A DNA stretch of 64,000 nt from Agrobacterium tumefaciens (GTDB lineage: Bacteria; Pseudomonadota; Alphaproteobacteria; Rhizobiales; Rhizobiaceae). The notes below the pieces were generated by a model. The model saw nothing but the letters and a program-made list of their open reading frames with translations. It had not been told where the DNA came from and made no database searches. Each line of letters opens with the position of its first letter. The stretch's first letter is position 1. This document shows, piece by piece, positions 1-64,000 of the stretch. The translations under genes were made by a program, and so were the position numbers. The stretch lies in contig NZ_CP039888.1 of assembly GCF_005221325.1 (NCBI RefSeq), positions 2,307,501-2,371,500 of the forward strand, given 5' to 3'.

Positions 1-121
1 ACAGAATGAGCGAATCGGGTCCCTTCCAACGGCCTTCGCCTGTCGTGTCTGTTTCCGGACGCGCATCCGCCGAGCGACATTGCGCTTATAGTTGAATGCG
101 ATCAATACGCAGGGAAGAACG
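1..121. other. Intergenic region upstream of the efflux operon
   Basis: There is no convincing coding region here. The only clear element is the purine-rich ribosome-binding site (AGGGAAG) just before the ATG at 122. The regulator that usually accompanies such efflux operons would lie outside the window. Confidence 0.5.
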
Positions 122-1324
122 ATGAGCCGACGTATTTTAACCCTATTTGCTTCTCTGTGTGTGACCGCAGCTCTGGCGGGATGCAGCGATGGCGGCGAAA
201 GCAGCAAGACCGCCGGCCAGGGTGCCGAGCGTCCGCCGTCTCCGGTCAGCATCATCGTTATGAAGAACAGCGAATATCCCCTGACCACGCTTCTTCCTGG
301 CCGCGCCAGCGCGTTCCAGACGGCGGAAATCCGCCCGCGGGTGACCGGCATCATCCGCGAAATTCCCTTCAAGGAAGGCAGCGAAGTCAAGCAGGGCGAC
401 GTTCTCTACCAGATCGAGGACAACACCTATCTGGCGGAAGTGGCACAGGCCAAGGCAAGCGTCGCGAAGGCGGAAGCCAGCGTTCCGAGCGCCCAGGCGA
501 ACCTTGCCCGCTACGAGCGGCTGGTCAACAGCGGCGCGACGCAGATCGAATATGAAAACGCCAAGGTGACGCTGCTTCAGGCCGAAGCTGATGTGGCCCA
601 GACCAAGGCGGCGCTGGAAACGGCGGAAATCAACCTCGATCTCACCAAGGTCCGCGCGCCTTTCGACGGCATTACCAGCGCAACCGCTTTCAGCATCGGC
701 AACGTGGTGACGGCGAACCAGACCACGGCCTTGACGACGCTGCGCCGCATCGATCCGATCTATATCGACCTGATGGAATCCAGCATCAATCTTCTGCGTC
801 TGAAGAAGGCGATCTCCTCCGGTCAGCTCGGTGGCGACACGAAGGAAACCGGCATTCACCTGACGCTGGAAGACGGAACCGAATACAAGCACGACGGCAA
901 GATCGACATGTCAGACATGGCGGTGAGCGAAACCACCGGCACCTTCTCCATCCGCGCCCTCTTCGACAATCCGGACGATCTTCTGCTTCCCGGCACCTAT
1001 GTCCGCGCCACGCTGACCATCGGCAAGGAAAAGGGCTTCCGCATTCCGCAGCGCGCGGCAAGCCGGAACGCCAATGGCGAGCTGACCGCAAAGTTCGTCT
1101 CGGCGGAAAACAAGGTGGAAACCCGCACCTTCCCATCCAGCCAGCAGTCAGGAAACGCCTGGCTGGTGACGGAAAACGTCAAGGATGGCGACAAGCTCAT
1201 CGTCGACGGCTTCCAGTGGATTGCCGAAGGTGCGACGGTCGCACCGGTTGAAGTGACCATCGATGATCGCGGTATCGTCGTTCTGCCGCAGCAAGCTCCG
1301 CCTGCCGCCGCCCCCACGAAATAA
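122..1324 (+). CDS. RND efflux periplasmic adaptor (membrane fusion lipoprotein)
   Basis: AcrA/MexA-type adaptor that would bridge the inner-membrane RND pump and the outer-membrane channel. I start it at 122 rather than the in-frame ATG at 92: 122 has an AGGGAAG ribosome-binding site and opens directly into a lipoprotein signal peptide with a LAGC lipobox. Next come the lipoyl-like half motif (RVTGIIREIPFKEGSEVKQG), an alanine/glutamate-rich alpha-hairpin, the second lipoyl half (VRAPFDGI) and a beta-barrel. About 400 aa is normal for the family. The pump gene follows 53 nt downstream. The family includes AmeA and IfeA of Agrobacterium; I cannot tell from sequence alone which named system this is, so no symbol is given. 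Confidence 0.93.
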   Translation: MSRRILTLFASLCVTAALAGCSDGGESSKTAGQGAERPPSPVSIIVMKNSEYPLTTLLPGRASAFQTAEIRPRVTGIIREIPFKEGSEVKQGDVLYQIEDNTYLAEVAQAKASVAKAEASVPSAQANLARYERLVNSGATQIEYENAKVTLLQAEADVAQTKAALETAEINLDLTKVRAPFDGITSATAFSIGNVVTANQTTALTTLRRIDPIYIDLMESSINLLRLKKAISSGQLGGDTKETGIHLTLEDGTEYKHDGKIDMSDMAVSETTGTFSIRALFDNPDDLLLPGTYVRATLTIGKEKGFRIPQRAASRNANGELTAKFVSAENKVETRTFPSSQQSGNAWLVTENVKDGDKLIVDGFQWIAEGATVAPVEVTIDDRGIVVLPQQAPPAAAPTK

Positions 1325-1377
1325 GCATGAGCACGAAACCCTCGGTCGAAGCTCGTAAAAGGTAAGGCAGGACTGCC

Positions 1378-4300
1378 ATGGCCCATTTCTTCATCCGGCG
1401 CCCCGTTTTTGCATGGGTTATCGCCATCGTCATCATGCTAGGCGGCGCATTGGCAATCGCGACGCTCTCCATCTCGCAATATCCCGATATTGCGCCGACG
1501 ACGGTGCGTGTCAGCGCAACCTATAACGGCGCGAGCGCGGAGACCGTCGAAAAATCGGTGACAACCATCATCGAGGACGGCATGACCGGTCTCGACGACC
1601 TCACCTATATGACCTCGTCATCCTCTACGGGCAGCGCCGAAGTGACGCTGACCTTCGGCAACAGCATTCTGCCTGACATCGCGCAGGTCCAGGTTCAGAA
1701 CAAGCTGCAGCTCGTCCAGTCGCAATTGCCCGACACCGTGCAGCAGCGCGGTATCCAGGTCAGCCGCTCCACATCGAGCATTCTGATGGTGGGCGCGTTG
1801 ATCTCCACCGACGGCAAACGCAATTCGGCCGACCTTGGCGACGTGTTCTCTTCGCGTGTCGAAGACCAGATCAAGCGCCTCGAAGGCGTGGGCAGCATCA
1901 ATGTCTTCGGTTCCGAATATGCGATGCGCATCTGGCTGGATCCATTCAAGCTCAATAAATACCAGCTGACCACGGCCGACGTTACCGGCGCCATCGAAAG
2001 CCAGAATACCCAGGTTTCGGTCGGCTCGCTCGGCGCAGTACCGGCCGTCAAGGGCCAGCAGCTGAACGTGACGGTGACGGCGCAGAGCCAGCTCACCACC
2101 GTCGCCGATTTCGAATCGGTCATCCTGAAAGTCGAAAAGGACGGCGCAACCGTCCGTCTCAGCGACGTCGCCCGCATCGAGATCGGCCAGGAAACCTATG
2201 GCGGCGATTCGCGTTCCAACGGCCGCCCTTCGGCCGGTTTCGCGGTCAACCTCGCCACGGGTGCAAACGCGCTCGACACGGCGGCACGCGTGAAAGCCGC
2301 CCTGACCAATGTCGAGGGCTCGCTGCCTGAGGGCGTTTCGATCGAATATCCCTATGACACGACGCCCTTCGTAAAGCTGTCGATCGAGAAAGTGGTGCAT
2401 ACGCTGATCGAGGCGATCATCCTCGTCTTCGTCGTGCTTCTGGTGTTCCTGCAAAACCTCAGGGCCACATTCATTCCGATGATCGCCGTGCCGGTCGTGC
2501 TTCTCGGCACCTTCGGCATCCTGGCGCTTACGGGCTATTCCATCAATACACTCACCATGTTCGCCATGGTTCTGGCCATCGGCCTTCTCGTCGACGATGC
2601 CATTGTCGTTGTCGAAAACGTCGAGCGTATCATGTCGGAAGAAGGCCTTTCACCGGTTGAAGCCACCGAGAAGTCGATGGGCGAGATCACCGGTGCAATC
2701 ATCGGTATCGCGCTTGTCCTGACCGCCGTGTTCATCCCGATGGCCTTCTTCGGTGGATCGACCGGCATCATCTATCGCCAGTTCTCGATCACCATCGTTT
2801 CGGCCATGCTGCTTTCAGCAGTGGTCGCCATCGTTCTGACGCCGGCGCTTTGCGCTACGATGCTGAAGCCGATCGACCATAACAAAAAGCAGCGTGGTCC
2901 GGGTGCGTGGTTCAACCGCGGTTTCGGCAAGACGACGAACGGCTATGTTTCCTCCATCGGTTACCTGTTGAAGCGGCCCATGCGTGTCACGATCCTGTTC
3001 CTGATCGTCGTCGGCGGCTGCGCCTGGTTCTTTTCAAAACTGCCAAGCTCGTTCCTGCCGCAGGAAGACCAGGGCGTGCTGCTGACGATCATTCAGACAC
3101 CGACCGGTTCGAACATCGAGCGCACCAACGAGGTGGTCAAGCAGGTCGAAAGCTACTTCCGCGAAAAAGAAGCTGCCAATGTCGAATCGGTTTTCGGCGT
3201 GCTGGGCTTCAGCTTCAGCGGTTCGGGCCAGAACAACGCCATCGTCTTCACCAAGCTCAAGGATTTCGCCGAACGAACCGCACCCGATCAACACGCCGGC
3301 GCCATCGTGCAGCGTGCCATGGGCACCTTCTTCGGTTTCCGTGATGCGCAGGTGTTCCCGCTTTTGCCGCCGGCAATTCAGGGCATGGGCACATCGAGCG
3401 GTTTCTCGATGTATCTCGTGGATAGCGGCCGCAATGGCACCGATGCTTTGACCGCCTCATCGAAGGAACTGATAGCGCTTGCGACGGGCAATCCTAAGAT
3501 CAGCTCGCTCAGAAGCGACAGTCAGGACAATGAAACCCAGATGAAGATCGTTCTCGATCAGGAAAAGATGGGAGCCATGGGGGTCGATCTGTCCTCCGTG
3601 AACCTCATGCTGTCGACGATCTTTGCTGGCCGTGATGTCAATGACTTCACCCTGAACGGTGAACTCAAGCCTGTCTATGTGCAGGGTGATGCGCCCTATC
3701 GCATGCAGCCGGACGACCTGAAATATTGGTATGCCCGCAATACCACTGGCGAGATGGTGCCATTCTCCTCCTTCAGCGAGGTGAAGTGGATCAACGCGCC
3801 GCCGTCTCTTGCCCGCTTCAACGGTACAGGCGCGATCTCGCTTGAAGGCACCGCCGGCGCAGGCGTGGCCTCCGGTGAAGCCATGGACGAGATGGAACGC
3901 CTGACGGCAAGCATGCCTGGCGGTTACACCGTGGCATGGCAGGGCATTTCCTATCAGGAACGCCTTTCCGGCTCACAGGCGCCGATGCTTTACGCGCTGT
4001 CGGTTCTGATCGTGTTCCTTTGCCTTGCTGCCCTTTATGAAAGCTGGTCGATCCCGTTCTCGGTCATCCTGGCCGTGCCGGTCGGGGTCCTCGGTGCCTT
4101 GACGGCGGCCCATTTCTTCGGCCAGACGAACGACGTCTACTTCAAGGTGGGCCTGTTGACGACCATTGGCCTTGCCGCGAAAAACGCGATCCTGATCGTT
4201 GAGTTCGCCAAGGAGAGGCAGGAGCACGGGTTAGGTCTGGTGGAAGCGGCGCTGGAGGCGGCGAAGCTGCGCCTGCGTCCGATTATCATGACATCGCTCG

Positions 4301-4467
4301 CCTTCATCCTCGGCGTCGTGCCTCTCGCAATCGCAACCGGAGCGGGTTCCGCCGCGCAAAACGCAATCGGAATCGGGGTGCTGGGTGGTATGCTTTCTGC
4401 AACACTGCTCGGAATTTTCTTCGTTCCGTCCTTTTTCGTCATCATTCGTCGCCTTTCAAGGCGTTAA
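1378..4467 (+). CDS. RND multidrug efflux pump (AcrB/HAE1 family)
   Basis: Proton-driven inner-membrane drug pump of 1029 aa, the standard AcrB length. It starts with the family N-terminus (MAHFFIRRPVFAWVIAI) and shows two halves, each with a periplasmic porter region and six transmembrane helices. The TM4 proton-relay segment is present as GLLVDDAIVVVENVERIM, with the two Asp residues. A second-half region around LLTTIGLAAKNAILIVEFAKE is also typical. It sits between its adaptor and outer-membrane factor and should form a trimer in the complex. Substrates cannot be read from sequence. Confidence in family is very high. Confidence 0.97.
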   Translation: MAHFFIRRPVFAWVIAIVIMLGGALAIATLSISQYPDIAPTTVRVSATYNGASAETVEKSVTTIIEDGMTGLDDLTYMTSSSSTGSAEVTLTFGNSILPDIAQVQVQNKLQLVQSQLPDTVQQRGIQVSRSTSSILMVGALISTDGKRNSADLGDVFSSRVEDQIKRLEGVGSINVFGSEYAMRIWLDPFKLNKYQLTTADVTGAIESQNTQVSVGSLGAVPAVKGQQLNVTVTAQSQLTTVADFESVILKVEKDGATVRLSDVARIEIGQETYGGDSRSNGRPSAGFAVNLATGANALDTAARVKAALTNVEGSLPEGVSIEYPYDTTPFVKLSIEKVVHTLIEAIILVFVVLLVFLQNLRATFIPMIAVPVVLLGTFGILALTGYSINTLTMFAMVLAIGLLVDDAIVVVENVERIMSEEGLSPVEATEKSMGEITGAIIGIALVLTAVFIPMAFFGGSTGIIYRQFSITIVSAMLLSAVVAIVLTPALCATMLKPIDHNKKQRGPGAWFNRGFGKTTNGYVSSIGYLLKRPMRVTILFLIVVGGCAWFFSKLPSSFLPQEDQGVLLTIIQTPTGSNIERTNEVVKQVESYFREKEAANVESVFGVLGFSFSGSGQNNAIVFTKLKDFAERTAPDQHAGAIVQRAMGTFFGFRDAQVFPLLPPAIQGMGTSSGFSMYLVDSGRNGTDALTASSKELIALATGNPKISSLRSDSQDNETQMKIVLDQEKMGAMGVDLSSVNLMLSTIFAGRDVNDFTLNGELKPVYVQGDAPYRMQPDDLKYWYARNTTGEMVPFSSFSEVKWINAPPSLARFNGTGAISLEGTAGAGVASGEAMDEMERLTASMPGGYTVAWQGISYQERLSGSQAPMLYALSVLIVFLCLAALYESWSIPFSVILAVPVGVLGALTAAHFFGQTNDVYFKVGLLTTIGLAAKNAILIVEFAKERQEHGLGLVEAALEAAKLRLRPIIMTSLAFILGVVPLAIATGAGSAAQNAIGIGVLGGMLSATLLGIFFVPSFFVIIRRLSRR

Positions 4468-4616
4468 CAAAACAAAAATGGGCTGTGCCAACCGTTAATA
4501 CGCTGCTAGAAATATTGCCGATTTGGCAAATGCACGTTTCTACGGCATATCGACCGCGCAGCCCATTTGTCAGCAAGCCGCGCTCGGTAAGCCAACCAGA
4601 GAATTGGGAAAATTAC

Positions 4617-6062
4617 ATGCTGTCTATTCGCGCTACCCTTCCCCTGACAATGCTGCTGCTTTCAGGCTGCGTTGTCGGACCCGACCACAAGACGCCGGAA
4701 ATTCAATTGCCGGGAAAGTTTGCGGAAGCCGGAAAAACCAGTAATGGCGACATTAGCACCGTTGCTTGGTGGACAGCCTTCAACGACAGCCGCCTGAACG
4801 GTTATGTTTCCACCGGCCTCAGCCAGAACCTGACGGTGATGCAGGCCATCGAACGCATCAACCAGGCGGAAGCCCAGGTGATCTCGGCCGGTGCGGGCGG
4901 TCTGCCCAGCCTGACGGCGCAGGGACAGCATACGACCAGCCAGACCAAGGGCAGCTATCGTGACGTCCCCGTCACCAATGCATCTTCCGGCAGCCTCAGC
5001 GTTTCCTGGCTGCTCGACCTCTTCGGCCGTTACCGCCGCGCCACGGAAAGCGCCAATGCATCGCTTGATGCCGCTTACTCCACCGTTGACGTTCAGCGCC
5101 TGACGCTGATTTCCTCGGTCGCCGCCGCCTATATCGACGTGCGCTATTATCAGGAACGTCTGGCGATTGCCCGACAGAACCTTTCTTCCCGTCGCGAAAC
5201 GCTTGACCTGACCAAGCTGCAGCTTGAAGCAGGTGCGGCCTCGCGTCTCGATGTTGTTCAGTCCGAAGGTCTGGTCAATTCGACGCTATCCGAACTACCG
5301 GGCCTTGAAACCAACTTCCGCAAGGCGGCGCATCGCATCGCCACGCTGCTTGGTATGCCGGCTTCGTCGCTCATTGACGAACTGCAGAAGGGCGCACGCC
5401 AGCCTGTTGCCCGTAGCATTCCGCGCACCGGCATTCCGGCCGACCTCATTCGCAACCGTCCGGACATCCGTGTTGCCGAGCGTGAACTTGCGGCAGCAGT
5501 GGCAAAGATCGGCGTTGCTGAATCCCAGCTTTATCCGAGCATCGAACTCGGTGGCGCCATCACGCCAAGCTACAACTTCGTCAGCGGCGGCAGCAGGGGC
5601 TCGGCAAACGGCTGGTCCTTCGGCCCCAGCCTTGTTCTTCCGATCCTGGATGGCGGCAGCATCCGCGCCAATATCGATCTGGCCAATTCGCAGGCGCGTG
5701 AAGAATACCTTGTCTGGAAGCAGACGGTTCTGACTGCCGTGGAAGAAGTCGAAAACGCTCTGGCCGCCGTTAACCGCGACCAGCGTACGGCCGATGCGCT
5801 GCGCAGGACGGTGGCTTCCTACCAGGAAGCGCTGCAGCTCTCGACCGCCAGCTACCGCGACGGCGCGTCTTCGCTGCTCGACGTTCTCGATGCGCAGCGT
5901 CAGGTTTCCACGGCACAGGCAAATCTTGCCCAGGCCGTGCAGCAGACGGCGCAGGACTATGTGTCGCTGAACGTGGCGCTCGGCGGCGGTTATGCCGTTG
6001 GCCAGACCGCCGCGCCGAAGAAGCCGGCAGGCCCTACCGTTGCCGCCGCCAAGGGCATGTAA
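4617..6062 (+). CDS. Outer-membrane efflux lipoprotein (NodT/OprM family)
   Basis: TolC-like outer-membrane factor that completes the tripartite pump. The reading frame is open from 4485, but the ATG at 4617 opens into a lipoprotein signal (TMLLLSGC) followed by the VGPDHKTPE segment typical of NodT/OprM proteins. About 481 aa fits the family. Two repeated OEP halves are visible, with conserved RPDIRVAERELAAAVAKIGVAESQLYPSI split around the second-half start. The C-terminal SYRDGASSLLDVLDAQRQ helix is also typical. The 149-nt gap from the pump gene carries a short inverted repeat (TTGCC/GGCAA near 4514) and no other gene. A strong terminator follows immediately. Confidence 0.94.
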   Translation: MLSIRATLPLTMLLLSGCVVGPDHKTPEIQLPGKFAEAGKTSNGDISTVAWWTAFNDSRLNGYVSTGLSQNLTVMQAIERINQAEAQVISAGAGGLPSLTAQGQHTTSQTKGSYRDVPVTNASSGSLSVSWLLDLFGRYRRATESANASLDAAYSTVDVQRLTLISSVAAAYIDVRYYQERLAIARQNLSSRRETLDLTKLQLEAGAASRLDVVQSEGLVNSTLSELPGLETNFRKAAHRIATLLGMPASSLIDELQKGARQPVARSIPRTGIPADLIRNRPDIRVAERELAAAVAKIGVAESQLYPSIELGGAITPSYNFVSGGSRGSANGWSFGPSLVLPILDGGSIRANIDLANSQAREEYLVWKQTVLTAVEEVENALAAVNRDQRTADALRRTVASYQEALQLSTASYRDGASSLLDVLDAQRQVSTAQANLAQAVQQTAQDYVSLNVALGGGYAVGQTAAPKKPAGPTVAAAKGM

Positions 6063-6083
6063 CAGCGGCCCAAAAAGACAAAC

Positions 6084-6116
6084 AAAAAAGCCCGCGTCTC
6101 GACGCGGGCTTTTTTG
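6084..6116 (+). terminator. Rho-independent terminator of the efflux operon
   Basis: A GC-rich perfect stem (AGCCCGCGTC / GACGCGGGCT) is flanked by six A on the left and six T on the right, 22 nt after the outer-membrane factor stop. The symmetric A and T runs make it potentially bidirectional. Confidence 0.92.
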
Positions 6117-6133
6117 TTATTCAGGGCATAAAA

Positions 6134-6166
6134 TAAAAAAAGCACCGGTCGCCCGGTGCTTTTTGT
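6134..6166 (-). terminator. Bidirectional terminator between the efflux operon and efp
   Basis: Stem AGCACCGG / CCGGTGCT with a TCGC loop, seven A to the left and five T to the right. It lies 18 nt past the efp stop on the minus strand and after the efflux terminator on the plus strand, so it can serve both converging transcripts. Confidence 0.88.
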
Positions 6167-6183
6167 TTAACCTGCCGTCAGGC

Positions 6184-6753
6184 TCAGTTCTTGGCGCGCT
6201 CGACGTAGGAATTGTCTTCCGTGGCGATGACCACGCGGATACCGGCATCGATATGCGGCGGCACCATGGTGCGGATGCCGTTGGAGAGAATTGCCGGCTT
6301 GTAGGAAGAAGACGCCGTCTGGCCTTTCACAACCGGTTCGGTCTCCACGATTTCCAGCGTGACGTGGCGCGGCAGTTCGACCGCCAGCGGGTTGCCTTCG
6401 TGGATGGAAAGAACGCAGGTCATGCCTTCCTGAAGATAGGCCTTCTGATCGCCCATCGTATCGACATCGACAACCACCTGGTCGTAATTTTCCGGGTTCA
6501 TGAAGTGGAAGCCTTCGCCGTCTTCATAAAGAAACTGGAAGTTCAGGTCTTCAACGAATGCCCGCTCGACCTGCTCGGTGGTGCGCCAGCGCTCGGATAC
6601 CTTCGTGCCGTCAACGATGCGGCGCATATCCACCTGCGTGACCGGCGTGCCCTTGCCGGGGTGGAAGTTCTGCGCGGTAAGAACGACGTAAAGCTTGCCG
6701 TCCACGTCGAGAACATTGCCCTTGCGGACGGATGAGGCGATAACCTTGACCAT
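6184..6753 (-). CDS. efp: Elongation factor P
   Basis: Translation factor that binds the ribosome next to the P-site tRNA and relieves stalling at consecutive prolines. The 189-aa length and three-domain architecture (KOW-like domain followed by two OB domains) match the family. The modified loop reads HPGKGTP and puts the acceptor lysine at position 34, exactly where bacterial EF-P is beta-lysylated. It is transcribed divergently from epmA and epmB, which encode the enzymes that make this modification, so the whole pathway core is at one locus. Confidence 0.98.
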
Positions 6754-6859
6754 ATGACTTCCTTGTAACTCGATGAAATGCGTCGTAAAGGACTGCGCGG
6801 CAGCACAGGCCCCGGCAGACGTTTTGTCTTTTTTCTGGGGCGCAACTACCTTAAATCCG

Positions 6860-6891
6860 CGCGAATTGCCAGCCTTCTACAGCAATTCGCG
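6860..6891. repeat. Perfect inverted repeat in the efp/epmA divergent promoter region
   Basis: CGCGAATTGC, a 12-nt spacer, then GCAATTCGCG: ten-base perfect arms. A third GAATTGC copy occurs about 30 nt further right (near 6920). There is no T-run, so an operator or RNA hairpin is more likely than a terminator. No known regulator is assigned. Confidence 0.6.
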
Positions 6892-7003
6892 GAAGAGTGC
6901 CTAGCGGTTTTCCGCCCGGAATTGCTTTAAATGATGCGATCAGGCGTTTTGCGAGGCGTTTCCCGCAGTCGGGCGCCGCAGAGAAGACGGAAAAGAAGAG
7001 ACG

Positions 7004-8068
7004 ATGCGCGCAAGCAACGAGACAATGTCGCCATGGTGGACACCGGATGTCCACGCCGACCGCCGCGCTTTTCTCCTTGGCCGCAACGCGATCCAGTCAG
7101 CATTTCGCGGCTATTTCGCCCGTGCCGATTTTCTCGAAGTCGACACCGCCACCCTGCAGGTTTCCCCCGGCAATGAAGCGCATCTGCACGCCTTTGCCAC
7201 CGAGGGCCTGACGCCGGGCGGCGAGGCCGTGCCGCTTTATCTCCACACCTCGCCGGAATTTGCCTGCAAGAAACTGCTCGCCGCTGGTGAAAAACGTATT
7301 TCCTGTTTCGCCCATGTCTATCGGAACCGGGAAAGGGGCCCGCTGCACCACCCTGAATTTACCATGCTGGAATGGTATAGGGTCGGCGAAACCTATGAGA
7401 GCCTGATGAAGGACAGCGCCCATCTTCTGGCGCTGGCGGCCGAAACCACCAGGACAAAACATTTCACCTATCGCGGCCGCAGCGTCGATCCCTTCCTCGA
7501 ACCGGAACGTCTGAGCGTTGCCGAGGCCTTCGAGCGTTATGCCGGAATTGATCTGCTGGCAACCATCAGCCGCAATGGTGAAACGGATGAGCGCCACCTG
7601 GCCGCGAGCCTCACCAATGCCGGCATCCGCGTGGCCGATGACGATACCTGGGCAGATATGTTCAGCCGCGTCATCGTCGAGCGCGTGGAGCCCGAACTCG
7701 GTTTCGGCCGCGCCACCATTCTTGATGAATATCCCACCAGCGAAGCGGCCCTTGCCCGTAAGTCTCCTGGGGATGCGCGGGTGGCGGAACGGTTCGAGCT
7801 TTATGCCTGCGGCGTGGAACTTGCCAATGCCTTCGGCGAATTGACCGATGCTGCCGAGCAACGGCGGCGTTTCGAGATGGAGATGGCCGAGAAACAGAGG
7901 GTCTATGGCGAAACCTATCCGCTGGATGAGGATTTCCTGGCGGCACTTGCAATCATGCCGCCGGCAAGCGGCATAGCACTCGGTTTCGACCGGCTGGTAA
8001 TGCTGGCAACCGGTGCGCCCCGTATCGATCTCGTCATGTGGGCGCCCGTCGCGGAATATGGACGATGA
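7004..8068 (+). CDS. epmA: EF-P lysine34 (R)-beta-lysyltransferase EpmA
   Basis: Class II lysyl-tRNA synthetase paralog (PoxA/GenX/YjeA) that transfers (R)-beta-lysine to EF-P Lys34 rather than to tRNA. At 354 aa it has only the catalytic domain and no N-terminal anticodon-binding OB domain, as expected for EpmA. Class II motif 2 is present as RNRERGPLHHPEFTMLEWY and motif 3 as GIALGFDRLVML. The start at 7004 follows a purine-rich GAAAAGAAGAGACG stretch. It overlaps epmB by four bases (ATGA), so the two are translationally coupled, and efp is the divergent neighbour. Confidence 0.96.
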   Translation: MRASNETMSPWWTPDVHADRRAFLLGRNAIQSAFRGYFARADFLEVDTATLQVSPGNEAHLHAFATEGLTPGGEAVPLYLHTSPEFACKKLLAAGEKRISCFAHVYRNRERGPLHHPEFTMLEWYRVGETYESLMKDSAHLLALAAETTRTKHFTYRGRSVDPFLEPERLSVAEAFERYAGIDLLATISRNGETDERHLAASLTNAGIRVADDDTWADMFSRVIVERVEPELGFGRATILDEYPTSEAALARKSPGDARVAERFELYACGVELANAFGELTDAAEQRRRFEMEMAEKQRVYGETYPLDEDFLAALAIMPPASGIALGFDRLVMLATGAPRIDLVMWAPVAEYGR

Positions 8069-9129
8069 CAAGGCTTGAAACCATCAAGACACCGGAAGCG
8101 CTTCTCGAAGCGGGGCTGATCGAAGCCGAAGCGCTCGAGGGCCTGCGCGCGGTGACGCAGCGTTATGCGCTCGCCATCACACCAACGGTTGCCGGGCTGA
8201 TGGACAGTCGCGATCCGCAGGATCCGATCGCCCGGCAATTCGTGCCTGATCTGGCCGAACTCGTTCATCTTCCCGAAGAACGCGACGACCCGATCGGCGA
8301 TGACGCCCATAGCCCTGTCCACGGCATCGTTCACCGTTATCCCGACCGCGTGCTTTTAAAGGCAGTGCATGTCTGCCCGGTCTATTGCCGTTTCTGTTTC
8401 CGCCGCGAAATGGTCGGCCCGCAGGGCAACGGCATGATGAGCCCGGAAGAGCTGGATGCCGCATTCGCCTACATAAAGGCCAACCCGGCCATCTGGGAGG
8501 TCATCCTCACCGGCGGCGATCCTCTGGTTCTCTCACCGCGACGATTGTCGGACCTGATGAAACGCCTGCGGGACATCCCGCACGTCAAGATCGTCCGTTT
8601 CCATACCCGCGTGCCGGTTGTCGATCCCGATCGCATCGACGCGCCACTGATCGAGGCACTGAAGGCAAGCGGCAAGACCACCTATGTCGCCCTGCACGCC
8701 AATCACGCTCGCGAACTCGGCGACGCGGCCAGAGGCGCCTGCGCACGGTTGATCGATGCCGGCATCGCCATGGTCAGCCAGACCGTGCTTTTGAAGGGCA
8801 TCAACGATGATCCGGCGGTTCTCACCGAATTGATGCGCAGCTTCGTCGAAAACCGCATCAAGCCCTATTATCTGCACCACCCCGATCTTGCTCCAGGCAC
8901 AAGCCATTTCCGGCTGACGATCGAAGAGGGTCAGCGAATCGTTTCCGCCTTGCGGGGGCATGTCTCCGGTCTTTGTCAGCCGACCTACGTCCTCGACATT
9001 CCCGGCGGTCACGGCAAGGCAACGATCGGCCGAAATGCGGCCGAAAAAACGCGCGACGGCTGTTACTCTGTCTCAGACTTCAACGGAAACGATCATATTT
9101 ACCCGCCGGCGGCATCCGGCAGCGATTAA
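8065..9129 (+). CDS. epmB: EF-P beta-lysylation protein EpmB (lysine 2,3-aminomutase family)
   Basis: Radical-SAM, PLP-dependent aminomutase that converts lysine to (R)-beta-lysine for EpmA. The CxxxCxxC cluster motif is visible in HVCPVYCRFCFRREMVG. Further typical segments are ILTGGDPLVLSPRRL and HHPDLAPGTSHFR. I choose the ATG at 8065, which overlaps the epmA stop, rather than the longer frame from 8038 that runs into epmA. The resulting 354 aa is close to E. coli EpmB. EpmC, the hydroxylase of the E. coli pathway, is not in the window. Confidence 0.95.
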   Translation: MTRLETIKTPEALLEAGLIEAEALEGLRAVTQRYALAITPTVAGLMDSRDPQDPIARQFVPDLAELVHLPEERDDPIGDDAHSPVHGIVHRYPDRVLLKAVHVCPVYCRFCFRREMVGPQGNGMMSPEELDAAFAYIKANPAIWEVILTGGDPLVLSPRRLSDLMKRLRDIPHVKIVRFHTRVPVVDPDRIDAPLIEALKASGKTTYVALHANHARELGDAARGACARLIDAGIAMVSQTVLLKGINDDPAVLTELMRSFVENRIKPYYLHHPDLAPGTSHFRLTIEEGQRIVSALRGHVSGLCQPTYVLDIPGGHGKATIGRNAAEKTRDGCYSVSDFNGNDHIYPPAASGSD

Positions 9130-9140
9130 AAAAAGCATAA

Positions 9141-9165
9141 AAAGCCCGCCACGCCGGGCTTTTCG
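9141..9165 (+). terminator. Terminator after epmB
   Basis: AAAGCCCG / CGGGCTTT stem with a CCACGC loop, directly behind the epmB stop and preceded by A-rich sequence. It fits a rho-independent terminator for the epmAB transcript. Confidence 0.75.
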
Positions 9166-9267
9166 CGGCGGCTTCCCACAAAAACAAAAATTTCACATTT
9201 CCGCCCCTCTCCTGTCATCATAAAGAAAAATATTCTACCTATAACAATCAGCATTGATTTTAGTGCT

Positions 9268-9318
9268 GGTCTGGATTATCAGTGTGGAACTGGAGAGCGA
9301 GTCTCCTGATTCCGGGCC
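9268..9318 (+). ncRNA. Predicted structured RNA leader ahead of a tiny ORF
   Basis: Three nested pairings are visible. GGTCTGG (9268-9274) pairs with CCGGGCC (9312-9318) with two G-U pairs. ATCAG (9278-9282) pairs with CTGAT (9306-9310). GAGA (9293-9296) pairs with TCTC (9302-9305). The hairpin ends 12 nt before a GGGAG ribosome-binding site and the ATG at 9342. I do not recognise the element as a known riboswitch class; it could be a leader or part of an independent small RNA. Confidence 0.45.
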
Positions 9319-9341
9319 AACACCAATACAGGGAGTGTATC

Positions 9342-9434
9342 ATGTCAAAACATATCAACATTAACGCAATCCTTGGTCTTGAGTCCTGGAATGCTGGATT
9401 TAAATCCACGTGTTCCCGCTGCTGTCGAATGTGA
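9342..9434 (+). CDS. Small ORF, 30 aa, unknown
   Basis: Starts with MSKHININAILGLES and ends with a cysteine/arginine-rich tail (CSRCCRM). A GGGAG ribosome-binding site stands six nt before the ATG. It may be a short peptide, a leader peptide for the gene 73 nt downstream, or not translated. Nothing in it identifies a function. The strong ribosome-binding site and the structured sequence before it are the only support. Confidence 0.4.
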   Translation: MSKHININAILGLESWNAGFKSTCSRCCRM

Positions 9435-9474
9435 CCTGACGGTCTCAATTTCCTGAAAATCAGTTCGACAACAT

Positions 9475-9495
9475 GCTGTGTTAATGAGCCACAGC
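9475..9495 (+). promoter_or_regulatory. Hairpin abutting the ribosome-binding site of the 62-aa gene
   Basis: GCTGTG (9475-9480) and CACAGC (9490-9495) can pair around a 9-nt loop. The hairpin ends directly at the GGGAG ribosome-binding site (9496-9500), so it could modulate translation of the following gene. Confidence 0.35.
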
Positions 9496-9507
9496 GGGAG
9501 TATATTT

Positions 9508-9696
9508 ATGCAAAAGCAAGTTATTGAATTCGCTGGCGAACCCGTCGGCATCGTCATACCGGACAACGACCGGCTGAAGTTCATCGCGGTGAAGTTCCAC
9601 GTTCACGACCTGGACGAACAGAATTTCGACAGCGCCGATGACGTGCGGATCGCCATCCGCGATCTCGTGCGCAACCGGAATCTGGCCGCGGCCTGA
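9508..9696 (+). CDS. Small conserved-looking hypothetical protein, 62 aa
   Basis: Begins MQKQVIEFAGEPVGIVIP and continues with an acidic, amphipathic sequence that ends RDLVRNRNLAAA. GGGAG (9496-9500) lies seven nt before the ATG at 9508, which decides this start over the upstream in-frame ATGs at 9478 and 9484. There is no signal peptide, membrane segment or recognisable motif. Codon use looks like that of neighbouring genes, and a terminator-like hairpin follows at 9743. I do not recognise the family; a small soluble protein is all that can be said. Confidence 0.7.
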   Translation: MQKQVIEFAGEPVGIVIPDNDRLKFIAVKFHVHDLDEQNFDSADDVRIAIRDLVRNRNLAAA

Positions 9697-9742
9697 TGCG
9701 GGAAACCCGTCACTCGATCGCTGCCTCGTCCCCGTCAAAACC

Positions 9743-9794
9743 AAAGCGCGCCCAATATCGTATCCCGAACACCGGGTCGATGGCGCGCTTTTAG
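9743..9794 (+). terminator. Terminator-like hairpin after the 62-aa gene
   Basis: AAAGCGCGCC (9743-9752) pairs with GGCGCGCTTT (9782-9791) and is followed by T-rich sequence. An inner CCCG/CGGG hairpin lies in the 29-nt loop. Ten-base perfect stem; likely transcription end for the small genes. Confidence 0.7.
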
Positions 9795-9865
9795 TATATC
9801 AATTCGTCCGCCTAGCTGGCCGTAAGCCATTCAGGGCGTATTAAAAGTTCTGATGCAGTGAGCTT

Positions 9866-9929
9866 AAAAAAGCGCCTCCGAATCGCGATTGGCCTCTAAT
9901 CAGGATTCGTATACGGCCTTCCTGGCGCT
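9866..9929 (-). terminator. Minus-strand structured RNA 3' end with U-tract
   Basis: Read on the minus strand, AGCGCC (9924-9929) pairs with GGCGCT (9871-9876), and CGAATC (9904-9909) pairs with GATTCG (9879-9884) inside it. The structure ends in six U. This is either a far terminator of the Lrp-like gene or the 3' end of a small RNA covering roughly 9866-9985. No coding sequence is visible. Confidence 0.45.
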
Positions 9930-10051
9930 GCAAACTCTTCCCTCATTCCTTTTGCCCGCAGCAAGCCTTAAGGCTGCTGCTCGCCGCCAAGTCCTTGAAC
10001 TGAAAAGACCTTCTCTCCGCACGGATGCACGGTCGAAGGCCGGACATACAG

Positions 10052-10288
10052 TCAGAACGCGGTGAAGGTCAGCGTCGTCAGCGAGCGGACGATACCTGGA
10101 ATATTGACGATGTTCTCGTTGATGAATTTGCCGATATCCTCTTCCTGCGGAAGATAGATTTTCAGCATCAGATCATATTCGCCGCTGGTGGAATAAAGCT
10201 CCGAAACCAGTTCGGTTTTATAAATGGCGTCGGCGACATCATAGGTCTTGCCGGGCACGCATTGAAGCTGAACAAAAATGGGCTTCAC
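10052..10288 (-). CDS. Stand-alone Lrp/AsnC ligand-binding (RAM) domain protein
   Basis: A 78-aa protein that corresponds to the C-terminal effector-binding domain of Lrp/AsnC regulators (KPIFVQLQCVPGKTYDVAD, ending SLTTLTFTAF) without any helix-turn-helix. I choose the GTG at 10288 because a GGGAG ribosome-binding site lies six nt upstream; that same sequence abuts the in-frame ATG at 10294 too closely for use. Family proteins oligomerise through this alpha-beta fold and bind small molecules such as amino acids. It could act as a co-regulator or amino-acid sensor; its partner is not evident. Confidence 0.85.
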   Translation of the reverse strand: MKPIFVQLQCVPGKTYDVADAIYKTELVSELYSTSGEYDLMLKIYLPQEEDIGKFINENIVNIPGIVRSLTTLTFTAF

Positions 10289-10391
10289 GGACATCTCCCG
10301 TATTGGAACTTGCGGTGCGTGGCGCCGTCCGCCACACGTCATGGCGCACTATTGGCTTAGCCGCGCCGCTCTTGCAAGACCGAGCCCCGGT

Positions 10392-11318
10392 TTACGCCGA
10401 AAAGTCTTCGCCGCCGCCATCTCTGCCGATTGCAGCCTGAGAAACGATCCAGCGTCGGAAACTTTCGAGTGGCGGATAGCTGGCGCGATCCGGCATGCAG
10501 GCAAGATAATAGGCCTCGTCGCTTTCCACTTCCCCCGGAACGGCCGCGACCAGACGGCCGCTTCGCAATTCCTCCTCGATCATGAAGGAAGGCACAAGCG
10601 AAGCCCCGACGCCAGCGCTCGCCGCCTCGGCAATCGTCGTGAACTGATCGAACAGCATGCCATGCACATTGTCGAAACGCACATCATGGCTGCGAAACCA
10701 TTGTTCCCAGGCGTCCGGCCGGGTTGTCATGTGCAGCAGCGGCACATGCAGCAGATCATCCGGCCGAGAAAGCCCGTGACGTTCCTTGAAAGCCGGGCTG
10801 CACACCGGAATGACTTTTTCATGCATCAGGAAAACCAGCTCGGTGCCCGGCCAATGCGGCAATCCGAAATGGATCGCCGCATCGACGGTATCGGTGCGGA
10901 AGTCGAACAGCGACGACCGCGTCAGAAGATTAACGGAAACGCCGGGATGCCGGGCGATGAAATCCGGAAGGCGCGGCACCAGCCAGCGCGTGCCGAAGCT
11001 GGGCAGGACACCGAGATTGAGCGTGCCGCCATCCGGATTGGCGCGCAGGTTGAGCGACGCCGTCGAAATACGCCGCAAAGCCTCGCGGATTTCCCGCGCA
11101 TAACCTTCCCCCGCCCGGGTCAACCGGATGGTCTGCCGTTCACGCAGAAACAGCGCCACGCCAAGCTGCTCTTCAAGCGCCAGAATCTGCCGGCTGACCG
11201 CACCCTGTGTCAGGCCCAGCTCCCTTGCCGCAGCCGTAACGCTACCGGTGCGCGAGGCGGCCTCGAAGGCTGCCAGCAGCGAAAGCGACGGCAGAAAACG
11301 GCGCGGCGGCAGGACCAT
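10392..11318 (-). CDS. LysR-type transcriptional regulator (GcvA-like)
   Basis: 308 aa with an N-terminal winged helix-turn-helix (FEAASRTGSVTAAARELGLTQGAVSRQI) and a LysR substrate-binding domain. It is divergent from an FAD-dependent oxidoreductase gene, with 130 bp between the starts, the classic layout for a LysR regulator controlling its neighbour. The intergenic region has a near-palindromic GATATGTCGATATTC segment that might belong to its binding site. The inducer is unknown, but an amine or amino acid is plausible given the oxidoreductase family. Confidence 0.92.
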   Translation of the reverse strand: MVLPPRRFLPSLSLLAAFEAASRTGSVTAAARELGLTQGAVSRQILALEEQLGVALFLRERQTIRLTRAGEGYAREIREALRRISTASLNLRANPDGGTLNLGVLPSFGTRWLVPRLPDFIARHPGVSVNLLTRSSLFDFRTDTVDAAIHFGLPHWPGTELVFLMHEKVIPVCSPAFKERHGLSRPDDLLHVPLLHMTTRPDAWEQWFRSHDVRFDNVHGMLFDQFTTIAEAASAGVGASLVPSFMIEEELRSGRLVAAVPGEVESDEAYYLACMPDRASYPPLESFRRWIVSQAAIGRDGGGEDFSA

Positions 11319-11448
11319 ATTCCCTCACGGAATGAACTCTTGACGATATGTCGATATTCAACAGACGGAGTGGTTTGTAAAGTCTCATAAACAAGGGCTT
11401 GTCACTCATACGCAAATCAAATGAACTCGCCCGCAATATGGTGGAACG

Positions 11449-12732
11449 ATGTACAACGACCCCCGCTCGCATGGCCTCTGGGAAAAGACCGCGCCGCAGC
11501 CGCCCGTGACGCCTGCACTGCAAGGGGATGCGGTTGCCGACGTCGTGGTTGTCGGCGGTGGTTTCACCGGACAATCCGCCGCGCTGCATCTTGCCGAACG
11601 CGGTCTGGACGTCGTTCTGCTGGAAGCGAAAGAGATCGGTTTCGGCGGCGCGGGGCGCAATGTCGGCCTCATCAATGGCGGCATGTGGGTCATGCCCAAA
11701 GAGCTTCCCGATGTGCTGGGTGAAACTTACGGCGAACGGCTTCTCGATCTTCTGGGCGATGCCCCGCTTCTGGTGCGTGAGCTGGTGGAAAAACACGGCA
11801 TCCCCTGCGAGATCGAGAAAAACGGTACGCTGCATTGCGCCGTCGGCGAAAAAGGGCTCGCCGAAATCCGCGAGCGCTGCGCGCAATGGTCGGCAAGGGG
11901 CGCGCCCGTTCGTGTTCTCGACGCCGAGGAAACGGCGAGGCATATCGGCAGCAACGCCTATTCCGGTGCGCTTCTCGACAGCCGCGCCGGCACGATCCAG
12001 CCGCTGGCCTATGTTCGTGGCCTTGCTGGCGCGGCACAGAAGGCCGGCGTCCGGCTGCATACGGCAAGCCCGGTCATCGACACCGGCCGCAACGGCGCAA
12101 AATGGGTGGTGAAAACCGCTGAAGGATCGGTGACGGCAAAATGGATTGTCGTCGCAACCGAGGCCTACAGCACCGGCCCCTGGCGGATCATCCGCGAGGA
12201 ACAGGTTTACCTGCCCTATTTCAATTTCGCGACAAGGCCGCTCAGCGACAATCTGCAGAAAAGCATCCTGCCCGGCCGGCAAGGCTGCTGGGATACGAAG
12301 GAAATCCTTTCATCCTTCCGCATGGACAAGGCCGGTCGGCTCGTCTTCGGCAGTGTCGGTGCGCTGCGTGGCACCGGCGCCGCCATCCATCGTGCCTGGG
12401 CGAAACGCTCGCTGAAGCGGCTTTTCCCGCAGCTGGGCGATGCGGAATTCGAATGTGAGTGGTACGGCCAGATCGGCATGACGGACAATGCCGTGCCGCG
12501 CTTCCACAAATTTGCGGATAATGTCGTCGGCTTCTCGGGTTACAACGGCCGCGGCATCGCGCCGGGCACGGCCTTCGGCAAAGTGATTGCGCAGCATATT
12601 CTCGGCGAAATCGCCGAAGCCGATCTGCCCTTGCCGGTAACGGAGCCGAAAGCACAGGCTTTTCGCGCGGTGAAGGAAGCCTATTACGAGGCGGGCGCGC
12701 AGATCGCCCATTTCGCCGGCGAGCGATTTTGA
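11449..12732 (+). CDS. FAD-dependent oxidoreductase (DAO/PuuB-like)
   Basis: 427-aa flavoprotein of the D-amino-acid-oxidase superfamily. The N-terminal dinucleotide motif VVVVGGGFTGQSAALHLAERG is followed at the second beta strand by an acidic residue (VVLLEAKEIGFGGAGRN), as in FAD binders. The C-terminal GFSGYNGRGIAPGTAFGK is characteristic of gamma-glutamylputrescine oxidase-like members. It probably oxidises an amine or amino acid. It is regulated, by inference, by the divergent LysR gene. A ribosome-binding site (GGTGGAACG) precedes the ATG. The substrate is not determinable. Confidence 0.9.
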   Translation: MYNDPRSHGLWEKTAPQPPVTPALQGDAVADVVVVGGGFTGQSAALHLAERGLDVVLLEAKEIGFGGAGRNVGLINGGMWVMPKELPDVLGETYGERLLDLLGDAPLLVRELVEKHGIPCEIEKNGTLHCAVGEKGLAEIRERCAQWSARGAPVRVLDAEETARHIGSNAYSGALLDSRAGTIQPLAYVRGLAGAAQKAGVRLHTASPVIDTGRNGAKWVVKTAEGSVTAKWIVVATEAYSTGPWRIIREEQVYLPYFNFATRPLSDNLQKSILPGRQGCWDTKEILSSFRMDKAGRLVFGSVGALRGTGAAIHRAWAKRSLKRLFPQLGDAEFECEWYGQIGMTDNAVPRFHKFADNVVGFSGYNGRGIAPGTAFGKVIAQHILGEIAEADLPLPVTEPKAQAFRAVKEAYYEAGAQIAHFAGERF

Positions 12733-12750
12733 CTCAAGCTGCCGACTCGA

Positions 12751-12838
12751 CGACATCCTTGGGCTTGTCCCAAGGATCCAATCACGTCGCATTAAAATGA
12801 CACGTCACAGATGCTCGGGACAAGCCCGAGCATGACGA
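12751..12838. repeat. RIME-like pair of intergenic palindromes
   Basis: Two palindromes lie back to back: ATCCTTGGG-CTTGT-CCCAAGGAT (12755-12777) and ATGCTCGGG-ACAAG-CCCGAGCAT (12811-12833). The second is an inverted, slightly diverged copy of the first, and GACG/CGTC-like ends border both. This is the layout of Rhizobium-specific intergenic mosaic elements (RIME), which occur in many copies in rhizobial genomes. Here it sits behind the oxidoreductase gene and may end or stabilise its mRNA. Confidence 0.75.
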
Positions 12839-12902
12839 AGCCAGAATTTTCAGCTTAACCATCTCCTCACAAAGACATCCGCAGCCGCGCTTTCCCCACC
12901 TC

Positions 12903-12930
12903 ATCGATATATCCTTGAAAATATAATGAT
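12903..12930 (+). promoter_or_regulatory. Candidate Mo-box 1 upstream of modA
   Basis: ATCGATATAT, an 8-nt spacer, then ATATAATGAT: an imperfect inverted repeat resembling the ModE-binding Mo-box. Published work on A. tumefaciens describes two Mo-boxes in the modA promoter, which agrees with finding this and the next site. Confidence 0.65.
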
Positions 12931-12946
12931 TGCCCTATAGGCCTAT

Positions 12947-12970
12947 CGTTATATTCATCAGAATATATCT
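12947..12970 (+). promoter_or_regulatory. Candidate Mo-box 2 upstream of modA
   Basis: CGTTATATT-CATCAG-AATATATCT, 15 nt before the modA start. The left arm is a canonical Mo-box half (CGTTATAT); the right arm matches six of nine positions. Repressor bound here would block modABC transcription. Confidence 0.7.
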
Positions 12971-12985
12971 AACCGGGGACAAACC

Positions 12986-13777
12986 ATGAGACTTATGCGC
13001 CGCAGCTTCTTCAAAACCATTGCCGCCGCCACATCCTTCTGGGTGGTGGCCTCCTTCATGGCTGCTCCGGCCCATGCCGCCGAAAAGGTTACAGTTTTTG
13101 CCGCCGCGAGCATGAAAAACGCGCTCGACGCCATCAATGCCGAATGGGCGAAGGAAAGCGGCAACGAGGCGACGGCTTCTTATGCCGCAAGCTCGGCGCT
13201 CGCCAAGCAGATCGAGCAGGGCGCACCGGCGGATATTTTCATCTCTGCCGACCTCGCATGGATGGACTATGTCGCCGACAAGAAGCTGATCAATGCCGAC
13301 AGCCGCTCCAACCTTCTCGGCAACCGCATCGTTCTCGTGGCGCCTGCCGACAAGGCAAAGCCGGTCGAGATCAAGCAGGGCTTCGATCTTGCGGCTCTCG
13401 TGGGCGATGGCCGCCTCGCCATGGGCGCGGTCGATTCCGTTCCCGCAGGCAAATACGGCAAGGCCGCACTGGAAAAGCTCGGCGTCTGGTCTTCGGTCGA
13501 AAAGAAAGTCGCCGGCGCGGAAAGCGTTCGCGCCGCCCTGCTGCTCGTCTCGCGCGGCGAAGCGCCCTACGGCATAGTTTACCAGACCGACGCCGCCGCT
13601 GATCCCGGCGTGAAGATCGTCGGCGCCTTCCCGGAAGACAGCCACCCGCCGATCATCTATCCGGTCGCCATTCTCTCGGAAGCAAAATCGCCGGCAGCGA
13701 AGTCCTATCTGGATTTCCTGAAGTCCGCGAAAGCGACGCCTTTCTTCGAAAAGCAAGGCTTTACCGTTTTGAAATAA
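12986..13777 (+). CDS. modA: Molybdate ABC transporter substrate-binding protein ModA
   Basis: Periplasmic molybdate receptor of 263 aa. The Sec signal peptide ends at APAHAAE. The mature protein begins KVTVFAAASMKNALDAIN, the ModA signature in which the first Ser/Ala cluster binds the oxyanion. Further family segments are ASSALAKQIEQGAPADIFISAD and a C-terminal PVAILSEAKSPAAKSYLDFL. First gene of modABC, preceded by two Mo-boxes, so it should be repressed by the short ModE when molybdenum cofactor is plentiful. Confidence 0.97.
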   Translation: MRLMRRSFFKTIAAATSFWVVASFMAAPAHAAEKVTVFAAASMKNALDAINAEWAKESGNEATASYAASSALAKQIEQGAPADIFISADLAWMDYVADKKLINADSRSNLLGNRIVLVAPADKAKPVEIKQGFDLAALVGDGRLAMGAVDSVPAGKYGKAALEKLGVWSSVEKKVAGAESVRAALLLVSRGEAPYGIVYQTDAAADPGVKIVGAFPEDSHPPIIYPVAILSEAKSPAAKSYLDFLKSAKATPFFEKQGFTVLK

Positions 13778-13830
13778 GCTTGCTCCAGGCCCGCTTCCCG
13801 GCGGGGCATGAAACATGATGATTGCAGGAT

Positions 13831-14538
13831 ATGGCATTGCATTGGTGGACACTCAGCGCTGAAGAATGGACGGCAATCAGGCTCAGCCTGTGGGTGTCCT
13901 CCATCGCCATGTTTGCCAGCCTGCCCTTCGGCATAGCGGTGGCCGTGGCGCTGGCGCGCGGCCGCTTCTGGGGCAAATCGCTGCTCAACGACATTGTCCA
14001 CCTGCCCCTCATTCTGCCACCAGTCGTCACCGGCTTTCTGCTACTCGTTCTCTTCGGCCGCAGAGGTGCGATCGGTCAATTTCTCGATAGTTGGTTCGGC
14101 ATCGTCTTTTCCTTTCGCTGGACAGGGGCGGCACTTGCCTGCGCCGTCATGGCCTTTCCGCTGATGGTCCGCTCCATTCGTCTCTCCATCGAAGCGGTGG
14201 ACCGTAAGCTGGAAGAGGCGGCGGGGACATTGGGGGCAAGCCCGCTCTGGGTGTTCCTCACCGTCACCCTGCCCCTGACCCTGCCCGGCATCATCGCCGG
14301 CATGATCCTCGCTTTCGCCAAGGCCATGGGCGAATTCGGCGCGACCATCACCTTCGTTTCAAACATTCCGGGCGAGACCCAGACGCTGTCCGCCGCCATC
14401 TACACCTTCACACAGGTCCCGGGCGGTGATGCCGGCGCATTGCGCCTCACCATCGTTTCGGTCGTGATTTCCATGCTTGCCCTGCTCGTCTCGGAGTTTC
14501 TGGCCCGCATCATCGGGAAAAGGGTGAGCATGGAATGA
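13831..14538 (+). CDS. modB: Molybdate ABC transporter permease ModB
   Basis: Inner-membrane channel of the molybdate importer, about 235 aa with five predicted helices. The cytoplasmic EAA loop that docks on ModC is visible as [21 protein letters not shown]. The ATG at 13831 is preferred over an upstream TTG at 13822; neither has an ideal ribosome-binding site, so the start is slightly uncertain. It lies 53 nt after modA and overlaps modC by four bases. Confidence 0.95.
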
Positions 14539-15611
14539 CACTTTCAGTCTCCACCCGTCACCGCCTCGGCACCTTCGAACTCGACGCATCCTTCACCTCC
14601 GAAGGCGGCGTCACTGCGCTGTTCGGACGTTCCGGCTCCGGCAAGACATCGATGATCCGCATCATTGCCGGCCTGCTGCGGCCGGATGAAGGACAGGTTT
14701 CACTCGATGGCGAATTGCTGGCCGATAGTGGGAAGCGCCTGTTTCTGCCGGCCCATAAGCGTCGCTTCGGTTATGTCTTTCAGGAGGCACGGCTCTTCCC
14801 GCATCTCAGCGTCGCGCAGAACCTGCGATACGGCAGATGGTTCGCCGCAGGCAAAGGCACAAATACGAATGACGACCGCATCATCGACATGCTCGGCATC
14901 GGCCATCTTCTGCAGCGCCACCCGAACAGGCTGTCGGGCGGGGAAAAACAGCGTGTCGCCATTGGCCGCGCGCTGCTTTCCTCCCCAAGACTGCTGCTGA
15001 TGGACGAACCGCTCGCCTCGCTGGATGAGCAGCGGAAGGCCGAGATCATTCCCTATCTCGAGCGGCTGCGCGACGAGACGAAAATTCCGATCGTTTATGT
15101 CAGCCATTCCATCCAGGAAGTCGCCCGCCTTGCAGACCGCATCGTGGTGATGAAAGACGGCAAGGTGGAGGCGGAAGGAAAAGCGGCCGAGGTGCTGTCG
15201 AGACCCGATTTCAGCACCCATCTCGAGTGGCGGGAAGCGGGCAGCATCCTTTCAGGAAACATCGAAAGCTTCGATGAACGGCATGGCCTTGCCGCCGTCC
15301 GGCTCAGCACGGCGTTACTGCAGGTTCCAGCAAAGAAGGCAACGCCGGACAGCCCCGCGCGGGTGCTGATACCGGCCCGCGATGTCATGCTGGCTCTGGT
15401 AAAACCCGAGGGCCTCAGCGCGCTCAACATTCTCGAAGGCCATGTCGCCAATGTCTCGGAGAGCGAGGACGGAATGGTGACGATCCTGGTGGATTGCAGC
15501 GGCGATATCATCCAGTCGCGCATCACCGACCTGTCGCGCGAACGGCTGCATCTGGAGCCCGGAAAACCGGTGCATGCGATCATAAAGTCGGCGGCTCTCG
15601 ATCCCTATTGA
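14535..15611 (+). CDS. modC: Molybdate ABC transporter ATPase ModC
   Basis: 358-aa ATPase that powers ModB. Walker A is GRSGSGKTS, the signature is [17 protein letters not shown], Walker B is [12 protein letters not shown] and the H-loop is [11 protein letters not shown]-terminal Mop/TOBE-like regulatory domain follows from about residue 290. The ATG overlaps the modB stop. Its 3' end overlaps the convergent modE-short gene by 32 bp. Confidence 0.96.
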
Positions 15612-15975
15612 GCGCATCATCAGGGTTACGGTTGGCCTCCAGCCAGTCGATATCCCCGCGCAGAGCCTCGTTCATCCGCTCCTCCATGCCACGATAACGC
15701 TCCAGCAATTCGGCGCCAAAAGCGGTGAGCGCAGCGCCTCCCCCCTGCTTGCCGCCGCGCTGTGATTCGATTACCGGGTGCCTGAACATGTGGTTCAGCG
15801 CATCCACCAGCAGCCATGCGCGGCGATAGGACATATCCATCGCCCGACCGGCGGCGGAGATCGATCCGGTCTCGGCAATCAATTCCATCAACTCGACCTT
15901 GCCGTGGCCCAGACGCTCCCCCGGCGGAAAATCGATGCGGAGAACGGATTTCAGCAGCGGGCGTGTCTCGCTCAT
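15580..15975 (-). CDS. modE: Short ModE regulator (DNA-binding domain only)
   Basis: Repressor of modABC. The 131-aa product has only the LysR/ModE-type winged helix ([30 protein letters not shown]) and lacks the C-terminal molybdate-binding Mop domains of E. coli ModE. I start it at the ATG at 15975, four nt after the stop of the upstream peptidase gene. Published work on the A. tumefaciens homolog (ModES, Atu2564) shows that it represses modA through two Mo-boxes, responds to molybdenum-cofactor status rather than to molybdate directly, and is cotranscribed with the upstream gene. The identification here rests on sequence and context. Confidence 0.92.
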
Positions 15976-15979
15976 GAGT

Positions 15980-16984
15980 TCAAACACCCCGGCCATGAAT
16001 GTCACGATAGGCCCTCTGCGCCCCATCCACCGGCAGCACCGTCGCCTCATAGACGCCCCGCGCCACCGCCCGCGCCATCACTATTGTCGCGAGATAACAA
16101 AGCTCGGCAAAATGAACGCCGCCCTCAAGCGGTTTGTCGCCGGTCGCAGCCGCGAACATGGTATCGCCGTCGCTCGGCAGATGAGCGGGCAGAACCGCAC
16201 GCACCAGCCCGTCATGCGCCATGATGGAGAGCCGATGGACCTGCGCCTTGGTCAATGCAGCGTCGGTCACCACCGCGCCGATGGTCGTCGCGGTAAGATT
16301 GACGCCCTTGAGGCGAAGCGCCGTATCGTCAGCTGTAAAGCGCGCAGGAAAACCGCGATCGCCGAATTCGCCATGCACTTCAAAAGGTGCTGACCAGAAA
16401 TGGCGGCTCATGCCGACGGTTGCGGAACCAAGCGCATTGACGGCAACGATGGCCGCAACCTTGTATCCGCCAGAACTGATGGCGCTTGCCGAACCGAGCC
16501 CGCCCTTGAAGGTCGCGGTCGTCGCACCCGTTCCTGCACCCGCCGTTCCAAGTTCGAAAGGGTCGCGGCCTGCCGCCTTGAAAGCCGCATATCCCATCTC
16601 GCGATAGGGCGAATGCAGCCTCCAGTCCTTATTCCCGCCATTCAACAGATCCATGAGGATCGCCTGCGGGACGATGGGCACGCGGGTGGAGCCCACCTGC
16701 AAGCCACGGCCGATCTCCCGCAGCCCGGCCTGAACCCCGCCCGCCGCATCCAGCCCGAAGGCCGAACCGCCGGAAAGCACCAGCGCATCCACCGTTTCCA
16801 CCGTCATCGCGGGGTCCAGCAGACCGGTATCACGCCCACCGGGCGCACCGCCGAGAACCGAGCCGGAGGCGATGGCGGGCTTTTCGAAAACAATCGCTGT
16901 GACACCGGAGCCGAGGGAGAGATCGGTGACGTTGCCGACCAGAACACCGTCGATATCCGTGAGAAGATTGTTGCGTGCCGCCAT
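15980..16984 (-). CDS. P1 family peptidase (DmpA/NylC-like aminopeptidase)
   Basis: N-terminal-nucleophile hydrolase of about 334 aa; the start at 16984 follows an AGGAAAGGGG ribosome-binding site. Family landmarks are LSGGSAFGLDAAGGV, the GTAGAGTGATTATFKGG loop and TATTIGAVVTDAALTKAQ, where Thr233 aligns with the autoprocessing nucleophile of NylC-type enzymes. Such proteins cleave themselves and then act on N-terminal amino acids or amide oligomers. It is cotranscribed with the short modE; the published A. tumefaciens study found the homolog (Atu2565) dispensable for ModE function. Its physiological substrate is unknown. Confidence 0.88.
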   Translation of the reverse strand: MAARNNLLTDIDGVLVGNVTDLSLGSGVTAIVFEKPAIASGSVLGGAPGGRDTGLLDPAMTVETVDALVLSGGSAFGLDAAGGVQAGLREIGRGLQVGSTRVPIVPQAILMDLLNGGNKDWRLHSPYREMGYAAFKAAGRDPFELGTAGAGTGATTATFKGGLGSASAISSGGYKVAAIVAVNALGSATVGMSRHFWSAPFEVHGEFGDRGFPARFTADDTALRLKGVNLTATTIGAVVTDAALTKAQVHRLSIMAHDGLVRAVLPAHLPSDGDTMFAAATGDKPLEGGVHFAELCYLATIVMARAVARGVYEATVLPVDGAQRAYRDIHGRGV

Positions 16985-17072
16985 GCCGTTCCCCTTTCCT
17001 CCCGGTATCCCGCCGCCGCGGGGCACTGTCAACGCAAAAGGTGGCGTGCCAGACCTTGGCGGAAAGCCTCGA

Positions 17073-17846
17073 TCAGGAGAAAACCGCCGTCCCGATCACG
17101 GGTGTCGAAGGAACGGCCATATCCCGTGGCTCCAGTGGTCCCGAAAGATACGCCCGATGGCCAGCCTCTATGGCGCGGGCAAAAGCCTCCGCCATGCCGA
17201 CAGGATCACACGCACCGGCAACCGCCGTGTTAAGGAGGACGGCATCGTAACCAAGCTCCATCACGGTCACCGCATGGGAGGGCCGGCCGATCCCTGCGTC
17301 AACGATCAACGGCACGTCGGGAAACCGCGCCCGCATCGATTTCAGTGCCGTCAGGTTGAGCGGCCCCATGGCGCTGCCGATCGGCGCGCACCAGGGCATC
17401 AGTAACCTGCAGCCGGCCTCCAGCAGTTTCTCGGCCACGACCAAATCGTCCGTCGTATAGGGAAAGACTTCGAAACCCTCATCGCAGAGGATTTTTGCCG
17501 CTTCGACGAGCGCGAAGACATCGGGCTGCAACGTATCGTGATGGCCAATGACCTCCAGCTTGATCCAGTCCGTACGGAACACCTCGCGGGCCATCTTCGC
17601 CGTCAGCACCGCTTCCTTGGCGGTGTGGCAACCGGCCGTATTGGGTAGGATATGGCGGTCCAGTTCGCGGATCAGCTCGAAAAACTGACCGCCCTTCTTG
17701 GCCCCCGCCATTTCCCGTCGCAGCGAAATCGTCAGAATATCCGTATTGCTGGCCCGCACCGCATCCGCGAGCACGGCGGGGGACGGATAACGCGCCGTGC
17801 CGAGCAGAAGACGGGAAGAGACCTCGCGGCCATAAAGCGTCAGCAT
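17073..17846 (-). CDS. thiG: Thiazole synthase ThiG
   Basis: TIM-barrel enzyme (257 aa) that condenses 1-deoxy-xylulose-5-phosphate, dehydroglycine and the ThiS thiocarboxylate into the thiazole of thiamine. The imine-forming lysine lies in [16 protein letters not shown], and the phosphate-binding segment is [17 protein letters not shown] ([20 protein letters not shown]). The ATG at 17846 is four nt past the thiS stop. It is the last gene of thiCOSG; thiE does not follow, so phosphate coupling must be encoded elsewhere. Confidence 0.97.
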
Positions 17847-17850
17847 GGCC

Positions 17851-18048
17851 TCAACCTCCCTGCATTGGTGAGAGGATTTCGACACGATCGAAAGCCTTCA
17901 GCACGTAACCGGCGCGTTCCTCCGAATGCACCAGATCGCCATTGACCGCCGTCGCCAGCCACTCGCCTTCATAGTCGAGGCTGGCGAGCAGACCGCCCAG
18001 CGTCTCGGCAGCGAGATCAAGCTCGTCACCATTCACCAAGAGTTTCAT
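17851..18048 (-). CDS. thiS: Sulfur carrier protein ThiS
   Basis: 65-aa ubiquitin-like sulfur carrier. It begins [12 protein letters not shown] and ends in the obligatory Gly-Gly (SPMQGG) that is thiocarboxylated. The start overlaps the end of thiO by 23 bp and the stop is four nt before thiG, showing strong translational coupling. Confidence 0.96.
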
Positions 18049-19021
18049 GATCCTGTTCCTTTTGAATAAGAGTTTCACACACGATCCGGGCCGCCTGCCG
18101 CGCCATTGCCGGCGAGAGCAGAAAGCCGTGCCGGTACGCGCCGTTGATGAAGATGGTTCGGCCATCCTCGGTGACTTTTGGCAGATTGTCGGGATAGGCC
18201 GGACGCACACCCGTGCCGGTCTCGATGATTTCCGCTTCCGCAAAGGCCGGGTGCACGGCATAGGCGGCATTCAGGAATTCCATCATCGAACGGGCGGAAA
18301 TGGCGCCGGCATCCTCCGTCTCGATCATCGTCGCGCCCACCATGAAGCGGCCGGGCTCTCGCGGCACGATGTAGAGCGGAATGCGCGGATGCAGCAGCCG
18401 GACGGGACGGGAGAGAGAAACCTCCCGCGTGGCGAGATAGAGCATCTCTCCCCGCACACCGCGAAGGCGGGAAATCTTGCCCACCGCCGCACGCCCGGTG
18501 CAATCCACCACCCGGTCGAACGGCCGCTCATTCACCGGGACGCCCATGTGAAACCGCACACCCATGCTGCAAAGCCGCCGATACAGCGATGCAAGTGCGA
18601 GGCGCGGATCGAGATGCCCTTCGTTGGCGAAATAGAGCCCGGACCGGAAGCGCCCGGCAAGATCGGGCTCCAGATCGGCGATTTCGGCCTCGTCCACCCA
18701 GCGATAGCCGCTGGTCAGCGATGCGAAACGCGACAGCTCCGCCTTGTCACGGGCGGGCGCGACCACCAGCGTGCCGTTGCGGACCACAAGGCCGGGTGTC
18801 GCTTCATCCCACCAGTCAAGCGCGGCCTGGCCGAGCGTCAGAACCGCCTCTTCCCCGCTTTCACGCTCACACCAGGGCGCCAGCATGCCGCCCGCATAAA
18901 AGGATGCGCCGCGCGACGGTTCGGCATTGCGCTCGCAAACCTCCACGGTGACGCCACTACGTGCCAGCTCGAAGGCCGCCGTCAGTCCGGCGACCCCCGT
19001 TCCCTTGACGAGAACACGCAT
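18026..19021 (-). CDS. thiO: Glycine oxidase ThiO
   Basis: FAD enzyme of the DAO superfamily (331 aa) that oxidises glycine to dehydroglycine for ThiG, the aerobic alternative to ThiH. FAD motif GTGVAGLTAAFELARSG is at the N-terminus and EGHLDPR-like and NGAYRHGFLLSP segments follow. I use the ATG at 19021, one nt after the thiC stop; the frame is open further upstream only because of GC bias. Its presence implies oxygen-dependent thiazole synthesis. Confidence 0.95.
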   Translation of the reverse strand: MRVLVKGTGVAGLTAAFELARSGVTVEVCERNAEPSRGASFYAGGMLAPWCERESGEEAVLTLGQAALDWWDEATPGLVVRNGTLVVAPARDKAELSRFASLTSGYRWVDEAEIADLEPDLAGRFRSGLYFANEGHLDPRLALASLYRRLCSMGVRFHMGVPVNERPFDRVVDCTGRAAVGKISRLRGVRGEMLYLATREVSLSRPVRLLHPRIPLYIVPREPGRFMVGATMIETEDAGAISARSMMEFLNAAYAVHPAFAEAEIIETGTGVRPAYPDNLPKVTEDGRTIFINGAYRHGFLLSPAMARQAARIVCETLIQKEQDHETLGEW

Positions 19022-19022
19022 T

Positions 19023-20942
<1,920 letters not shown>

Positions 20943-20957
20943 TCAAGGTCTTTGCAC

Positions 20958-21045
20958 CGTCCCTACGCCAGTATGAACTGGATCAGGTTCAACGGGTCAC
21001 TGCGCATGAAAGCAGAATCTCAGCCCCTTGACGGGACACCCCTGG
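20958..21045 (-). promoter_or_regulatory. TPP riboswitch (THI element) of thiC
   Basis: Read on the minus strand, the element starts AGGGGTG, contains GGGGCTGAGAT, and continues with ACCCGTTGAACCTGATC and a final GGCGTAGGGA, the conserved core of the thiamine pyrophosphate aptamer. It ends about 110 nt before the thiC ATG. Binding of TPP should reduce thiCOSG expression; no intrinsic terminator with a U-run is evident, so control of translation start is more likely. Confidence 0.96.
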
Positions 21046-21131
21046 TGAATGGCCACAGAAAAAGACACCGCCCGGCTTTTGTCAAGGCCGCTCATCAACG
21101 CTTGGCAAAGGTGCGGGAATGGCGCATGCTG

Positions 21132-21156
21132 CCGTTAGTTGTAATTAACCTAACGG
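21132..21156 (+). promoter_or_regulatory. Inverted repeat 1 upstream of the carrier-protein operon
   Basis: CCGTTAG, 11 nt, CTAACGG: seven-base perfect arms that extend with one bulge (GTT..AAC). It lies 80 nt before the carrier-protein start; a likely operator of unknown regulator. Confidence 0.5.
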
Positions 21157-21168
21157 TTTAGGTGAATA

Positions 21169-21192
21169 TTATCGTTTGCGGCATAACGATAA
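21169..21192 (+). promoter_or_regulatory. Inverted repeat 2 upstream of the carrier-protein operon
   Basis: TTATCGTT, 8-nt spacer TGCGGCAT, then AACGATAA: eight-base perfect arms, 44 nt before the carrier-protein ATG. Palindromic operator or 5'-UTR hairpin. Confidence 0.5.
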
Positions 21193-21235
21193 GCACAAAC
21201 CTTCCTAATGTTGATTTCATTGGAGATACGTCGGA

Positions 21236-21487
21236 ATGAATGCGACTATTCGTGAAATACTGGCAAAATTCGGCCAGCTTCCTACCCCCATCGATACGAT
21301 TGCAGATGAAGCCGATCTTTATGCGGCAGGCCTTTCTTCCTTTGCGTCGGTACAACTGATGCTGGGAATTGAAGAAGCTTTCGACATCGAATTCCCTGAC
21401 AACCTGCTGAACCGCAAGTCCTTCGCCAGCATCAAGGCCATTGAAGACACCGTTAAGATCATTCTGGATGGTAAAGAGGCTGCCTGA
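21236..21487 (+). CDS. Dedicated acyl/aminoacyl carrier protein
   Basis: 83-aa four-helix carrier protein. The phosphopantetheine site is in AGLSSFASVQLM, with Ser35 at the position of the DSL serine of ordinary ACPs. The motif differs from fatty-acid ACP, in line with a specialised carrier. It corresponds to the carrier protein described as partner of the A. tumefaciens amino acid:[carrier protein] ligase, encoded two genes downstream. It overlaps the next gene by one base and begins a five-gene operon. Confidence 0.93.
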   Translation: MNATIREILAKFGQLPTPIDTIADEADLYAAGLSSFASVQLMLGIEEAFDIEFPDNLLNRKSFASIKAIEDTVKIILDGKEAA

Positions 21488-22668
21488 TGAACGTGACCGT
21501 AGCGCCGCAGGATGAAACTCTGTCCGCGCGCGCGGGCCGTGTCGCGACCATTGCCGCAAAGCATGCGGACGAGGTGGATGTCACCGGCCGCTTCCCGCAG
21601 GAAGCCGTCGATGCCTTGCGGCAGGAACGCCTGCTGGGCATTCAGGTGCCCTCCTCGCTCGGCGGCGAAGGCGCGTCCGTTCAGGAGATCGCCGATATCT
21701 GCGCCCGGCTTGGCCAGGCCTGTTCGGCAACCGCGATGATTTTCGCCATGCACCACATCAAGCTCTCCAGCCTTGTGGAACACGGCGTGGAGAGCACCTG
21801 GCATCCGGGCTTCATGCGCCGCGTTGCCGGCGAACAGCTTCTGCTTGGCTCCGCCACCACGGAAGGCGGCATTGGCGGCAATCTGCGCAACTCCATCTGC
21901 GCGATCGAAGTCGAAGGCGATAGCTGCCGGCTGGAAAAGGATGCCACCGTCATTTCTTATGGTAGCAATGCCGATGCGATCCTCATCACCTCGCGCGCCC
22001 ACAAGGATGCCGCGCCCGCCGATCAGGTGATGACCGTATTCCTGAAAAATCAGTACACGCTCGAAAAGACCCATGTCTGGGATACGCTCGGCATGCGTGG
22101 CACCTGTTCGGATGGCTTCCTGTTCCGCGGCGAAGCGCCGGCGGCGCAGATTTTCCCGAAGCCTTTCGCGGAAATCGCTGCACAATCCATGCTTGCAAGC
22201 TCGCATCTCCTGTGGAGCGCCGTCTGGTATGGCATCGCCTCCGACGCAGTGCTGCGCGCCCAATCCTTCATCAGAGCCGCGGCGCGCAAATCGCCCGGCA
22301 CCGCCCCTCCGGGCGCTATCCGCCTTGCAGAGGTTTCCACCAAGCTACAGGTGGTCAAATCCAACATCATCGCCGGCATCAAGGCTTACGAGGACACCAA
22401 GAGCGATCCCGAAAAGCTGATGTCGATGGCGTTTGCGGTGGCCATGAACAATGTAAAAATCTGCTCTTCGGAAACCATTCTTGAGATCATCGACCATGCC
22501 ATGCTGGTCTGCGGCATCATGGGCTACAAGAACGGCACGCCCTATAGTCTTGGCCGGCACCTGCGCGACGCGCACTCTGCCCGGCTGATGATTTCCAACG
22601 ACCGCATTCTCGGCAATTCCGCCAATCTCCTGCTGGTTCACAAGCAGGACACCAGCCTCTTGGGATAA
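21487..22668 (+). CDS. Acyl-CoA dehydrogenase family flavoprotein
   Basis: 393-aa protein with the acyl-CoA dehydrogenase fold: helical N-terminal domain ([20 protein letters not shown]), beta domain with the FAD loop ([14 protein letters not shown]) and helical C-terminal domain ([15 protein letters not shown] segment between them). It is coupled to the carrier protein (TGATG overlap) and to the aminoacyl-carrier ligase (4-nt gap). By analogy with prolyl-carrier-protein dehydrogenases, which share this fold, it may oxidise the amino acid while it is tethered; that is inference. An ordinary beta-oxidation role is unlikely in this context. Confidence 0.88.
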
Positions 22669-22672
22669 GACC

Positions 22673-23581
22673 ATGGACATGCAAACATCGTTCCTCGATC
22701 GACTGTTCGAAGAAGGCCTGCTGATTGAAACGGGTGTGGACGGTCTTTATGGCCGCAGTGGCCAATTCGAGGACGTGATTGCCGCATTCGAGCGGCTGAT
22801 CGACCGCACGGGCGCCGCCGATGACGCCGAAGCGATCCGTTTTCCGCCCGGCATCAACCGCGCCCATTTTGAAAAAAGCGGCTACATGAAGAGCTTCCCG
22901 CAGTTGGCCGGCACGGTCCATTCCTTCTGCGGCTGCGAGCTCGACCATGTCAGCCTGCTGAAAACCATGGATGAGGGCGGCGACTGGACGAAAGACCAGA
23001 AAGCCACCGACATCGTGCTGACGCCGGCAGCCTGTTACCCGCTTTACCCGACCATCGCCAAGCGCGGCGCGCTGCCTGCCGGCGGCGGTCTCTATGACAT
23101 CCAGTCCTATTGCTTCCGTCATGAACCCTCCAAGGATCCCGCCCGCCAGCAGCTTTTCCGCATGCGCGAATATGTTTGCATGGGCACCGAGTCCGACGTC
23201 ACCGAATTCCGCCAGACCTGGATGGATCGCGGCGTGGAGATGATGAAAGCAGTCGGGCTCGACGTCACCATCGATATCGCCAACGATCCCTTCTTCGGCC
23301 GCGCCGGCAAGATGCTGGCCAACAACCAGCGCGACCAGAACCTGAAATTCGAGCTCTTGATTCCGGTCACGTCAGCGACCAGCCCGACGGCCTGCATGAG
23401 CTTCAATTACCACCAGGATGCCTTCGGTCAGAAATGGGGTCTGAACCTCGAGAATGGCGATGTCGCCCACACCGCCTGCGTCGGTTTCGGCCTTGAGCGC
23501 ATCGCGCTGGCGCTGTTTGCGCATCACGGTCTCGACGTGAAGAAATGGCCTGCAAAGGTCGTGGAAACACTCTGGGGCTGA
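22673..23581 (+). CDS. Amino acid:[carrier protein] ligase (SerRS-like)
   Basis: 302-aa atypical class II aminoacyl-tRNA-synthetase homolog that activates a small amino acid with ATP and loads it on the phosphopantetheine of a carrier protein, not on tRNA. Motif 2 reads [20 protein letters not shown] and motif 3 [14 protein letters not shown]. Candidate zinc ligands Cys121, Glu166 and Cys269 fit the Cys-Glu-Cys site of this family. No tRNA-binding arm is present. The family was described biochemically in Bradyrhizobium and A. tumefaciens (Mocibob and colleagues); the Agrobacterium enzyme was reported to prefer alanine. The biological end product is still unknown. Confidence 0.93.
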
Positions 23582-23587
23582 TCCTTC

Positions 23588-24571
23588 ATGCGGCAGATTT
23601 TTCCCGGTCTCGATCCCAAAAACTATATGCAGCATCCGCTTCATTCCTCCGAAAGAATGTGGCCGGAAACCAATTGCTACATCGATTTATGGATTGAGGT
23701 ACTGGCCTCGAAAGGCTTAGCCCCGGAAGCCATGTTCGGTTTCACCCTGACGCAGGATTTCGAAGGTGACCAGTTCACCTTTTTCAAGGTGCCGCTGGAA
23801 GACCTCGAAGCACTTTATGGCGTTCGCGCCACCGAACTTGCGATCTTCGACAAGGTGGAAGACCATATCGGGGCGCAGCTGGAGCGCGGCCGCATCTGCC
23901 TGATCGAGATGGACAGCTTCTATATGCCCGACACCCATGGGGTGGGCTACCGGAAGGAACACGGCAAGACCACCGTCGCCATCAACCGGCTCGATCTCGA
24001 AAAGCGGGAACTGGACTATTTCCACAATGCCGGCTTCTTCCATCTCTCCGGCGAGGACTTTGACGGGCTGTTCCAGCATCATCTCACCGAGACCGACCCG
24101 CCTTTCCTGCCCTATACCGAATTTGCGAAATTCGCGGACGGCAATCCTTCACCGGCGCATAGTCGCAAAACGGCCGAACGGCTCTTGAAGTTTCATTTTT
24201 CCAGACGCCCCTCCGCCAACCCGGTCCGGGCTTTTGCAAACGTATTTCCGGCGCAGGTCGAAAAGGTCGCCGACAGGCCCTTCGGCTTCTTCCACAAATA
24301 CGCCTTCAACACGCTGCGCCAGCTCGGCGCCAATTTCGAACTGGCGGCAAGCCACCTCGAATGGCTGGATGCGGACGGTTTTTCGAAAGCAAGAGACCAC
24401 GCGCTCAAAATCTCCGAGGTTGCCAAGACCGTGCAGTTCCAGCTTGCCCGCGCCGTCACCCGCCGTAAATTCGATGCGCTGGCGACCGTTCTCGATCCGG
24501 CCGCGGATGCATGGGATGGTTTGATGGAAAGCCTTGGCGAAAAACTGTCTGATGCCAGCGAGGCCGCGTGA
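23588..24571 (+). CDS. DUF1839 family protein
   Basis: 327-aa soluble protein with no signal peptide or membrane helix. It begins MRQIFPGLDPKNYMQHPLHS and contains WPETNCYIDLWIEVL, and DTHGVGYRKEHGKTTVAINR in the middle, followed by an Arg-rich helical C-terminal half. I recognise it as DUF1839, a family that travels with carrier-protein ligases of this type. It lies six nt after the ligase and overlaps the next gene (GTGA). A role in transferring or accepting the carrier-bound amino acid is plausible but only inferred from position. Confidence 0.8.
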   Translation: MRQIFPGLDPKNYMQHPLHSSERMWPETNCYIDLWIEVLASKGLAPEAMFGFTLTQDFEGDQFTFFKVPLEDLEALYGVRATELAIFDKVEDHIGAQLERGRICLIEMDSFYMPDTHGVGYRKEHGKTTVAINRLDLEKRELDYFHNAGFFHLSGEDFDGLFQHHLTETDPPFLPYTEFAKFADGNPSPAHSRKTAERLLKFHFSRRPSANPVRAFANVFPAQVEKVADRPFGFFHKYAFNTLRQLGANFELAASHLEWLDADGFSKARDHALKISEVAKTVQFQLARAVTRRKFDALATVLDPAADAWDGLMESLGEKLSDASEAA

Positions 24572-27024
24572 GGACTTACCTTCCGGGAGAAAGCGAGGAG
24601 TTGCTGAGTGAAGGCTGGACGCTGACACTGACGCCCGCCGATGCCTTTGAGACCCCGTCTGATATTCCCGCATCGCTTGAAAGCCTTCATGTCTCCGTTC
24701 CCGGCACCGTGGCGCAGGCTCTGGAAGCGGCCGGAAAATTCGATCGCCTTGCTCCCGTCGCCCTCAATGACAGGGATGCCTGGTATCGCCTGACGATGAT
24801 TTCAGACGCCCGTGAACGGGCCACCCTGCGCTTCGATGGTCTTTCCACCATTGCCGAAATATTCTTCAACGGCGAGCTGATTGCCGCGAGCCAGAGCATG
24901 TTCGAAAGGCTCGAAGTGCCCGTCAAACTGACGGGCGCGGATGAGCTTTCGATCTGCTTCCGGGCGCTGGCGCCCCGGCTTGAAAAACCCGGTCCCCGCG
25001 CACGCTGGCGGCCGCAGATGATGAATACGCAGGGGCTGCGGCTGATCCGCACCACGGCGCTGGGTTACATGCCCGGCTGGTGCCCGGAAATCCACGCCGC
25101 CGGCCCATGGCGACCCATCAGCCTCATCAGACAGGACGGGGTGCTCTGCACGCTCCGGTCTTCGCTGGACGAGGATGGAACGGGAACTGTCAACATCGTG
25201 CTGGAAACCAGCCGGCCCATAAAATCGGCAAGGCTTGGCTGCGCCGGTTACAACGTCGATCGGTCTCCGGGCGAAAACGGCAAGCTGTCCGGTGAACTGC
25301 GCATATCCGATGTCGAGCAGTGGTGGCCGCACACACATGGCAGGCCGGCTCTGCACGAGGTCGTTCTCGAACTGGACAGTACCCGACATCACCTTGGGTG
25401 CACCGGCTTCCGGCAGATCGAGATCGACCGTGGCGACGACGGAAACGGTTTCGGCCTCAAAGTGAACGGTCATCCGGTCTTTTGCCGCGGTGCGGTCTGG
25501 ACGACAGCCGACATTTTGCGCCTGCCGGGAACAAGGCCGGATTATGAGCCCTGGCTGCGAAAAGCCGCGGAAGCCGGCATGAACATGATCCGCGTCGGCG
25601 GCACCATGGCTTATGAGACGCCGGAATTCTTCGCGCTTTGCGACGAACTCGGCATCATGGTCTGGCAGGATGCCATGCTCGCCAATTTCGATTACCCGGC
25701 GAAAGATGACGGCCTGCGCCAGCATATCGTCACGGAAATCTCGCAGTTCTTCGAAGCCACCGCGCTTTCTCCATCGCTCGTCGTCTTCTGCGGCGGCAGT
25801 GAAATGTACCAGCAGGGCGCAATGCTCGGCCTGCCAGAACAGATATGGAAGGGAACGCTGACCGAGGAGGTCCTGCCGGAACTGGTCGCCGAAAAACGAC
25901 CGGATGCGGCCTATGTCGCCAATTCCCCTTCCGGCGGTGCTTTGCCCTTCTTCCCCAACGCCGGCATCGGCCATTATTACGGCGTGGGCGCCTATTGCCG
26001 GCCGCTGGAAGATGCCCGCCGCGCCGATCTGCGCTTTGCCGCCGAATGTCTCGCCTTTGCCAATATTCCCGAACAGGAGACGCTGGACAGATATCTTCCC
26101 GGCGTGGCCGTTCACGATCCACGCTGGAAAGCCAGAACACCGCGTGACCGCGGCGCCTCCTGGGATTTCGAGGATGTCCGCGATCATTATCTGAAGCTGC
26201 TTTACGAGATCGAACCGGATGTGCTGCGGCGGGAAGATGGCGCCCTTTATCTCGACATGTCGCGTGCCGCGACGGCCGAGGTGATGGAGGCGACTTTCGC
26301 GGAATGGCGGCGCAGTGGCTCCTCCCGTCAGGGCGCTTTGGTCTGGACGCTGCAGGACCTCGTTCCCGGCGCGGGCTGGGGTATCATCGATGCCGCCGGC
26401 AGGCCCAAATCCGTCTGGCATGCGCTGAAAAGAGCGTTCCGCCCCGTTCAGGTCAGCCTTTCCGACGAAGGCACTAACGGGCTCGACATTCACATCCTCA
26501 ACGAGACCGGCGACAGCCTGGACGCCATGCTGGAGCTGACTTGCCTGCGCGAAGGTGTGCAGCCCGTTGTTCATGCCAAACGGCCACTCACGCTGTTGCC
26601 CCGGCAAAGCCAGACGATTGCCGCAACGGACCTGTTCGGCGCTTTTTTCGATACGACCTATGCCTACCGCTTCGGCCCGCCATCCCACGATGTGACGATC
26701 GCCCGTCTTCGGAATGTTACGACCGGACATGTCATCGCCGACGCCTTCCATTTTCCGCTCGGCCGGAAAAAGGCGCTGCATGTCGCAAACCTTCAGGTCG
26801 CAATCAGCGAAACAAACGGCAACTGGTCCCTCGAAATCGGCACGGACCGGCTGGCGCAATCGGTCCACATCGCGGCGGAGGGCTACCGCGCCTCAGAAAG
26901 CTGGTTCCATCTCGGCCCCGGCGAAACCAGAAAAATCAGCCTTCTAGCGGAGACCGCCACAACCGAAGCCCCTCCCTCCGGAGAGGTCGTGTCACTGGGC
27001 TCCAGCCGGCGGTTTTCCTTCTAA
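24568..27024 (+). CDS. Divergent GH2 family glycosidase (beta-mannosidase-like)
   Basis: 818-aa protein with the GH2 order: sugar-binding jelly roll, Ig-like domain, TIM barrel (GMNMIRVGGTMAYETPEFFALCDELGIMVWQD) and C-terminal beta domains. The acid/base Glu lies in CGGSEM (Glu412) where the family has GNNE, and the nucleophile is probably Glu493 in RFAAEC where SEFG is usual. Both Glu are kept but both surrounding motifs are altered. The GTG start overlaps the DUF1839 stop. There is no signal peptide, so it should act in the cytoplasm. It may cleave a glycoside or have become a glycosyl- or aminoacyl-transfer partner. Confidence 0.85.
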   Translation: MRTYLPGESEELLSEGWTLTLTPADAFETPSDIPASLESLHVSVPGTVAQALEAAGKFDRLAPVALNDRDAWYRLTMISDARERATLRFDGLSTIAEIFFNGELIAASQSMFERLEVPVKLTGADELSICFRALAPRLEKPGPRARWRPQMMNTQGLRLIRTTALGYMPGWCPEIHAAGPWRPISLIRQDGVLCTLRSSLDEDGTGTVNIVLETSRPIKSARLGCAGYNVDRSPGENGKLSGELRISDVEQWWPHTHGRPALHEVVLELDSTRHHLGCTGFRQIEIDRGDDGNGFGLKVNGHPVFCRGAVWTTADILRLPGTRPDYEPWLRKAAEAGMNMIRVGGTMAYETPEFFALCDELGIMVWQDAMLANFDYPAKDDGLRQHIVTEISQFFEATALSPSLVVFCGGSEMYQQGAMLGLPEQIWKGTLTEEVLPELVAEKRPDAAYVANSPSGGALPFFPNAGIGHYYGVGAYCRPLEDARRADLRFAAECLAFANIPEQETLDRYLPGVAVHDPRWKARTPRDRGASWDFEDVRDHYLKLLYEIEPDVLRREDGALYLDMSRAATAEVMEATFAEWRRSGSSRQGALVWTLQDLVPGAGWGIIDAAGRPKSVWHALKRAFRPVQVSLSDEGTNGLDIHILNETGDSLDAMLELTCLREGVQPVVHAKRPLTLLPRQSQTIAATDLFGAFFDTTYAYRFGPPSHDVTIARLRNVTTGHVIADAFHFPLGRKKALHVANLQVAISETNGNWSLEIGTDRLAQSVHIAAEGYRASESWFHLGPGETRKISLLAETATTEAPPSGEVVSLGSSRRFSF

Positions 27025-28812
27025 AGCCAGCCGTTTCACCGTTTCGATATAGATTGTCTTCGCTTCCGGCGTTGAGAGATTGTGATCGGCGTCGGGAATG
27101 ATGGTCAGCGACACGTTGCGATAGGCCGCCAGCCCGTCGCCGTCGGCATCGAAATAATACTGGAAATGCTGCAGGCCATCGTCATTGTCGCTATAAAGCA
27201 GATGGACGGTGGTATTCTTTGCCTTCAGCCTGTCGAAAGCGCCGAAGATGGCCCGCCCTTCCTCGCTACCCCTGCGAAACAGCTTTGCCGTTTTTGTCGA
27301 AAGCCGCTTCATCGTCGCCTTGAGGATGTTCAGCCCAGCGCTTGCTACGTCGACATCACCGCTGATGAGGCGCTTGAACGTCGCACCCTGGCGGAAACGC
27401 TGGCTGTATTCCCCGAAGGAACGTGGCCGTTTATGCAGCGCCTCGTCCACCGAGCGACCCTTGCGCCAATGGAAAACAACTGGATTGACCGCAACCACGG
27501 CACCGATCCGATCATCGGCAAGCGCGCCGTTAAAGGCGAGATAGGCGCCGCTGCACCGGCCCGCCGCAATGAAAGGCCCCTTTCCGCGCGTGCCGAGAAA
27601 ATCGAGCGCAGCGGCCACGTCGTCATTCTGCGCGGCATCGTAAAGAACCTGATCGGGCACATTTTTGACGGGTGGACTATCGGCAATATTGGCCGCGTCA
27701 AAGCGCAGCGACATAACGCCTTCGCGCGCCAGGGCGCGGGCCATCTGCACGGAAAGCCTGCCCCAGCCCGCATGCCGGTCGTAAGCGGCGCCAAGCAGGA
27801 GGACGGAAGACACCGCCTCCCGGTCATCCGGCCCGCAAAACACACCGAAGAGCCGCCCGCCTTCGCCAAACTGCACCGGCTGCTCGATGAAACCACGGCC
27901 GCACTGCGGAGCATTGAGGATGATATCCTCCCCGCTATTGGCAGAGCTCTCGGCATGGGTCCGAGAGAGAACCCAATCCATCAGCCGGTTCACCACATCA
28001 CCTGAAATCTTCGAGAGCGTGGGGCTGGACACGAGATCGTCATAGCCGGAAAACTCCGCCTCCTCCACCTCACCGCCGATTGCAGCAAGATGTTTGGCGA
28101 AATCGGCATCGGTCACACGGCCGGGTCGCGACAGAACCAGAATGGTGCGCGCCGGAGGGGCAGCGAGATTAGCAAGATTGGTCTTCTTGATCGCATCCGC
28201 AACACCTTCAGGCATGGTCATGCCCGCAATCGCGCCCGCTTCCCCGAGGCGTTGACCGGGCCGAAGACCAAGGCCGTCATCGATCATGGATGACCACATC
28301 GCCAGCTCGCGCAGATAGGCGCGGCCGGAAACGACAGGTGCCAGAAACGCCATGGAACCAGCGCCCGCCACATCGGCAAGCGCCTGCGTCGAGATCAGGC
28401 AACCAAGCCCCTGCCCGACGACCACCACGTCCGCGCATCCGGAAAGACGCTTCAGATAAGCGAAAGCCGCACGCGTGTCGGAAAGCCAATCCGCCGCACG
28501 GCCCGCATCCTCAGGGTCGAAGGCATCACCAGCGCCAAGATAGTCAAATCGCAGGCTCGCAACGCCACGAGCCGCCAGCCTCTCTGCCAGAACCCGCTGA
28601 AACTTGCGGCTGCACAGCTCCTCCATGCCCCAGGGGCTGACGAAAAGAACGGCGTGGGCCTGCCTCACATCCTTGCGTGCCGGATGGAAAATCCCCGTCA
28701 GCCCGTCGAAAGAAACCGGATGTGCAACCGCCCCATCCAGGCCAATGCCGGAAAGCGACAATGCATCAAGACACGGATCGCTGCCTGTACGCTCTGAAAT
28801 ATCTATCGCCAT
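26992..28812 (-). CDS. Tandem alpha/beta-hydrolase-fold protein
   Basis: About 606 aa with two alpha/beta hydrolase domains in a row. In the first (roughly residues 35-285) the nucleophile elbow reads GQGLG, so the Ser is replaced by Gly135. In the second (roughly 310-600) it reads GRCSG with Cys420 as nucleophile, and a late Asp (SDNDD) and His (DADHN) could complete a triad. Domain one resembles the exosortase-A-associated hydrolases found in polysaccharide loci. I favour the ATG at 28812 (AAGG just upstream); 28851 is possible. Its end overlaps the GH2 gene by 33 bp tail to tail. Confidence 0.8.
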   Translation of the reverse strand: MAIDISERTGSDPCLDALSLSGIGLDGAVAHPVSFDGLTGIFHPARKDVRQAHAVLFVSPWGMEELCSRKFQRVLAERLAARGVASLRFDYLGAGDAFDPEDAGRAADWLSDTRAAFAYLKRLSGCADVVVVGQGLGCLISTQALADVAGAGSMAFLAPVVSGRAYLRELAMWSSMIDDGLGLRPGQRLGEAGAIAGMTMPEGVADAIKKTNLANLAAPPARTILVLSRPGRVTDADFAKHLAAIGGEVEEAEFSGYDDLVSSPTLSKISGDVVNRLMDWVLSRTHAESSANSGEDIILNAPQCGRGFIEQPVQFGEGGRLFGVFCGPDDREAVSSVLLLGAAYDRHAGWGRLSVQMARALAREGVMSLRFDAANIADSPPVKNVPDQVLYDAAQNDDVAAALDFLGTRGKGPFIAAGRCSGAYLAFNGALADDRIGAVVAVNPVVFHWRKGRSVDEALHKRPRSFGEYSQRFRQGATFKRLISGDVDVASAGLNILKATMKRLSTKTAKLFRRGSEEGRAIFGAFDRLKAKNTTVHLLYSDNDDGLQHFQYYFDADGDGLAAYRNVSLTIIPDADHNLSTPEAKTIYIETVKRLALEGKPPAGAQ

Positions 28813-29156
28813 CGACCTTGCCATCATTGCGCCAGTGTCTGGCTCAACCATTACGGGATCATTATATCGAAGCGTCTTAACGCCTGTTCTACAATAAAAA
28901 CAACAATATTAGAGAAGTCTAAAAATATAGTCCTATTTATATCGCTCGCCACCTGCACGTTGCAAAAACAATCGCCGGGGTGACGGACAAGTCTCGACAG
29001 GCCCGCTATTTTGCTCGAAACCGCTTGAATATACTGATAAATAGCGAGTCCCACACCTATCTGCAGGAGGAGGTTGCGCCACCCGCCCACCGGATCGTCT
29101 AGACACCGCGCAAACCAACACGCCGGGCCTCGCCCGCCAGGTCATAGAAGTTTTAT
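28813..29156. other. Divergent promoter region, 344 bp, AT-rich
   Basis: No gene is seen. A TATAAT at 28861-28866 (minus strand) could be a -10 box for the tandem hydrolase. An inverted repeat CGCTATTT (29004-29011) / AAATAGCG (29039-29046) lies toward the ABC gene. Base composition is clearly richer in A and T than in the flanking genes, as expected of a promoter. Confidence 0.45.
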
Positions 29157-31874
29157 ATGGAACAAAGCCTTACGCGTTATATCTGGTCGCACACGAGGCG
29201 GCAGCAGCTTTTCATTCTGCTGATCGTGGCCCTGTCCATGATTCCCTATTTCCTTGCTTTCGATCTGCCCAAACAGATCGTCAACGGGCCTATTCAGGGG
29301 GATGGCTTCGAAGGGGCGAACGCGACGCAGCTCTTCATGCATCTCACGGTCGATATTCCCTATTGGGGCACCGTGACGTTGTTCCCCGGGCTCGAACTCA
29401 ATCGCATGTCGATGCTGATGGGGCTCAGCCTGACGTTCCTTGCGCTCGTCATCATCAACGGGCTCTTCAAATATTACATCAATACCTACAAGGGCCGCCT
29501 CGGCGAGCGGCTTCTGCGGCGTATCCGTTTCGAACTGATCGACAAAATCCTGCGGTTCCCGCCTTCGCATTTCAAGCGGGTCAAAGGCGCTGAAATCTCC
29601 AGCATGGTGAAGGACGAGGTGGAACCGCTCGGTGGATTTACCGGCGATGCCTTCGTGCAGCCGGCGCTTCTCGGCGGCCAGGCGCTCTCCGCGCTCTTCT
29701 TCATTCTCGTGCAGAATTTATGGCTCGGTCTGATCGCGGCTTTCATGGCCGCCATACAGGTCGGCATCATCCCCAAAATGCGCCGCCGCCTCATCGAACT
29801 CGGCCGCCAGCGGCAGCTGAGCGCGCGCCAGCTGGCTGGACGCATCGGCGAAATGGTCGATGGCATCGGCACGATCCATGCCTATGACACGTCCAATTAT
29901 GAGCGTGCCGACGCCTCGCACCGGCTCGGCGATATCTTCAAGATCCGTTACGATCTCTACCAGTGGAAGTTTCTCGTCAAATTCATCAATAACTTCCTGG
30001 CACAGCTCACACCCTTCTTCTTTTATGCGCTCGGCGGTTATCTCACCTTGAAAGGCAGCCTCGATGTCGGCCAGCTGGTCGCCGTCATCAACGCCTATAA
30101 GGAACTGCCTGGACCGCTGAAGGAACTGATCGACTGGGATCAGGCACGACAGGATGTCCAGGTAAAATACGAGCAGGTCTTCGAACAGTTCAATACGCCG
30201 AACATGATAGACGACAAGGTGCAGAAGCTGTCCCCGGGAACCGTCGCGGCGATCACCACGCCGCTCGTCATCGCCAATCTGACGCTTGAGGATGATAGCG
30301 GCAGCCGGCTTCTGGAGCAGGCATCGCTGAAGATCGAGCCGGGCGAGGTGATCGCCGTCGTCGGCGGCTCGGGAGCCGAGGCGCTGGCGGATGCGATCGG
30401 CCGCACGATCTGGCCAACCTCGGGCAAGGTCAGCATCAACGATATCGACATATTGGAACTGCCGGAATCGCTGACCGGGCGGCGCATTTCCTATGTTTCC
30501 TCGGACAGTTATTTTTTCCACGCCAGCCTGAAGGACAATCTGCTTTACGGCCTCAAGCACGCACCACTCGCAGACAAGAACTACGAGGGTGCTGCGCTGG
30601 AGCATCGCAAGTGGGAAATCCGCGAAGCCAAGATGGCAGGCAATCCGCTGATCGACATCAACAGCGAGTGGATCGATTACGCCTCAAGCCCGGCCGGCGA
30701 CGGCAAGCCGGAAAATCTGATTCGGGCCATTCTGGCCGTGCTCGATAGCGTGGAGTTGTCACAGGATATTCTGGAGTTTGCCCTGCGCTCGTCGATCGAT
30801 CCTCTGACCGACCTGCATCTTGCCGCCCGCATCGTGGAACTGCGTCATGTGCTGCGCGCCGAGCTGGAAAAGGAAAATCTGAGCGGCCTCATCGCGCCTT
30901 TCGAGCTGGAGAGCTACAATAGCGAGGCGACGGTTGGCGAAAACCTGTTGTTCGGCACCATGCGGGACTCTACACAGACGATCAGGACCATCATCGAAAG
31001 CGACTATTTCCGGTCGCTGATGCGCGAAACCGGCCTCGTCAAAACCCTGTTCGAAATGGGCTACACGATTGCCGAAAACATCGTGGAAATCTTCGCCGAC
31101 CTGCCGGGAGACCATCCTTTCTTCCAACAGCTCACCTTCATGACGCCCGATGACATTCCGGTCTACCAGCAGATGCTGCAGCGGCTTCAGGGAAAGAGTT
31201 TCGACGAGGCCAATGAAAGCGAAAAACGCGCGATGCTGCGGCTGAGCTTCTTCTACATCGAACCTCGCCAGCGTTTCGGTCTGTTGTCGCCGGAAATCAT
31301 GAACCGGATCGTCGAAGTCCGGCACATGTTCCACGAAAACCTGCCCGATAGTCTGAAAAACGTGATCGAAATCTACGATCCCACCAAATATATGAGCGCC
31401 ACCAGCCTTCTGGACAATATTCTCTTCGGCAAGGTGAGCCATCGCTATACCGACGCCTCGCGGCGTATCACCCGCATCGTCGCGGATGTCATGCGCAAGC
31501 AGGGCGTCTATGAGCGCGTGCTGGCGGTGGGGCTGGATTTCAACCTGGGTGCCGGCGGCAAGCGGCTTGGCCCGCTTCAGCGCCAGAAACTCAATCTCGC
31601 GCGGGCGCTGATCCGCAAATCCGATTATTACGTCTTCAACCGCCCCCTTCCCGGTCTCGACCCCCGACAGCAGGAGGAAATTGTCGAACGGGTCATCACA
31701 CTCCTGAAACAGAACAACAATAACCCCTCGATCGTCTGGGTTCTGTCGAATGCACACCTATCACGTATGTTCGAGCGGGTGATCGTCGTTCATCAGGGCC
31801 TGATCACGGCTGACGGAAGTTACGAGACTCTCGCCGAGGAAAACGGTACATTCAAGGACATGGTCGCGACATAA
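29157..31874 (+). CDS. ABC-exporter-like protein with degenerate, expanded ATPase domain
   Basis: 905 aa. The N-terminal 340 residues form an ABC type-1 exporter membrane domain (LLIVALSMIPYFLAFDLPKQ, six helices predicted). The nucleotide-binding domain is strongly altered. Walker A reads GGSGAEAL (residues 403-410) without Lys. The signature is LGPLQ (804-808) instead of LSGGQ. Walker B is YYVFNR (824-829) instead of a hydrophobic run plus DE. The Q-loop Gln is missing. About 330 residues are inserted between Q-loop and signature, and NLLYG/NLLFG/NILFG motifs recur at 461, 596 and 754. It probably cannot hydrolyse ATP by itself. A cAMP-binding protein gene follows 43 nt later. Confidence 0.85.
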   Translation: MEQSLTRYIWSHTRRQQLFILLIVALSMIPYFLAFDLPKQIVNGPIQGDGFEGANATQLFMHLTVDIPYWGTVTLFPGLELNRMSMLMGLSLTFLALVIINGLFKYYINTYKGRLGERLLRRIRFELIDKILRFPPSHFKRVKGAEISSMVKDEVEPLGGFTGDAFVQPALLGGQALSALFFILVQNLWLGLIAAFMAAIQVGIIPKMRRRLIELGRQRQLSARQLAGRIGEMVDGIGTIHAYDTSNYERADASHRLGDIFKIRYDLYQWKFLVKFINNFLAQLTPFFFYALGGYLTLKGSLDVGQLVAVINAYKELPGPLKELIDWDQARQDVQVKYEQVFEQFNTPNMIDDKVQKLSPGTVAAITTPLVIANLTLEDDSGSRLLEQASLKIEPGEVIAVVGGSGAEALADAIGRTIWPTSGKVSINDIDILELPESLTGRRISYVSSDSYFFHASLKDNLLYGLKHAPLADKNYEGAALEHRKWEIREAKMAGNPLIDINSEWIDYASSPAGDGKPENLIRAILAVLDSVELSQDILEFALRSSIDPLTDLHLAARIVELRHVLRAELEKENLSGLIAPFELESYNSEATVGENLLFGTMRDSTQTIRTIIESDYFRSLMRETGLVKTLFEMGYTIAENIVEIFADLPGDHPFFQQLTFMTPDDIPVYQQMLQRLQGKSFDEANESEKRAMLRLSFFYIEPRQRFGLLSPEIMNRIVEVRHMFHENLPDSLKNVIEIYDPTKYMSATSLLDNILFGKVSHRYTDASRRITRIVADVMRKQGVYERVLAVGLDFNLGAGGKRLGPLQRQKLNLARALIRKSDYYVFNRPLPGLDPRQQEEIVERVITLLKQNNNNPSIVWVLSNAHLSRMFERVIVVHQGLITADGSYETLAEENGTFKDMVAT

Positions 31875-31917
31875 ATCCAAGAATGTGACCGAGGTGGAAC
31901 AGGAACAGGGTAAGGCA

Positions 31918-32373
31918 ATGCTGTTTAAAGACGAAATTCAGATGTTGAAAAGGGTTCCGTTTTTCTCGGAAATGGAACCGTCCAAACTTAAGCTGCTCGC
32001 ATTCGCATCCGACCGGGTGTCCTATCACGCCGGGGATATACTGTTCCGGCAGGGAGATGTCGGCGATGCAGCCTATGTTCTCCTGACCGGAAAAGTGGAT
32101 GTTCTGGTCGATTCCCCATCGGGAACGCTGAAAGTGGCGGAAATGACCGGCAACGCCATCGTCGGTGAAATCGCCATTCTCTGTGACAGTGTCAGAACCG
32201 CGACCATCCGCGCCTCCACCAATGTGGAAGCCCTGCGCATCGGCAAGGAACAGTTCTTCAAGCTCATGTCCGATTTCCCCGACATCACCATCAAGGTCAT
32301 GCGCGTTCTCGCCGAACGCCTTACCCAGACGACGGCTGAGCTGAGCAAAGCACGCGCAGGCGCCAAGACATAA
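31918..32373 (+). CDS. Stand-alone cyclic-nucleotide-binding domain protein
   Basis: 151-aa protein consisting of one CNB domain and a short helical tail, with no DNA-binding helix-turn-helix. The phosphate-binding cassette is intact (GEIAILCDSVRTATIRA with the cAMP-contacting Glu and Arg). I choose the ATG at 31918, preceded by GGTAAGG, over a GTG at 31885. It lies just behind the degenerate ABC gene and upstream of an adenylate cyclase, so a role as cAMP sensor acting by protein contact, perhaps on the ABC protein, is a reasonable inference. Confidence 0.87.
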   Translation: MLFKDEIQMLKRVPFFSEMEPSKLKLLAFASDRVSYHAGDILFRQGDVGDAAYVLLTGKVDVLVDSPSGTLKVAEMTGNAIVGEIAILCDSVRTATIRASTNVEALRIGKEQFFKLMSDFPDITIKVMRVLAERLTQTTAELSKARAGAKT

Positions 32374-32564
32374 ACGACAATTCCTTGCTACCTTGAATGG
32401 CGATATTGGAAAAATAAATGTCGTACTATTGCAATATAAATGAAATGCTGACTGAATAAGGGGTAAAGGGGCCCGCCAGAAATGTGCGGATATAAGAATC
32501 GATAGAAACAACGGGCTTTCATGGGAGGAAAGCGTGCAAGATTCCGTTGTTATTGGGGTGTGCC

Positions 32565-33425
32565 ATGGCGTTCGGTTCCGACACAAGAAGTCGGGAAAGT
32601 AATAGAAATTTTCGGGTAAAGATCTGGGGTGCGCGGGGAACGCTTCCCGTTTCAGGTGAAAACTTCCGAAAATACGGCGGAAATACCATCTGCATCGAGG
32701 TAAGATGCGGTGATCACGTCCTTTTGTTCGATGCCGGTTCCGGCCTGCATCCCGCTGGTCTTGCGCTGCGGGCGGAAGGCATTACCGACGTCAACCTGTT
32801 CTTCTCGCACTGTCACTACGACCACATTGTCGGCTTTCCCTATTTCAAGCCCTTTTATAACAGCTCCAACGATGTCGCCATCTGGTCAGGCCACCTCGCC
32901 GGAAGCATGACCACCCGGGAAATGCTCAAGGATTTCATGAGCCCTCCCTGGTTCCCCGTGCCACTGGAGATTTGCTGCGCAAAGATCGCCACCCGGGATT
33001 TCAAGGCAGGCGACATGCTGGACGTGCATCCCGGCCTATCGATCAGAACCGGAATGCTCAACCATCCCGGCAATGCCATCGGATATCGCCTGGACTGGGA
33101 AGGAAAGTCGCTGGCCATCATCACCGATACCGAACATGAGCCCGGCAGTATCGACGAAACCGTTCTTGATCTCATCAGGGATGTCGATCTTTTCCTCTAT
33201 GACGCCATGTTCACCGATGAGGAAATGGGCCTTTACCGCGGTTATGGCCATTCCTCCTGGCAACAGGCAATCCGCCTTGCCAAGCTTGCCGACGCGAAAA
33301 GTGTGGGCTTCATCCACCACGCCCCAAGCCGCAGCGACGAGGAGCTGGATAATATCGAAAAACAGGCGAAAGCCGAGTTCAACGGCGCATTTGCGGCGAT
33401 GGACGGACAGATCATCGAACTTTGA
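32565..33425 (+). CDS. Metallo-beta-lactamase-fold hydrolase
   Basis: 286-aa MBL-fold enzyme of the PhnP/cyclic-phosphodiesterase-like group. It begins FRVKIWGARGTLPVSGENF and has FDAGSGLHPAG and the di-metal motif SHCHYDH (His82, His84, Asp86, His87); later ligands are in NHPGNAIGY, TDTEH and HHAPS. No signal peptide. The ATG at 32565 follows GGGG; the TTG at 32547 is less likely. Given the cyclase and the cAMP-binding protein on either side, a cyclic-nucleotide phosphodiesterase is an attractive guess, but the substrate is unproven. Confidence 0.83.
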   Translation: MAFGSDTRSRESNRNFRVKIWGARGTLPVSGENFRKYGGNTICIEVRCGDHVLLFDAGSGLHPAGLALRAEGITDVNLFFSHCHYDHIVGFPYFKPFYNSSNDVAIWSGHLAGSMTTREMLKDFMSPPWFPVPLEICCAKIATRDFKAGDMLDVHPGLSIRTGMLNHPGNAIGYRLDWEGKSLAIITDTEHEPGSIDETVLDLIRDVDLFLYDAMFTDEEMGLYRGYGHSSWQQAIRLAKLADAKSVGFIHHAPSRSDEELDNIEKQAKAEFNGAFAAMDGQIIEL

Positions 33426-33698
33426 TCGCAATCCGGCTTCCGCCAGGATTCGACGTTCAACCGTTTTTCGACATCCTCATGGAACACCCTTCACGATGCG
33501 TGCATTTTCGAACACGCACAATTGACCACTTCCGAACAATTGCTCCACGATATTGCCACGAGGCCGCCTGCATTTAGGGTATTTCCAGGAAAAGCGAACC
33601 CCGGTTTTCCGTCGGGAAATGCGACAAAGCGGTCTAAGAGATCGCCACCACATATTGCATGATGATTCTATGCCGAACGGCCATTTGATGGGATTTGC

Positions 33699-35393
33699 AT
33701 GATCCGTTTCTTTTCGGAGACCAATTTAAGACGTGCCCGGATTTCATCCGGCCTCATCATATTTGCTTTCGTTTTTTTCCATCTCTCCAATCATTCCCTT
33801 GCACTCATTTCCATCGACACGGCTGAACGGGCGCGAAAATGGTTCAGCCTGATCTGGCTCAATCCCGTCAGCAGCCTGCTTTTTTACGGTTCGGTCGTGG
33901 TGCATGTCTGCCTCGTCCTGCGTTCGCTTTATCTGCGCAGGACGCTCCGCATGCCGCTGCGTGAGGCGCTTCAGGTCATATTCGGCCTGTCGATCCCGTT
34001 TCTGATCATCGGCCACGCCGTCAATATCCGAGTCTCGCATATGCTTTATGGCATCGACGTCGGTTATTATTCGGTCATCCGACGGCTCTGGATCAACAAT
34101 CCCGTCGGAGGCGCGTGGCAAAGCCTCGCATTGATTGTCATCTGGACCCATGGATGCATCGGCCTCTATTTCTGGCTGCGGTATCGCGAGTGGTATCCGA
34201 AAATCGCCGGGCTCTTCATGACGGTGGCTGTCATGCTGCCGCTCCTGGCGTTGCTGGGCTTCAGCGATGCAGGCCGCTGGCTGGAAGAGGTGGATCGGAA
34301 ATATGCGCTTCCTCCGGGGCTGACGGATAGCGCCATTCAGAGAGACGAACTCCCGCTGCAAAGGGAGATGGAAACGCAAATCCGGTTCATCACCGGCGCA
34401 ACCGAGGCGATTTTTGCCGGCGCGGTGATGCTGGTCTTCGTGTTGCGCGGTGTGCGAAGCTTCCGGCAACGGCTGACCGCGATTGAAATCCACTATGAAC
34501 AGGGCGCACAGGCGCGGATCCCGGCCGGGTTCAGCATTCTCGAAGCCAGCAGGCTTGCGGGCATTCCCCATTACTCCGTCTGCGGCGGCAAGGGGCGCTG
34601 CTCAACCTGTCGCGTCAAGGTTCTGAACAGCAAAGGGCCCCTTCCGCCGCCCGGAGACATCGAGCAGACGACGCTAAGGCGCATCCATGCCGATTCGGAT
34701 GTGCGGCTCGGCTGTCAGCTGCGCCCCACCAGCGATCTCGACATCGCGCTTCTCGTTTCACCACCCCGAGAGAGCGATCTGCCCGCGGATGCGCAGCAGG
34801 CCCGCCCCGGTCGAGAAGAGGAAATCGCCATCCTCTTCTGCGATCTGCGCAATTTCACCACGCTGTCCGAAGCGAGGCTGCCCTATGATGTGGTCTTCCT
34901 TCTCAACCGCTATTTCACCATCGTCGGCCAGGCCGTCGAACAGGCCGGTGGCCATCTCGACAAATTCATCGGTGACGGCGCCATGGCCCTTTTTGGACTT
35001 GGCGAGGATACGGACAGGGCCTGTCGCAACGCCATGAAGGCAGCCGCAACCATATTGCGGGATATCGCAATCCTGAACGAGGGGCTGGAAAAACAATTCG
35101 CCGTCCGCCTCGAAGTGGTGGTCGGCATTCACTCCGGTCCGAGCATCGTCGGCGTGATGGGATATGGCGCGGCAAAAACCCTGACAGCCATAGGCGATAC
35201 CGTGAATGTGGCAAGCCGGCTCGAATCCAAGGCCAAGGAATTCGGCGCCGCCATCGTCGTTTCCGAACCGGCCATCATTCAGGCTGGGCAGGAAATTGAC
35301 GATCTCAGAAGCGAAGAAATCGCCATTCGCGGACGAAACTCGCAGATGAAGGTGTATCTGCTCTCAAGAGAAGAGAGCGAGCGTTATCTGTAA
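33699..35393 (+). CDS. cyaC: CyaC-type redox-sensing membrane adenylate cyclase
   Basis: 564 aa with three modules. A six-helix membrane anchor (residues 15-250) carries several His suited to heme ligation (H28, H32, H69, H106, H114, H151). A 2Fe-2S ferredoxin domain follows (Cys295, Cys301, Cys304, Cys339). The C-terminal class III cyclase has metal ligands Asp382 and Asp426, Lys422 and Asp500 for adenine, and Asn503/Arg507. S. meliloti CyaC has been shown to be a quinone-responsive diheme-b adenylate cyclase with a binuclear Fe-S cluster; this architecture matches. It would convert respiratory redox state to cAMP. Confidence 0.9.
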   Translation: MIRFFSETNLRRARISSGLIIFAFVFFHLSNHSLALISIDTAERARKWFSLIWLNPVSSLLFYGSVVVHVCLVLRSLYLRRTLRMPLREALQVIFGLSIPFLIIGHAVNIRVSHMLYGIDVGYYSVIRRLWINNPVGGAWQSLALIVIWTHGCIGLYFWLRYREWYPKIAGLFMTVAVMLPLLALLGFSDAGRWLEEVDRKYALPPGLTDSAIQRDELPLQREMETQIRFITGATEAIFAGAVMLVFVLRGVRSFRQRLTAIEIHYEQGAQARIPAGFSILEASRLAGIPHYSVCGGKGRCSTCRVKVLNSKGPLPPPGDIEQTTLRRIHADSDVRLGCQLRPTSDLDIALLVSPPRESDLPADAQQARPGREEEIAILFCDLRNFTTLSEARLPYDVVFLLNRYFTIVGQAVEQAGGHLDKFIGDGAMALFGLGEDTDRACRNAMKAAATILRDIAILNEGLEKQFAVRLEVVVGIHSGPSIVGVMGYGAAKTLTAIGDTVNVASRLESKAKEFGAAIVVSEPAIIQAGQEIDDLRSEEIAIRGRNSQMKVYLLSREESERYL

Positions 35394-35430
35394 GGCAACC
35401 ACGGCGCTTCCGTCGCAGGGCGGTCCACCG

Positions 35431-35913
35431 TCAAATCTTGCGATAAAGAAAATATCGATCCGTCGGCACGCTTTCCGGCACCGGCAGCGGTTTCAGCATG
35501 GCATGATCGAGTGGCAGGCCACTGATGGCGATGCCGCCTTTCGCCAGCATGCCCGCGGCAAGATCGGGCAGCCACGTCAAAGTAACCGCATCCTTTTCCG
35601 GATAACCCGTGCCGATATCGGCATGTATCATCGCCGCATCCGTTCCGATGAAGGCCGGAGCGGTTTGCGAGATTTCACCGATCACGAGATCCTCTGCCGC
35701 CGGAACGGAAGAGGCATGCGCGCCCATGGCCCTGTCGAAAGCGATGATACGGCGGTTCGGAAACAGTTCCCGCAGGTGATTGAAAGTGCGCCCGTTTCCA
35801 AGCCCGATTTCCATGAGCGCGCCCTGATCGGGCAGATCGAGATCGGCCTCGACATGGTTGAGGATATCGCGCTGCGCGGTCAACCGGCGAATAAAACTGT
35901 CCAGTCTGCTCAT
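35431..35913 (-). CDS. Class I SAM-dependent methyltransferase
   Basis: 160-aa small methyltransferase. The SAM-binding motif I is LMEIGLGNGRTFNHL, followed by an acidic strand end (IIAFDRAMG). It starts at the ATG at 35913, four nt past the stop of the nucleotide-sugar dehydrogenase, so the two are cotranscribed. The substrate is unknown; a small molecule or a sugar is possible given the glycan context. Confidence 0.8.
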   Translation of the reverse strand: MSRLDSFIRRLTAQRDILNHVEADLDLPDQGALMEIGLGNGRTFNHLRELFPNRRIIAFDRAMGAHASSVPAAEDLVIGEISQTAPAFIGTDAAMIHADIGTGYPEKDAVTLTWLPDLAAGMLAKGGIAISGLPLDHAMLKPLPVPESVPTDRYFLYRKI

Positions 35914-35917
35914 ATTA

Positions 35918-37258
35918 TCAGGCCTTGATGATGTGTTTTGCGGCGATATCCCGGCGCGCGAAGACATTTCGTGTATCGACGATCAGCGGCGCCCAGTCGC
36001 TGAGCGCAGCATAGTCGACATTGTCGTGATCCGTCGCGACAAGAACGGCATCGAAGCCGCCGATGGTATTACTGTCCCAAGATACGGATTTCATGCCCAT
36101 AAGGTGGCTATATTCCCGGGTTTTCGGAATTTCCGCCACATATGGATCGAAATAGGCCGCTTCGCCACCGCGCTCCTGAATAAGCTCCATGAGCTTCAGC
36201 GACGGGCTTTCGCGAATATCGGGCACGTTTTTCTTGTAGGCGAGACCGACGACCAGAACCTTGGAGCGGCTGAGCGCCTTGCCGGAATGGATATCGAGCG
36301 CTTCGGCAACCCGCCCGACGACATGGCGCGGCATGCCGGTATTGATTTCGCCGGCAAGCTCGATGAACCGCGTCGGCAATTCATATTCGCGTGATTTCCA
36401 GGTGAGGTAGAACGGGTCGATCGGTATGCAATGGCCGCCGAGACCCGGACCGGGATAAAACGGCATGAAACCGAACGGCTTGGTTTTCGCCGCGTCGATC
36501 ACTTCCCAAATGTCGATACCCATCGCCTCGTAGACGACCTTGAGTTCGTTAACGAGGGCGATATTGACGGCGCGGAAGACATTTTCGGTGATTTTCACCG
36601 CCTCGGCCGTGGCATTGGTCGAAACCGGAACGATCTTCTTCACCACGGAGCCGTAGAAGGCGGCCATCAATTTTCCGGCAGCCTCGCCGTCACCGGCGAC
36701 GACCTTCGGGATAGTAGAGGTTTCGAAGTCGCTATTGCCGGGGTCTTCCCGCTCGGGCGAAAAGCCGATGAAGAAATCAACGCCGGAGACCAGGCCAGTG
36801 CTCTCCAGAATGGTCTTCACCACCCCGTCGGTCGTGCCGGGATAGGTGGTCGATTCCAGCACCACGAGCTGCCCCTTGCGCAGATGGGTGGCAATCTCCC
36901 GGCAGGTTTTTTCAACATAGGAAAGGTCCGGCTCGCGATATTTCGTCAGCGGCGTCGGCACACAGATGGCGATTACATCGCATTCGGCCAGCCTGGAGAA
37001 ATCGCTGCTGGCAACGAAACCGTCATCCTGCCGCACACTTGCCAGCACCTCATCGGAAACTGCCTCGATATAGCTGCGGCCCGCTTCGATCGCAGTAATT
37101 TTACCGGGGTCGATGTCGAAACCGACAACCTTGAAACCAGCCTTGGCGACCGTCATGGCAAGCGGCAGGCCAACATAGCCGAGGCCGATCACCCCCGCTT
37201 TTGCGCTTCTGTTTTCGATGCTGGAAAGCAAGGTCTGGGAAATGTCTGGAGAAGTCAA
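35918..37258 (-). CDS. UDP-N-acetyl-sugar 6-dehydrogenase (WbpA/WecC-like)
   Basis: 446-aa UDP-sugar dehydrogenase that oxidises C6 of a nucleotide sugar to a uronic acid with NAD. The N-terminal Rossmann motif is GVIGLGYVGLPLAMTVAKAG and the catalytic cysteine lies in GPGLGGHCIPIDPFYL. The sequence resembles the UDP-GlcNAc/ManNAc group more than UDP-glucose dehydrogenase. It is divergent from a glycosyltransferase gene (127 bp apart) and probably supplies an acidic sugar for a surface polysaccharide. Confidence 0.92.
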   Translation of the reverse strand: MTSPDISQTLLSSIENRSAKAGVIGLGYVGLPLAMTVAKAGFKVVGFDIDPGKITAIEAGRSYIEAVSDEVLASVRQDDGFVASSDFSRLAECDVIAICVPTPLTKYREPDLSYVEKTCREIATHLRKGQLVVLESTTYPGTTDGVVKTILESTGLVSGVDFFIGFSPEREDPGNSDFETSTIPKVVAGDGEAAGKLMAAFYGSVVKKIVPVSTNATAEAVKITENVFRAVNIALVNELKVVYEAMGIDIWEVIDAAKTKPFGFMPFYPGPGLGGHCIPIDPFYLTWKSREYELPTRFIELAGEINTGMPRHVVGRVAEALDIHSGKALSRSKVLVVGLAYKKNVPDIRESPSLKLMELIQERGGEAAYFDPYVAEIPKTREYSHLMGMKSVSWDSNTIGGFDAVLVATDHDNVDYAALSDWAPLIVDTRNVFARRDIAAKHIIKA

Positions 37259-37385
37259 AGCGTGTCACGCTCCGCGCATGTGCAAAAGATGCCTTTCAGT
37301 TGGGCAAGAATGACCGACCTGTCAAGGCTCGACCCTTTCAAATTCCGGTTGACGCCCCAGCCGCCGGCGACGCACAACCATCCGC

Positions 37386-38483
37386 ATGAAGATCGCCTTT
37401 TATTCGCCGCTCAAATCGCCCAACCATCCCGTTCCCTCCGGCGACCGGCTGATGGCCCGACTGTTGATGAAAGCGATGACGATGGGCGGCCACGACGTTT
37501 TCGTCGCCTCCGAACTACGCAGCTTCCTGAAACAGCCGGACGATCCGGCGCGGCCATCGCTCGCCGATGAGGCCGGGCGCGAAATCGAAACGATCGCGGA
37601 GCGCTGGCGGCGGGAGGGCGCGCCGGACCTCTGGTTTTGTTATCACCCCTATTACAAGGCCCCTGACCTGCTCGGCCCGGAACTGGTGCAGCGTTTTGGC
37701 CTTTCCTATGTCACCGCCGAGGCATCCTATTCACCGAAACGCAACGGCATGGGCTGGCAGGCGGTTCAGGACGGGTTGCTCGCCGCATTGAACGGGGCCG
37801 CGGTCAATATCTGCTTCACCGCGCGGGATCGTGAAGGGCTTGTGCGCGCTTCCTCCACCCTGCAATGGGCGATGTTGCCGCCCTTCATCGATGCCGGGGC
37901 ATTTCTCAGCAACACACCCCGGCCGGAGCCAGCAAGGCTCATCACCGTCGCCATGATGCGGGCGGGCGACAAGCTCTCGAGCTATCGTACCCTATCCGAA
38001 GCGCTGGCCTTGTTGCCTGGGAATCTCGACTGGACGCTGGACATCGTCGGCGACGGCCCGGAACGCGCGGCCGTAGAGGCGATGTTCAGCGCTTTTCCCG
38101 ATCACCGCCTCGTCTGGCACGGGGAAAAAAGCCCAACGGAGATCGCGGCACTTCTTTCAAAAGCTGCCTTCTATGTCTGGCCGGGCCATGGCGAGGCCTA
38201 TGGTCTCGCCTATCTTGAAGCACAGGCCGCCGGCCTGCCCGTCGTGGCCGAAAAAGTCGCCGGCGTTCCCGAAGTGGTAAAATCCGGCACGACAGGATTA
38301 CTGACACCGGAAAATGATACAGCCGCTTATGCCGAGACGATCAAGACCCTGCTCGGTGATGACAGGCAGCGTGAGGAACTGGCAAAAGCGGCCCGCCAGT
38401 TCGTCATCAATGAACGATCTCTGGAAAACGCCGCAGCAAAGCTGAACCAAATTCTTTTGCAGGCAAAGGCACAAAGATCATGA
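37386..38483 (+). CDS. Glycosyltransferase family 4 protein
   Basis: 365-aa GT-B retaining transferase. The C-terminal donor site contains WPGHGEAYGLAYLEAQAAG, matching the family ExxxxxxxE motif, followed by PVVAEKVAGVPEVV. The N-terminal half starts MKIAFYSPLKSPNHPVPSGDRL. It overlaps the deacetylase gene by four bases, so the two act together in glycan assembly. Donor and acceptor cannot be read from the sequence. Confidence 0.9.
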   Translation: MKIAFYSPLKSPNHPVPSGDRLMARLLMKAMTMGGHDVFVASELRSFLKQPDDPARPSLADEAGREIETIAERWRREGAPDLWFCYHPYYKAPDLLGPELVQRFGLSYVTAEASYSPKRNGMGWQAVQDGLLAALNGAAVNICFTARDREGLVRASSTLQWAMLPPFIDAGAFLSNTPRPEPARLITVAMMRAGDKLSSYRTLSEALALLPGNLDWTLDIVGDGPERAAVEAMFSAFPDHRLVWHGEKSPTEIAALLSKAAFYVWPGHGEAYGLAYLEAQAAGLPVVAEKVAGVPEVVKSGTTGLLTPENDTAAYAETIKTLLGDDRQREELAKAARQFVINERSLENAAAKLNQILLQAKAQRS

Positions 38484-39223
38484 GTCTGGAAAAACTCAAA
38501 GCGGCACTGGATGAATGCAGCCGACGCGGCATAAAGGCCGATCTCTGGCTGCGGGACGACGATGCCGTGGAACCGACACCGGCTCTCGACCTATTGCTTG
38601 ATCTTTGCGGCAGCTTTTCCGTTCCGGTCACTCTCGCGGTCATTCCCGAGATGACGACGGATAAGCTCGCAACACATCTGGATGCCTCAGATATCGCTGA
38701 GGTCGCCGTCCATGGCTGGTCCCATGTGAATTACGCCGGGGCCGAAGAAAAGAAACAGGAACTCGGGTCGCATCGCGACCCGGCCATCGTGCTTGATGAA
38801 TTGCAATCGGGACTGGATAAGCTCCACGACCTGCATGGCGGTCGTCTGGTGCCAATGCTGGTGCCGCCGTGGAACCGAATCGACGCCGGTATCGTGAAGA
38901 GTTTGGCGGATATCGGATATCGCGCCTTATCCGTTTTCGGCCCTGAGAAAAACACCGTGCCGCCTTGTCTGAACACCCATGTCGATGTCATCGACTGGCA
39001 TGGCAGCCGCGGCGGCCGTGACGACGATATCCTGTTTTCCGAGACCGCCGCCCGCATTCTGCGCACCGCCGAAGAGGGCGGCACGACCGGCATCCTCACC
39101 CATCATCTCGTGCATGACGACACTGTGTGGCGCTTCCTGCGGCGGCTTTTCGAAGTGACCACCGGGCATCCTGCCGCCCGCTGGCGTTCCTCGAAGGACC
39201 TCGTCAACGGGATATCACCATGA
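38480..39223 (+). CDS. Polysaccharide deacetylase family protein
   Basis: 247-aa NodB-like fold. The first metal and catalytic Asp are in DLWLRDDDAV, and the HxxxH pair is HGWSH. Typical later segments are LVPPWNRIDAGI and TGILTHHLVHDD. No signal peptide is seen, so it may deacetylate a cytoplasmic glycolipid precursor. It is coupled to the upstream glycosyltransferase (ATGA). Its 3' end overlaps the convergent glycosyltransferase gene by 9 bp. Confidence 0.85.
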   Translation: MSLEKLKAALDECSRRGIKADLWLRDDDAVEPTPALDLLLDLCGSFSVPVTLAVIPEMTTDKLATHLDASDIAEVAVHGWSHVNYAGAEEKKQELGSHRDPAIVLDELQSGLDKLHDLHGGRLVPMLVPPWNRIDAGIVKSLADIGYRALSVFGPEKNTVPPCLNTHVDVIDWHGSRGGRDDDILFSETAARILRTAEEGGTTGILTHHLVHDDTVWRFLRRLFEVTTGHPAARWRSSKDLVNGISP

Positions 39224-40177
39224 CTTCCAGGCGATCAGCATCCCGCTTTCCTGCGCGGCGAGTTCCCGCCTGATCGCTTCCACCGCCTCAAGCGGCGCAC
39301 GGTCGGCAAGGGACGCGGCGACAAACGACGCCGGCGCAAGGCTGATGCTTCCCGCCCGGGCGATGACAGTGAAGATCAAAGGACCGGTCGACCACCAGGC
39401 CGGCGCACGCGGCATTTCCTCGATGATCCCGGGAAAGGCCTCAAGCATCTTGCGGAAGACCGGATGTCCGGCGGGGGCAGCGATGAAGGAATTGGCAAGC
39501 AGCATGCTGCCCTGCCCCGTATCGCGCGGCGTTTTTTCGTCAAACGCCGTCAGCCCCATCAAAGGCAGGGAAGCATCGAAACTCCTGTCATCGCGCGCCG
39601 GATACCAGTCGCAGTCGAGATAGATGCCGCCAAAACGCTCCAGCAGGATGTAACGGGCCACATCCACCGCGCCGGGATAATCGCCCTCGGCGAGCATCCT
39701 GTTAAAGATACTATTCGAAAACACGCCCTCCCGCTCAAGATCGGCCTCCCGCCAGAGGCGATAGTCATAACCATGCCGTGCGGCATGGGCGGCCCAGGCC
39801 TTGACCGATACCGGCGGAGCTTTTTCCCCGATCCATATCTGGTGAATGAGCCGCGGCACATCCTCCCGGCTTTTGAGATTGATCATGCGCCGTTCTTCCG
39901 TGGAAAACCGGGCATATTTTGCCAGCGTCTGCGGCGGCGGAACCAGCGTGTATTGATAACCGATCCGGGCGACGAGATCGCCTTCGGCCTTGGCGAGACG
40001 CAGCCGCGCGGCATGCAGCCGGCGTGGCAGGCCGAGCACGGTTCGCTCGCCCATCACATGCGCGTCTTTTGCTGCAACCAGCGATAAGAGAAGCGCATTG
40101 GCTTCGGCATATCGGCCGTCATTTTGCAACTGCCGGGCTTTATCGAGCTCAGCGTCATAATATTTCTTGTCGGACAT
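39215..40177 (-). CDS. GT32-type glycosyltransferase (DXD sugar-binding)
   Basis: 320-aa protein with a tetratricopeptide-like N-terminal segment (LDKARQLQNDGRYAEANALLLSL) and a Gly_transf_sug domain. The acceptor-entry motif is PRLIHQIWIGEKAPP, and the metal-binding DXD is in GGIYLDCDWYPARDD. Capsule and mannosyl transferases share these features. It stands alone on the minus strand between two plus-strand units and likely contributes to the same glycan as its neighbours. Confidence 0.87.
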   Translation of the reverse strand: MSDKKYYDAELDKARQLQNDGRYAEANALLLSLVAAKDAHVMGERTVLGLPRRLHAARLRLAKAEGDLVARIGYQYTLVPPPQTLAKYARFSTEERRMINLKSREDVPRLIHQIWIGEKAPPVSVKAWAAHAARHGYDYRLWREADLEREGVFSNSIFNRMLAEGDYPGAVDVARYILLERFGGIYLDCDWYPARDDRSFDASLPLMGLTAFDEKTPRDTGQGSMLLANSFIAAPAGHPVFRKMLEAFPGIIEEMPRAPAWWSTGPLIFTVIARAGSISLAPASFVAASLADRAPLEAVEAIRRELAAQESGMLIAWKSW

Positions 40178-40387
40178 GGATCCTCATTCAAAAGCGCCCG
40201 TTAACATATCACGAAACACGCGCGGTCAGGCAAGCCGCCACATTTCCGAAGCCGGCTTTGAATTTGCTAAACAATTCGATGTTTCAGAGGCATAGACAGA
40301 CAACAAACCCTGCGATAACGTGAATTTAAGCCCTCCTGAACAATTGTCACAAGGCAACGATAAAGAGACGGCAAGGAACCTTTTGGC
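40178..40387. other. Divergent promoter region (GT32 gene / peptide transporter)
   Basis: 210 bp with no gene. AT-rich segments around 40260-40340 include AAACAATTCGATGTTT and GAACAATTGTC. A ribosome-binding site AAGGAACC precedes the ATG at 40388. No known operator is recognised. Confidence 0.4.
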
Positions 40388-42280
40388 ATGAGCGCAGGCG
40401 CAGATTTGCTCCGTATTGAAAATCTGCGGGTCTCTTTTTCTCTCATGGGCGGCACCATCGATGCCGTCAGGGGCGCGAGCCTTCGTATTCTTCCGGGAAA
40501 AGTCACTGCCCTCGTCGGCGAGTCCGGCTCCGGAAAATCCGTCATCGGCCAGACCATCATGGGCATCCATCCCAAAACGGCGCGCGTGAACGGCCGCGTG
40601 CTGTTCACCGATCCGGAAAATGCCGCAGCCGGCCCCATCGATCTGCTGCAATTGCCGAAGGACGGCCGGGAAATCCGTTCGATACGCGGCAATCGCATCG
40701 GTCTGATTTTTCAGGAGCCCATGACCTCCTTTTCGCCGCTGCACACCATCGGCAACCAGATCGATGAAGCGCTCAGGATCCACAGCATCCTGTCGCCGGC
40801 CGAGCGCGCGGAAAAAATGTATGAAACGCTCGATCTCGTGGGGTTTTCCAAACCCAAGAAGGTCGTGAACATGTATCCCTTCGAACTGTCGGGCGGCATG
40901 CGTCAGCGCGCCATGATCGCCATGGCGCTCATCTGTCGGCCTGCACTTTTGATTGCGGATGAGCCGACGACGGCGCTGGATGTGACGATACAGGCGCAAA
41001 TCCTCAAGCTGCTGCGCGATCTTCAGAGCCGGTTGAATATGAGCATGCTGCTCATCACCCACGATCTTGGTGTGGTCGCCAATATCGCCGACGAAGTGGC
41101 CGTGATCTATCAGGGAGAGATCATGGAAGCCGGTACGGTCGATGACATTTTCAAGGCGCCGGGCCACCCCTATCTCAAGGGCCTGATGGCCGCCGTACCG
41201 CATTTCGACATGAAGCCCGGCGAAAGGCTGAAGGCGCTGCGCGAAATCAAGGTGGACCACGAAAGCCTTGTCGGAAAAAAGACCGCCGCGGTCAACAAAA
41301 CCCCCGGCCCGCTTCTGACCGTCGATAACATCAGCAAGACCTTCACGAGCCGCAAATCCAGCTGGTTCCGCAAAAGCGACGCCAATGCCACGAAGGCGGT
41401 CAACAGCGTCAGTTTTGAAATCCGTCGCGGCGAGTGCCTCGGGCTGGTCGGCGAAAGTGGCAGCGGCAAGACCACCGTCAGTAAAATCCTCATGCGCGCC
41501 GTCCGCCCGGATGAGGGTTCGATAACCTTTCACCGGCCGGAAGGTGATATCGATGTCCTCAATGCGAAGGACGGTGATCTCAAGGAGCTGCGCTCGAAGA
41601 TACAAATGGTCTTTCAGGACCCGATTTCATCGCTGTCCCCCCGCATGACGGTGGGCAATATCCTGAGCGAGCCGCTCGAAATCCACGGACGGGGAGATGC
41701 GAAATACCGCGCGGAAAAAGTCCGGGGTCTCGTCAGGGCCATCGGCCTTGGAGAAAGCGCGCTGAACCGCTATCCCCATAGCTTCTCCGGCGGCCAGAGG
41801 CAGCGTATCGGCATTGCCCGCGCCTTGGCACTCGGCCCCGAACTGCTGATCTGCGATGAGCCCGTCTCCGCTCTCGATGTCTCGGTGCAGGCGCAAATCC
41901 TCAATCTGCTGAAGGATTTGCAGCAGGACCTCGGGCTCACCTATCTCTTCATCTCGCATAATCTCGCGGTGGTGGATTATATGGCCGACCGCGTGGCCGT
42001 GATGTGCGAGGGCCGTATCGTGGAACTGGCGCCGCGGGAAATCCTGATGCGCTCTCCGGTTCACCCCTATACGAAATCCCTGCTGGCCGCCGTGCCTTTT
42101 CCCGATCTCGATCGTCCGCTCGATTTCCGCACCATCGGCAAGATCAGCGCGACGGGCAAATTCGACTGGGGCAGGCAGTTCCGGGACGAGGGTGATGGCG
42201 AGATGATATCAGCCGATCTCGGCGAAGGCCATTTCGTCCTTGCCAACGGCAATGTCGATATCCGGGAGCTTCGCCCTTGA
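40388..42280 (+). CDS. Peptide ABC transporter, fused dual ATPase (YejF/Opp type)
   Basis: 630 aa with two complete ATPase domains in one chain. Each has Walker A (GESGSGKSV and GESGSGKTT), the signature ([12 protein letters not shown] and [12 protein letters not shown]), Walker B ([12 protein letters not shown] and [12 protein letters not shown]) and an H-loop. Fused dual ATPases serve dipeptide/oligopeptide and microcin C importers such as YejF. First gene of a four-gene operon; the next gene begins at its stop codon. Confidence 0.93.
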
Positions 42281-44178
42281 TCACGCGCCGCACCACGCTC
42301 GCCTTGCTGGCCTCCGTCTTCCTGCCGGCCTATGCGCGCGCCGCCTATATCGACCCAGCCTATTTCAAGGAAAAACGCGAAAAGGGCGAATTGCCCGGCG
42401 TGGCCGAACGCCTGCCGAAAAACCCGCGCGTCATCGACATGAAAGCGCTTGGCCGCGAGCCGGGAAAACACGGCGGCTCGGTGCGTATGCTGATTGGCGG
42501 CCAGCGCGATATCAGGTTGATGCCGATCAGCAGCTATGCCCGCCTTGTCGGTTATGACGAAAAATTTGAGCTTCATCCGGACATTCTGGAAAGCTATGAC
42601 GTTCAGGAAGAACGCATCTTCACCTTCAAGCTGCGCGAGGGCCACAAATGGTCCGATGGCAGCGACTTTACTTCAGAGGATTTCCGCTATTTCTGGGAGG
42701 ATGTCGCTCTCAATAAGGAAATTCACAAGGGCGGTCCGCCGATCGAACTTCTGGTCAACAATAATCCGCCGCTGATCGAAGTCGTCGACCGGCTGACGGT
42801 GCGTTACACCTGGGAAGGCCCGAACCCGGATTTCCTGGCGAAGCTCGCGGCGGCCTCGCCTGCGCGACTGTTCCTTCCCGCCGCTTACATGAAACAGTTC
42901 CACGTCAAATATCAGACAGCGGAAAATCTCGCCAAGCTCATCAAGAAGAACAAGGCGGACGACTGGAGCGGGCTGCATATCAAGATGTCACGGCAGGTCC
43001 GGCCGGAGAACCCCGCTTTGCCGACGCTCGACGCATGGCGAAACACGACCTCGCCGCCGGCGGAGCAGTTCGTGTTCGAGCGCAATCCCTATTATCACCG
43101 CGTCGACGAAAATGGCCTGCAGCTGCCCTATCTCGACCGTTTCCTGCTCAACGTCACCTCCTCCGATATCATCTCCGCCAAGACGGCATCGGGTGACAGC
43201 GATCTGCAATATTTCGGCCTCGACTTTGCCGATTACACCTTCCTGAAGGATGCCGAAAAGCGTTTCCCCCTGAAGGTCAATCTCTACAAGCGCTCCCAGG
43301 GCTCACGCATCGCGCTGCTGCCCAATCTCAATTGCGCCGACCCGGTCTGGCGCAGCGCGTTCCAGGACGTGCGCGTGCGCCGTGCCCTGTCGCTCGCGAT
43401 CAACCGGCATGAAATCAACATGGTCTGCTTCTACGGGCTGGCAAAAGAAAGCGCCGACACCGTCCTGCCGGAAAGCCCGCTTTACCGGCAGGAATTTGCC
43501 GACGCCTGGAGCGCCTTTGACCGGGCAGCGGCCAACAGGCTGCTCGATGAAGCGGGTTTCGACAAACGCGACAATGCCGGCCTTCGGCTCCTGCCGGATG
43601 GTCGACCCGCCTATATCATCGTCGAGACGACAGGCGAAAGCACGCTCGAAACCGATGTCATGGAACTGGTAACGGATCACTGGCGGCATATCGGCATTGC
43701 GGTTTCGGTGCGCCCCACCCAGCGCGACGTCTTCCGCAAGCGCGCCATGGGCGGCGAGGTGCTGATGTCGGTGTGGATGGGCATGGACAATGGCGTGCCC
43801 ACACCTGACATGCTGCCTTCCGGCCTCGCCCCCACCGGCGACGATCAGCTGCAATGGCCGGTCTGGGGCGTGCACTATCTTTCTGGCGGCCGCGAGGGCA
43901 AGGAGCCCGACCTGCCGGAGGCGGCGCATCTTCTCGATCTCCTCAAAAAATGGCGCAGAAGCGTTACCGAGGAAGAACGCGAGGCGATCTGGCTGGAAAT
44001 GCTCGGGATTTATACGCAGCAGGTATTTTCGATCGGCATCGTCAACGGCGCGCTGCAACCCGTCGTCCATGTCAAACGCATGCGAAACGTGCCGGACAAG
44101 GCGCTTTTCGGTTACGAACCCACATCCTATCTCGGCGTCTATATGCCGGATGCCTTCTGGTATGACGGAGACGCCTGA
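42277..44178 (+). CDS. Peptide ABC transporter substrate-binding protein (SBP family 5)
   Basis: 633-aa periplasmic receptor starting with a twin-arginine-like signal ([22 protein letters not shown]). The family body follows (FTFKLREGHKWSDGSDFTSEDF, DVRVRRALSLAINRHEI). It appears to use a TTG start at 42277 that overlaps the preceding TGA; a GGGAG ribosome-binding site is eight nt upstream. The long form fits YejA-like receptors, which bind longer peptides. Ligand unknown. Confidence 0.92.
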   Translation: MITRRTTLALLASVFLPAYARAAYIDPAYFKEKREKGELPGVAERLPKNPRVIDMKALGREPGKHGGSVRMLIGGQRDIRLMPISSYARLVGYDEKFELHPDILESYDVQEERIFTFKLREGHKWSDGSDFTSEDFRYFWEDVALNKEIHKGGPPIELLVNNNPPLIEVVDRLTVRYTWEGPNPDFLAKLAAASPARLFLPAAYMKQFHVKYQTAENLAKLIKKNKADDWSGLHIKMSRQVRPENPALPTLDAWRNTTSPPAEQFVFERNPYYHRVDENGLQLPYLDRFLLNVTSSDIISAKTASGDSDLQYFGLDFADYTFLKDAEKRFPLKVNLYKRSQGSRIALLPNLNCADPVWRSAFQDVRVRRALSLAINRHEINMVCFYGLAKESADTVLPESPLYRQEFADAWSAFDRAAANRLLDEAGFDKRDNAGLRLLPDGRPAYIIVETTGESTLETDVMELVTDHWRHIGIAVSVRPTQRDVFRKRAMGGEVLMSVWMGMDNGVPTPDMLPSGLAPTGDDQLQWPVWGVHYLSGGREGKEPDLPEAAHLLDLLKKWRRSVTEEEREAIWLEMLGIYTQQVFSIGIVNGALQPVVHVKRMRNVPDKALFGYEPTSYLGVYMPDAFWYDGDA

Positions 44179-44179
44179 T

Positions 44180-45178
44180 ATGCTGCGGTATATAATCAAG
44201 CGCATCCTCGTCATGATCCCCACACTGATCCTGATCTCGATGCTGGTCTTCACCATCATCGAACTGCCGCCGGGCGATTATTTCGAAAGCTACGTCGCCG
44301 AGCTGCGCGCCATGGGTGAGACGGCAAACCTTGCCGAAATCGAGGAATTGCGCACCCGCTACGGTTTCGATCAGCCGGCCCCGATCCGCTATTTCCGCTG
44401 GGCGACCGGCATGCTGGTCGGCGATTTCGGTTATTCCTTTGAATATCAGCTGCCGGTCAGCGATGTGGTGGGAGACCGCCTCTGGCTGACGGTTCTGGTC
44501 TCCTTCGTCACCATCATCGTCACCTGGATCCTTGCCTTTCCGATCGGCATCTACTCTGCCACGCATAAATACAGCTGGGGCGATTATGGGCTCACCTTCC
44601 TCGGCCTGCTCGGCATCGCCATCCCCAACTTCATGCTGGCGCTGATCCTGATGTATTTTGCCAATATCTGGTTCGGTATTTCGATCGGTCATCTGATGGA
44701 CCGGGAATATCTGAATCAGGCGATGAGCTGGGCAAAGTTCAAATCGATCCTCGAACATATCTGGATCCCCGTCCTCATCATCGGAACGGCAGGCACAGCC
44801 GGCATGATCCGCCGCCTGCGGGCCAATCTGCTGGACGAGTTGCAGAAACAATATGTGGTGACAGCCCGCGCCAAGGGGCTGCATCCCTTCAAGGTGCTGA
44901 TCAAGTATCCGCTGCGCATGGCGCTGAATTTCTTCATCTCGGATATCGGCTCGATCCTGCCCGCCATCATATCAGGCGCGGAAATCACCGCCGTCGTCCT
45001 GTCGCTCGAAACCACAGGCCCCATGCTCATCCGGGCTTTGCAAAGCCAGGATATGTATCTGGCCGGCTCGTTCCTGATGTTCCTGGCTTTCCTGACTGTC
45101 ATCGGCGTTCTTGTGTCGGATATCGCCCTTGCCATACTCGACCCGCGAATCCGCTTCGGAGGTGGTAACGTCAAATGA
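44180..45178 (+). CDS. Peptide ABC transporter permease 1 (YejB/OppB type)
   Basis: 332-aa inner-membrane permease with the N-terminal helix MLRYIIKRILVMIPTLILIS and the EAA-type loop AKGLHPFKVLIKYPLRMALN. I start it at the ATG at 44180, one nt after the receptor stop; the frame is open upstream inside the receptor gene but that part is not real. It overlaps the second permease by four bases. Confidence 0.93.
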   Translation: MLRYIIKRILVMIPTLILISMLVFTIIELPPGDYFESYVAELRAMGETANLAEIEELRTRYGFDQPAPIRYFRWATGMLVGDFGYSFEYQLPVSDVVGDRLWLTVLVSFVTIIVTWILAFPIGIYSATHKYSWGDYGLTFLGLLGIAIPNFMLALILMYFANIWFGISIGHLMDREYLNQAMSWAKFKSILEHIWIPVLIIGTAGTAGMIRRLRANLLDELQKQYVVTARAKGLHPFKVLIKYPLRMALNFFISDIGSILPAIISGAEITAVVLSLETTGPMLIRALQSQDMYLAGSFLMFLAFLTVIGVLVSDIALAILDPRIRFGGGNVK

Positions 45179-46350
45179 CTTCATCCATTCCGAAATCAGG
45201 CGAAGCGCTCCCCCATTACGTCTCGACGGCACCCTTCGACCCGTCGCTCATCGAACCCAACACTTCTGGAATGGCGGCCTTCAGCAAGGCATCACAACTG
45301 AAGCTGATGTGGTGGCAATTCCGCCAGCACAAGATCGCTGTGTGGTCCGGCGCGTTTCTGGCGGTGATCTATCTTTCGATCCTGATCAGCGAGTTCCTCG
45401 CCCCTTACAATCTCCATACCCGCAATATCGAGCATATCTACGCACCGCCGCAGTCCATTCATCTTTTCAACGACGGAAAATTTGTCGGCCCCTTCGTTTA
45501 TGGCCGGGAAATGACACTCGATATGGACAATCTGCGGCGCGTCTACCGAGATGTGCCGACGGATATCCAGCCGCTGCGTTTCTTCTGCAAGGGCGATACC
45601 TATCGCTTCTGGGGCATGTTCGAGGGCAGAACCCACTTCGTATGCCCGGCCGAAGGCGGCGAAATGTTCCTGCTCGGCACCGACAGGCTGGGGCGCGATG
45701 TGCTGTCGAGGATCATCTATGGTGCGCGCATTTCGCTGACCATCGGCCTTCTCGGCGTCGCCATGAGCTTCGTTCTCGGCATTGTGATCGGTGGTCTGGC
45801 GGGTTATCGCGGTGGCACCTTCGACCTGATTGTCCAACGCATCATCGAGGTGCTGCAATCCATCCCCAGCATTCCGCTATGGCTGGCGCTCGCGGCAATC
45901 ATGCCGGTGACCTGGAGCCCGATCCTCGTCTATCTCGGCATCACCATCATTCTCGGCATGCTGGACTGGACCGGCCTTGCGCGCGCCGTGCGCTCGAAGC
46001 TTCTGGCGCTTCGCGAGGAAGACTATGTTTTGTCTGCACAATTAATGGGTGCCGGCACGCCGCGCATCATCGGCAGACACCTTATTCCCGGCTTCATGTC
46101 GCACTTGATCGCATCGGCCACCCTTACGATACCGGGCATGATTCTCGGCGAAACCGCACTGAGCTTCCTCGGCCTCGGTCTCAGGCCACCGATCACAAGT
46201 TGGGGAATTCTGCTCACGGAGGCGCGCAGCGTCAGCGTCATTGCGCTATATCCGTGGCTTCTCATCCCGACGATCCCGGTCGTTCTCGTCATTCTGGCCT
46301 TTAATTTCTTCGGCGACGGACTACGTGATGCTGCGGACCCCTTCAGATAA
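45175..46350 (+). CDS. Peptide ABC transporter permease 2 (YejE/OppC type)
   Basis: 391-aa permease. A cytoplasmic N-terminus leads to TM1 and then an unusually long periplasmic segment (about residues 75-165) that contains RFWGMFEGRTHFVCPAEGG, as in YejE-type subunits. It continues with LGTDRLGRDVLSRIIYGAR and the EAA loop QLMGAGTPRIIGRHLIP. Last gene of the transporter operon; glycosyltransferase genes follow 72 nt later. Confidence 0.93.
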   Translation: MTSSIPKSGEALPHYVSTAPFDPSLIEPNTSGMAAFSKASQLKLMWWQFRQHKIAVWSGAFLAVIYLSILISEFLAPYNLHTRNIEHIYAPPQSIHLFNDGKFVGPFVYGREMTLDMDNLRRVYRDVPTDIQPLRFFCKGDTYRFWGMFEGRTHFVCPAEGGEMFLLGTDRLGRDVLSRIIYGARISLTIGLLGVAMSFVLGIVIGGLAGYRGGTFDLIVQRIIEVLQSIPSIPLWLALAAIMPVTWSPILVYLGITIILGMLDWTGLARAVRSKLLALREEDYVLSAQLMGAGTPRIIGRHLIPGFMSHLIASATLTIPGMILGETALSFLGLGLRPPITSWGILLTEARSVSVIALYPWLLIPTIPVVLVILAFNFFGDGLRDAADPFR

Positions 46351-46422
46351 AATGGAATACGCCTTGATTAACTGCCCTTCCGAAGCCGCCTTCATCGTGA
46401 AAGGCAAAAAGAGGTGTGGCCC

Positions 46423-47631
46423 ATGAGCTCCCGTTTGAACGACGCGCGTATTCTCATGTACAGCCATGATTCCTTCGGCCTCGGCCATCTGCGACGGTGT
46501 CGCACCATCGCGCATGCCCTGGTGGAGGATTATCGCGGCCTCAACGTTCTCATCATATCGGGAGCGACCATTGCCGGCGCCTTCGATTATCGCGCCCGCG
46601 TCGATTTCGTGAAAATCCCGAGCGTCATCAAGCTGCGCAATGGCGAATACACTTCGATGGACAGGCATATCGATCTTCAGGAAACGCTGAAGATGCGCCG
46701 CTCGATCATCTATCATACCGCCGAGAGCTTCCAGCCTGATATCTTCATCGTCGACAAGGAGCCGATGGGCCTGCGAGGCGAGGTAGAGGAAACGCTTGCC
46801 TATCTCAAGGGACAGGGCACCAAGCTCGTCATCGGGCTGCGTGACGTCATGGATGCGCCGCAGTTGCTCGAGGCCGAGTGGAAGCGCAACAACGTCATGA
46901 CCAAGATCGGCCAGTTCTATGACCATGTCTGGGTCTATGGCCCGCCGGATTTCCACGACCCGCTGACGGGGCTCGATGTTCCTGAGACCGTGCGCGACAA
47001 AATGGATTTCGTCGGATTCCTGCAGCGATCCAAGACGCAGGCCGAAACCGTGGCGCACCGGCCGGAAGGCGATTATCTTCTCATCACCACCGGCGGTGGC
47101 GGCGATGGCAGTGAACTGATCGATGACGTCATCAACGCCTATCGCCATGACCCGGAACTGACGCACAAGGCGCTTGTCGTGCTCGGCCCCTATATGCCGG
47201 CGGATCAGCGCCAGCGCTTCATGAGCAGCGTTGCCGATATTCCGCATATCGAGATCATCGAATTCGACAACCGCATGGAAGACCTCGTCGCCGGAGCCCA
47301 GGCCGTTGTCTCCATGGGCGGCTATAATACCGTCTGCGAAATATTGTCCTTCGATAAGCCCGCCCTCGTCGTGCCGCGCACGGTGCCACGGGAAGAGCAG
47401 CTTATCCGCGCCACCCGCGCATCTGAGCTCGGTCTGTTCGACATGCTTCTGCCGGAAGACGCAGAGAACCCCGCAAAAATGGCAGAGGCTCTCAAAGCCC
47501 TGCCAAACCGCGCACCACCTTCCGTCAACTCGCAGAATCTGAAGCTCGACGGTCTGGAAAACATCTCGCGCCGGATCGCCGAATGGCTGCCGCCCGAGAG
47601 CGAAAAGGCGCCGATTACGCTCACCGCGTGA
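46423..47631 (+). CDS. Predicted glycosyltransferase (COG4671, MurG-like GT-B), copy 1
   Basis: 402-aa GT-B protein. The N-terminus ILMYSHDSFGLGHLRRCRTIAHAL is the acceptor-domain start. The C-terminal donor site is DLVAGAQAVVSMGGYNTVCEIL, related to the UDP-sugar site of MurG and GT28 enzymes. I choose the ATG at 46423 with AGAGGTG upstream rather than the GTG at 46414. It belongs with the next two glycosyltransferase genes and is a paralog of the second one after it. Confidence 0.85.
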   Translation: MSSRLNDARILMYSHDSFGLGHLRRCRTIAHALVEDYRGLNVLIISGATIAGAFDYRARVDFVKIPSVIKLRNGEYTSMDRHIDLQETLKMRRSIIYHTAESFQPDIFIVDKEPMGLRGEVEETLAYLKGQGTKLVIGLRDVMDAPQLLEAEWKRNNVMTKIGQFYDHVWVYGPPDFHDPLTGLDVPETVRDKMDFVGFLQRSKTQAETVAHRPEGDYLLITTGGGGDGSELIDDVINAYRHDPELTHKALVVLGPYMPADQRQRFMSSVADIPHIEIIEFDNRMEDLVAGAQAVVSMGGYNTVCEILSFDKPALVVPRTVPREEQLIRATRASELGLFDMLLPEDAENPAKMAEALKALPNRAPPSVNSQNLKLDGLENISRRIAEWLPPESEKAPITLTA

Positions 47632-47674
47632 TCGGCTTCCCGACGAACACAGCTTCAAAAGAGACACGCGCAAC

Positions 47675-48922
47675 GTGACTGATACAAAAAAAATCGTGGT
47701 GCTCCTCAAGGGCTATCCGCGCCTGTCCGAGACTTTCATCGCCCAGGAGCTTCTAGGGCTCGAAAAGGCCGGGCTGGAACTCGAACTCATGTCCATGCGC
47801 CGTCCGACGGACAAGAAGCGACACCCCGTTCATGATGAAATCCGCGCGCCCGTCACATACCTGCCGGAATATCTGCATGAAGAGCCGCTGCGGGTTCTGA
47901 AAGCGCTATGGGCCTGCCGTAAAAAGCCTGGCTTCGGAAGCGCGCTTCGCCGGTTTTTCAGCGACCTGCCGCATGATCTCAGCCGCAACCGATTTCGCCG
48001 TTTCGGGCAGGCCGCTGTGCTGGCCCATGAATGGCCTGTGGATGCCGAATGGCTGCACGTTCACTTCATCCACACGCCCGCCTCCGTCGCCGCCTATACC
48101 CATCTCATAACAGGCACGCCCTGGACGATTTCCGCCCATGCCAAGGACATCTGGACCTCTAGCGACCACGACCTTGCAACTAAGCTGCAAAGCGCCCGCT
48201 GGACCGTGACCTGCACCGCCGGCGGTTTTCAGCATCTGCAAGCGCTCTCCGGGCCAAAGCAGAATGTGCATCTGAGCTATCACGGGCTCGATCTCACCCG
48301 TTTCCCGCATTTTGAGGGACCGCGCCCTGCAAGGGACGGATCGAATGCCGCCGATCCGGTCAGAATTTTAAGCGTCGGCCGAGCGGTCAAGAAAAAGGGC
48401 ATCGATATTCTGCTGCGGGCGCTCGCCTCGCTTCCTGAGACCGTCCATTGGCGCTTCACCCATATTGGCGGTGGCGACGAACTGACCGCGCTGAAAAAAC
48501 TGGCCGACGAACTTGGCATTGCCGAGAGAATTGTCTGGACCGGCGCCATGGACCAGAAGCAGGTGCTGGAGAACTACCGCGAGGCGGATCTCTTCGCGCT
48601 TGCCTGCCGCATCACCAGCGATGGCGACCGCGACGGTCTTCCCAATGTACTAGTCGAGGCCGCAAGCCAGGCGCTGACCTGCATTTCCACCAATATATCA
48701 GGCATCCCGGAATTCTTCGTGAATGGCGAAAACGGCCTGCTGACGGAGCCGGAAAATCGGGCAGCCTTCGCAGAAGCGCTGCGCACCGCAATCACCGATC
48801 CGCAATTGCGCCAGCGTCTCGGCGCTGCCGCTGAGGACCGCGTTCGAACAGCTTTCGACCATCGCACCAGCATCGCCGAATTGAAGTCTCTGTTCGAGAC
48901 CGAGTGGGAAAAGACACCATGA
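47675..48922 (+). CDS. Glycosyltransferase family 4 protein
   Basis: 415-aa GT-B enzyme that starts with GTG at 47675 and reads KIVVLLKGYPRLSETFIAQEL, a typical exopolysaccharide glycosyltransferase start. The donor site includes RILSVGRAVKKKGIDILLRAL and DGLPNVLVEAASQALTCIST (with the family Glu). It overlaps the next gene by four bases. It probably adds one sugar to the same glycan that the two flanking COG4671 enzymes handle. Confidence 0.9.
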   Translation: MTDTKKIVVLLKGYPRLSETFIAQELLGLEKAGLELELMSMRRPTDKKRHPVHDEIRAPVTYLPEYLHEEPLRVLKALWACRKKPGFGSALRRFFSDLPHDLSRNRFRRFGQAAVLAHEWPVDAEWLHVHFIHTPASVAAYTHLITGTPWTISAHAKDIWTSSDHDLATKLQSARWTVTCTAGGFQHLQALSGPKQNVHLSYHGLDLTRFPHFEGPRPARDGSNAADPVRILSVGRAVKKKGIDILLRALASLPETVHWRFTHIGGGDELTALKKLADELGIAERIVWTGAMDQKQVLENYREADLFALACRITSDGDRDGLPNVLVEAASQALTCISTNISGIPEFFVNGENGLLTEPENRAAFAEALRTAITDPQLRQRLGAAAEDRVRTAFDHRTSIAELKSLFETEWEKTP

Positions 48923-50070
48923 CCGAGATGGAAAAGCGTCCTTCCGTTTTCTTTTACGTGCAGCATCTTCTCGGCATCGGCCATATTGCCCGCGCCAGCC
49001 GCGTTGCCAATGCCCTGCAGGCGGATGGTTTCGATGTCGTTCTGGTCACCGGCGGCACCCCGGTTCCGGGCTTTCCCGGTGAAGGCATCCGCCATGTCGA
49101 ACTGCCGCCGATCGCTGTCAGCGACGGCAACTTTTCAGGACTTATCGACAGTTCCGGCAAGCCGGTGGACGAGACCTTCAAGAACCTCAGAACCGACATG
49201 CTGATCGGCGCCTATCACGGCGCAAAGCCCGATATCGTCATCATCGAGGCTTTTCCATTCGGCCGCAGACAGGTGCGCTTCGAATTGCTGCCCTTGCTGG
49301 ACGAGATCGAGGACAGCGAACCACGCCCGCTCGTGATGACCTCGCTGCGCGATATCCTCCAGGAAAAAACCAAGCCCGGCCGGGACGAAGAGACCGTTTC
49401 CCTGGTGAAGAAACATTTCGACGCGGTGCTCGTGCACGGCGATCCCGATTTCGCCCGGCTGGAAGATACGTTCCCCCTCGCCAGTGAAATCAGCCAGCGC
49501 ATTATCTATACCGGGCTCGTCGCCCCGCAACCACCGCCGGAACCGGCGGAAAAATTCGATATCGTCGTCTCCGCAGGGGGCGGCGCCGTCGGCGCAGCCC
49601 TCATCCGGGCAGCCCTTGAGGCAGCCCCGCTGCTGCCTGACATCAAGAGCTGGTGCCTCGTCACCGGTCCCAACATGCCGCAGGCGGATTTCGATGCGAT
49701 TTCCGCCGAAGCGCCGGACAATGTTTCCGTCTTCCGCTTCCGCAAGGATTTCGCCAGCCTGCTTGCCGGCGCGCGGCTTTCGGTATCACAGGCCGGTTAC
49801 AACACCGTCTGTGATATTCTTCAGGCGAAATGCCGTTCGCTGCTGATCCCCTTCGCGGCCGGTGGCGAAACGGAACAGAGCGCCCGGGCCGAACGGCTGG
49901 CGCGGCTGGGCTTGGCGCAGGTGCTGGAGGAAAAACACATCTCCGCGCAGTCCATGGCCGAGGCCATCAACGCGGCATTGGCGCTGCCGGAACCGGGCAA
50001 GGTCCACCTCGATCTCGATGGCGCGGCAGGCACCGCTAGAGCACTGCGCCGCCTTTATGATGAGCGCTGA
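48919..50070 (+). CDS. Predicted glycosyltransferase (COG4671, MurG-like GT-B), copy 2
   Basis: 383 aa from the ATG at 48919 that overlaps the preceding stop. The N-terminus FFYVQHLLGIGHIARASRVANAL and the donor motif GARLSVSQAGYNTVCDIL parallel the copy at 46423, so the two are paralogs around a GT4 gene. The 3' end overlaps cutC tail to tail by 35 bp. Confidence 0.85.
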   Translation: MTEMEKRPSVFFYVQHLLGIGHIARASRVANALQADGFDVVLVTGGTPVPGFPGEGIRHVELPPIAVSDGNFSGLIDSSGKPVDETFKNLRTDMLIGAYHGAKPDIVIIEAFPFGRRQVRFELLPLLDEIEDSEPRPLVMTSLRDILQEKTKPGRDEETVSLVKKHFDAVLVHGDPDFARLEDTFPLASEISQRIIYTGLVAPQPPPEPAEKFDIVVSAGGGAVGAALIRAALEAAPLLPDIKSWCLVTGPNMPQADFDAISAEAPDNVSVFRFRKDFASLLAGARLSVSQAGYNTVCDILQAKCRSLLIPFAAGGETEQSARAERLARLGLAQVLEEKHISAQSMAEAINAALALPEPGKVHLDLDGAAGTARALRRLYDER

Positions 50071-50776
50071 GGATCGTCTTTAATTCGCGCACGGCGGCCT
50101 CATCCGTCGCCTTGCGCCCCGCGCCGGTAAAGCCGAGCTTCGCCACCCTGCTTTCCGGATCATAAAACGGTACGGCGGAACAGGAAGCGTGGATTTCCGT
50201 AATCGGAAAACGATCCAGCAATGTCTGAACGCTTTGCGGGCGCACGCCGGCTCCGGGCATGATGACGATCCGGCCTTTGGCAAGCTCCGATAGACGCGCC
50301 AAAGTCTCGACGCCCTCAAGCGCCGAACGCGCGCCGCCGGAGGTCAGGATGCGTGGAAAACCAAGCGAAATGGCAGCCTCCAAGGCCTCCTCCATATCCG
50401 GCACGATATCGAACGCCCGGTGCAACGTCGCATCCATTCCGTCAGCGTGACGGCGCAATTCTTCGAGCAAAGCCATATCAAGCGAGCCATCGCCACGCGA
50501 TGCGCCGAGCACCACGCCGGAAAGCCCTGCCGCGCGCGCGGCATCGATATCGCGTTTCATCACATCGGCCTCGTCGCGCGTGAACACGAAATCCCCGGCG
50601 CGCGGCCTGATCATGACGCTCACCGGCAACCCATAGGCCGCCGCCCGCTGCATGAACCCCGCCGATGGCGTCACTCCACCGCCGGACAGCGCCGCGCAAA
50701 GCTCGATCCGGTCGGCCCCGCCCCTGACCGCCGCTTCCAGACCGGCCACATCGTCCACGCAAATTTCGAGAATCAT
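50036..50776 (-). CDS. cutC: CutC family protein
   Basis: 246-aa TIM-barrel protein of the CutC family (MILEICVDDVAGLEAAVRGGADRIELCAAL, then GGVTPSAGFM and MIRPRAGDF). CutC was named for copper homeostasis in E. coli, but its biochemical role is unsettled. Here it is the last gene of a minus-strand series with sugar genes, so a metabolic function is as plausible as one in copper handling. Confidence 0.9.
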   Translation of the reverse strand: MILEICVDDVAGLEAAVRGGADRIELCAALSGGGVTPSAGFMQRAAAYGLPVSVMIRPRAGDFVFTRDEADVMKRDIDAARAAGLSGVVLGASRGDGSLDMALLEELRRHADGMDATLHRAFDIVPDMEEALEAAISLGFPRILTSGGARSALEGVETLARLSELAKGRIVIMPGAGVRPQSVQTLLDRFPITEIHASCSAVPFYDPESRVAKLGFTGAGRKATDEAAVRELKTILSAHHKGGAVL

Positions 50777-50852
50777 TCTAACCTCTTTTGTCTGGCCGCG
50801 GTCTGTTCACGCGCCGGATCATCCGAAACCGCCCACACTTTTGGTCGACGCT

Positions 50853-52058
50853 CTACCTGCGGCGACCCGTCCCATCAAGCGCATAGAGCATATAAACCCC
50901 GCCAAGACCCACGATCGCCCCCAATATGGAGGTTCCCGAATAACTGGAGACCAGGGTTCCAACGGCAAAAATCAACGCACCGAGACCGGCGCCGAGGAAG
51001 ATATTGACCGCGATCAGCGAGCTTCCGAGCCCCGGCCGGTCGGCGATCAACTCCTGCAGATAGGTGATGGGAATGCTGATGATGGCGGCGGCACCGAGCG
51101 CGCTGATGACGGTCTGCGCATAGATGTGCCAAGGCGCGGAAGCGAGCCCCTGGAGGATGAGATAGATGGCGTAAAGCACCGCACCCGCCGCCAGCGTCAG
51201 CGTTTGCGGCACCTTCTTTTCGATCCAGCCCCAGAGGAGAATGAAAACGATTTCCAGCGCGGCGACGATGCCCGCAACGATACCGATATCCGCGACCGTA
51301 CCCTTTGCCTGTCCGGTTATGATGAGCGAGCGGATGGAATCATTCAGGTGCAGCATGGAGCAGATCAGGGCGATGGCGATGATCCGCAAAAGCACCCGCC
51401 GCGATCCGATTTCCGCAAGGGAGGCCATGAGGCCGAAGCGTGCTTCGTTACTGACGACTGCCGGCGTGGCCGCGCGCGGCAGGCAGAAAGCGACCAGCAG
51501 AAAACAGATAAGCGCGCAGATGCCCGAGAACAAGAATGCCAGAAGCATATTGCCGGAATTCACCAGAAAAATGCCGACAATGCCGGGCACCAGCACCCAG
51601 GACAGCGAGATGGTGGCCCGCATGATCGAATTCACGGCGATCATGTCGCCAGTCGAAAGATTGCGGGCATCGGCGCGCACATGCGCGAAGATCAGCGAGT
51701 TCATCGCCCCGAAAATCGGCAGCAGAAGGAGTTTGGCGCTGACGAAAGCCGTGGCGTTGCCGACCAGATAAACCAGCAGATAACCGCTGACCCCGAAGAG
51801 TGCGATAAGCAGCATGGGTTTGCGATATTCACCCAGCCTGTCGGCGACGATGCCCATCAGCACGCTGGCACTTACATTGATGACGGCGGCAAACAGCATC
51901 AGCAGGGAATAGACGCTGTTGCTCAGCCCGATTTCACGAATGCCGATGACCGCCTGATAGGGCGCTGTCGCCGCATTGGAAAACCCGAAAAACAGGATGG
52001 CGAGCGCCCCGATGCGGATCGACGGATTGTTGATGACGATGGAAAGAGCCGACGGCAT
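50853..52058 (-). CDS. MFS transporter (sugar-efflux-like)
   Basis: 401-aa membrane protein with twelve predicted helices. The MFS loop motif appears as GIVADRLGEYRKPML and the start as NNPSIRIGALAILFFGFSNAATAPYQ. It resembles SetA-type sugar exporters. I take the ATG at 52058 over the one at 52085 because the longer N-terminus looks non-coding. It lies between the M81 peptidase and cutC in an apparent sugar-catabolism operon. Substrate unknown. Confidence 0.85.
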   Translation of the reverse strand: MPSALSIVINNPSIRIGALAILFFGFSNAATAPYQAVIGIREIGLSNSVYSLLMLFAAVINVSASVLMGIVADRLGEYRKPMLLIALFGVSGYLLVYLVGNATAFVSAKLLLLPIFGAMNSLIFAHVRADARNLSTGDMIAVNSIMRATISLSWVLVPGIVGIFLVNSGNMLLAFLFSGICALICFLLVAFCLPRAATPAVVSNEARFGLMASLAEIGSRRVLLRIIAIALICSMLHLNDSIRSLIITGQAKGTVADIGIVAGIVAALEIVFILLWGWIEKKVPQTLTLAAGAVLYAIYLILQGLASAPWHIYAQTVISALGAAAIISIPITYLQELIADRPGLGSSLIAVNIFLGAGLGALIFAVGTLVSSYSGTSILGAIVGLGGVYMLYALDGTGRRR

Positions 52059-52121
52059 GGATATTCGCCTGAGATGATCCGGCAAGGCCGGATCGCTGGG
52101 GTAAAAGCTACCGAACCGCTG

Positions 52122-53555
52122 TCATTGCCAGCGGGCCGAAAGGATGGGTTTGGGGATATAGTCGAAATCCGGCTTCCACGGATAAAAATCGCCGGACCGG
52201 CGGTGATTGGGAAGGTTTTCGATATCCTGATTGATCACCCCTTCCGTCAGCGCCATGAGATTGGGATTGGCGATCGGCGCAAGCTCCGGAGAAAGATAAC
52301 CTGACTTGACGACCAGCAGCCTGACCTCTTTCGGATCGAAACCCAGACGGGTGAAATCCGAAATCATGTGATAGGGCCTGCGTCGTGCCGCCAGAATGAC
52401 CGTGATGGCACCGATGGCGACCACCGCCTGCCGGTGATCGGCAGCACCGGGATCGTCCAGTTTCAGAACCCTGGCTTCGACGGTGACAGAAGGACTTTGC
52501 GGATCGAGACTGCCGCCGATCTTTATGGAAAGACGCGCGCCCTCACCTGCCGCAAAACAGGCTTCGACCGCCGGCCGGTCGGTGATGCCGCCCAGAAGAG
52601 CACCCTGCCAGTTGCGCGCAATCAGCGCCGAAAGAACATCGGCGCGATCGCCCACCCCGCCGCCGGTCGGGTTGTCACCGGAGTCAGCGAGAATAATCGG
52701 CCGTGTCGTCGTCTTTTCCGCAATATCCATGATGGCGTCGAGCGGCTCCGTCACAGGCCCGAAACGAAAATCCTGCCGGGCATTCCAGTAGCATTGCGCG
52801 ATCTCGGTGGCGACGGCCTTTGCTGCCGCTTTGTCGGTTCCCGTCACCACCGCACAGGCCGTCGCCCGGGGTTCATCGGCCCAGACGTAACCGATCATGA
52901 AATTTGCATCCCATATGCCGGGCCGCGCATCGTAATCCGGCAGAACGGCATAGAGGCTTTTGGCGGGCTCATCTTCCGTGGAGGTCTTTTCGCCTGGCAG
53001 CAGAACGGGGATTTTCGCCCAGGCCACGCCGGGCTTTTCTCCCGTCTTCAGAGCCTTCAGCAACATCGTCCAAGCCCGCACCATCGTCTCGCGCACATCG
53101 ATATGCGGCGCAGTTCGGTAGCCGGCAAATATATCCAGCTGATCGATGATCGTCTGGCTGACATTGCCATGCAAATCATAGCTCGCGGCGACAACAACAT
53201 CCGGTCCGACCACGGCGCGGGCGCTGGAAATCCAGTCACCTTCCGCATCGTCCATGCCTTCGACATTCATCGCACCATGCATGGCGAGATAAAGCCCGTC
53301 CAGCGGCAACGAGGCCTTCAGGCGTTCGAGGAACTCGTGCTTGAATGCGTCATAGGCCCCGCGTGACACCGGGCCACCCGGCACGGCGCGGGCGTGCAGA
53401 AGCGGCAATACGTCCGCTCCACCTTCGCCGAGGAAATTGAAATACTCGGCCTCCAGAAGCTCCGCGCCACGAAAGACGCGAAAATCCTCCTGCCCCATCA
53501 GCACGGGGGAATAGGTGCTGCATTCGGTATGAATTCCACCAACGGCAATACGCAT
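52122..53555 (-). CDS. M81 family metallopeptidase (MlrC-like)
   Basis: 477-aa protein of the MlrC family, named for a microcystin-degradation enzyme of sphingomonads. It begins MRIAVGGIHTECSTYSP (with a His-Glu metal pair) and contains LYLAMHGAMN and ADSGDNPTGGGVGD. In rhizobia such genes are common and not connected with microcystin; they are more likely to hydrolyse amides in sugar or amino-acid derivatives. It is 12 nt after the GH20 gene. Confidence 0.88.
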   Translation of the reverse strand: MRIAVGGIHTECSTYSPVLMGQEDFRVFRGAELLEAEYFNFLGEGGADVLPLLHARAVPGGPVSRGAYDAFKHEFLERLKASLPLDGLYLAMHGAMNVEGMDDAEGDWISSARAVVGPDVVVAASYDLHGNVSQTIIDQLDIFAGYRTAPHIDVRETMVRAWTMLLKALKTGEKPGVAWAKIPVLLPGEKTSTEDEPAKSLYAVLPDYDARPGIWDANFMIGYVWADEPRATACAVVTGTDKAAAKAVATEIAQCYWNARQDFRFGPVTEPLDAIMDIAEKTTTRPIILADSGDNPTGGGVGDRADVLSALIARNWQGALLGGITDRPAVEACFAAGEGARLSIKIGGSLDPQSPSVTVEARVLKLDDPGAADHRQAVVAIGAITVILAARRRPYHMISDFTRLGFDPKEVRLLVVKSGYLSPELAPIANPNLMALTEGVINQDIENLPNHRRSGDFYPWKPDFDYIPKPILSARWQ

Positions 53556-53567
53556 CTCGCCTTCCCC

Positions 53568-55487
53568 TCAATAAACCGGGCTCAAGGGGACGATGGCGGA
53601 AAAGCGCAGCCAATCTTTCTGCGCCTTTGGCGTCCATGCCGCCTCGGCAATGGCCGGCAGCCTCGGGAAGACCAGATGGTTGAAATAGGCACGGTTGAGG
53701 AAATGTTCGGACCAGATGCAGGCCTGCACGCCTTTCATCCGCTCCTTCAATTCCTCCGGGAAATCGCCGACAGCCTCATAAGCATAAGTGTGCGAAGGCG
53801 GAACCGTGCCGGCCCAGCTTGCGCCGGGCTCCTGCCATGCTTCGTCCTGCACCATGTCGAGATAATAGGCCTGACCCGGCGTCATCACCACGTCATAACC
53901 CTGCTTTGCAAGCTCAAGCCCGACTTCCGGCTTCTGCCACGCCATCAGCAATGTTCCGGCCGGATCGACGCCGCCGCCATGGGAAACCTCATCCCACCCC
54001 GCAAGCTGGCGGCCCCGCTCATGCAGCATCCCCTGAATACGCTTCATGAAATAGGACTGAATGCCGAAGGTGCCGTCCAGCCCCTCCTTTTCCATCAGCG
54101 CCTTGGCGAGCGGCGAAGCGAGCCACGACCCATCCGCAACCTCGTCGCCGCCGATATGGATCAGCCGCGACGGGAAGAGCTCCACCATCTCGTCGAATAT
54201 CTTGCCGAGGAATTCATAGGTCGGCTCGATGGCCGGGTTGAGCGCATTATTGGGATATCCCTGCACCGAGCGATAGCTGTCCGGCGCTTCCTGCCCGTCC
54301 GTCAGTTCGGGATAGGCAACAAGAGCCGCGGTGCTGTGACCGGGAATATCCACCTCCGGCACGATTTCGACATTCAACGCCGCCGCATGCGCCACGACCA
54401 GACGCACATCATCCTGCGTATAATAGCCGGAAACCGGTTCCGCCCCATTGCCGAGCTGCGGCAGAAGCGGCGCATCCGGACCGCGCGTCGCGCCAACGGT
54501 GGTCAGCAATGGATAAGCCTTGATTTCGAGACGCCACGCCTCGTCATCCGTCAGGTGCCAATGGAAGCGGTTCATGCGCAGCCATGCGAGAATATCGATC
54601 AGCCGCAGCACATCATCGGTCGGATAAAATTGCCGCGAAACATCCAGATGGCAGCCACGCCAGCTATAGCGCGGCGCATCGCTGATGGTGCCGGAGGCCG
54701 GAAAACGGAACTTCGGGTCGATACGCGCGCCGTGCAGCAGCTGCGCCAGAACCGTCAGGCCATATTGCAGGCCGGCAGCGGCCGAATATTCCACGGTAAC
54801 GGCTTCGTTGGAGAAAGTGATGTGGTAACCTTCCGCCTCGAGCCCGCTATGCTGCTTGAAATGCAGCGGTTTTCCCTCATGCACCGGCGCAAGGCTGAAA
54901 GGCACATGCCCGACGGCAAAGAGCCTGCGGAACAGCGACAGCACGGTTTCCACCGCAAGCACTTCTTCCGCCCTGGCGTCTTCCATCGGGAAAAGTGCGA
55001 CGGGAAAACCCTCGCCCGGTTCGGCATCGATTTCAGCGGGCCAGGGCTGGACGGCGAAGGGCAGATCGAGCTTTCCTTCGGGAAGCAGCACCGGCGCCGG
55101 CTCGCTGTGGCGCCCATCCAGCATCAGGTCACCCACATCCACGGCGCGATGTGTGCCATCGGCAAGGCTGACATAGGCGGATTTTGCGCCGTCCGTGCGA
55201 TGCCGGGCTGGTCTCAGCAGGCCATCGACGGTGAAGCGCCAGGATTTGCCCGTCTCCAGCACGAAACCGGATGGAGGTGCAAATTCATGGAAATTGGCGT
55301 TGCGGCGCAGGTAAACGGCGTTGCCACACACCGGCTTGTCCACCGTCCGCGTCAGCGACGTATAGACGATGCGAAAATCCTTCAGCGGTTCGCGGGAAAG
55401 ATTGACGAGCGTGAAGGTGAAGCCGCCGGATGCGGAGTCTGCGAGCGGATGCCATGAATTTTCAAGACGATAGTGTGCGAGCGCCAT
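53568..55487 (-). CDS. Beta-N-acetylhexosaminidase (GH20)
   Basis: 639-aa glycosidase that removes terminal GlcNAc or GalNAc. The N-terminal beta domains precede a TIM barrel that starts RYSWRGCHLDVSRQFYP. The catalytic Asp-Glu pair of substrate-assisted catalysis is Asp448-Glu449 in HIGGDEVADGSW. No signal peptide is visible, so imported chitobiose-like or other amino-sugar oligosaccharides are likely hydrolysed in the cytoplasm. This is the strongest clue to the substrates of the surrounding RpiR regulon. Confidence 0.94.
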   Translation of the reverse strand: MALAHYRLENSWHPLADSASGGFTFTLVNLSREPLKDFRIVYTSLTRTVDKPVCGNAVYLRRNANFHEFAPPSGFVLETGKSWRFTVDGLLRPARHRTDGAKSAYVSLADGTHRAVDVGDLMLDGRHSEPAPVLLPEGKLDLPFAVQPWPAEIDAEPGEGFPVALFPMEDARAEEVLAVETVLSLFRRLFAVGHVPFSLAPVHEGKPLHFKQHSGLEAEGYHITFSNEAVTVEYSAAAGLQYGLTVLAQLLHGARIDPKFRFPASGTISDAPRYSWRGCHLDVSRQFYPTDDVLRLIDILAWLRMNRFHWHLTDDEAWRLEIKAYPLLTTVGATRGPDAPLLPQLGNGAEPVSGYYTQDDVRLVVAHAAALNVEIVPEVDIPGHSTAALVAYPELTDGQEAPDSYRSVQGYPNNALNPAIEPTYEFLGKIFDEMVELFPSRLIHIGGDEVADGSWLASPLAKALMEKEGLDGTFGIQSYFMKRIQGMLHERGRQLAGWDEVSHGGGVDPAGTLLMAWQKPEVGLELAKQGYDVVMTPGQAYYLDMVQDEAWQEPGASWAGTVPPSHTYAYEAVGDFPEELKERMKGVQACIWSEHFLNRAYFNHLVFPRLPAIAEAAWTPKAQKDWLRFSAIVPLSPVY

Positions 55488-55530
55488 GATGCTCCCCTTT
55501 ATTGCGCATTGAACCCGTCAGAGGGCTCGG

Positions 55531-56316
55531 TCAGTAGTGTTCGGATTGCGAAAAAGTTCGGGCCAGCGGCGCCTGCCCCGCCGTCAGCCCGCAATCAACC
55601 GGCAGACACACGCCGCTGACAGCAGCGGCCTGCGGGCCGGCCAGAAAGGCAACCGCATTCGCCACATCCTCGGGTCTGACGATACGCTGCAGCGGATACC
55701 AGTGCTTGGCTTCCTCGAAGACCTGGGGATTGGCGGCGGCGCGCGCCTCCCATGCCTGCGTGCGCACGGTGCCTGGCGCAACCGCGTTGGAACGGATGCC
55801 GAATTTGCCGTATTCGACGGCGATCAGCCTAGTCAGATGGATCAGCCCCGCCTTTGCCGCGCTATAGGCCGGATGACCGAACACCGCCATGCCGTTGACG
55901 GAGGTGATATTGACCACGGAACCCTGGGTACGCTTCAACGCCTCCTCGAAAGCCCTGAAGCAGAGAAACGGCGCTTCCAGATTGAGAGCATTGTCCTTAC
56001 GCCATATCTCAGCGGTCGTGTCATGCAGGCTGACAGCCCGTGCCGCACCGGCATTATTGACGAGGGTGGCGACATCGCCCAGTTTCGCGACCTCGGCGGC
56101 CAGCCGCGCAAGATCCTGCGGATCGGTGACATCACAGGTTTTCGCAGCGAAGCCCGGACCGGAAAGCTTGGAAAGCGCATCGGACAGGGCGTCGGCATCG
56201 ATATCAACCAACACCACCTTCGCATGGCTTTCAGAAAGTGCCGCAGCAATCGCCCGGCCAATATCCCCCGCCGCACCGGTTACGACGGCGAGCTGGTCTT
56301 TCCTGTCCTTCATCAC
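55531..56316 (-). CDS. SDR family oxidoreductase
   Basis: 261-aa short-chain dehydrogenase. NAD(P) motif VVTGAAGDIGRAIAAALSES, the NNAG strand, the catalytic YSAAK and a C-terminal PVDCGLTAG segment are present. It follows the RpiR regulator gene (75 nt) and precedes the hexosaminidase, so a sugar or sugar-acid dehydrogenase is likely. An ATG at 56313 is an equal alternative start. Confidence 0.9.
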   Translation of the reverse strand: MMKDRKDQLAVVTGAAGDIGRAIAAALSESHAKVVLVDIDADALSDALSKLSGPGFAAKTCDVTDPQDLARLAAEVAKLGDVATLVNNAGAARAVSLHDTTAEIWRKDNALNLEAPFLCFRAFEEALKRTQGSVVNITSVNGMAVFGHPAYSAAKAGLIHLTRLIAVEYGKFGIRSNAVAPGTVRTQAWEARAAANPQVFEEAKHWYPLQRIVRPEDVANAVAFLAGPQAAAVSGVCLPVDCGLTAGQAPLARTFSQSEHY

Positions 56317-56391
56317 CTTTACAACTCCCGTGAAATTTTCCGACCCACCGCAGGGGTCCGAGGCAAAACTGCCCTTATTTTTTCCTCGCCC

Positions 56392-57255
56392 TCAGTCACC
56401 GAGCAATTGCTTGTCATCGGGATCGCGATGCTCCACGAGCTGCTGCTTGATGTGGCGCAACGTCACCATCGATCTCTGCCGCTGTTGATAGGCGGCAAGC
56501 GTCGCAAGAATATCGACGGCGGCGAGATAAGCGTAACGTGACGAAGTCGGCCGGAAGATATTGTTTCCTTCGGGCACATTCACGGCCACCACCATATCGG
56601 CTGCGGCAGCAACCGGCGTGTCGCTCTGGGTGAGCGCGATGGTGGTGACCCCCATTTCCCGCGCCAGCCTGAAACACTTCACCAGTTCCATGTTGCGACC
56701 GGAAAAGGACGAACCGATAATCACGTCTTCCTTTCGCGCCGCAGCCGTCATCATCAGCTGCATGCTGTGATCGGCGCTGGTCGAAACACGCAAACCCAGC
56801 CGGAACAGCCGGTTCTGGATTTCCGAAGCGATCATCGAGGAATTGCCGCCCGCACCGAAGGCGTAGATCATGCCGCTATTGGCAATCTTGACTGCCGCTT
56901 CATCGGCGAGCGCTGGATCGAGCGTTTTGTGCAACAGGAACAGCGCTTCCTGCGCCTTTGCCAACACCTCTTCTGCGACATCGGAAGGGCCGGTGCTGGA
57001 AGGTTCCGACGTGAGATACCGGACACCCACATAGGCCGTCTTGGCAAGGCTGACCTTGAAATCCGAAAAGCTCTGGCAACCGAGACGACGGCAGAACCGC
57101 GTCACCGTCGGCGGAGAGACTTCCGCGCGGGCCGCAAGCTCGATGATCGACGCATTGACGGCGAATTCGAAGTCCGAAACCAGAATATCGGCAATCCGCC
57201 GTTCCGATTGCGAGAACTGCCCCCTGTCTTCCTGTATCCTTGCGAAAATATCCAT
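56392..57255 (-). CDS. MurR/RpiR family transcriptional regulator
   Basis: 287-aa regulator with an N-terminal HTH_6 domain (SIIELAARAEVSPPTVTRFCRRLGC) and a C-terminal SIS sugar-phosphate-binding domain (YAFGAGGNSSMIASEIQNRL, IGSSFSGRN). Starts at the ATG at 57255. Effectors of this family are phosphorylated sugars, such as amino-sugar phosphates. It is the first gene of a minus-strand operon that contains the hexosaminidase. Two GAAAATAATTTTC-like sites lie upstream of it and two more upstream of the Gfo/ABC operon. Confidence 0.93.
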   Translation of the reverse strand: MDIFARIQEDRGQFSQSERRIADILVSDFEFAVNASIIELAARAEVSPPTVTRFCRRLGCQSFSDFKVSLAKTAYVGVRYLTSEPSSTGPSDVAEEVLAKAQEALFLLHKTLDPALADEAAVKIANSGMIYAFGAGGNSSMIASEIQNRLFRLGLRVSTSADHSMQLMMTAAARKEDVIIGSSFSGRNMELVKCFRLAREMGVTTIALTQSDTPVAAAADMVVAVNVPEGNNIFRPTSSRYAYLAAVDILATLAAYQQRQRSMVTLRHIKQQLVEHRDPDDKQLLGD

Positions 57256-57394
57256 GCTCACCGGTCTCCGTTCCGCCAAAACTTAACGCTTGGCCCCGTT
57301 GCCGATGCACCCTAATAAAGCGCGCCCGTCAACTGCATAGACCCATGAATCGACCATGTTTCGCCCCCTTGACGACACGACGGACACCTTTGAT

Positions 57395-57411
57395 TTGAAA
57401 ATAATTTTCTC
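57395..57411. promoter_or_regulatory. Predicted RpiR operator, site 1
   Basis: GAAAATAATTTTC at 57397-57409, a palindrome apart from its central base, in the divergent region between the regulator and the NTF2-like gene. Confidence 0.6.
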
Positions 57412-57467
57412 TGTTGATTGAGAGATGAGCATATGCCAACAATATTCACCAGAGAAATCTCCAAATC

Positions 57468-57483
57468 TTGAAAATAATTTCAA
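57468..57483. promoter_or_regulatory. Predicted RpiR operator, site 2
   Basis: TTGAAA-ATAA-TTTCAA, six-base perfect arms, ending 15 nt before the NTF2-like start. It shares the GAAAATAATTT core with site 1. Confidence 0.6.
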
Positions 57484-57498
57484 CAACGGACCCAAGCC

Positions 57499-57984
57499 AT
57501 GCGCGATCCCTTCAAAAACCCCTTTGCCGAAACCGACACTGCCCGCCACTCCATCTGGGAGATGCTGGTGACGCGCGATATCGATGCCTTCCTCACCGCC
57601 GACTGGTCGAAGGTCGCGGATGATTTCGTTGAGGACGGTTTCCTCGGCATCAACGCCAATCGCGATGCGAACCCGGACAATTGGCGCCTGTCCTTCCCCT
57701 CGCTTGAGGCCTATCGCGACGAGTGGCTGCGGCAGGCGAAAGATTTCCAGACCCAGCAATTCGCGGAAGACCCGCGCCATGCGATTTTTACGACCACCAC
57801 GCTGGAAGAGATCGAAGTGGAAGGCGAGACCGCGCTGGTGCGCAAGAAGTTCGACGGCGGGCTTCGCAAGGCCGATGGCAGCTTCGACGTCATGAAGTGG
57901 CAGACGCTCTATTATTGCCGGCTGCACCAGGGCCGCTGGAAGATCAGCGGCTTTACCGGCTACATGCCCAACCCCATGCCCTGA
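57499..57984 (+). CDS. NTF2/SnoaL-like domain protein
   Basis: 161-aa soluble protein with an NTF2-like cone fold pattern: RHSIWEMLVTRDIDAFLTAD, then DDFVEDGFLGINANRD, a beta-sheet half (ALVRKKFDGGLRKADGS) and WQTLYYCRLHQGRWKISGF. Such proteins are often small-molecule isomerases, cyclases or binding proteins. It is divergent from the RpiR regulator and carries the operator site 2 next to its start, so it is probably part of the same regulon. The exact activity is unknown. Confidence 0.82.
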   Translation: MRDPFKNPFAETDTARHSIWEMLVTRDIDAFLTADWSKVADDFVEDGFLGINANRDANPDNWRLSFPSLEAYRDEWLRQAKDFQTQQFAEDPRHAIFTTTTLEEIEVEGETALVRKKFDGGLRKADGSFDVMKWQTLYYCRLHQGRWKISGFTGYMPNPMP

Positions 57985-58014
57985 TCCAGCGGGCAGGCAC
58001 GACAGGCTTGGACG

Positions 58015-58039
58015 CCGGGCCGGAAGCCCGGTGTTTTTT
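58015..58039 (+). terminator. Terminator after the NTF2-like gene
   Basis: CCGGGC-CGGAA-GCCCGG stem-loop followed by TGTTTTTT, 30 nt after the stop. A good rho-independent terminator. Confidence 0.9.
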
Positions 58040-58086
58040 CGCCTGGCGACGACGGTGGAAAAACGCCGAAAACGGATCGCATCAGG

Positions 58087-58124
58087 AAAAGCCGGGCATG
58101 GAACGACAGAGTGCATGGCCCGGC
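58087..58124 (-). terminator. Terminator of the sugar ABC operon
   Basis: On the minus strand GCCGGGCCATG pairs (one bulge) with CATGCCCGGC around a 13-nt loop and is followed by TTTTCC, eight nt past the ATPase gene stop. Confidence 0.7.
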
Positions 58125-58131
58125 TCCGTTC

Positions 58132-59244
58132 CTATTGGATCAGCTTGAGGACTGACAGATCGACGCGCCGATCGAGAGCAATGCCGCTTTCATCGAACAG
58201 ATGACAATCCGATGCCTTGATGCCGGTGACGATCGTCTCATCCACGACGACAGGCGCAGAGCCGGGAAGCAGGGCGCAATAGTTCTCACCCGTCGGCGCG
58301 ACGCCATAAGCGATGGTATTCACCCCAAGCCGCTCGATCACGCTCGGCGCGACCTTGATGTTGAGATCGGCCGCTTCGAGACCGGTGTGTTCCGGACGAA
58401 TGCCGAGCGTCAGCTGCCGACCCTCGAGACCGGCACGGGCCTCCACCGGCACGGTGATCGTCTGGCCCTCATAGGCCACCGTCACGCCCTCGGCGCTGAC
58501 CGATTTGCAGGTGACCTTCAGGAAATTCATTTTCGGATTGCCGATGAAGCCCGCCACAAACAGGTTCGCCGGCTTGTGGTAAAGCTCGAGCGGCGCACCG
58601 ACCTGCGCGATTTCGCCGGCATTCAGCACCACGATCCGGTCCGCCATGGTCATGGCCTCTACCTGATCGTGGGTGACATAGATCATCGTCGCCTTGAGCG
58701 TCTTATGAAGATTGGTCAGTTCGATGCGCATATCGGCGCGAAGAGCGGCATCCAGGTTGGAAAGCGGCTCGTCGAACAGGAATATCTTCGGCTCGCGAAC
58801 GATGGCGCGCCCGATCGCCACGCGCTGGCGCTGGCCGCCGGACAAATTGCCGGGGCGCTGCTGCAGGCGCTGGTCGAGCTGGAGAATTTTCGCGACACCC
58901 TCGACCTTCTGCTTGATCTTCTCTTCCGCCATCTTCTCGACACGGAGGGGAAAAGCGATGTTTTCGAAAACAGTCATATGCGGATAGAGCGCATAGGACT
59001 GGAACACCATGGCGATGCCACGTTTGACCGGCGGCAATTCATTGACCTTCACGCCGTTGATAACGACGTCGCCAGCGGAAATCTCTTCAAGGCCGGCGAT
59101 CATGCGCAGCAATGTCGATTTACCGCATCCCGAAGGGCCGACAAAAACGACGAACTCGCCATCCCTGATGTCGAGCTGAACGCCCTTGATGACGTCGAAA
59201 TGTCCATAGTTCTTGCGGACGTTGTTGAGATAAAGCTGACCCAA
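58132..59244 (-). CDS. Sugar ABC transporter ATPase (UgpC/MsmK type)
   Basis: 370-aa CUT1-family ATPase. Walker [10 protein letters not shown], signature [17 protein letters not shown], Walker [13 protein letters not shown]-loop [10 protein letters not shown], then TOBE/OB regulatory domains in the last 130 residues. It is the last gene of the transporter operon, separated by 190 nt from the receptor gene. Sequence features match ATPases that can serve several sugar importers. Confidence 0.95.
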
Positions 59245-59392
59245 AACTTGCCTCTCCCGTCACCAGCCGACATCAGGCTGCGTTCAGAGACGTTCCGAAA
59301 CAGGGACAAAACCGCGCTGGATCGGAACCGTTGAAAAACACGGGGAGGAGCGCCAAAAAAAGGGCGCAGGCATTCCCGCGGCGAAATTGACC

Positions 59393-59420
59393 GGATGCGG
59401 GCGGCCTTGCGCCCGCATCC
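59393..59420 (-). repeat. Strong hairpin between receptor and ATPase genes
   Basis: GGATGCGGGC, 8-nt loop, GCCCGCATCC: ten perfect pairs, 15 nt after the receptor stop on the minus strand, with no U-run. It probably protects the abundant receptor mRNA or weakens read-through into the ATPase gene. Confidence 0.7.
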
Positions 59421-59434
59421 GTATTAACAAGGAA

Positions 59435-60667
59435 TTATTTATACTGCTCGAGAGTGGCGGATGCCTTCTTCGCGGCATCTTCCGGTGTCGCCTTGCCGGT
59501 CACGACAGACTGCACCATCTCGATCATCGTGTCCTGGAAGCCCTTGTAGTCGGTGAAGAGCGGCTCGGGACCGCCATAGGCGATACCGTCGATCAGCGGC
59601 TTCCAGAAGGGATCCTTGGCGATGAACTCATCAACCTTCGGCGACGGACGAAGCGGGGTGAGGCCAGCGCCGCCCTGCAACTCGTATTCGCCCTGCGGGC
59701 CGGGAGAGGTGATGAACTTGGCGAATTCGGTCGCCTTTTCTTCCACGCCCGTTCCCTTGAAGATGGCGAGGCTGTCGGTGATGAGCAGCGTGCCGGGACC
59801 CTTGGCTTCAGGGCCGAGCGGCAGGGTTGCGATGCCCCAGTTGATCTTGGTTGCCTGCAAACGAGTTGCTGCACCCGAGCCGGCCTGGATCATGCCTACC
59901 TTGCCGTCGAGGAAGATGGCGCGGATTTCGTTCTGCTCATAGGCCGTCGGACCTTCGACGGAATAGGGCGTGATGTCCTTGTAGGCCTTGAGAGCTTCGA
60001 GAACCTGAGGGCTGTCGACGGTGATCTTGTCGCCATCGATGACCTTGCCGTTATTGGTGTAAACCCAATGCATGAACTGGTGCATGGTGTTGTCGAAGGT
60101 CTTGGCGGGCAGGCCGTAACCGGCAATGCCGGTTTTTTCCTTGATCTGCTTGGCAAAGGCGATCTCTTCAGCCCAGGTCTTCGGCGGCACTTCCGGATCG
60201 AGACCGGCCTGCTTGAACAGGTCCTTGTTCCAGTAGAGCGCCTTGGTCGAGAACGCGACCGGCACGCCCCATTGCGTATCCTCGAAGGTGACCGTGTCGA
60301 CGATGTTGGGGTAATAGGTCTTCTTTTCGTCTTCTGTCATCGGCACCGGAACGATGAGATCGTTCTGCGCGAACTGCTTCAGCGTGCGCGAGCCGACATA
60401 GGCCATGGCGACCGGCGTGCCGGCAGCGGCGAGCGTGGTGGCCTTGTCCTGGCACTGCTCCCAGCCGACAACCTCAGGCACAACCTTGAAGCCTGCGTTC
60501 TTGCCTTCCCATTCCTTGATGTATTTTTCATGGATGGGGTCCATCTTGTCGCCGCAATAGATCCAGCTGATCTCCTTGTCGGCGGCATGCGCCACCACCG
60601 TGCCAAGGGCGGTGGAACCGGCAAATGCGAAAGCGCAGAGCGCCAATCCGTAATGTTTCAGTGCCAT
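59435..60667 (-). CDS. Sugar ABC transporter substrate-binding protein
   Basis: 410-aa periplasmic receptor of SBP family 1. The signal peptide MALKHYGLALCAFAFAGSTA ends at AHAADKE. The mature part has AGTPVAMAYVGSRTLKQFAQ, WGVPVAFSTKALYWNKDLF and the lobe-crossing GKVGMIQAGSGA. First transporter partner for the two permeases upstream. With GH20 in the presumed regulon, an amino-sugar oligosaccharide is a plausible ligand (inference). Confidence 0.94.
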   Translation of the reverse strand: MALKHYGLALCAFAFAGSTALGTVVAHAADKEISWIYCGDKMDPIHEKYIKEWEGKNAGFKVVPEVVGWEQCQDKATTLAAAGTPVAMAYVGSRTLKQFAQNDLIVPVPMTEDEKKTYYPNIVDTVTFEDTQWGVPVAFSTKALYWNKDLFKQAGLDPEVPPKTWAEEIAFAKQIKEKTGIAGYGLPAKTFDNTMHQFMHWVYTNNGKVIDGDKITVDSPQVLEALKAYKDITPYSVEGPTAYEQNEIRAIFLDGKVGMIQAGSGAATRLQATKINWGIATLPLGPEAKGPGTLLITDSLAIFKGTGVEEKATEFAKFITSPGPQGEYELQGGAGLTPLRPSPKVDEFIAKDPFWKPLIDGIAYGGPEPLFTDYKGFQDTMIEMVQSVVTGKATPEDAAKKASATLEQYK

Positions 60668-60704
60668 TGTAGTCTCCCGTTTTGGTAGTCGTTCCGGTTA
60701 TTGC

Positions 60705-61562
60705 TTATTTCACCGCGCCGGCGGTCAGCCCGCCGACGAGATATCGTTGCATCAGGAAGATCGCGATCATCGCCGGTGCGATGCCCACGAAGCTCGCCGC
60801 CATCAGCTCGTTCCAGACGACTTCTTGCCGGCCGAAATAGGCAAACAGCCCGACCGGCAGCGGCATGTATTCCGTCTTCGAGTTGAAGGTCAGCGCGTAG
60901 ATGAATTGCTGCGCATAGGCCTCGATGAAGGAGGAGATCGCGACAACGGCAATGCCCGGCGTTGCGATCGGCAACACCACCCTGCGAAGCGTATAAAGCC
61001 GGCTCGCCCCATCCACATAGGCCGCTTCCTCCAGCTCCCGCGGGATACGGCGCATATAGGTCACGAGAAGCAGGATACCGGTGGGGATGATGAAAGCGAC
61101 ACCGGGAATGATCATCGCGAAATAGCTGTTCAGCACGCCGATGGACCGCATCAACCGAAACAGCGGGATGAGCAGCACCGCGCCGGAGAACATCTTCACC
61201 GCCAGGAATATGCCCAGCAAAAGGCCGGCTCCCTTGAACTCGAAACGCGCGAAGGCATAGGCGGCGGGTATGACGAGCACAAGCACGATCAGGGTGATCG
61301 AGCCCGCAATGAAGAACGAATTAAAAATATAAAGCGCGAAGCCCGGTACGCTCACCCACATCGTCCGGTAGGCCTCGAAGGAACCGTTCTCCGGCCAGAA
61401 CCTGTAGGGTGAGGAAAACAGCAGGCTGAGCGGCTTCAGTGATACCAGAAAGCCTTCGACGAAGGGCGCCAGCACGAAGGCCAGGAATACGGCGATACCG
61501 CAATAGATTCCGACCATTTCATACCAGGTGTAGCGGTTGATCCTCGCATGTCTGTCGGTCAT
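60705..61562 (-). CDS. Sugar ABC transporter permease (MalG type)
   Basis: 285-aa CUT1 permease with six predicted helices. The EAA loop is ELEEAAYVDGASRLYTLRRV, in the position that contacts the ATPase. It overlaps the upstream permease by four bases and precedes the receptor gene by 37 nt. Confidence 0.94.
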   Translation of the reverse strand: MTDRHARINRYTWYEMVGIYCGIAVFLAFVLAPFVEGFLVSLKPLSLLFSSPYRFWPENGSFEAYRTMWVSVPGFALYIFNSFFIAGSITLIVLVLVIPAAYAFARFEFKGAGLLLGIFLAVKMFSGAVLLIPLFRLMRSIGVLNSYFAMIIPGVAFIIPTGILLLVTYMRRIPRELEEAAYVDGASRLYTLRRVVLPIATPGIAVVAISSFIEAYAQQFIYALTFNSKTEYMPLPVGLFAYFGRQEVVWNELMAASFVGIAPAMIAIFLMQRYLVGGLTAGAVK

Positions 61563-62443
61563 CGTGTGGCCTCCTGCGAGAAACGGCGGGTGATACGGAA
61601 ATAGAAGAAGGTGAAGATCGACAGGAAGATGCAGATGAGCACGGCGCGCGCGGCACCTTCACCATATTTGTAGGCGCCGATCGCCGTCTTGTAGGTGTCG
61701 ATGATCATCGTTGTGGTTTCGCCGTTCGGACCACCACGCGTGAGAATCCAGATGATATCGAAGGAATTGAACGTCGAAATCAGTGACAGGACCGACATGG
61801 TGATCATGGCAGGCAGCATCAGCGGCAGCGTGATACGGCGGAAGCGATAGGCGCGGCTGGCACCGTCCGTCCACGCCGCTTCGTAAAGGTCCTGCGGAAT
61901 GGACTGGATTGCGGCCAGCAGATAAAGCGTCACCATCGGCACGCCGATCCACACATCGGTGACGATCGTCGCCCAGAAAGCGGTTCTGCCATAGGCGAGG
62001 AAAGCGACCGGGCCATCCACCAGTCCGAGATTCTGCAGCACACCGGAAATCATGCCGAACTGGCCGTTATACATCCAGCCCCACATGAAAATGCCGATAG
62101 CCATCGGCACGATCCATGGCGGCATGGTCAGGATGCGAAACAGCGCACGGCCGGGAACGGCGGAGTTCAGCAACACCGCACCAAATGTGCCGATGATCAT
62201 CTTTATCGAGACGGAAAAGAACGTCCAGACAAAGGTCCGCGTGATGACATCGGCAAAAGTCGCGTTGAAGATCTTCTCGTAGTTGATGAAGCCGACCCAG
62301 TTCGTCACTTTTTTGAGCGACGCATCGGTGAACGACAGGATGAATGTATCCACGAGCGGGTAAGCAACGATAAGCGTGATGTACAGGAGCGCCGGCAGAA
62401 GAAGAAACCAGGCGAAAATGACTGCGCTGCGTTTTGCATCCAT
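61559..62443 (-). CDS. Sugar ABC transporter permease (MalF type)
   Basis: 294-aa CUT1 permease. N-terminal helix FAWFLLLPALLYITLIVAYP and EAA loop DLYEAAWTDGASRAYRFRRI are characteristic. It overlaps the downstream permease (ATGA) and follows the Gfo/Idh oxidoreductase by 13 nt, so all are in one transcript. Confidence 0.94.
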   Translation of the reverse strand: MDAKRSAVIFAWFLLLPALLYITLIVAYPLVDTFILSFTDASLKKVTNWVGFINYEKIFNATFADVITRTFVWTFFSVSIKMIIGTFGAVLLNSAVPGRALFRILTMPPWIVPMAIGIFMWGWMYNGQFGMISGVLQNLGLVDGPVAFLAYGRTAFWATIVTDVWIGVPMVTLYLLAAIQSIPQDLYEAAWTDGASRAYRFRRITLPLMLPAMITMSVLSLISTFNSFDIIWILTRGGPNGETTTMIIDTYKTAIGAYKYGEGAARAVLICIFLSIFTFFYFRITRRFSQEATR

Positions 62444-62456
62444 CGCGCAGTCCCCC

Positions 62457-63638
62457 TCAAGCCGATTTCACGGCGGGGGATTTCGGCTGACCGTGCAGCG
62501 CAAGATCATACTCCTCCCACACCGGTTTGAGATCGACCACCTTGCGGCCATGGCGCGCTTCATCCATGGCAAGCGCCAGAATGCCGGCCTCGATCGCGTC
62601 GAGCGCGGAAACCGGCAGGGGCGTAGCCTTGACGATATGGGCGATCACATCCTCGGCCATCTGCTCGTCCGCGCCATAATGCTGCGAGAGCGTGGTCGCC
62701 GCAGAATAGGTCTTGGCGACGGTTTTTTCATTGGTGCGGGCATTGTGAACGTTCAGGAAACCACGCACGAAATCACCCTCCGCCATGCCCTTGGCACCGA
62801 TGACGCAGAAGCGGCGGAAATCGTCGGGGACGTTGAGATTGGTATGGAAGGCAAGCGAGGCGCCGTTTTCATATTCGACGATCGCCGTCTGGTAATCGAT
62901 GATGTCGCCGTCGCTGTCGAAGACCTTGTCGGAGCCCATCCAGCCGCTCGGCTTGCGATGGTAAACCTCCATGTCGTTGATGCCGTCATTCTGCGGCGCG
63001 TTCGCCGGCGTGAAGCTCTTTCGCCCACCGAAGCTTGACACGAAACGCGGCCGCGCGCCGACCACGCCATTATAGAGATCGAGATCGTGGCAGCATTTTT
63101 CCAGCATGAAGGAGCCGGAGTAATTCTCGTAACGCCGCCAGTCGCGCATGAAGAATGCGCCGTGATAGGGCGGGATATGTTCGGAAGCCTCAATGGAGAC
63201 GACATCGCCGAGCTTGCCCTCGGCCTGCGCGGCGCGCAGATCGCGGTAAAGCGGCGAATAACGCAGGACCAGACCGACCAGCAGCCGCTCATGGCCGTGC
63301 TTGTTGAGCAGCCGGGCAAGCTCGAGGCTTTCCTCGATGCTGACGACGATGGGTTTTTCCGAGAAGATGGTGCAGCCGGCTTCAAGGCCGATGCGGATAT
63401 GCTCCAGATGCATGTGGTTCGGAGAGCCGATCATCAGAAGATCGAATTTTTCACCGGCGATCAGCGCTTCCGGGCTTTCATAGGCCTTGCCGGCCGAAAT
63501 GCCCTTTTCCTGCAGACCCGGCAGACCTGCCGGATGAGGATCAACATAACCGACGATCTCGAAATCCTTGTCGATCTCGTGAAAAACGTAGCCCAGATAA
63601 CCGAGACGGAATCCGAGTCCGATAATTCCCACCTTCAT
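62457..63638 (-). CDS. Gfo/Idh/MocA family oxidoreductase
   Basis: 393-aa NAD(P)-dependent sugar oxidoreductase. The Rossmann start is MKVGIIGLGFRLGYLGYVF, followed by LLMIGSPNHMHLEHIRIGLE and the EKP motif (IFSEKPIVVSIEESLEL), in which the Lys is catalytic. The ATG at 63638 with AGGGA upstream is chosen over 63683. It is the first gene of the sugar ABC operon and has two operator-like sites just upstream. It probably acts on the imported sugar or its first breakdown product. Confidence 0.93.
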   Translation of the reverse strand: MKVGIIGLGFRLGYLGYVFHEIDKDFEIVGYVDPHPAGLPGLQEKGISAGKAYESPEALIAGEKFDLLMIGSPNHMHLEHIRIGLEAGCTIFSEKPIVVSIEESLELARLLNKHGHERLLVGLVLRYSPLYRDLRAAQAEGKLGDVVSIEASEHIPPYHGAFFMRDWRRYENYSGSFMLEKCCHDLDLYNGVVGARPRFVSSFGGRKSFTPANAPQNDGINDMEVYHRKPSGWMGSDKVFDSDGDIIDYQTAIVEYENGASLAFHTNLNVPDDFRRFCVIGAKGMAEGDFVRGFLNVHNARTNEKTVAKTYSAATTLSQHYGADEQMAEDVIAHIVKATPLPVSALDAIEAGILALAMDEARHGRKVVDLKPVWEEYDLALHGQPKSPAVKSA

Positions 63639-63660
63639 GAACTTTGTTCCCTGCTCACTC

Positions 63661-63673
63661 GTAAATAATTTTC
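63661..63673. promoter_or_regulatory. Predicted RpiR operator, site 3
   Basis: GTAAATAATTTTC, 12 of 13 bases identical to site 1, 23 nt upstream of the Gfo/Idh start. Confidence 0.55.
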
Positions 63674-63732
63674 GCAGAAGCAACCATTTCTGTGTTGGTT
63701 ATTCAATTATCTGCGATAATTTCTGACCATGA

Positions 63733-63747
63733 TGAAATTAGTTTTCA
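63733..63747. promoter_or_regulatory. Predicted RpiR operator, site 4
   Basis: TGAAA-TTAGT-TTTCA palindrome, 11 of 13 core bases as in site 1, 95 nt upstream of the Gfo/Idh start. Confidence 0.5.
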
Positions 63748-64000
63748 CAACGGTCAAGCAAAATTCGATTTACTCTGGCAAGTCGCGGATAAGAAACCGA
63801 TTCTTCCAGGCCAGCGGAGACGCGCAACAGCTATTCACCGGCAACCGATGCCAAAACAATACCAAAAAAATGCCAATCGTCTAGAGCAATTACGGCAATG
63901 GGAAAATTTTTTAGTTTAATGCGGAAATTTAGATTATATGGCCTTAATTTAAGGCATCACAACGAAAAAAGCTCCGATCAACCATACAAGTTCGCGAATG

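Follow-up and report, generated by a model that had tools for sequence, protein, structure and literature searches.

An ABC-exporter-fold protein family with degenerate ATPase motifs, internal repeats and a cyclic-nucleotide-binding partner in a glycan cluster of Agrobacterium

ABC exporters are the textbook example of ATP-driven pumps. ABC proteins serving as a regulator or a gated channel, such as SUR1/SUR2 (ABCC8/9) and CFTR, bind ATP and retain at least one working site each. A precedent for an ABC-type membrane domain without ATPase is provided by SbmA/BacA (SLiPT), with their NBD-bearing relatives YddA/BclA: PMC13316013 describes SbmA as proton-driven, with a membrane domain of ABC fold that goes back to a YddA-like one separated from its NBD. 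A cyanobacterial 'cyclic nucleotide-regulated ABC bacteriocin/antibiotic exporter' occurs as an annotation label in PMC8707875; by label alone, it brings together an ABC exporter and cyclic nucleotides, as the gene pair described here does. The term 'pseudo-ABC transporter' denotes SufBCD where it is used in PMC6956336, a different thing. In the open-access literature no paper on the degenerate ABC family presented below was found, beyond one mentioning Atu2577.

The window, i.e. the whole 64,000-nucleotide stretch of Agrobacterium tumefaciens DNA analysed, contains an ORF at 29157..31874, with an ATG start and no internal stop, corresponding by gene order to Atu2577 (this and all other features are on the plus strand, unless otherwise indicated). 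It encodes a 905 aa protein of the ABC-exporter fold with a degenerate NBD. Comparison with Pfam at E <= 1 revealed a match to ABC_membrane (PF00664; residues 87-311, E 9e-23) and a fragmentary one to ABC_tran (PF00005; residues 386-480, E 1e-8), and nothing else; no SbmA/BacA model was matched. The transmembrane domain extends over residues 1-345 (29157..30191), in agreement with the Pfam match and the AF2 model, where a six-helix exporter membrane domain and an NBD fold are both predicted to be present, the fold thus being kept, according to the model, despite motif loss. The best sequence and fold matches are type IV ABC exporters (MsbA, TmrAB, TM287/288, NdvA), with which the protein shares this membrane domain plus NBD architecture. 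SUR chains are also among the VIA matches listed, a likeness of fold only. Unlike type IV exporters, the clade of the window protein has lost the catalytic motifs, and its family features two extra copies of a helical segment, an inverted pattern of conservation and a cyclic-nucleotide-binding (CNB) partner. Unlike SbmA/BacA, the protein matches PF00664, keeps its NBD and is paired with the CNB protein.

The degenerate Walker A, signature and Walker B reported in the original prediction were found again residue by residue. The Walker A equivalent GGSGAEAL (30363..30386) lacks both Lys and Ser/Thr, replaced by A407 and E408; the Q-loop Gln is replaced by S449; the signature, LGPLQ (residues 804-808, 31566..31580), has lost its Ser-Gly; Walker B, YYVFNR (residues 824-829, 31626..31643), carries N828-R829 instead of Asp-Glu; and the H-loop His is replaced by S864. 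The only canonical residues left are the signature Gln (Q808) and the D-loop Asp (D835). The ortholog alignment proposed along with that prediction, based on 118 close full-length sequences including the window protein, revealed that degenerate motifs are common to all of them, so that the refuting case named with the prediction, canonical motifs in close orthologs, did not arise: the Walker A Lys is absent and Asn occupies the Walker B Asp position in 118/118, while the Walker B Glu, Q-loop Gln and H-loop His are each found in 0/118, and the signature Ser is kept in three. A complete motif set is present in none of the 164 aligned sequences. The window protein is therefore probably devoid of ATPase activity, as far as its sequence indicates.

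All 39 genus genomes carry the gene, among them the one analysed here. Since the same losses are shared by the 118 homologs and the gene is found in 39/39 genomes, a chance loss of the motifs is excluded. The whole-gene dN/dS, also a proposed check, is 0.046, indicative of purifying selection; together with the open frame and the presence throughout the genus, this bears out the earlier view that the gene is not a decaying pseudogene, and rules out a sequencing artefact. By region, dN/dS is 0.030 for the transmembrane domain, 0.035 for residues 481-770, which cover most of the insertion, 0.052 for the C-terminal part of the NBD and, as the highest value, 0.095 for its N-terminal, P-loop part (residues 370-480, 30264..30596), for which a VIA match to the ComA NBD was obtained. 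The membrane domain is more conserved than the NBD in 99% of sequence pairs, vs 0% in the canonical control; it is the most conserved part of the protein, with 63 near-invariant positions. The claim that this domain is intact agrees with its strong conservation and with the PF00664 match.

Distant relatives keep some of the motif residues, so that decay is graded across the aligned family. Outside the two degenerate groups, the Walker A Lys is kept in 74/121 relatives, the Walker B Glu in 72/121 and the signature Gln in 111/121; the H-loop His is kept in 42/122, counted in a second grouping. Two members, L006 and L088, have 6/8 canonical residues each. With Lys, Glu or His kept in many distant relatives, ATP binding or slow hydrolysis may persist in part of the family. 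Such figures speak for a still nucleotide-driven system, where ATP would be bound through the retained fold, or hydrolysed in some relatives, or where a canonical half-transporter partner would be encoded elsewhere, as in the degenerate-site heterodimers TAP, TM287/288 and CydDC. For the window protein this explanation is unlikely: Walker and signature motifs are both lost, which would damage either composite site, and the NBD is conserved less than the membrane domain, with the highest dN/dS in the P-loop part. Moreover, a tblastn search of the flanks of 80 loci with a canonical exporter detected no match starting inside the membrane domain; NBD matches were obtained in 9/80, and all nine overlap importer ATPase ORFs; a partner gene located farther away or too divergent may have escaped this search.

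The NBD is enlarged by a segment previously described as a 330-residue insertion, which the spacing of internal repeats reduces to 293 residues (466-758, 30552..31430). It is preceded by the Q-loop segment (residues 442-465, ending in SLKDNLLYG; 30480..30551), taken as repeat copy 1, and includes the motifs of copy 2, YNSEATVGENLLFG (residues 587-600, 30915..30956), and copy 3, YMSATSLLDNILFG (residues 745-758, 31389..31430). From the first 'DNLLYG' to the signature the distance is 338 residues; from the third copy, 'DNILFG', it is 45, compared with 44 as the median of the canonical control, measurable in 22/27 control sequences, so that the signature follows copy 3 at canonical spacing. In all 164 aligned sequences, 309-408 residues separate the first copy from the signature. 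Comparison by hhalign relates copies B and C with a probability of 98.0% (E 2.6e-13); the values involving copy A are weaker, at 89.4% with C and 86.5% with B, and copy B against a canonical NBD alone gives a weak 14%. Judged by these alignments, the insertion consists of two further copies of the Q-loop/helical segment of this same NBD. A foreign inserted domain was rejected, as the internal repeats match one another. The repeat nature of the insertion, like the graded decay and the CNB partner gene, had not been part of the original prediction.

The stop codon of the ABC gene is followed, 10 nt downstream, by a gene for a stand-alone CNB domain protein of 162 aa (31885..32373; Pfam cNMP_binding, E 8e-21), with an intact pocket, GEIAI...RTAT (phosphate-binding cassette), and no DNA-binding domain in the Pfam comparison. 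NCBIfam TIGR03896 matches it weakly, at 48 bits for a cut-off of 161. A one-domain CNB protein is encoded after the ABC gene in 66/75 testable named loci (raw count), and the conserved partner keeps its nucleotide pocket. In Roseobacter-type relatives the CNB domain is fused to the ABC protein, at the NBD end; in these domains the pocket Glu is replaced by Asp in 120/120, and Thr-Ala mostly by Gln-Leu, which may leave them with another ligand, or with none. The model of the fusion is of moderate confidence (pLDDT 71.6, pTM 0.51), a level at which no CNB-NBD interface is claimable, and VIA comparison with it listed ABC proteins only, in rows barely covering the CNB part. The partner gene provides the strongest clue, and lends support to the word 'regulated' in the proposed 'receptor or a regulated scaffold rather than a pump'.

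A sister clade consists of proteins with the membrane domain only, lacking an NBD. Direct matches between these and the family show 42-46% identity, and the sisters tested match PF00664, not an SbmA/BacA model. In a membrane-domain tree, family and sister clade are set apart from canonical exporters, the joining branch being saturated (about 9.9 changes per site) and the root therefore carrying no weight; NdvA and L147 are long rows, and the family does not form one side of any branch (2 changes). For these reasons, sisterhood is judged from how well the membrane-domain-only clade itself is supported and from the direct matches, not from the root. Graded decay and such sisters are what would be expected if the NBD were a relic on its way out, with the membrane domain doing the work and the CNB neighbour acting elsewhere; this slow loss is very unlikely, considering the low dN/dS of the insertion and of the C-terminal NBD part, the preserved distance between first copy and signature, and the attachment of CNB to the end of the NBD in the Roseobacter-type fusions.

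The ABC-CNB pair belongs to a recurring glycan cluster, including glycosyltransferases, a deacetylase-like protein and a peptide-type importer. In the window these genes are: a SAM methyltransferase (Methyltransf_17; 35431..35967, minus strand) and a nucleotide sugar dehydrogenase (35918..37258, minus strand; Atu2582 by order, TIGR03026 above cut-off, so labelled also in PMC9790009); glycosyltransferase GT2 (37386..38483; Atu2583 by order); a polysaccharide-deacetylase-like protein below the Pfam cut-off (38480..39223); an importer of Opp/Dpp/Yej type, with dual ATPase (40388..42280), substrate-binding protein (SBP_bac_5; 42277..44178) and permeases 1 (43790..45178, assigned by way of its L114 counterpart, with the true start inside the listed ORF) and 2 (45175..46350); a probable glycosyltransferase (46414..47631; Atu2590 by order), labelled as such in PMC9790009 and giving no NCBIfam match at E 1e-20; glycosyltransferase GT1 (47675..48922); and the GT28-like GT3 (48904..50070; Atu2592 by order). 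The dual ATPase is near full length in 41/60 wide loci. The methyltransferase is matched in 36/80 named loci; this count, like those given below for the cyclase and MBL genes, is of tblastn matches (E 1e-6) at any position within a locus, the loci being 3 to 23 kb long and often incomplete at their ends, and GT queries in this search can cross-match. In Tn-Seq results presented in PMC9790009, Atu2577 is grouped with glycosyltransferases of its cluster, which is tied there to phenazine tolerance and to the fitness of a peptidoglycan-recycling mutant of Agrobacterium. Such a cluster would need an exporter, and no dedicated one was found among the neighbour families identified in the named loci, which are part of the neighbours.

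Taken with the sequence-based features (motif loss, purifying selection, retained predicted fold, repeats, CNB partner and pocket, fusions, glycan cluster, membrane-domain-only sisters), this context points, tentatively and with somewhat less than an even chance, to an ABC-fold translocator or gate for the glycan pathway, whose control would lie with cAMP or a similar signal instead of ATP hydrolysis. The protein, probably a homodimer, would no longer be run by ATP hydrolysis; its NBD, enlarged by the two segment copies, would be retained as a structural and regulatory platform, to which the neighbouring CNB protein would couple. Once the CNB subunit had bound cAMP or a related nucleotide, it would switch the membrane domain, which would move, or license the movement of, a product of the cluster across the inner membrane. 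We infer the absence of ATPase activity, the homodimeric state, a physical contact between ABC and CNB proteins where these are not fused, as well as nucleotide, substrate and energy source; the transport role is suggested by the association with the glycan cluster. A likely local source of the signal in this Agrobacterium would be the CyaC-type redox cyclase three genes downstream (33699..35393), a class III adenylate/guanylate cyclase with a 2Fe-2S domain and a hydrophobic N-terminal part (Guanylate_cyc and Fer2 matches); cyclase matches occur in 13/80 named loci only, and a local cyclase is not general.

The protein might instead be a signalling receptor or scaffold which moves nothing. As a membrane platform responding to a glycan or a lipid, it would act jointly with the CNB protein to regulate either the glycosyltransferases or the neighbouring importer, in a SUR-like fashion. 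Lost motifs in an intact predicted fold, an enlarged and strongly constrained insertion suited to protein docking, the SUR fold likeness and a GGDEF fusion in L114, pointing to signalling, are all consistent with it. It is nevertheless rather unlikely, as transport or gating fits better a membrane domain which is the most conserved part and stands alone in the sister clade, and no dedicated glycan exporter is among the identified neighbour families. Nor does 'not a pump', the other half of the earlier proposal, follow from a dead ATPase, because membrane-domain-only sisters exist, SbmA is proton-driven and the glycan cluster would need an exporter.

A wider version of the translocator reading, in which evolution uncoupled an ABC exporter from ATP hydrolysis and linked its NBD, enlarged by the tandem segment copies, to a CNB subunit, so that cAMP or a similar nucleotide gates surface-glycan export by a second-messenger-gated, ATP-independent ABC-fold translocator across Alphaproteobacteria, with a sister branch that lost the NBD, is doubtful. 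If true, it would represent a second, different route, besides SbmA/BacA, from a primary pump to something else, with its intermediates (semi-degenerate, fully degenerate, CNB-fused and membrane-domain-only) all alive today. The family appears as a large, selected one, in which the body of a pump is retained, its motor dismantled and a putative cyclic-nucleotide switch placed alongside, and the ABC-CNB pair provides an entry point to a glycan cluster of Agrobacterium that is as yet uncharacterised.

Some further candidates were discarded. The MBL-fold hydrolase gene (32547..33425), which resembles models of RNase Z and of cyclic-nucleotide phosphodiesterase weakly and below threshold, is matched in 4/80 named loci only, and in 6/20 loci of a separate set, and is not a general partner. 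An AmpG-type neighbour is found in just 5/80 named loci, and does not link the family to peptidoglycan recycling in general. A viral-contig scan for a phage origin produced two pattern matches, neither of them a relative. S. meliloti cyaC was dismissed as a precedent for the ABC gene context, as 'ABC' appears nowhere in the main text of PMC10463352, where the gene is reported to adjoin TetR and LysR regulator genes. The window cyclase is itself similar to S. meliloti CyaC, with 2Fe-2S and class III domains, and its residues K422, T496, N503 and R507 are each located 12 positions after the CyaC residues given in that paper (PMC10463352).

The ABC gene (29157-31874, + strand) starts with ATG and, as originally stated, its frame is open for 905 codons, free of internal stops; a homolog 98% identical to its product bears the label A. 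fabrum. Pfam comparison places ABC_membrane at residues 87-311 and detects ABC_tran only as a fragment (386-480). The motifs of the nucleotide-binding domain (NBD) are altered just as had been read from the sequence: Walker A lacks Lys (A407, followed by E408 for Ser/Thr), the signature is LGPLQ (804-808) and the Walker B Asp-Glu position is occupied by N828-R829. The positions of the Q-loop Gln and the H-loop His hold S449 and S864, and the canonical residues left are the signature Gln and the D-loop Asp.

At E <= 1e-60 the gene was found in all 39 genus genomes, the source genome counted, in 57 of 121 genomes sampled from the taxonomic family, in 96/289 from the class and, using the relative at locus L030 as query, in 28/398 from the phylum. 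Two genomes have several places with an ABC-like protein (three in G154, two in G388), with open frames longer than 1000 aa. Median dN/dS, calculated according to Nei-Gojobori with our own script, was 0.046 for the window gene against 28 of the 29 fetched genus orthologs. The original prediction that this is not a decaying pseudogene is thus borne out by sequence comparison: the gene is selected, with no decay. Regional dN/dS values were 0.030 for the membrane domain, 0.095 for the P-loop half of the NBD, 0.035 for the insertion and 0.052 for the C-terminal half of the NBD, so that constraint is strong on the insertion and weakest on the P-loop half.

Alignment of orthologs revealed that the degenerate motifs are common to 118 close full-length homologs, the window protein counted among them. 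Of these, 75 carry Ala and 43 Gly at position 407; Asn is invariant at 828, and 829 is Arg in 116, Lys in 1 and His in 1; the Q-loop Gln and the H-loop His are found in none, and the signature Ser is kept in 3. A wider alignment of 164 sequences (160 once rows at least 95% alike were removed) was scored for eight canonical residues: Lys, Ser/Thr, Q, signature S and first G, Asp, Glu and His. The complete set was found in none of the 164, six of the eight in 2, and Lys, Asp and Glu together in 4. The loss is graded, the mean number of canonical residues being 0.19 in the 27 close, Rhizobiaceae-type sequences, 1.07 in 15 Roseobacter-type ones and 2.86 in the 122 others. Among the latter, Lys is retained in 74/121, Glu in 72/121, the signature Gln in 111/121 and the H-loop His in 42/122, which speaks against a simple reading of a domain dead everywhere. 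The retained Lys, Glu and signature Gln would also fit a residual dependence on nucleotide, the second of the alternatives considered, which we regard as improbable.

Conservation was compared, as a description with no test statistic, in 10,507 non-independent pairs within the ABC-protein family, at 35-60% identity. Mean identity was 53.4% for the membrane domain, 39.3 and 38.6% for the NBD parts and 41.7% for the insertion, and the membrane domain exceeded the NBD in 99.2% of the pairs. In the single control family, one canonical exporter of the same genome plus 26 relatives (234 pairs), the means were 32.9% for the membrane domain and 67.6% for the NBD, the former being ahead in no pair. Counting the positions that are invariant in 93% or more of the 164 sequences gives 63 for the membrane domain, 15 for the insertion, and 4 and 7 for the two parts of the NBD.

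The motif T/S-[LVI]-x-[DE]-N-[IL]-L-[FY]-G occurs three times in the window protein, ending at residues 465, 600 and 758; each copy is preceded by a Q-loop-like stretch, and only the last runs on into the signature. In profile comparisons, segment 572-732 matched 728-905 with a probability of 98.0% (E 2.6e-13), the first copy matched the two others with 89.4 and 86.5%, and the last segment matched canonical NBDs with 99.9% (E 2.5e-35). Between the last copy and the signature lie 45 residues in 164/164 sequences, and a median of 44 in the canonical control (22 of 27 measurable). Because of the repeats and this canonical spacing, the insertion, originally put at 330 residues, is corrected to 293 (466-758), which are two extra copies of the Q-loop/helical segment of the NBD.

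Among the hits of the phylum search with L030 were four relatives that consist of the membrane domain only, at 42-46% identity and with open frames 382-425 aa long. One of them is L143 6540-7781, which matches PF00664 alone; L141 6531-7730 is likewise a membrane-domain-only relative. With L143 as query, 597 of 7,999 scored proteins reached E <= 1e-3; the 120 listed are all 389-521 aa long and without PF00005, in a length range that leaves out 900-aa members. Twenty such sequences form a 100/100 clade beside the ABC-protein family in a membrane-domain tree whose root is not relied on, the branch to canonical exporters being saturated (about 9.9 changes per site); NdvA and L147 are long rows, and the family is not a single side of a branch (2 changes). 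In having a membrane domain without a fused NBD, these sisters of the window protein are like SbmA, as described in PMC13316013. Judging by names read from sequence, the L141 and L143 loci hold multicopper-oxidase-like genes, and L141 a metal-ATPase-like gene as well.

Ten nt past the ABC stop lies a gene for a 162-aa protein consisting of a lone cyclic-nucleotide-binding (CNB) domain, with no DNA-binding domain by Pfam. CNB matches are present in 75/80 named loci. Seventy-five loci extend 700 nt or more beyond the ABC gene, and in 66 of these a same-strand match lies no more than 500 nt downstream. Among 120 distinct locus-derived CNB sequences, of which a few are fused, the phosphate-binding cassette has Gly in 118, Glu in 111 (Asp in 6), Arg in 118, Thr in 101 and Ala in 113; with these residues conserved, the nucleotide pocket lost in the NBD is retained in the neighboring CNB protein. 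Roseobacter-type relatives carry the CNB domain as a C-terminal fusion (PF00027 in 120/120 homologs listed, many without a PF00005 label), and Asp replaces Glu in all 120, Thr-Ala being mostly Gln-Leu; this altered pocket speaks against a uniform cAMP model. At L114 9956-13621 a single ORF of 1221 aa joins ABC membrane domain, degenerate NBD, CNB and GGDEF. The AlphaFold2 model of one fused member is moderate (pLDDT 71.6, pTM 0.51), and for this reason a CNB-NBD interface is left unclaimed.

Our tentative reading, somewhat short of an even chance, is that control may have passed from ATP to the CNB subunit, which would act, by presumed contact and in response to a putative cyclic nucleotide, on an ABC-fold translocator or gate of a glycan pathway. 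The protein, probably a homodimer that does not hydrolyse ATP, would move or gate the product of that pathway, this substrate and the energy source being conjectural. What the analysis does show is the state of the sequence, the selection on the gene, its predicted fold, the repeats, the conserved CNB partner, the fusions and the glycan cluster. The main alternative, a pure receptor or scaffold, is considered rather unlikely.

A class III cyclase encoded three genes downstream of the ABC gene is the likely local source of the signal for the CNB subunit; besides a 2Fe-2S domain, the enzyme has a hydrophobic N-terminal part. Its K422, T496, N503 and R507 each lie exactly 12 past the active-site residues named for S. 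meliloti CyaC in PMC10463352. The source genome has three matches to it, itself counted (E <= 0.001); with matches in 13/80 named loci, the cyclase is a recurrent, non-universal neighbor.

Other neighbors recur beside the ABC-CNB pair: three glycosyltransferase queries (GT1 62/80, GT2 62/80, GT3 63/80 named loci), a histidine phosphatase (54/80) and a deacetylase-like protein (50/80), counted as tblastn matches (E 1e-6) anywhere in loci of 3 to 23 kb, many of them truncated, the GT queries possibly cross-matching. Of 60 wide loci, 41 have a nearly complete peptide-type importer ATPase and another 2 a partial one (45 with looser clustering); the importer's binding protein and permeases are present in L106 and L114. 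The same set lies in the window at 37386-50070; when the whole genome is searched, the L106 binding protein and the L114 permease find their best matches in that region. A complete Opp/Dpp/Yej-type importer (40388-46350) within this glycan cluster recurs with it in other Alphaproteobacteria and may take up a fragment of the glycan.

Locus tags were assigned by gene order, which agrees with five labels in PMC9790009: Atu2577, putative ABC exporter (the ABC gene); Atu2582, UDP-GlcNAc dehydrogenase (nucleotide sugar dehydrogenase, 35918-37258); and Atu2583, Atu2590 and Atu2592, glycosyltransferases. That paper reports a Tn-Seq experiment in which a yejABEF deletion gained fitness from mutations in these genes; it takes the cluster as the likely source of an uncharacterised glycan, one that earlier work had tied to phenazine tolerance (PMC9790009).

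An AmpG family muropeptide transporter (TIGR00901, above cut-off) directly follows the ABC-CNB pair at L045 6123-7439, and in 5/80 named loci an AmpG match is located about 2 kb or less downstream from the ABC gene. The neighbor is noteworthy, since mutations in Atu2577 have an effect on a peptidoglycan-recycling mutant. Just upstream of the ABC gene, an aminoacyl carrier-protein gene group (21487-24571) consists of consecutive genes for an acyl-CoA dehydrogenase, a ligase that passes the cut-off of NF005479 (amino acid--[acyl-carrier-protein] ligase) and a DUF1839 protein. Divergent from the ABC gene, 26992-28851 (- strand) encodes a 619-aa protein in which a TIGR03101-like domain precedes a TIGR03100-like one; both are exosortase-A-associated hydrolase domains and score below cut-off.
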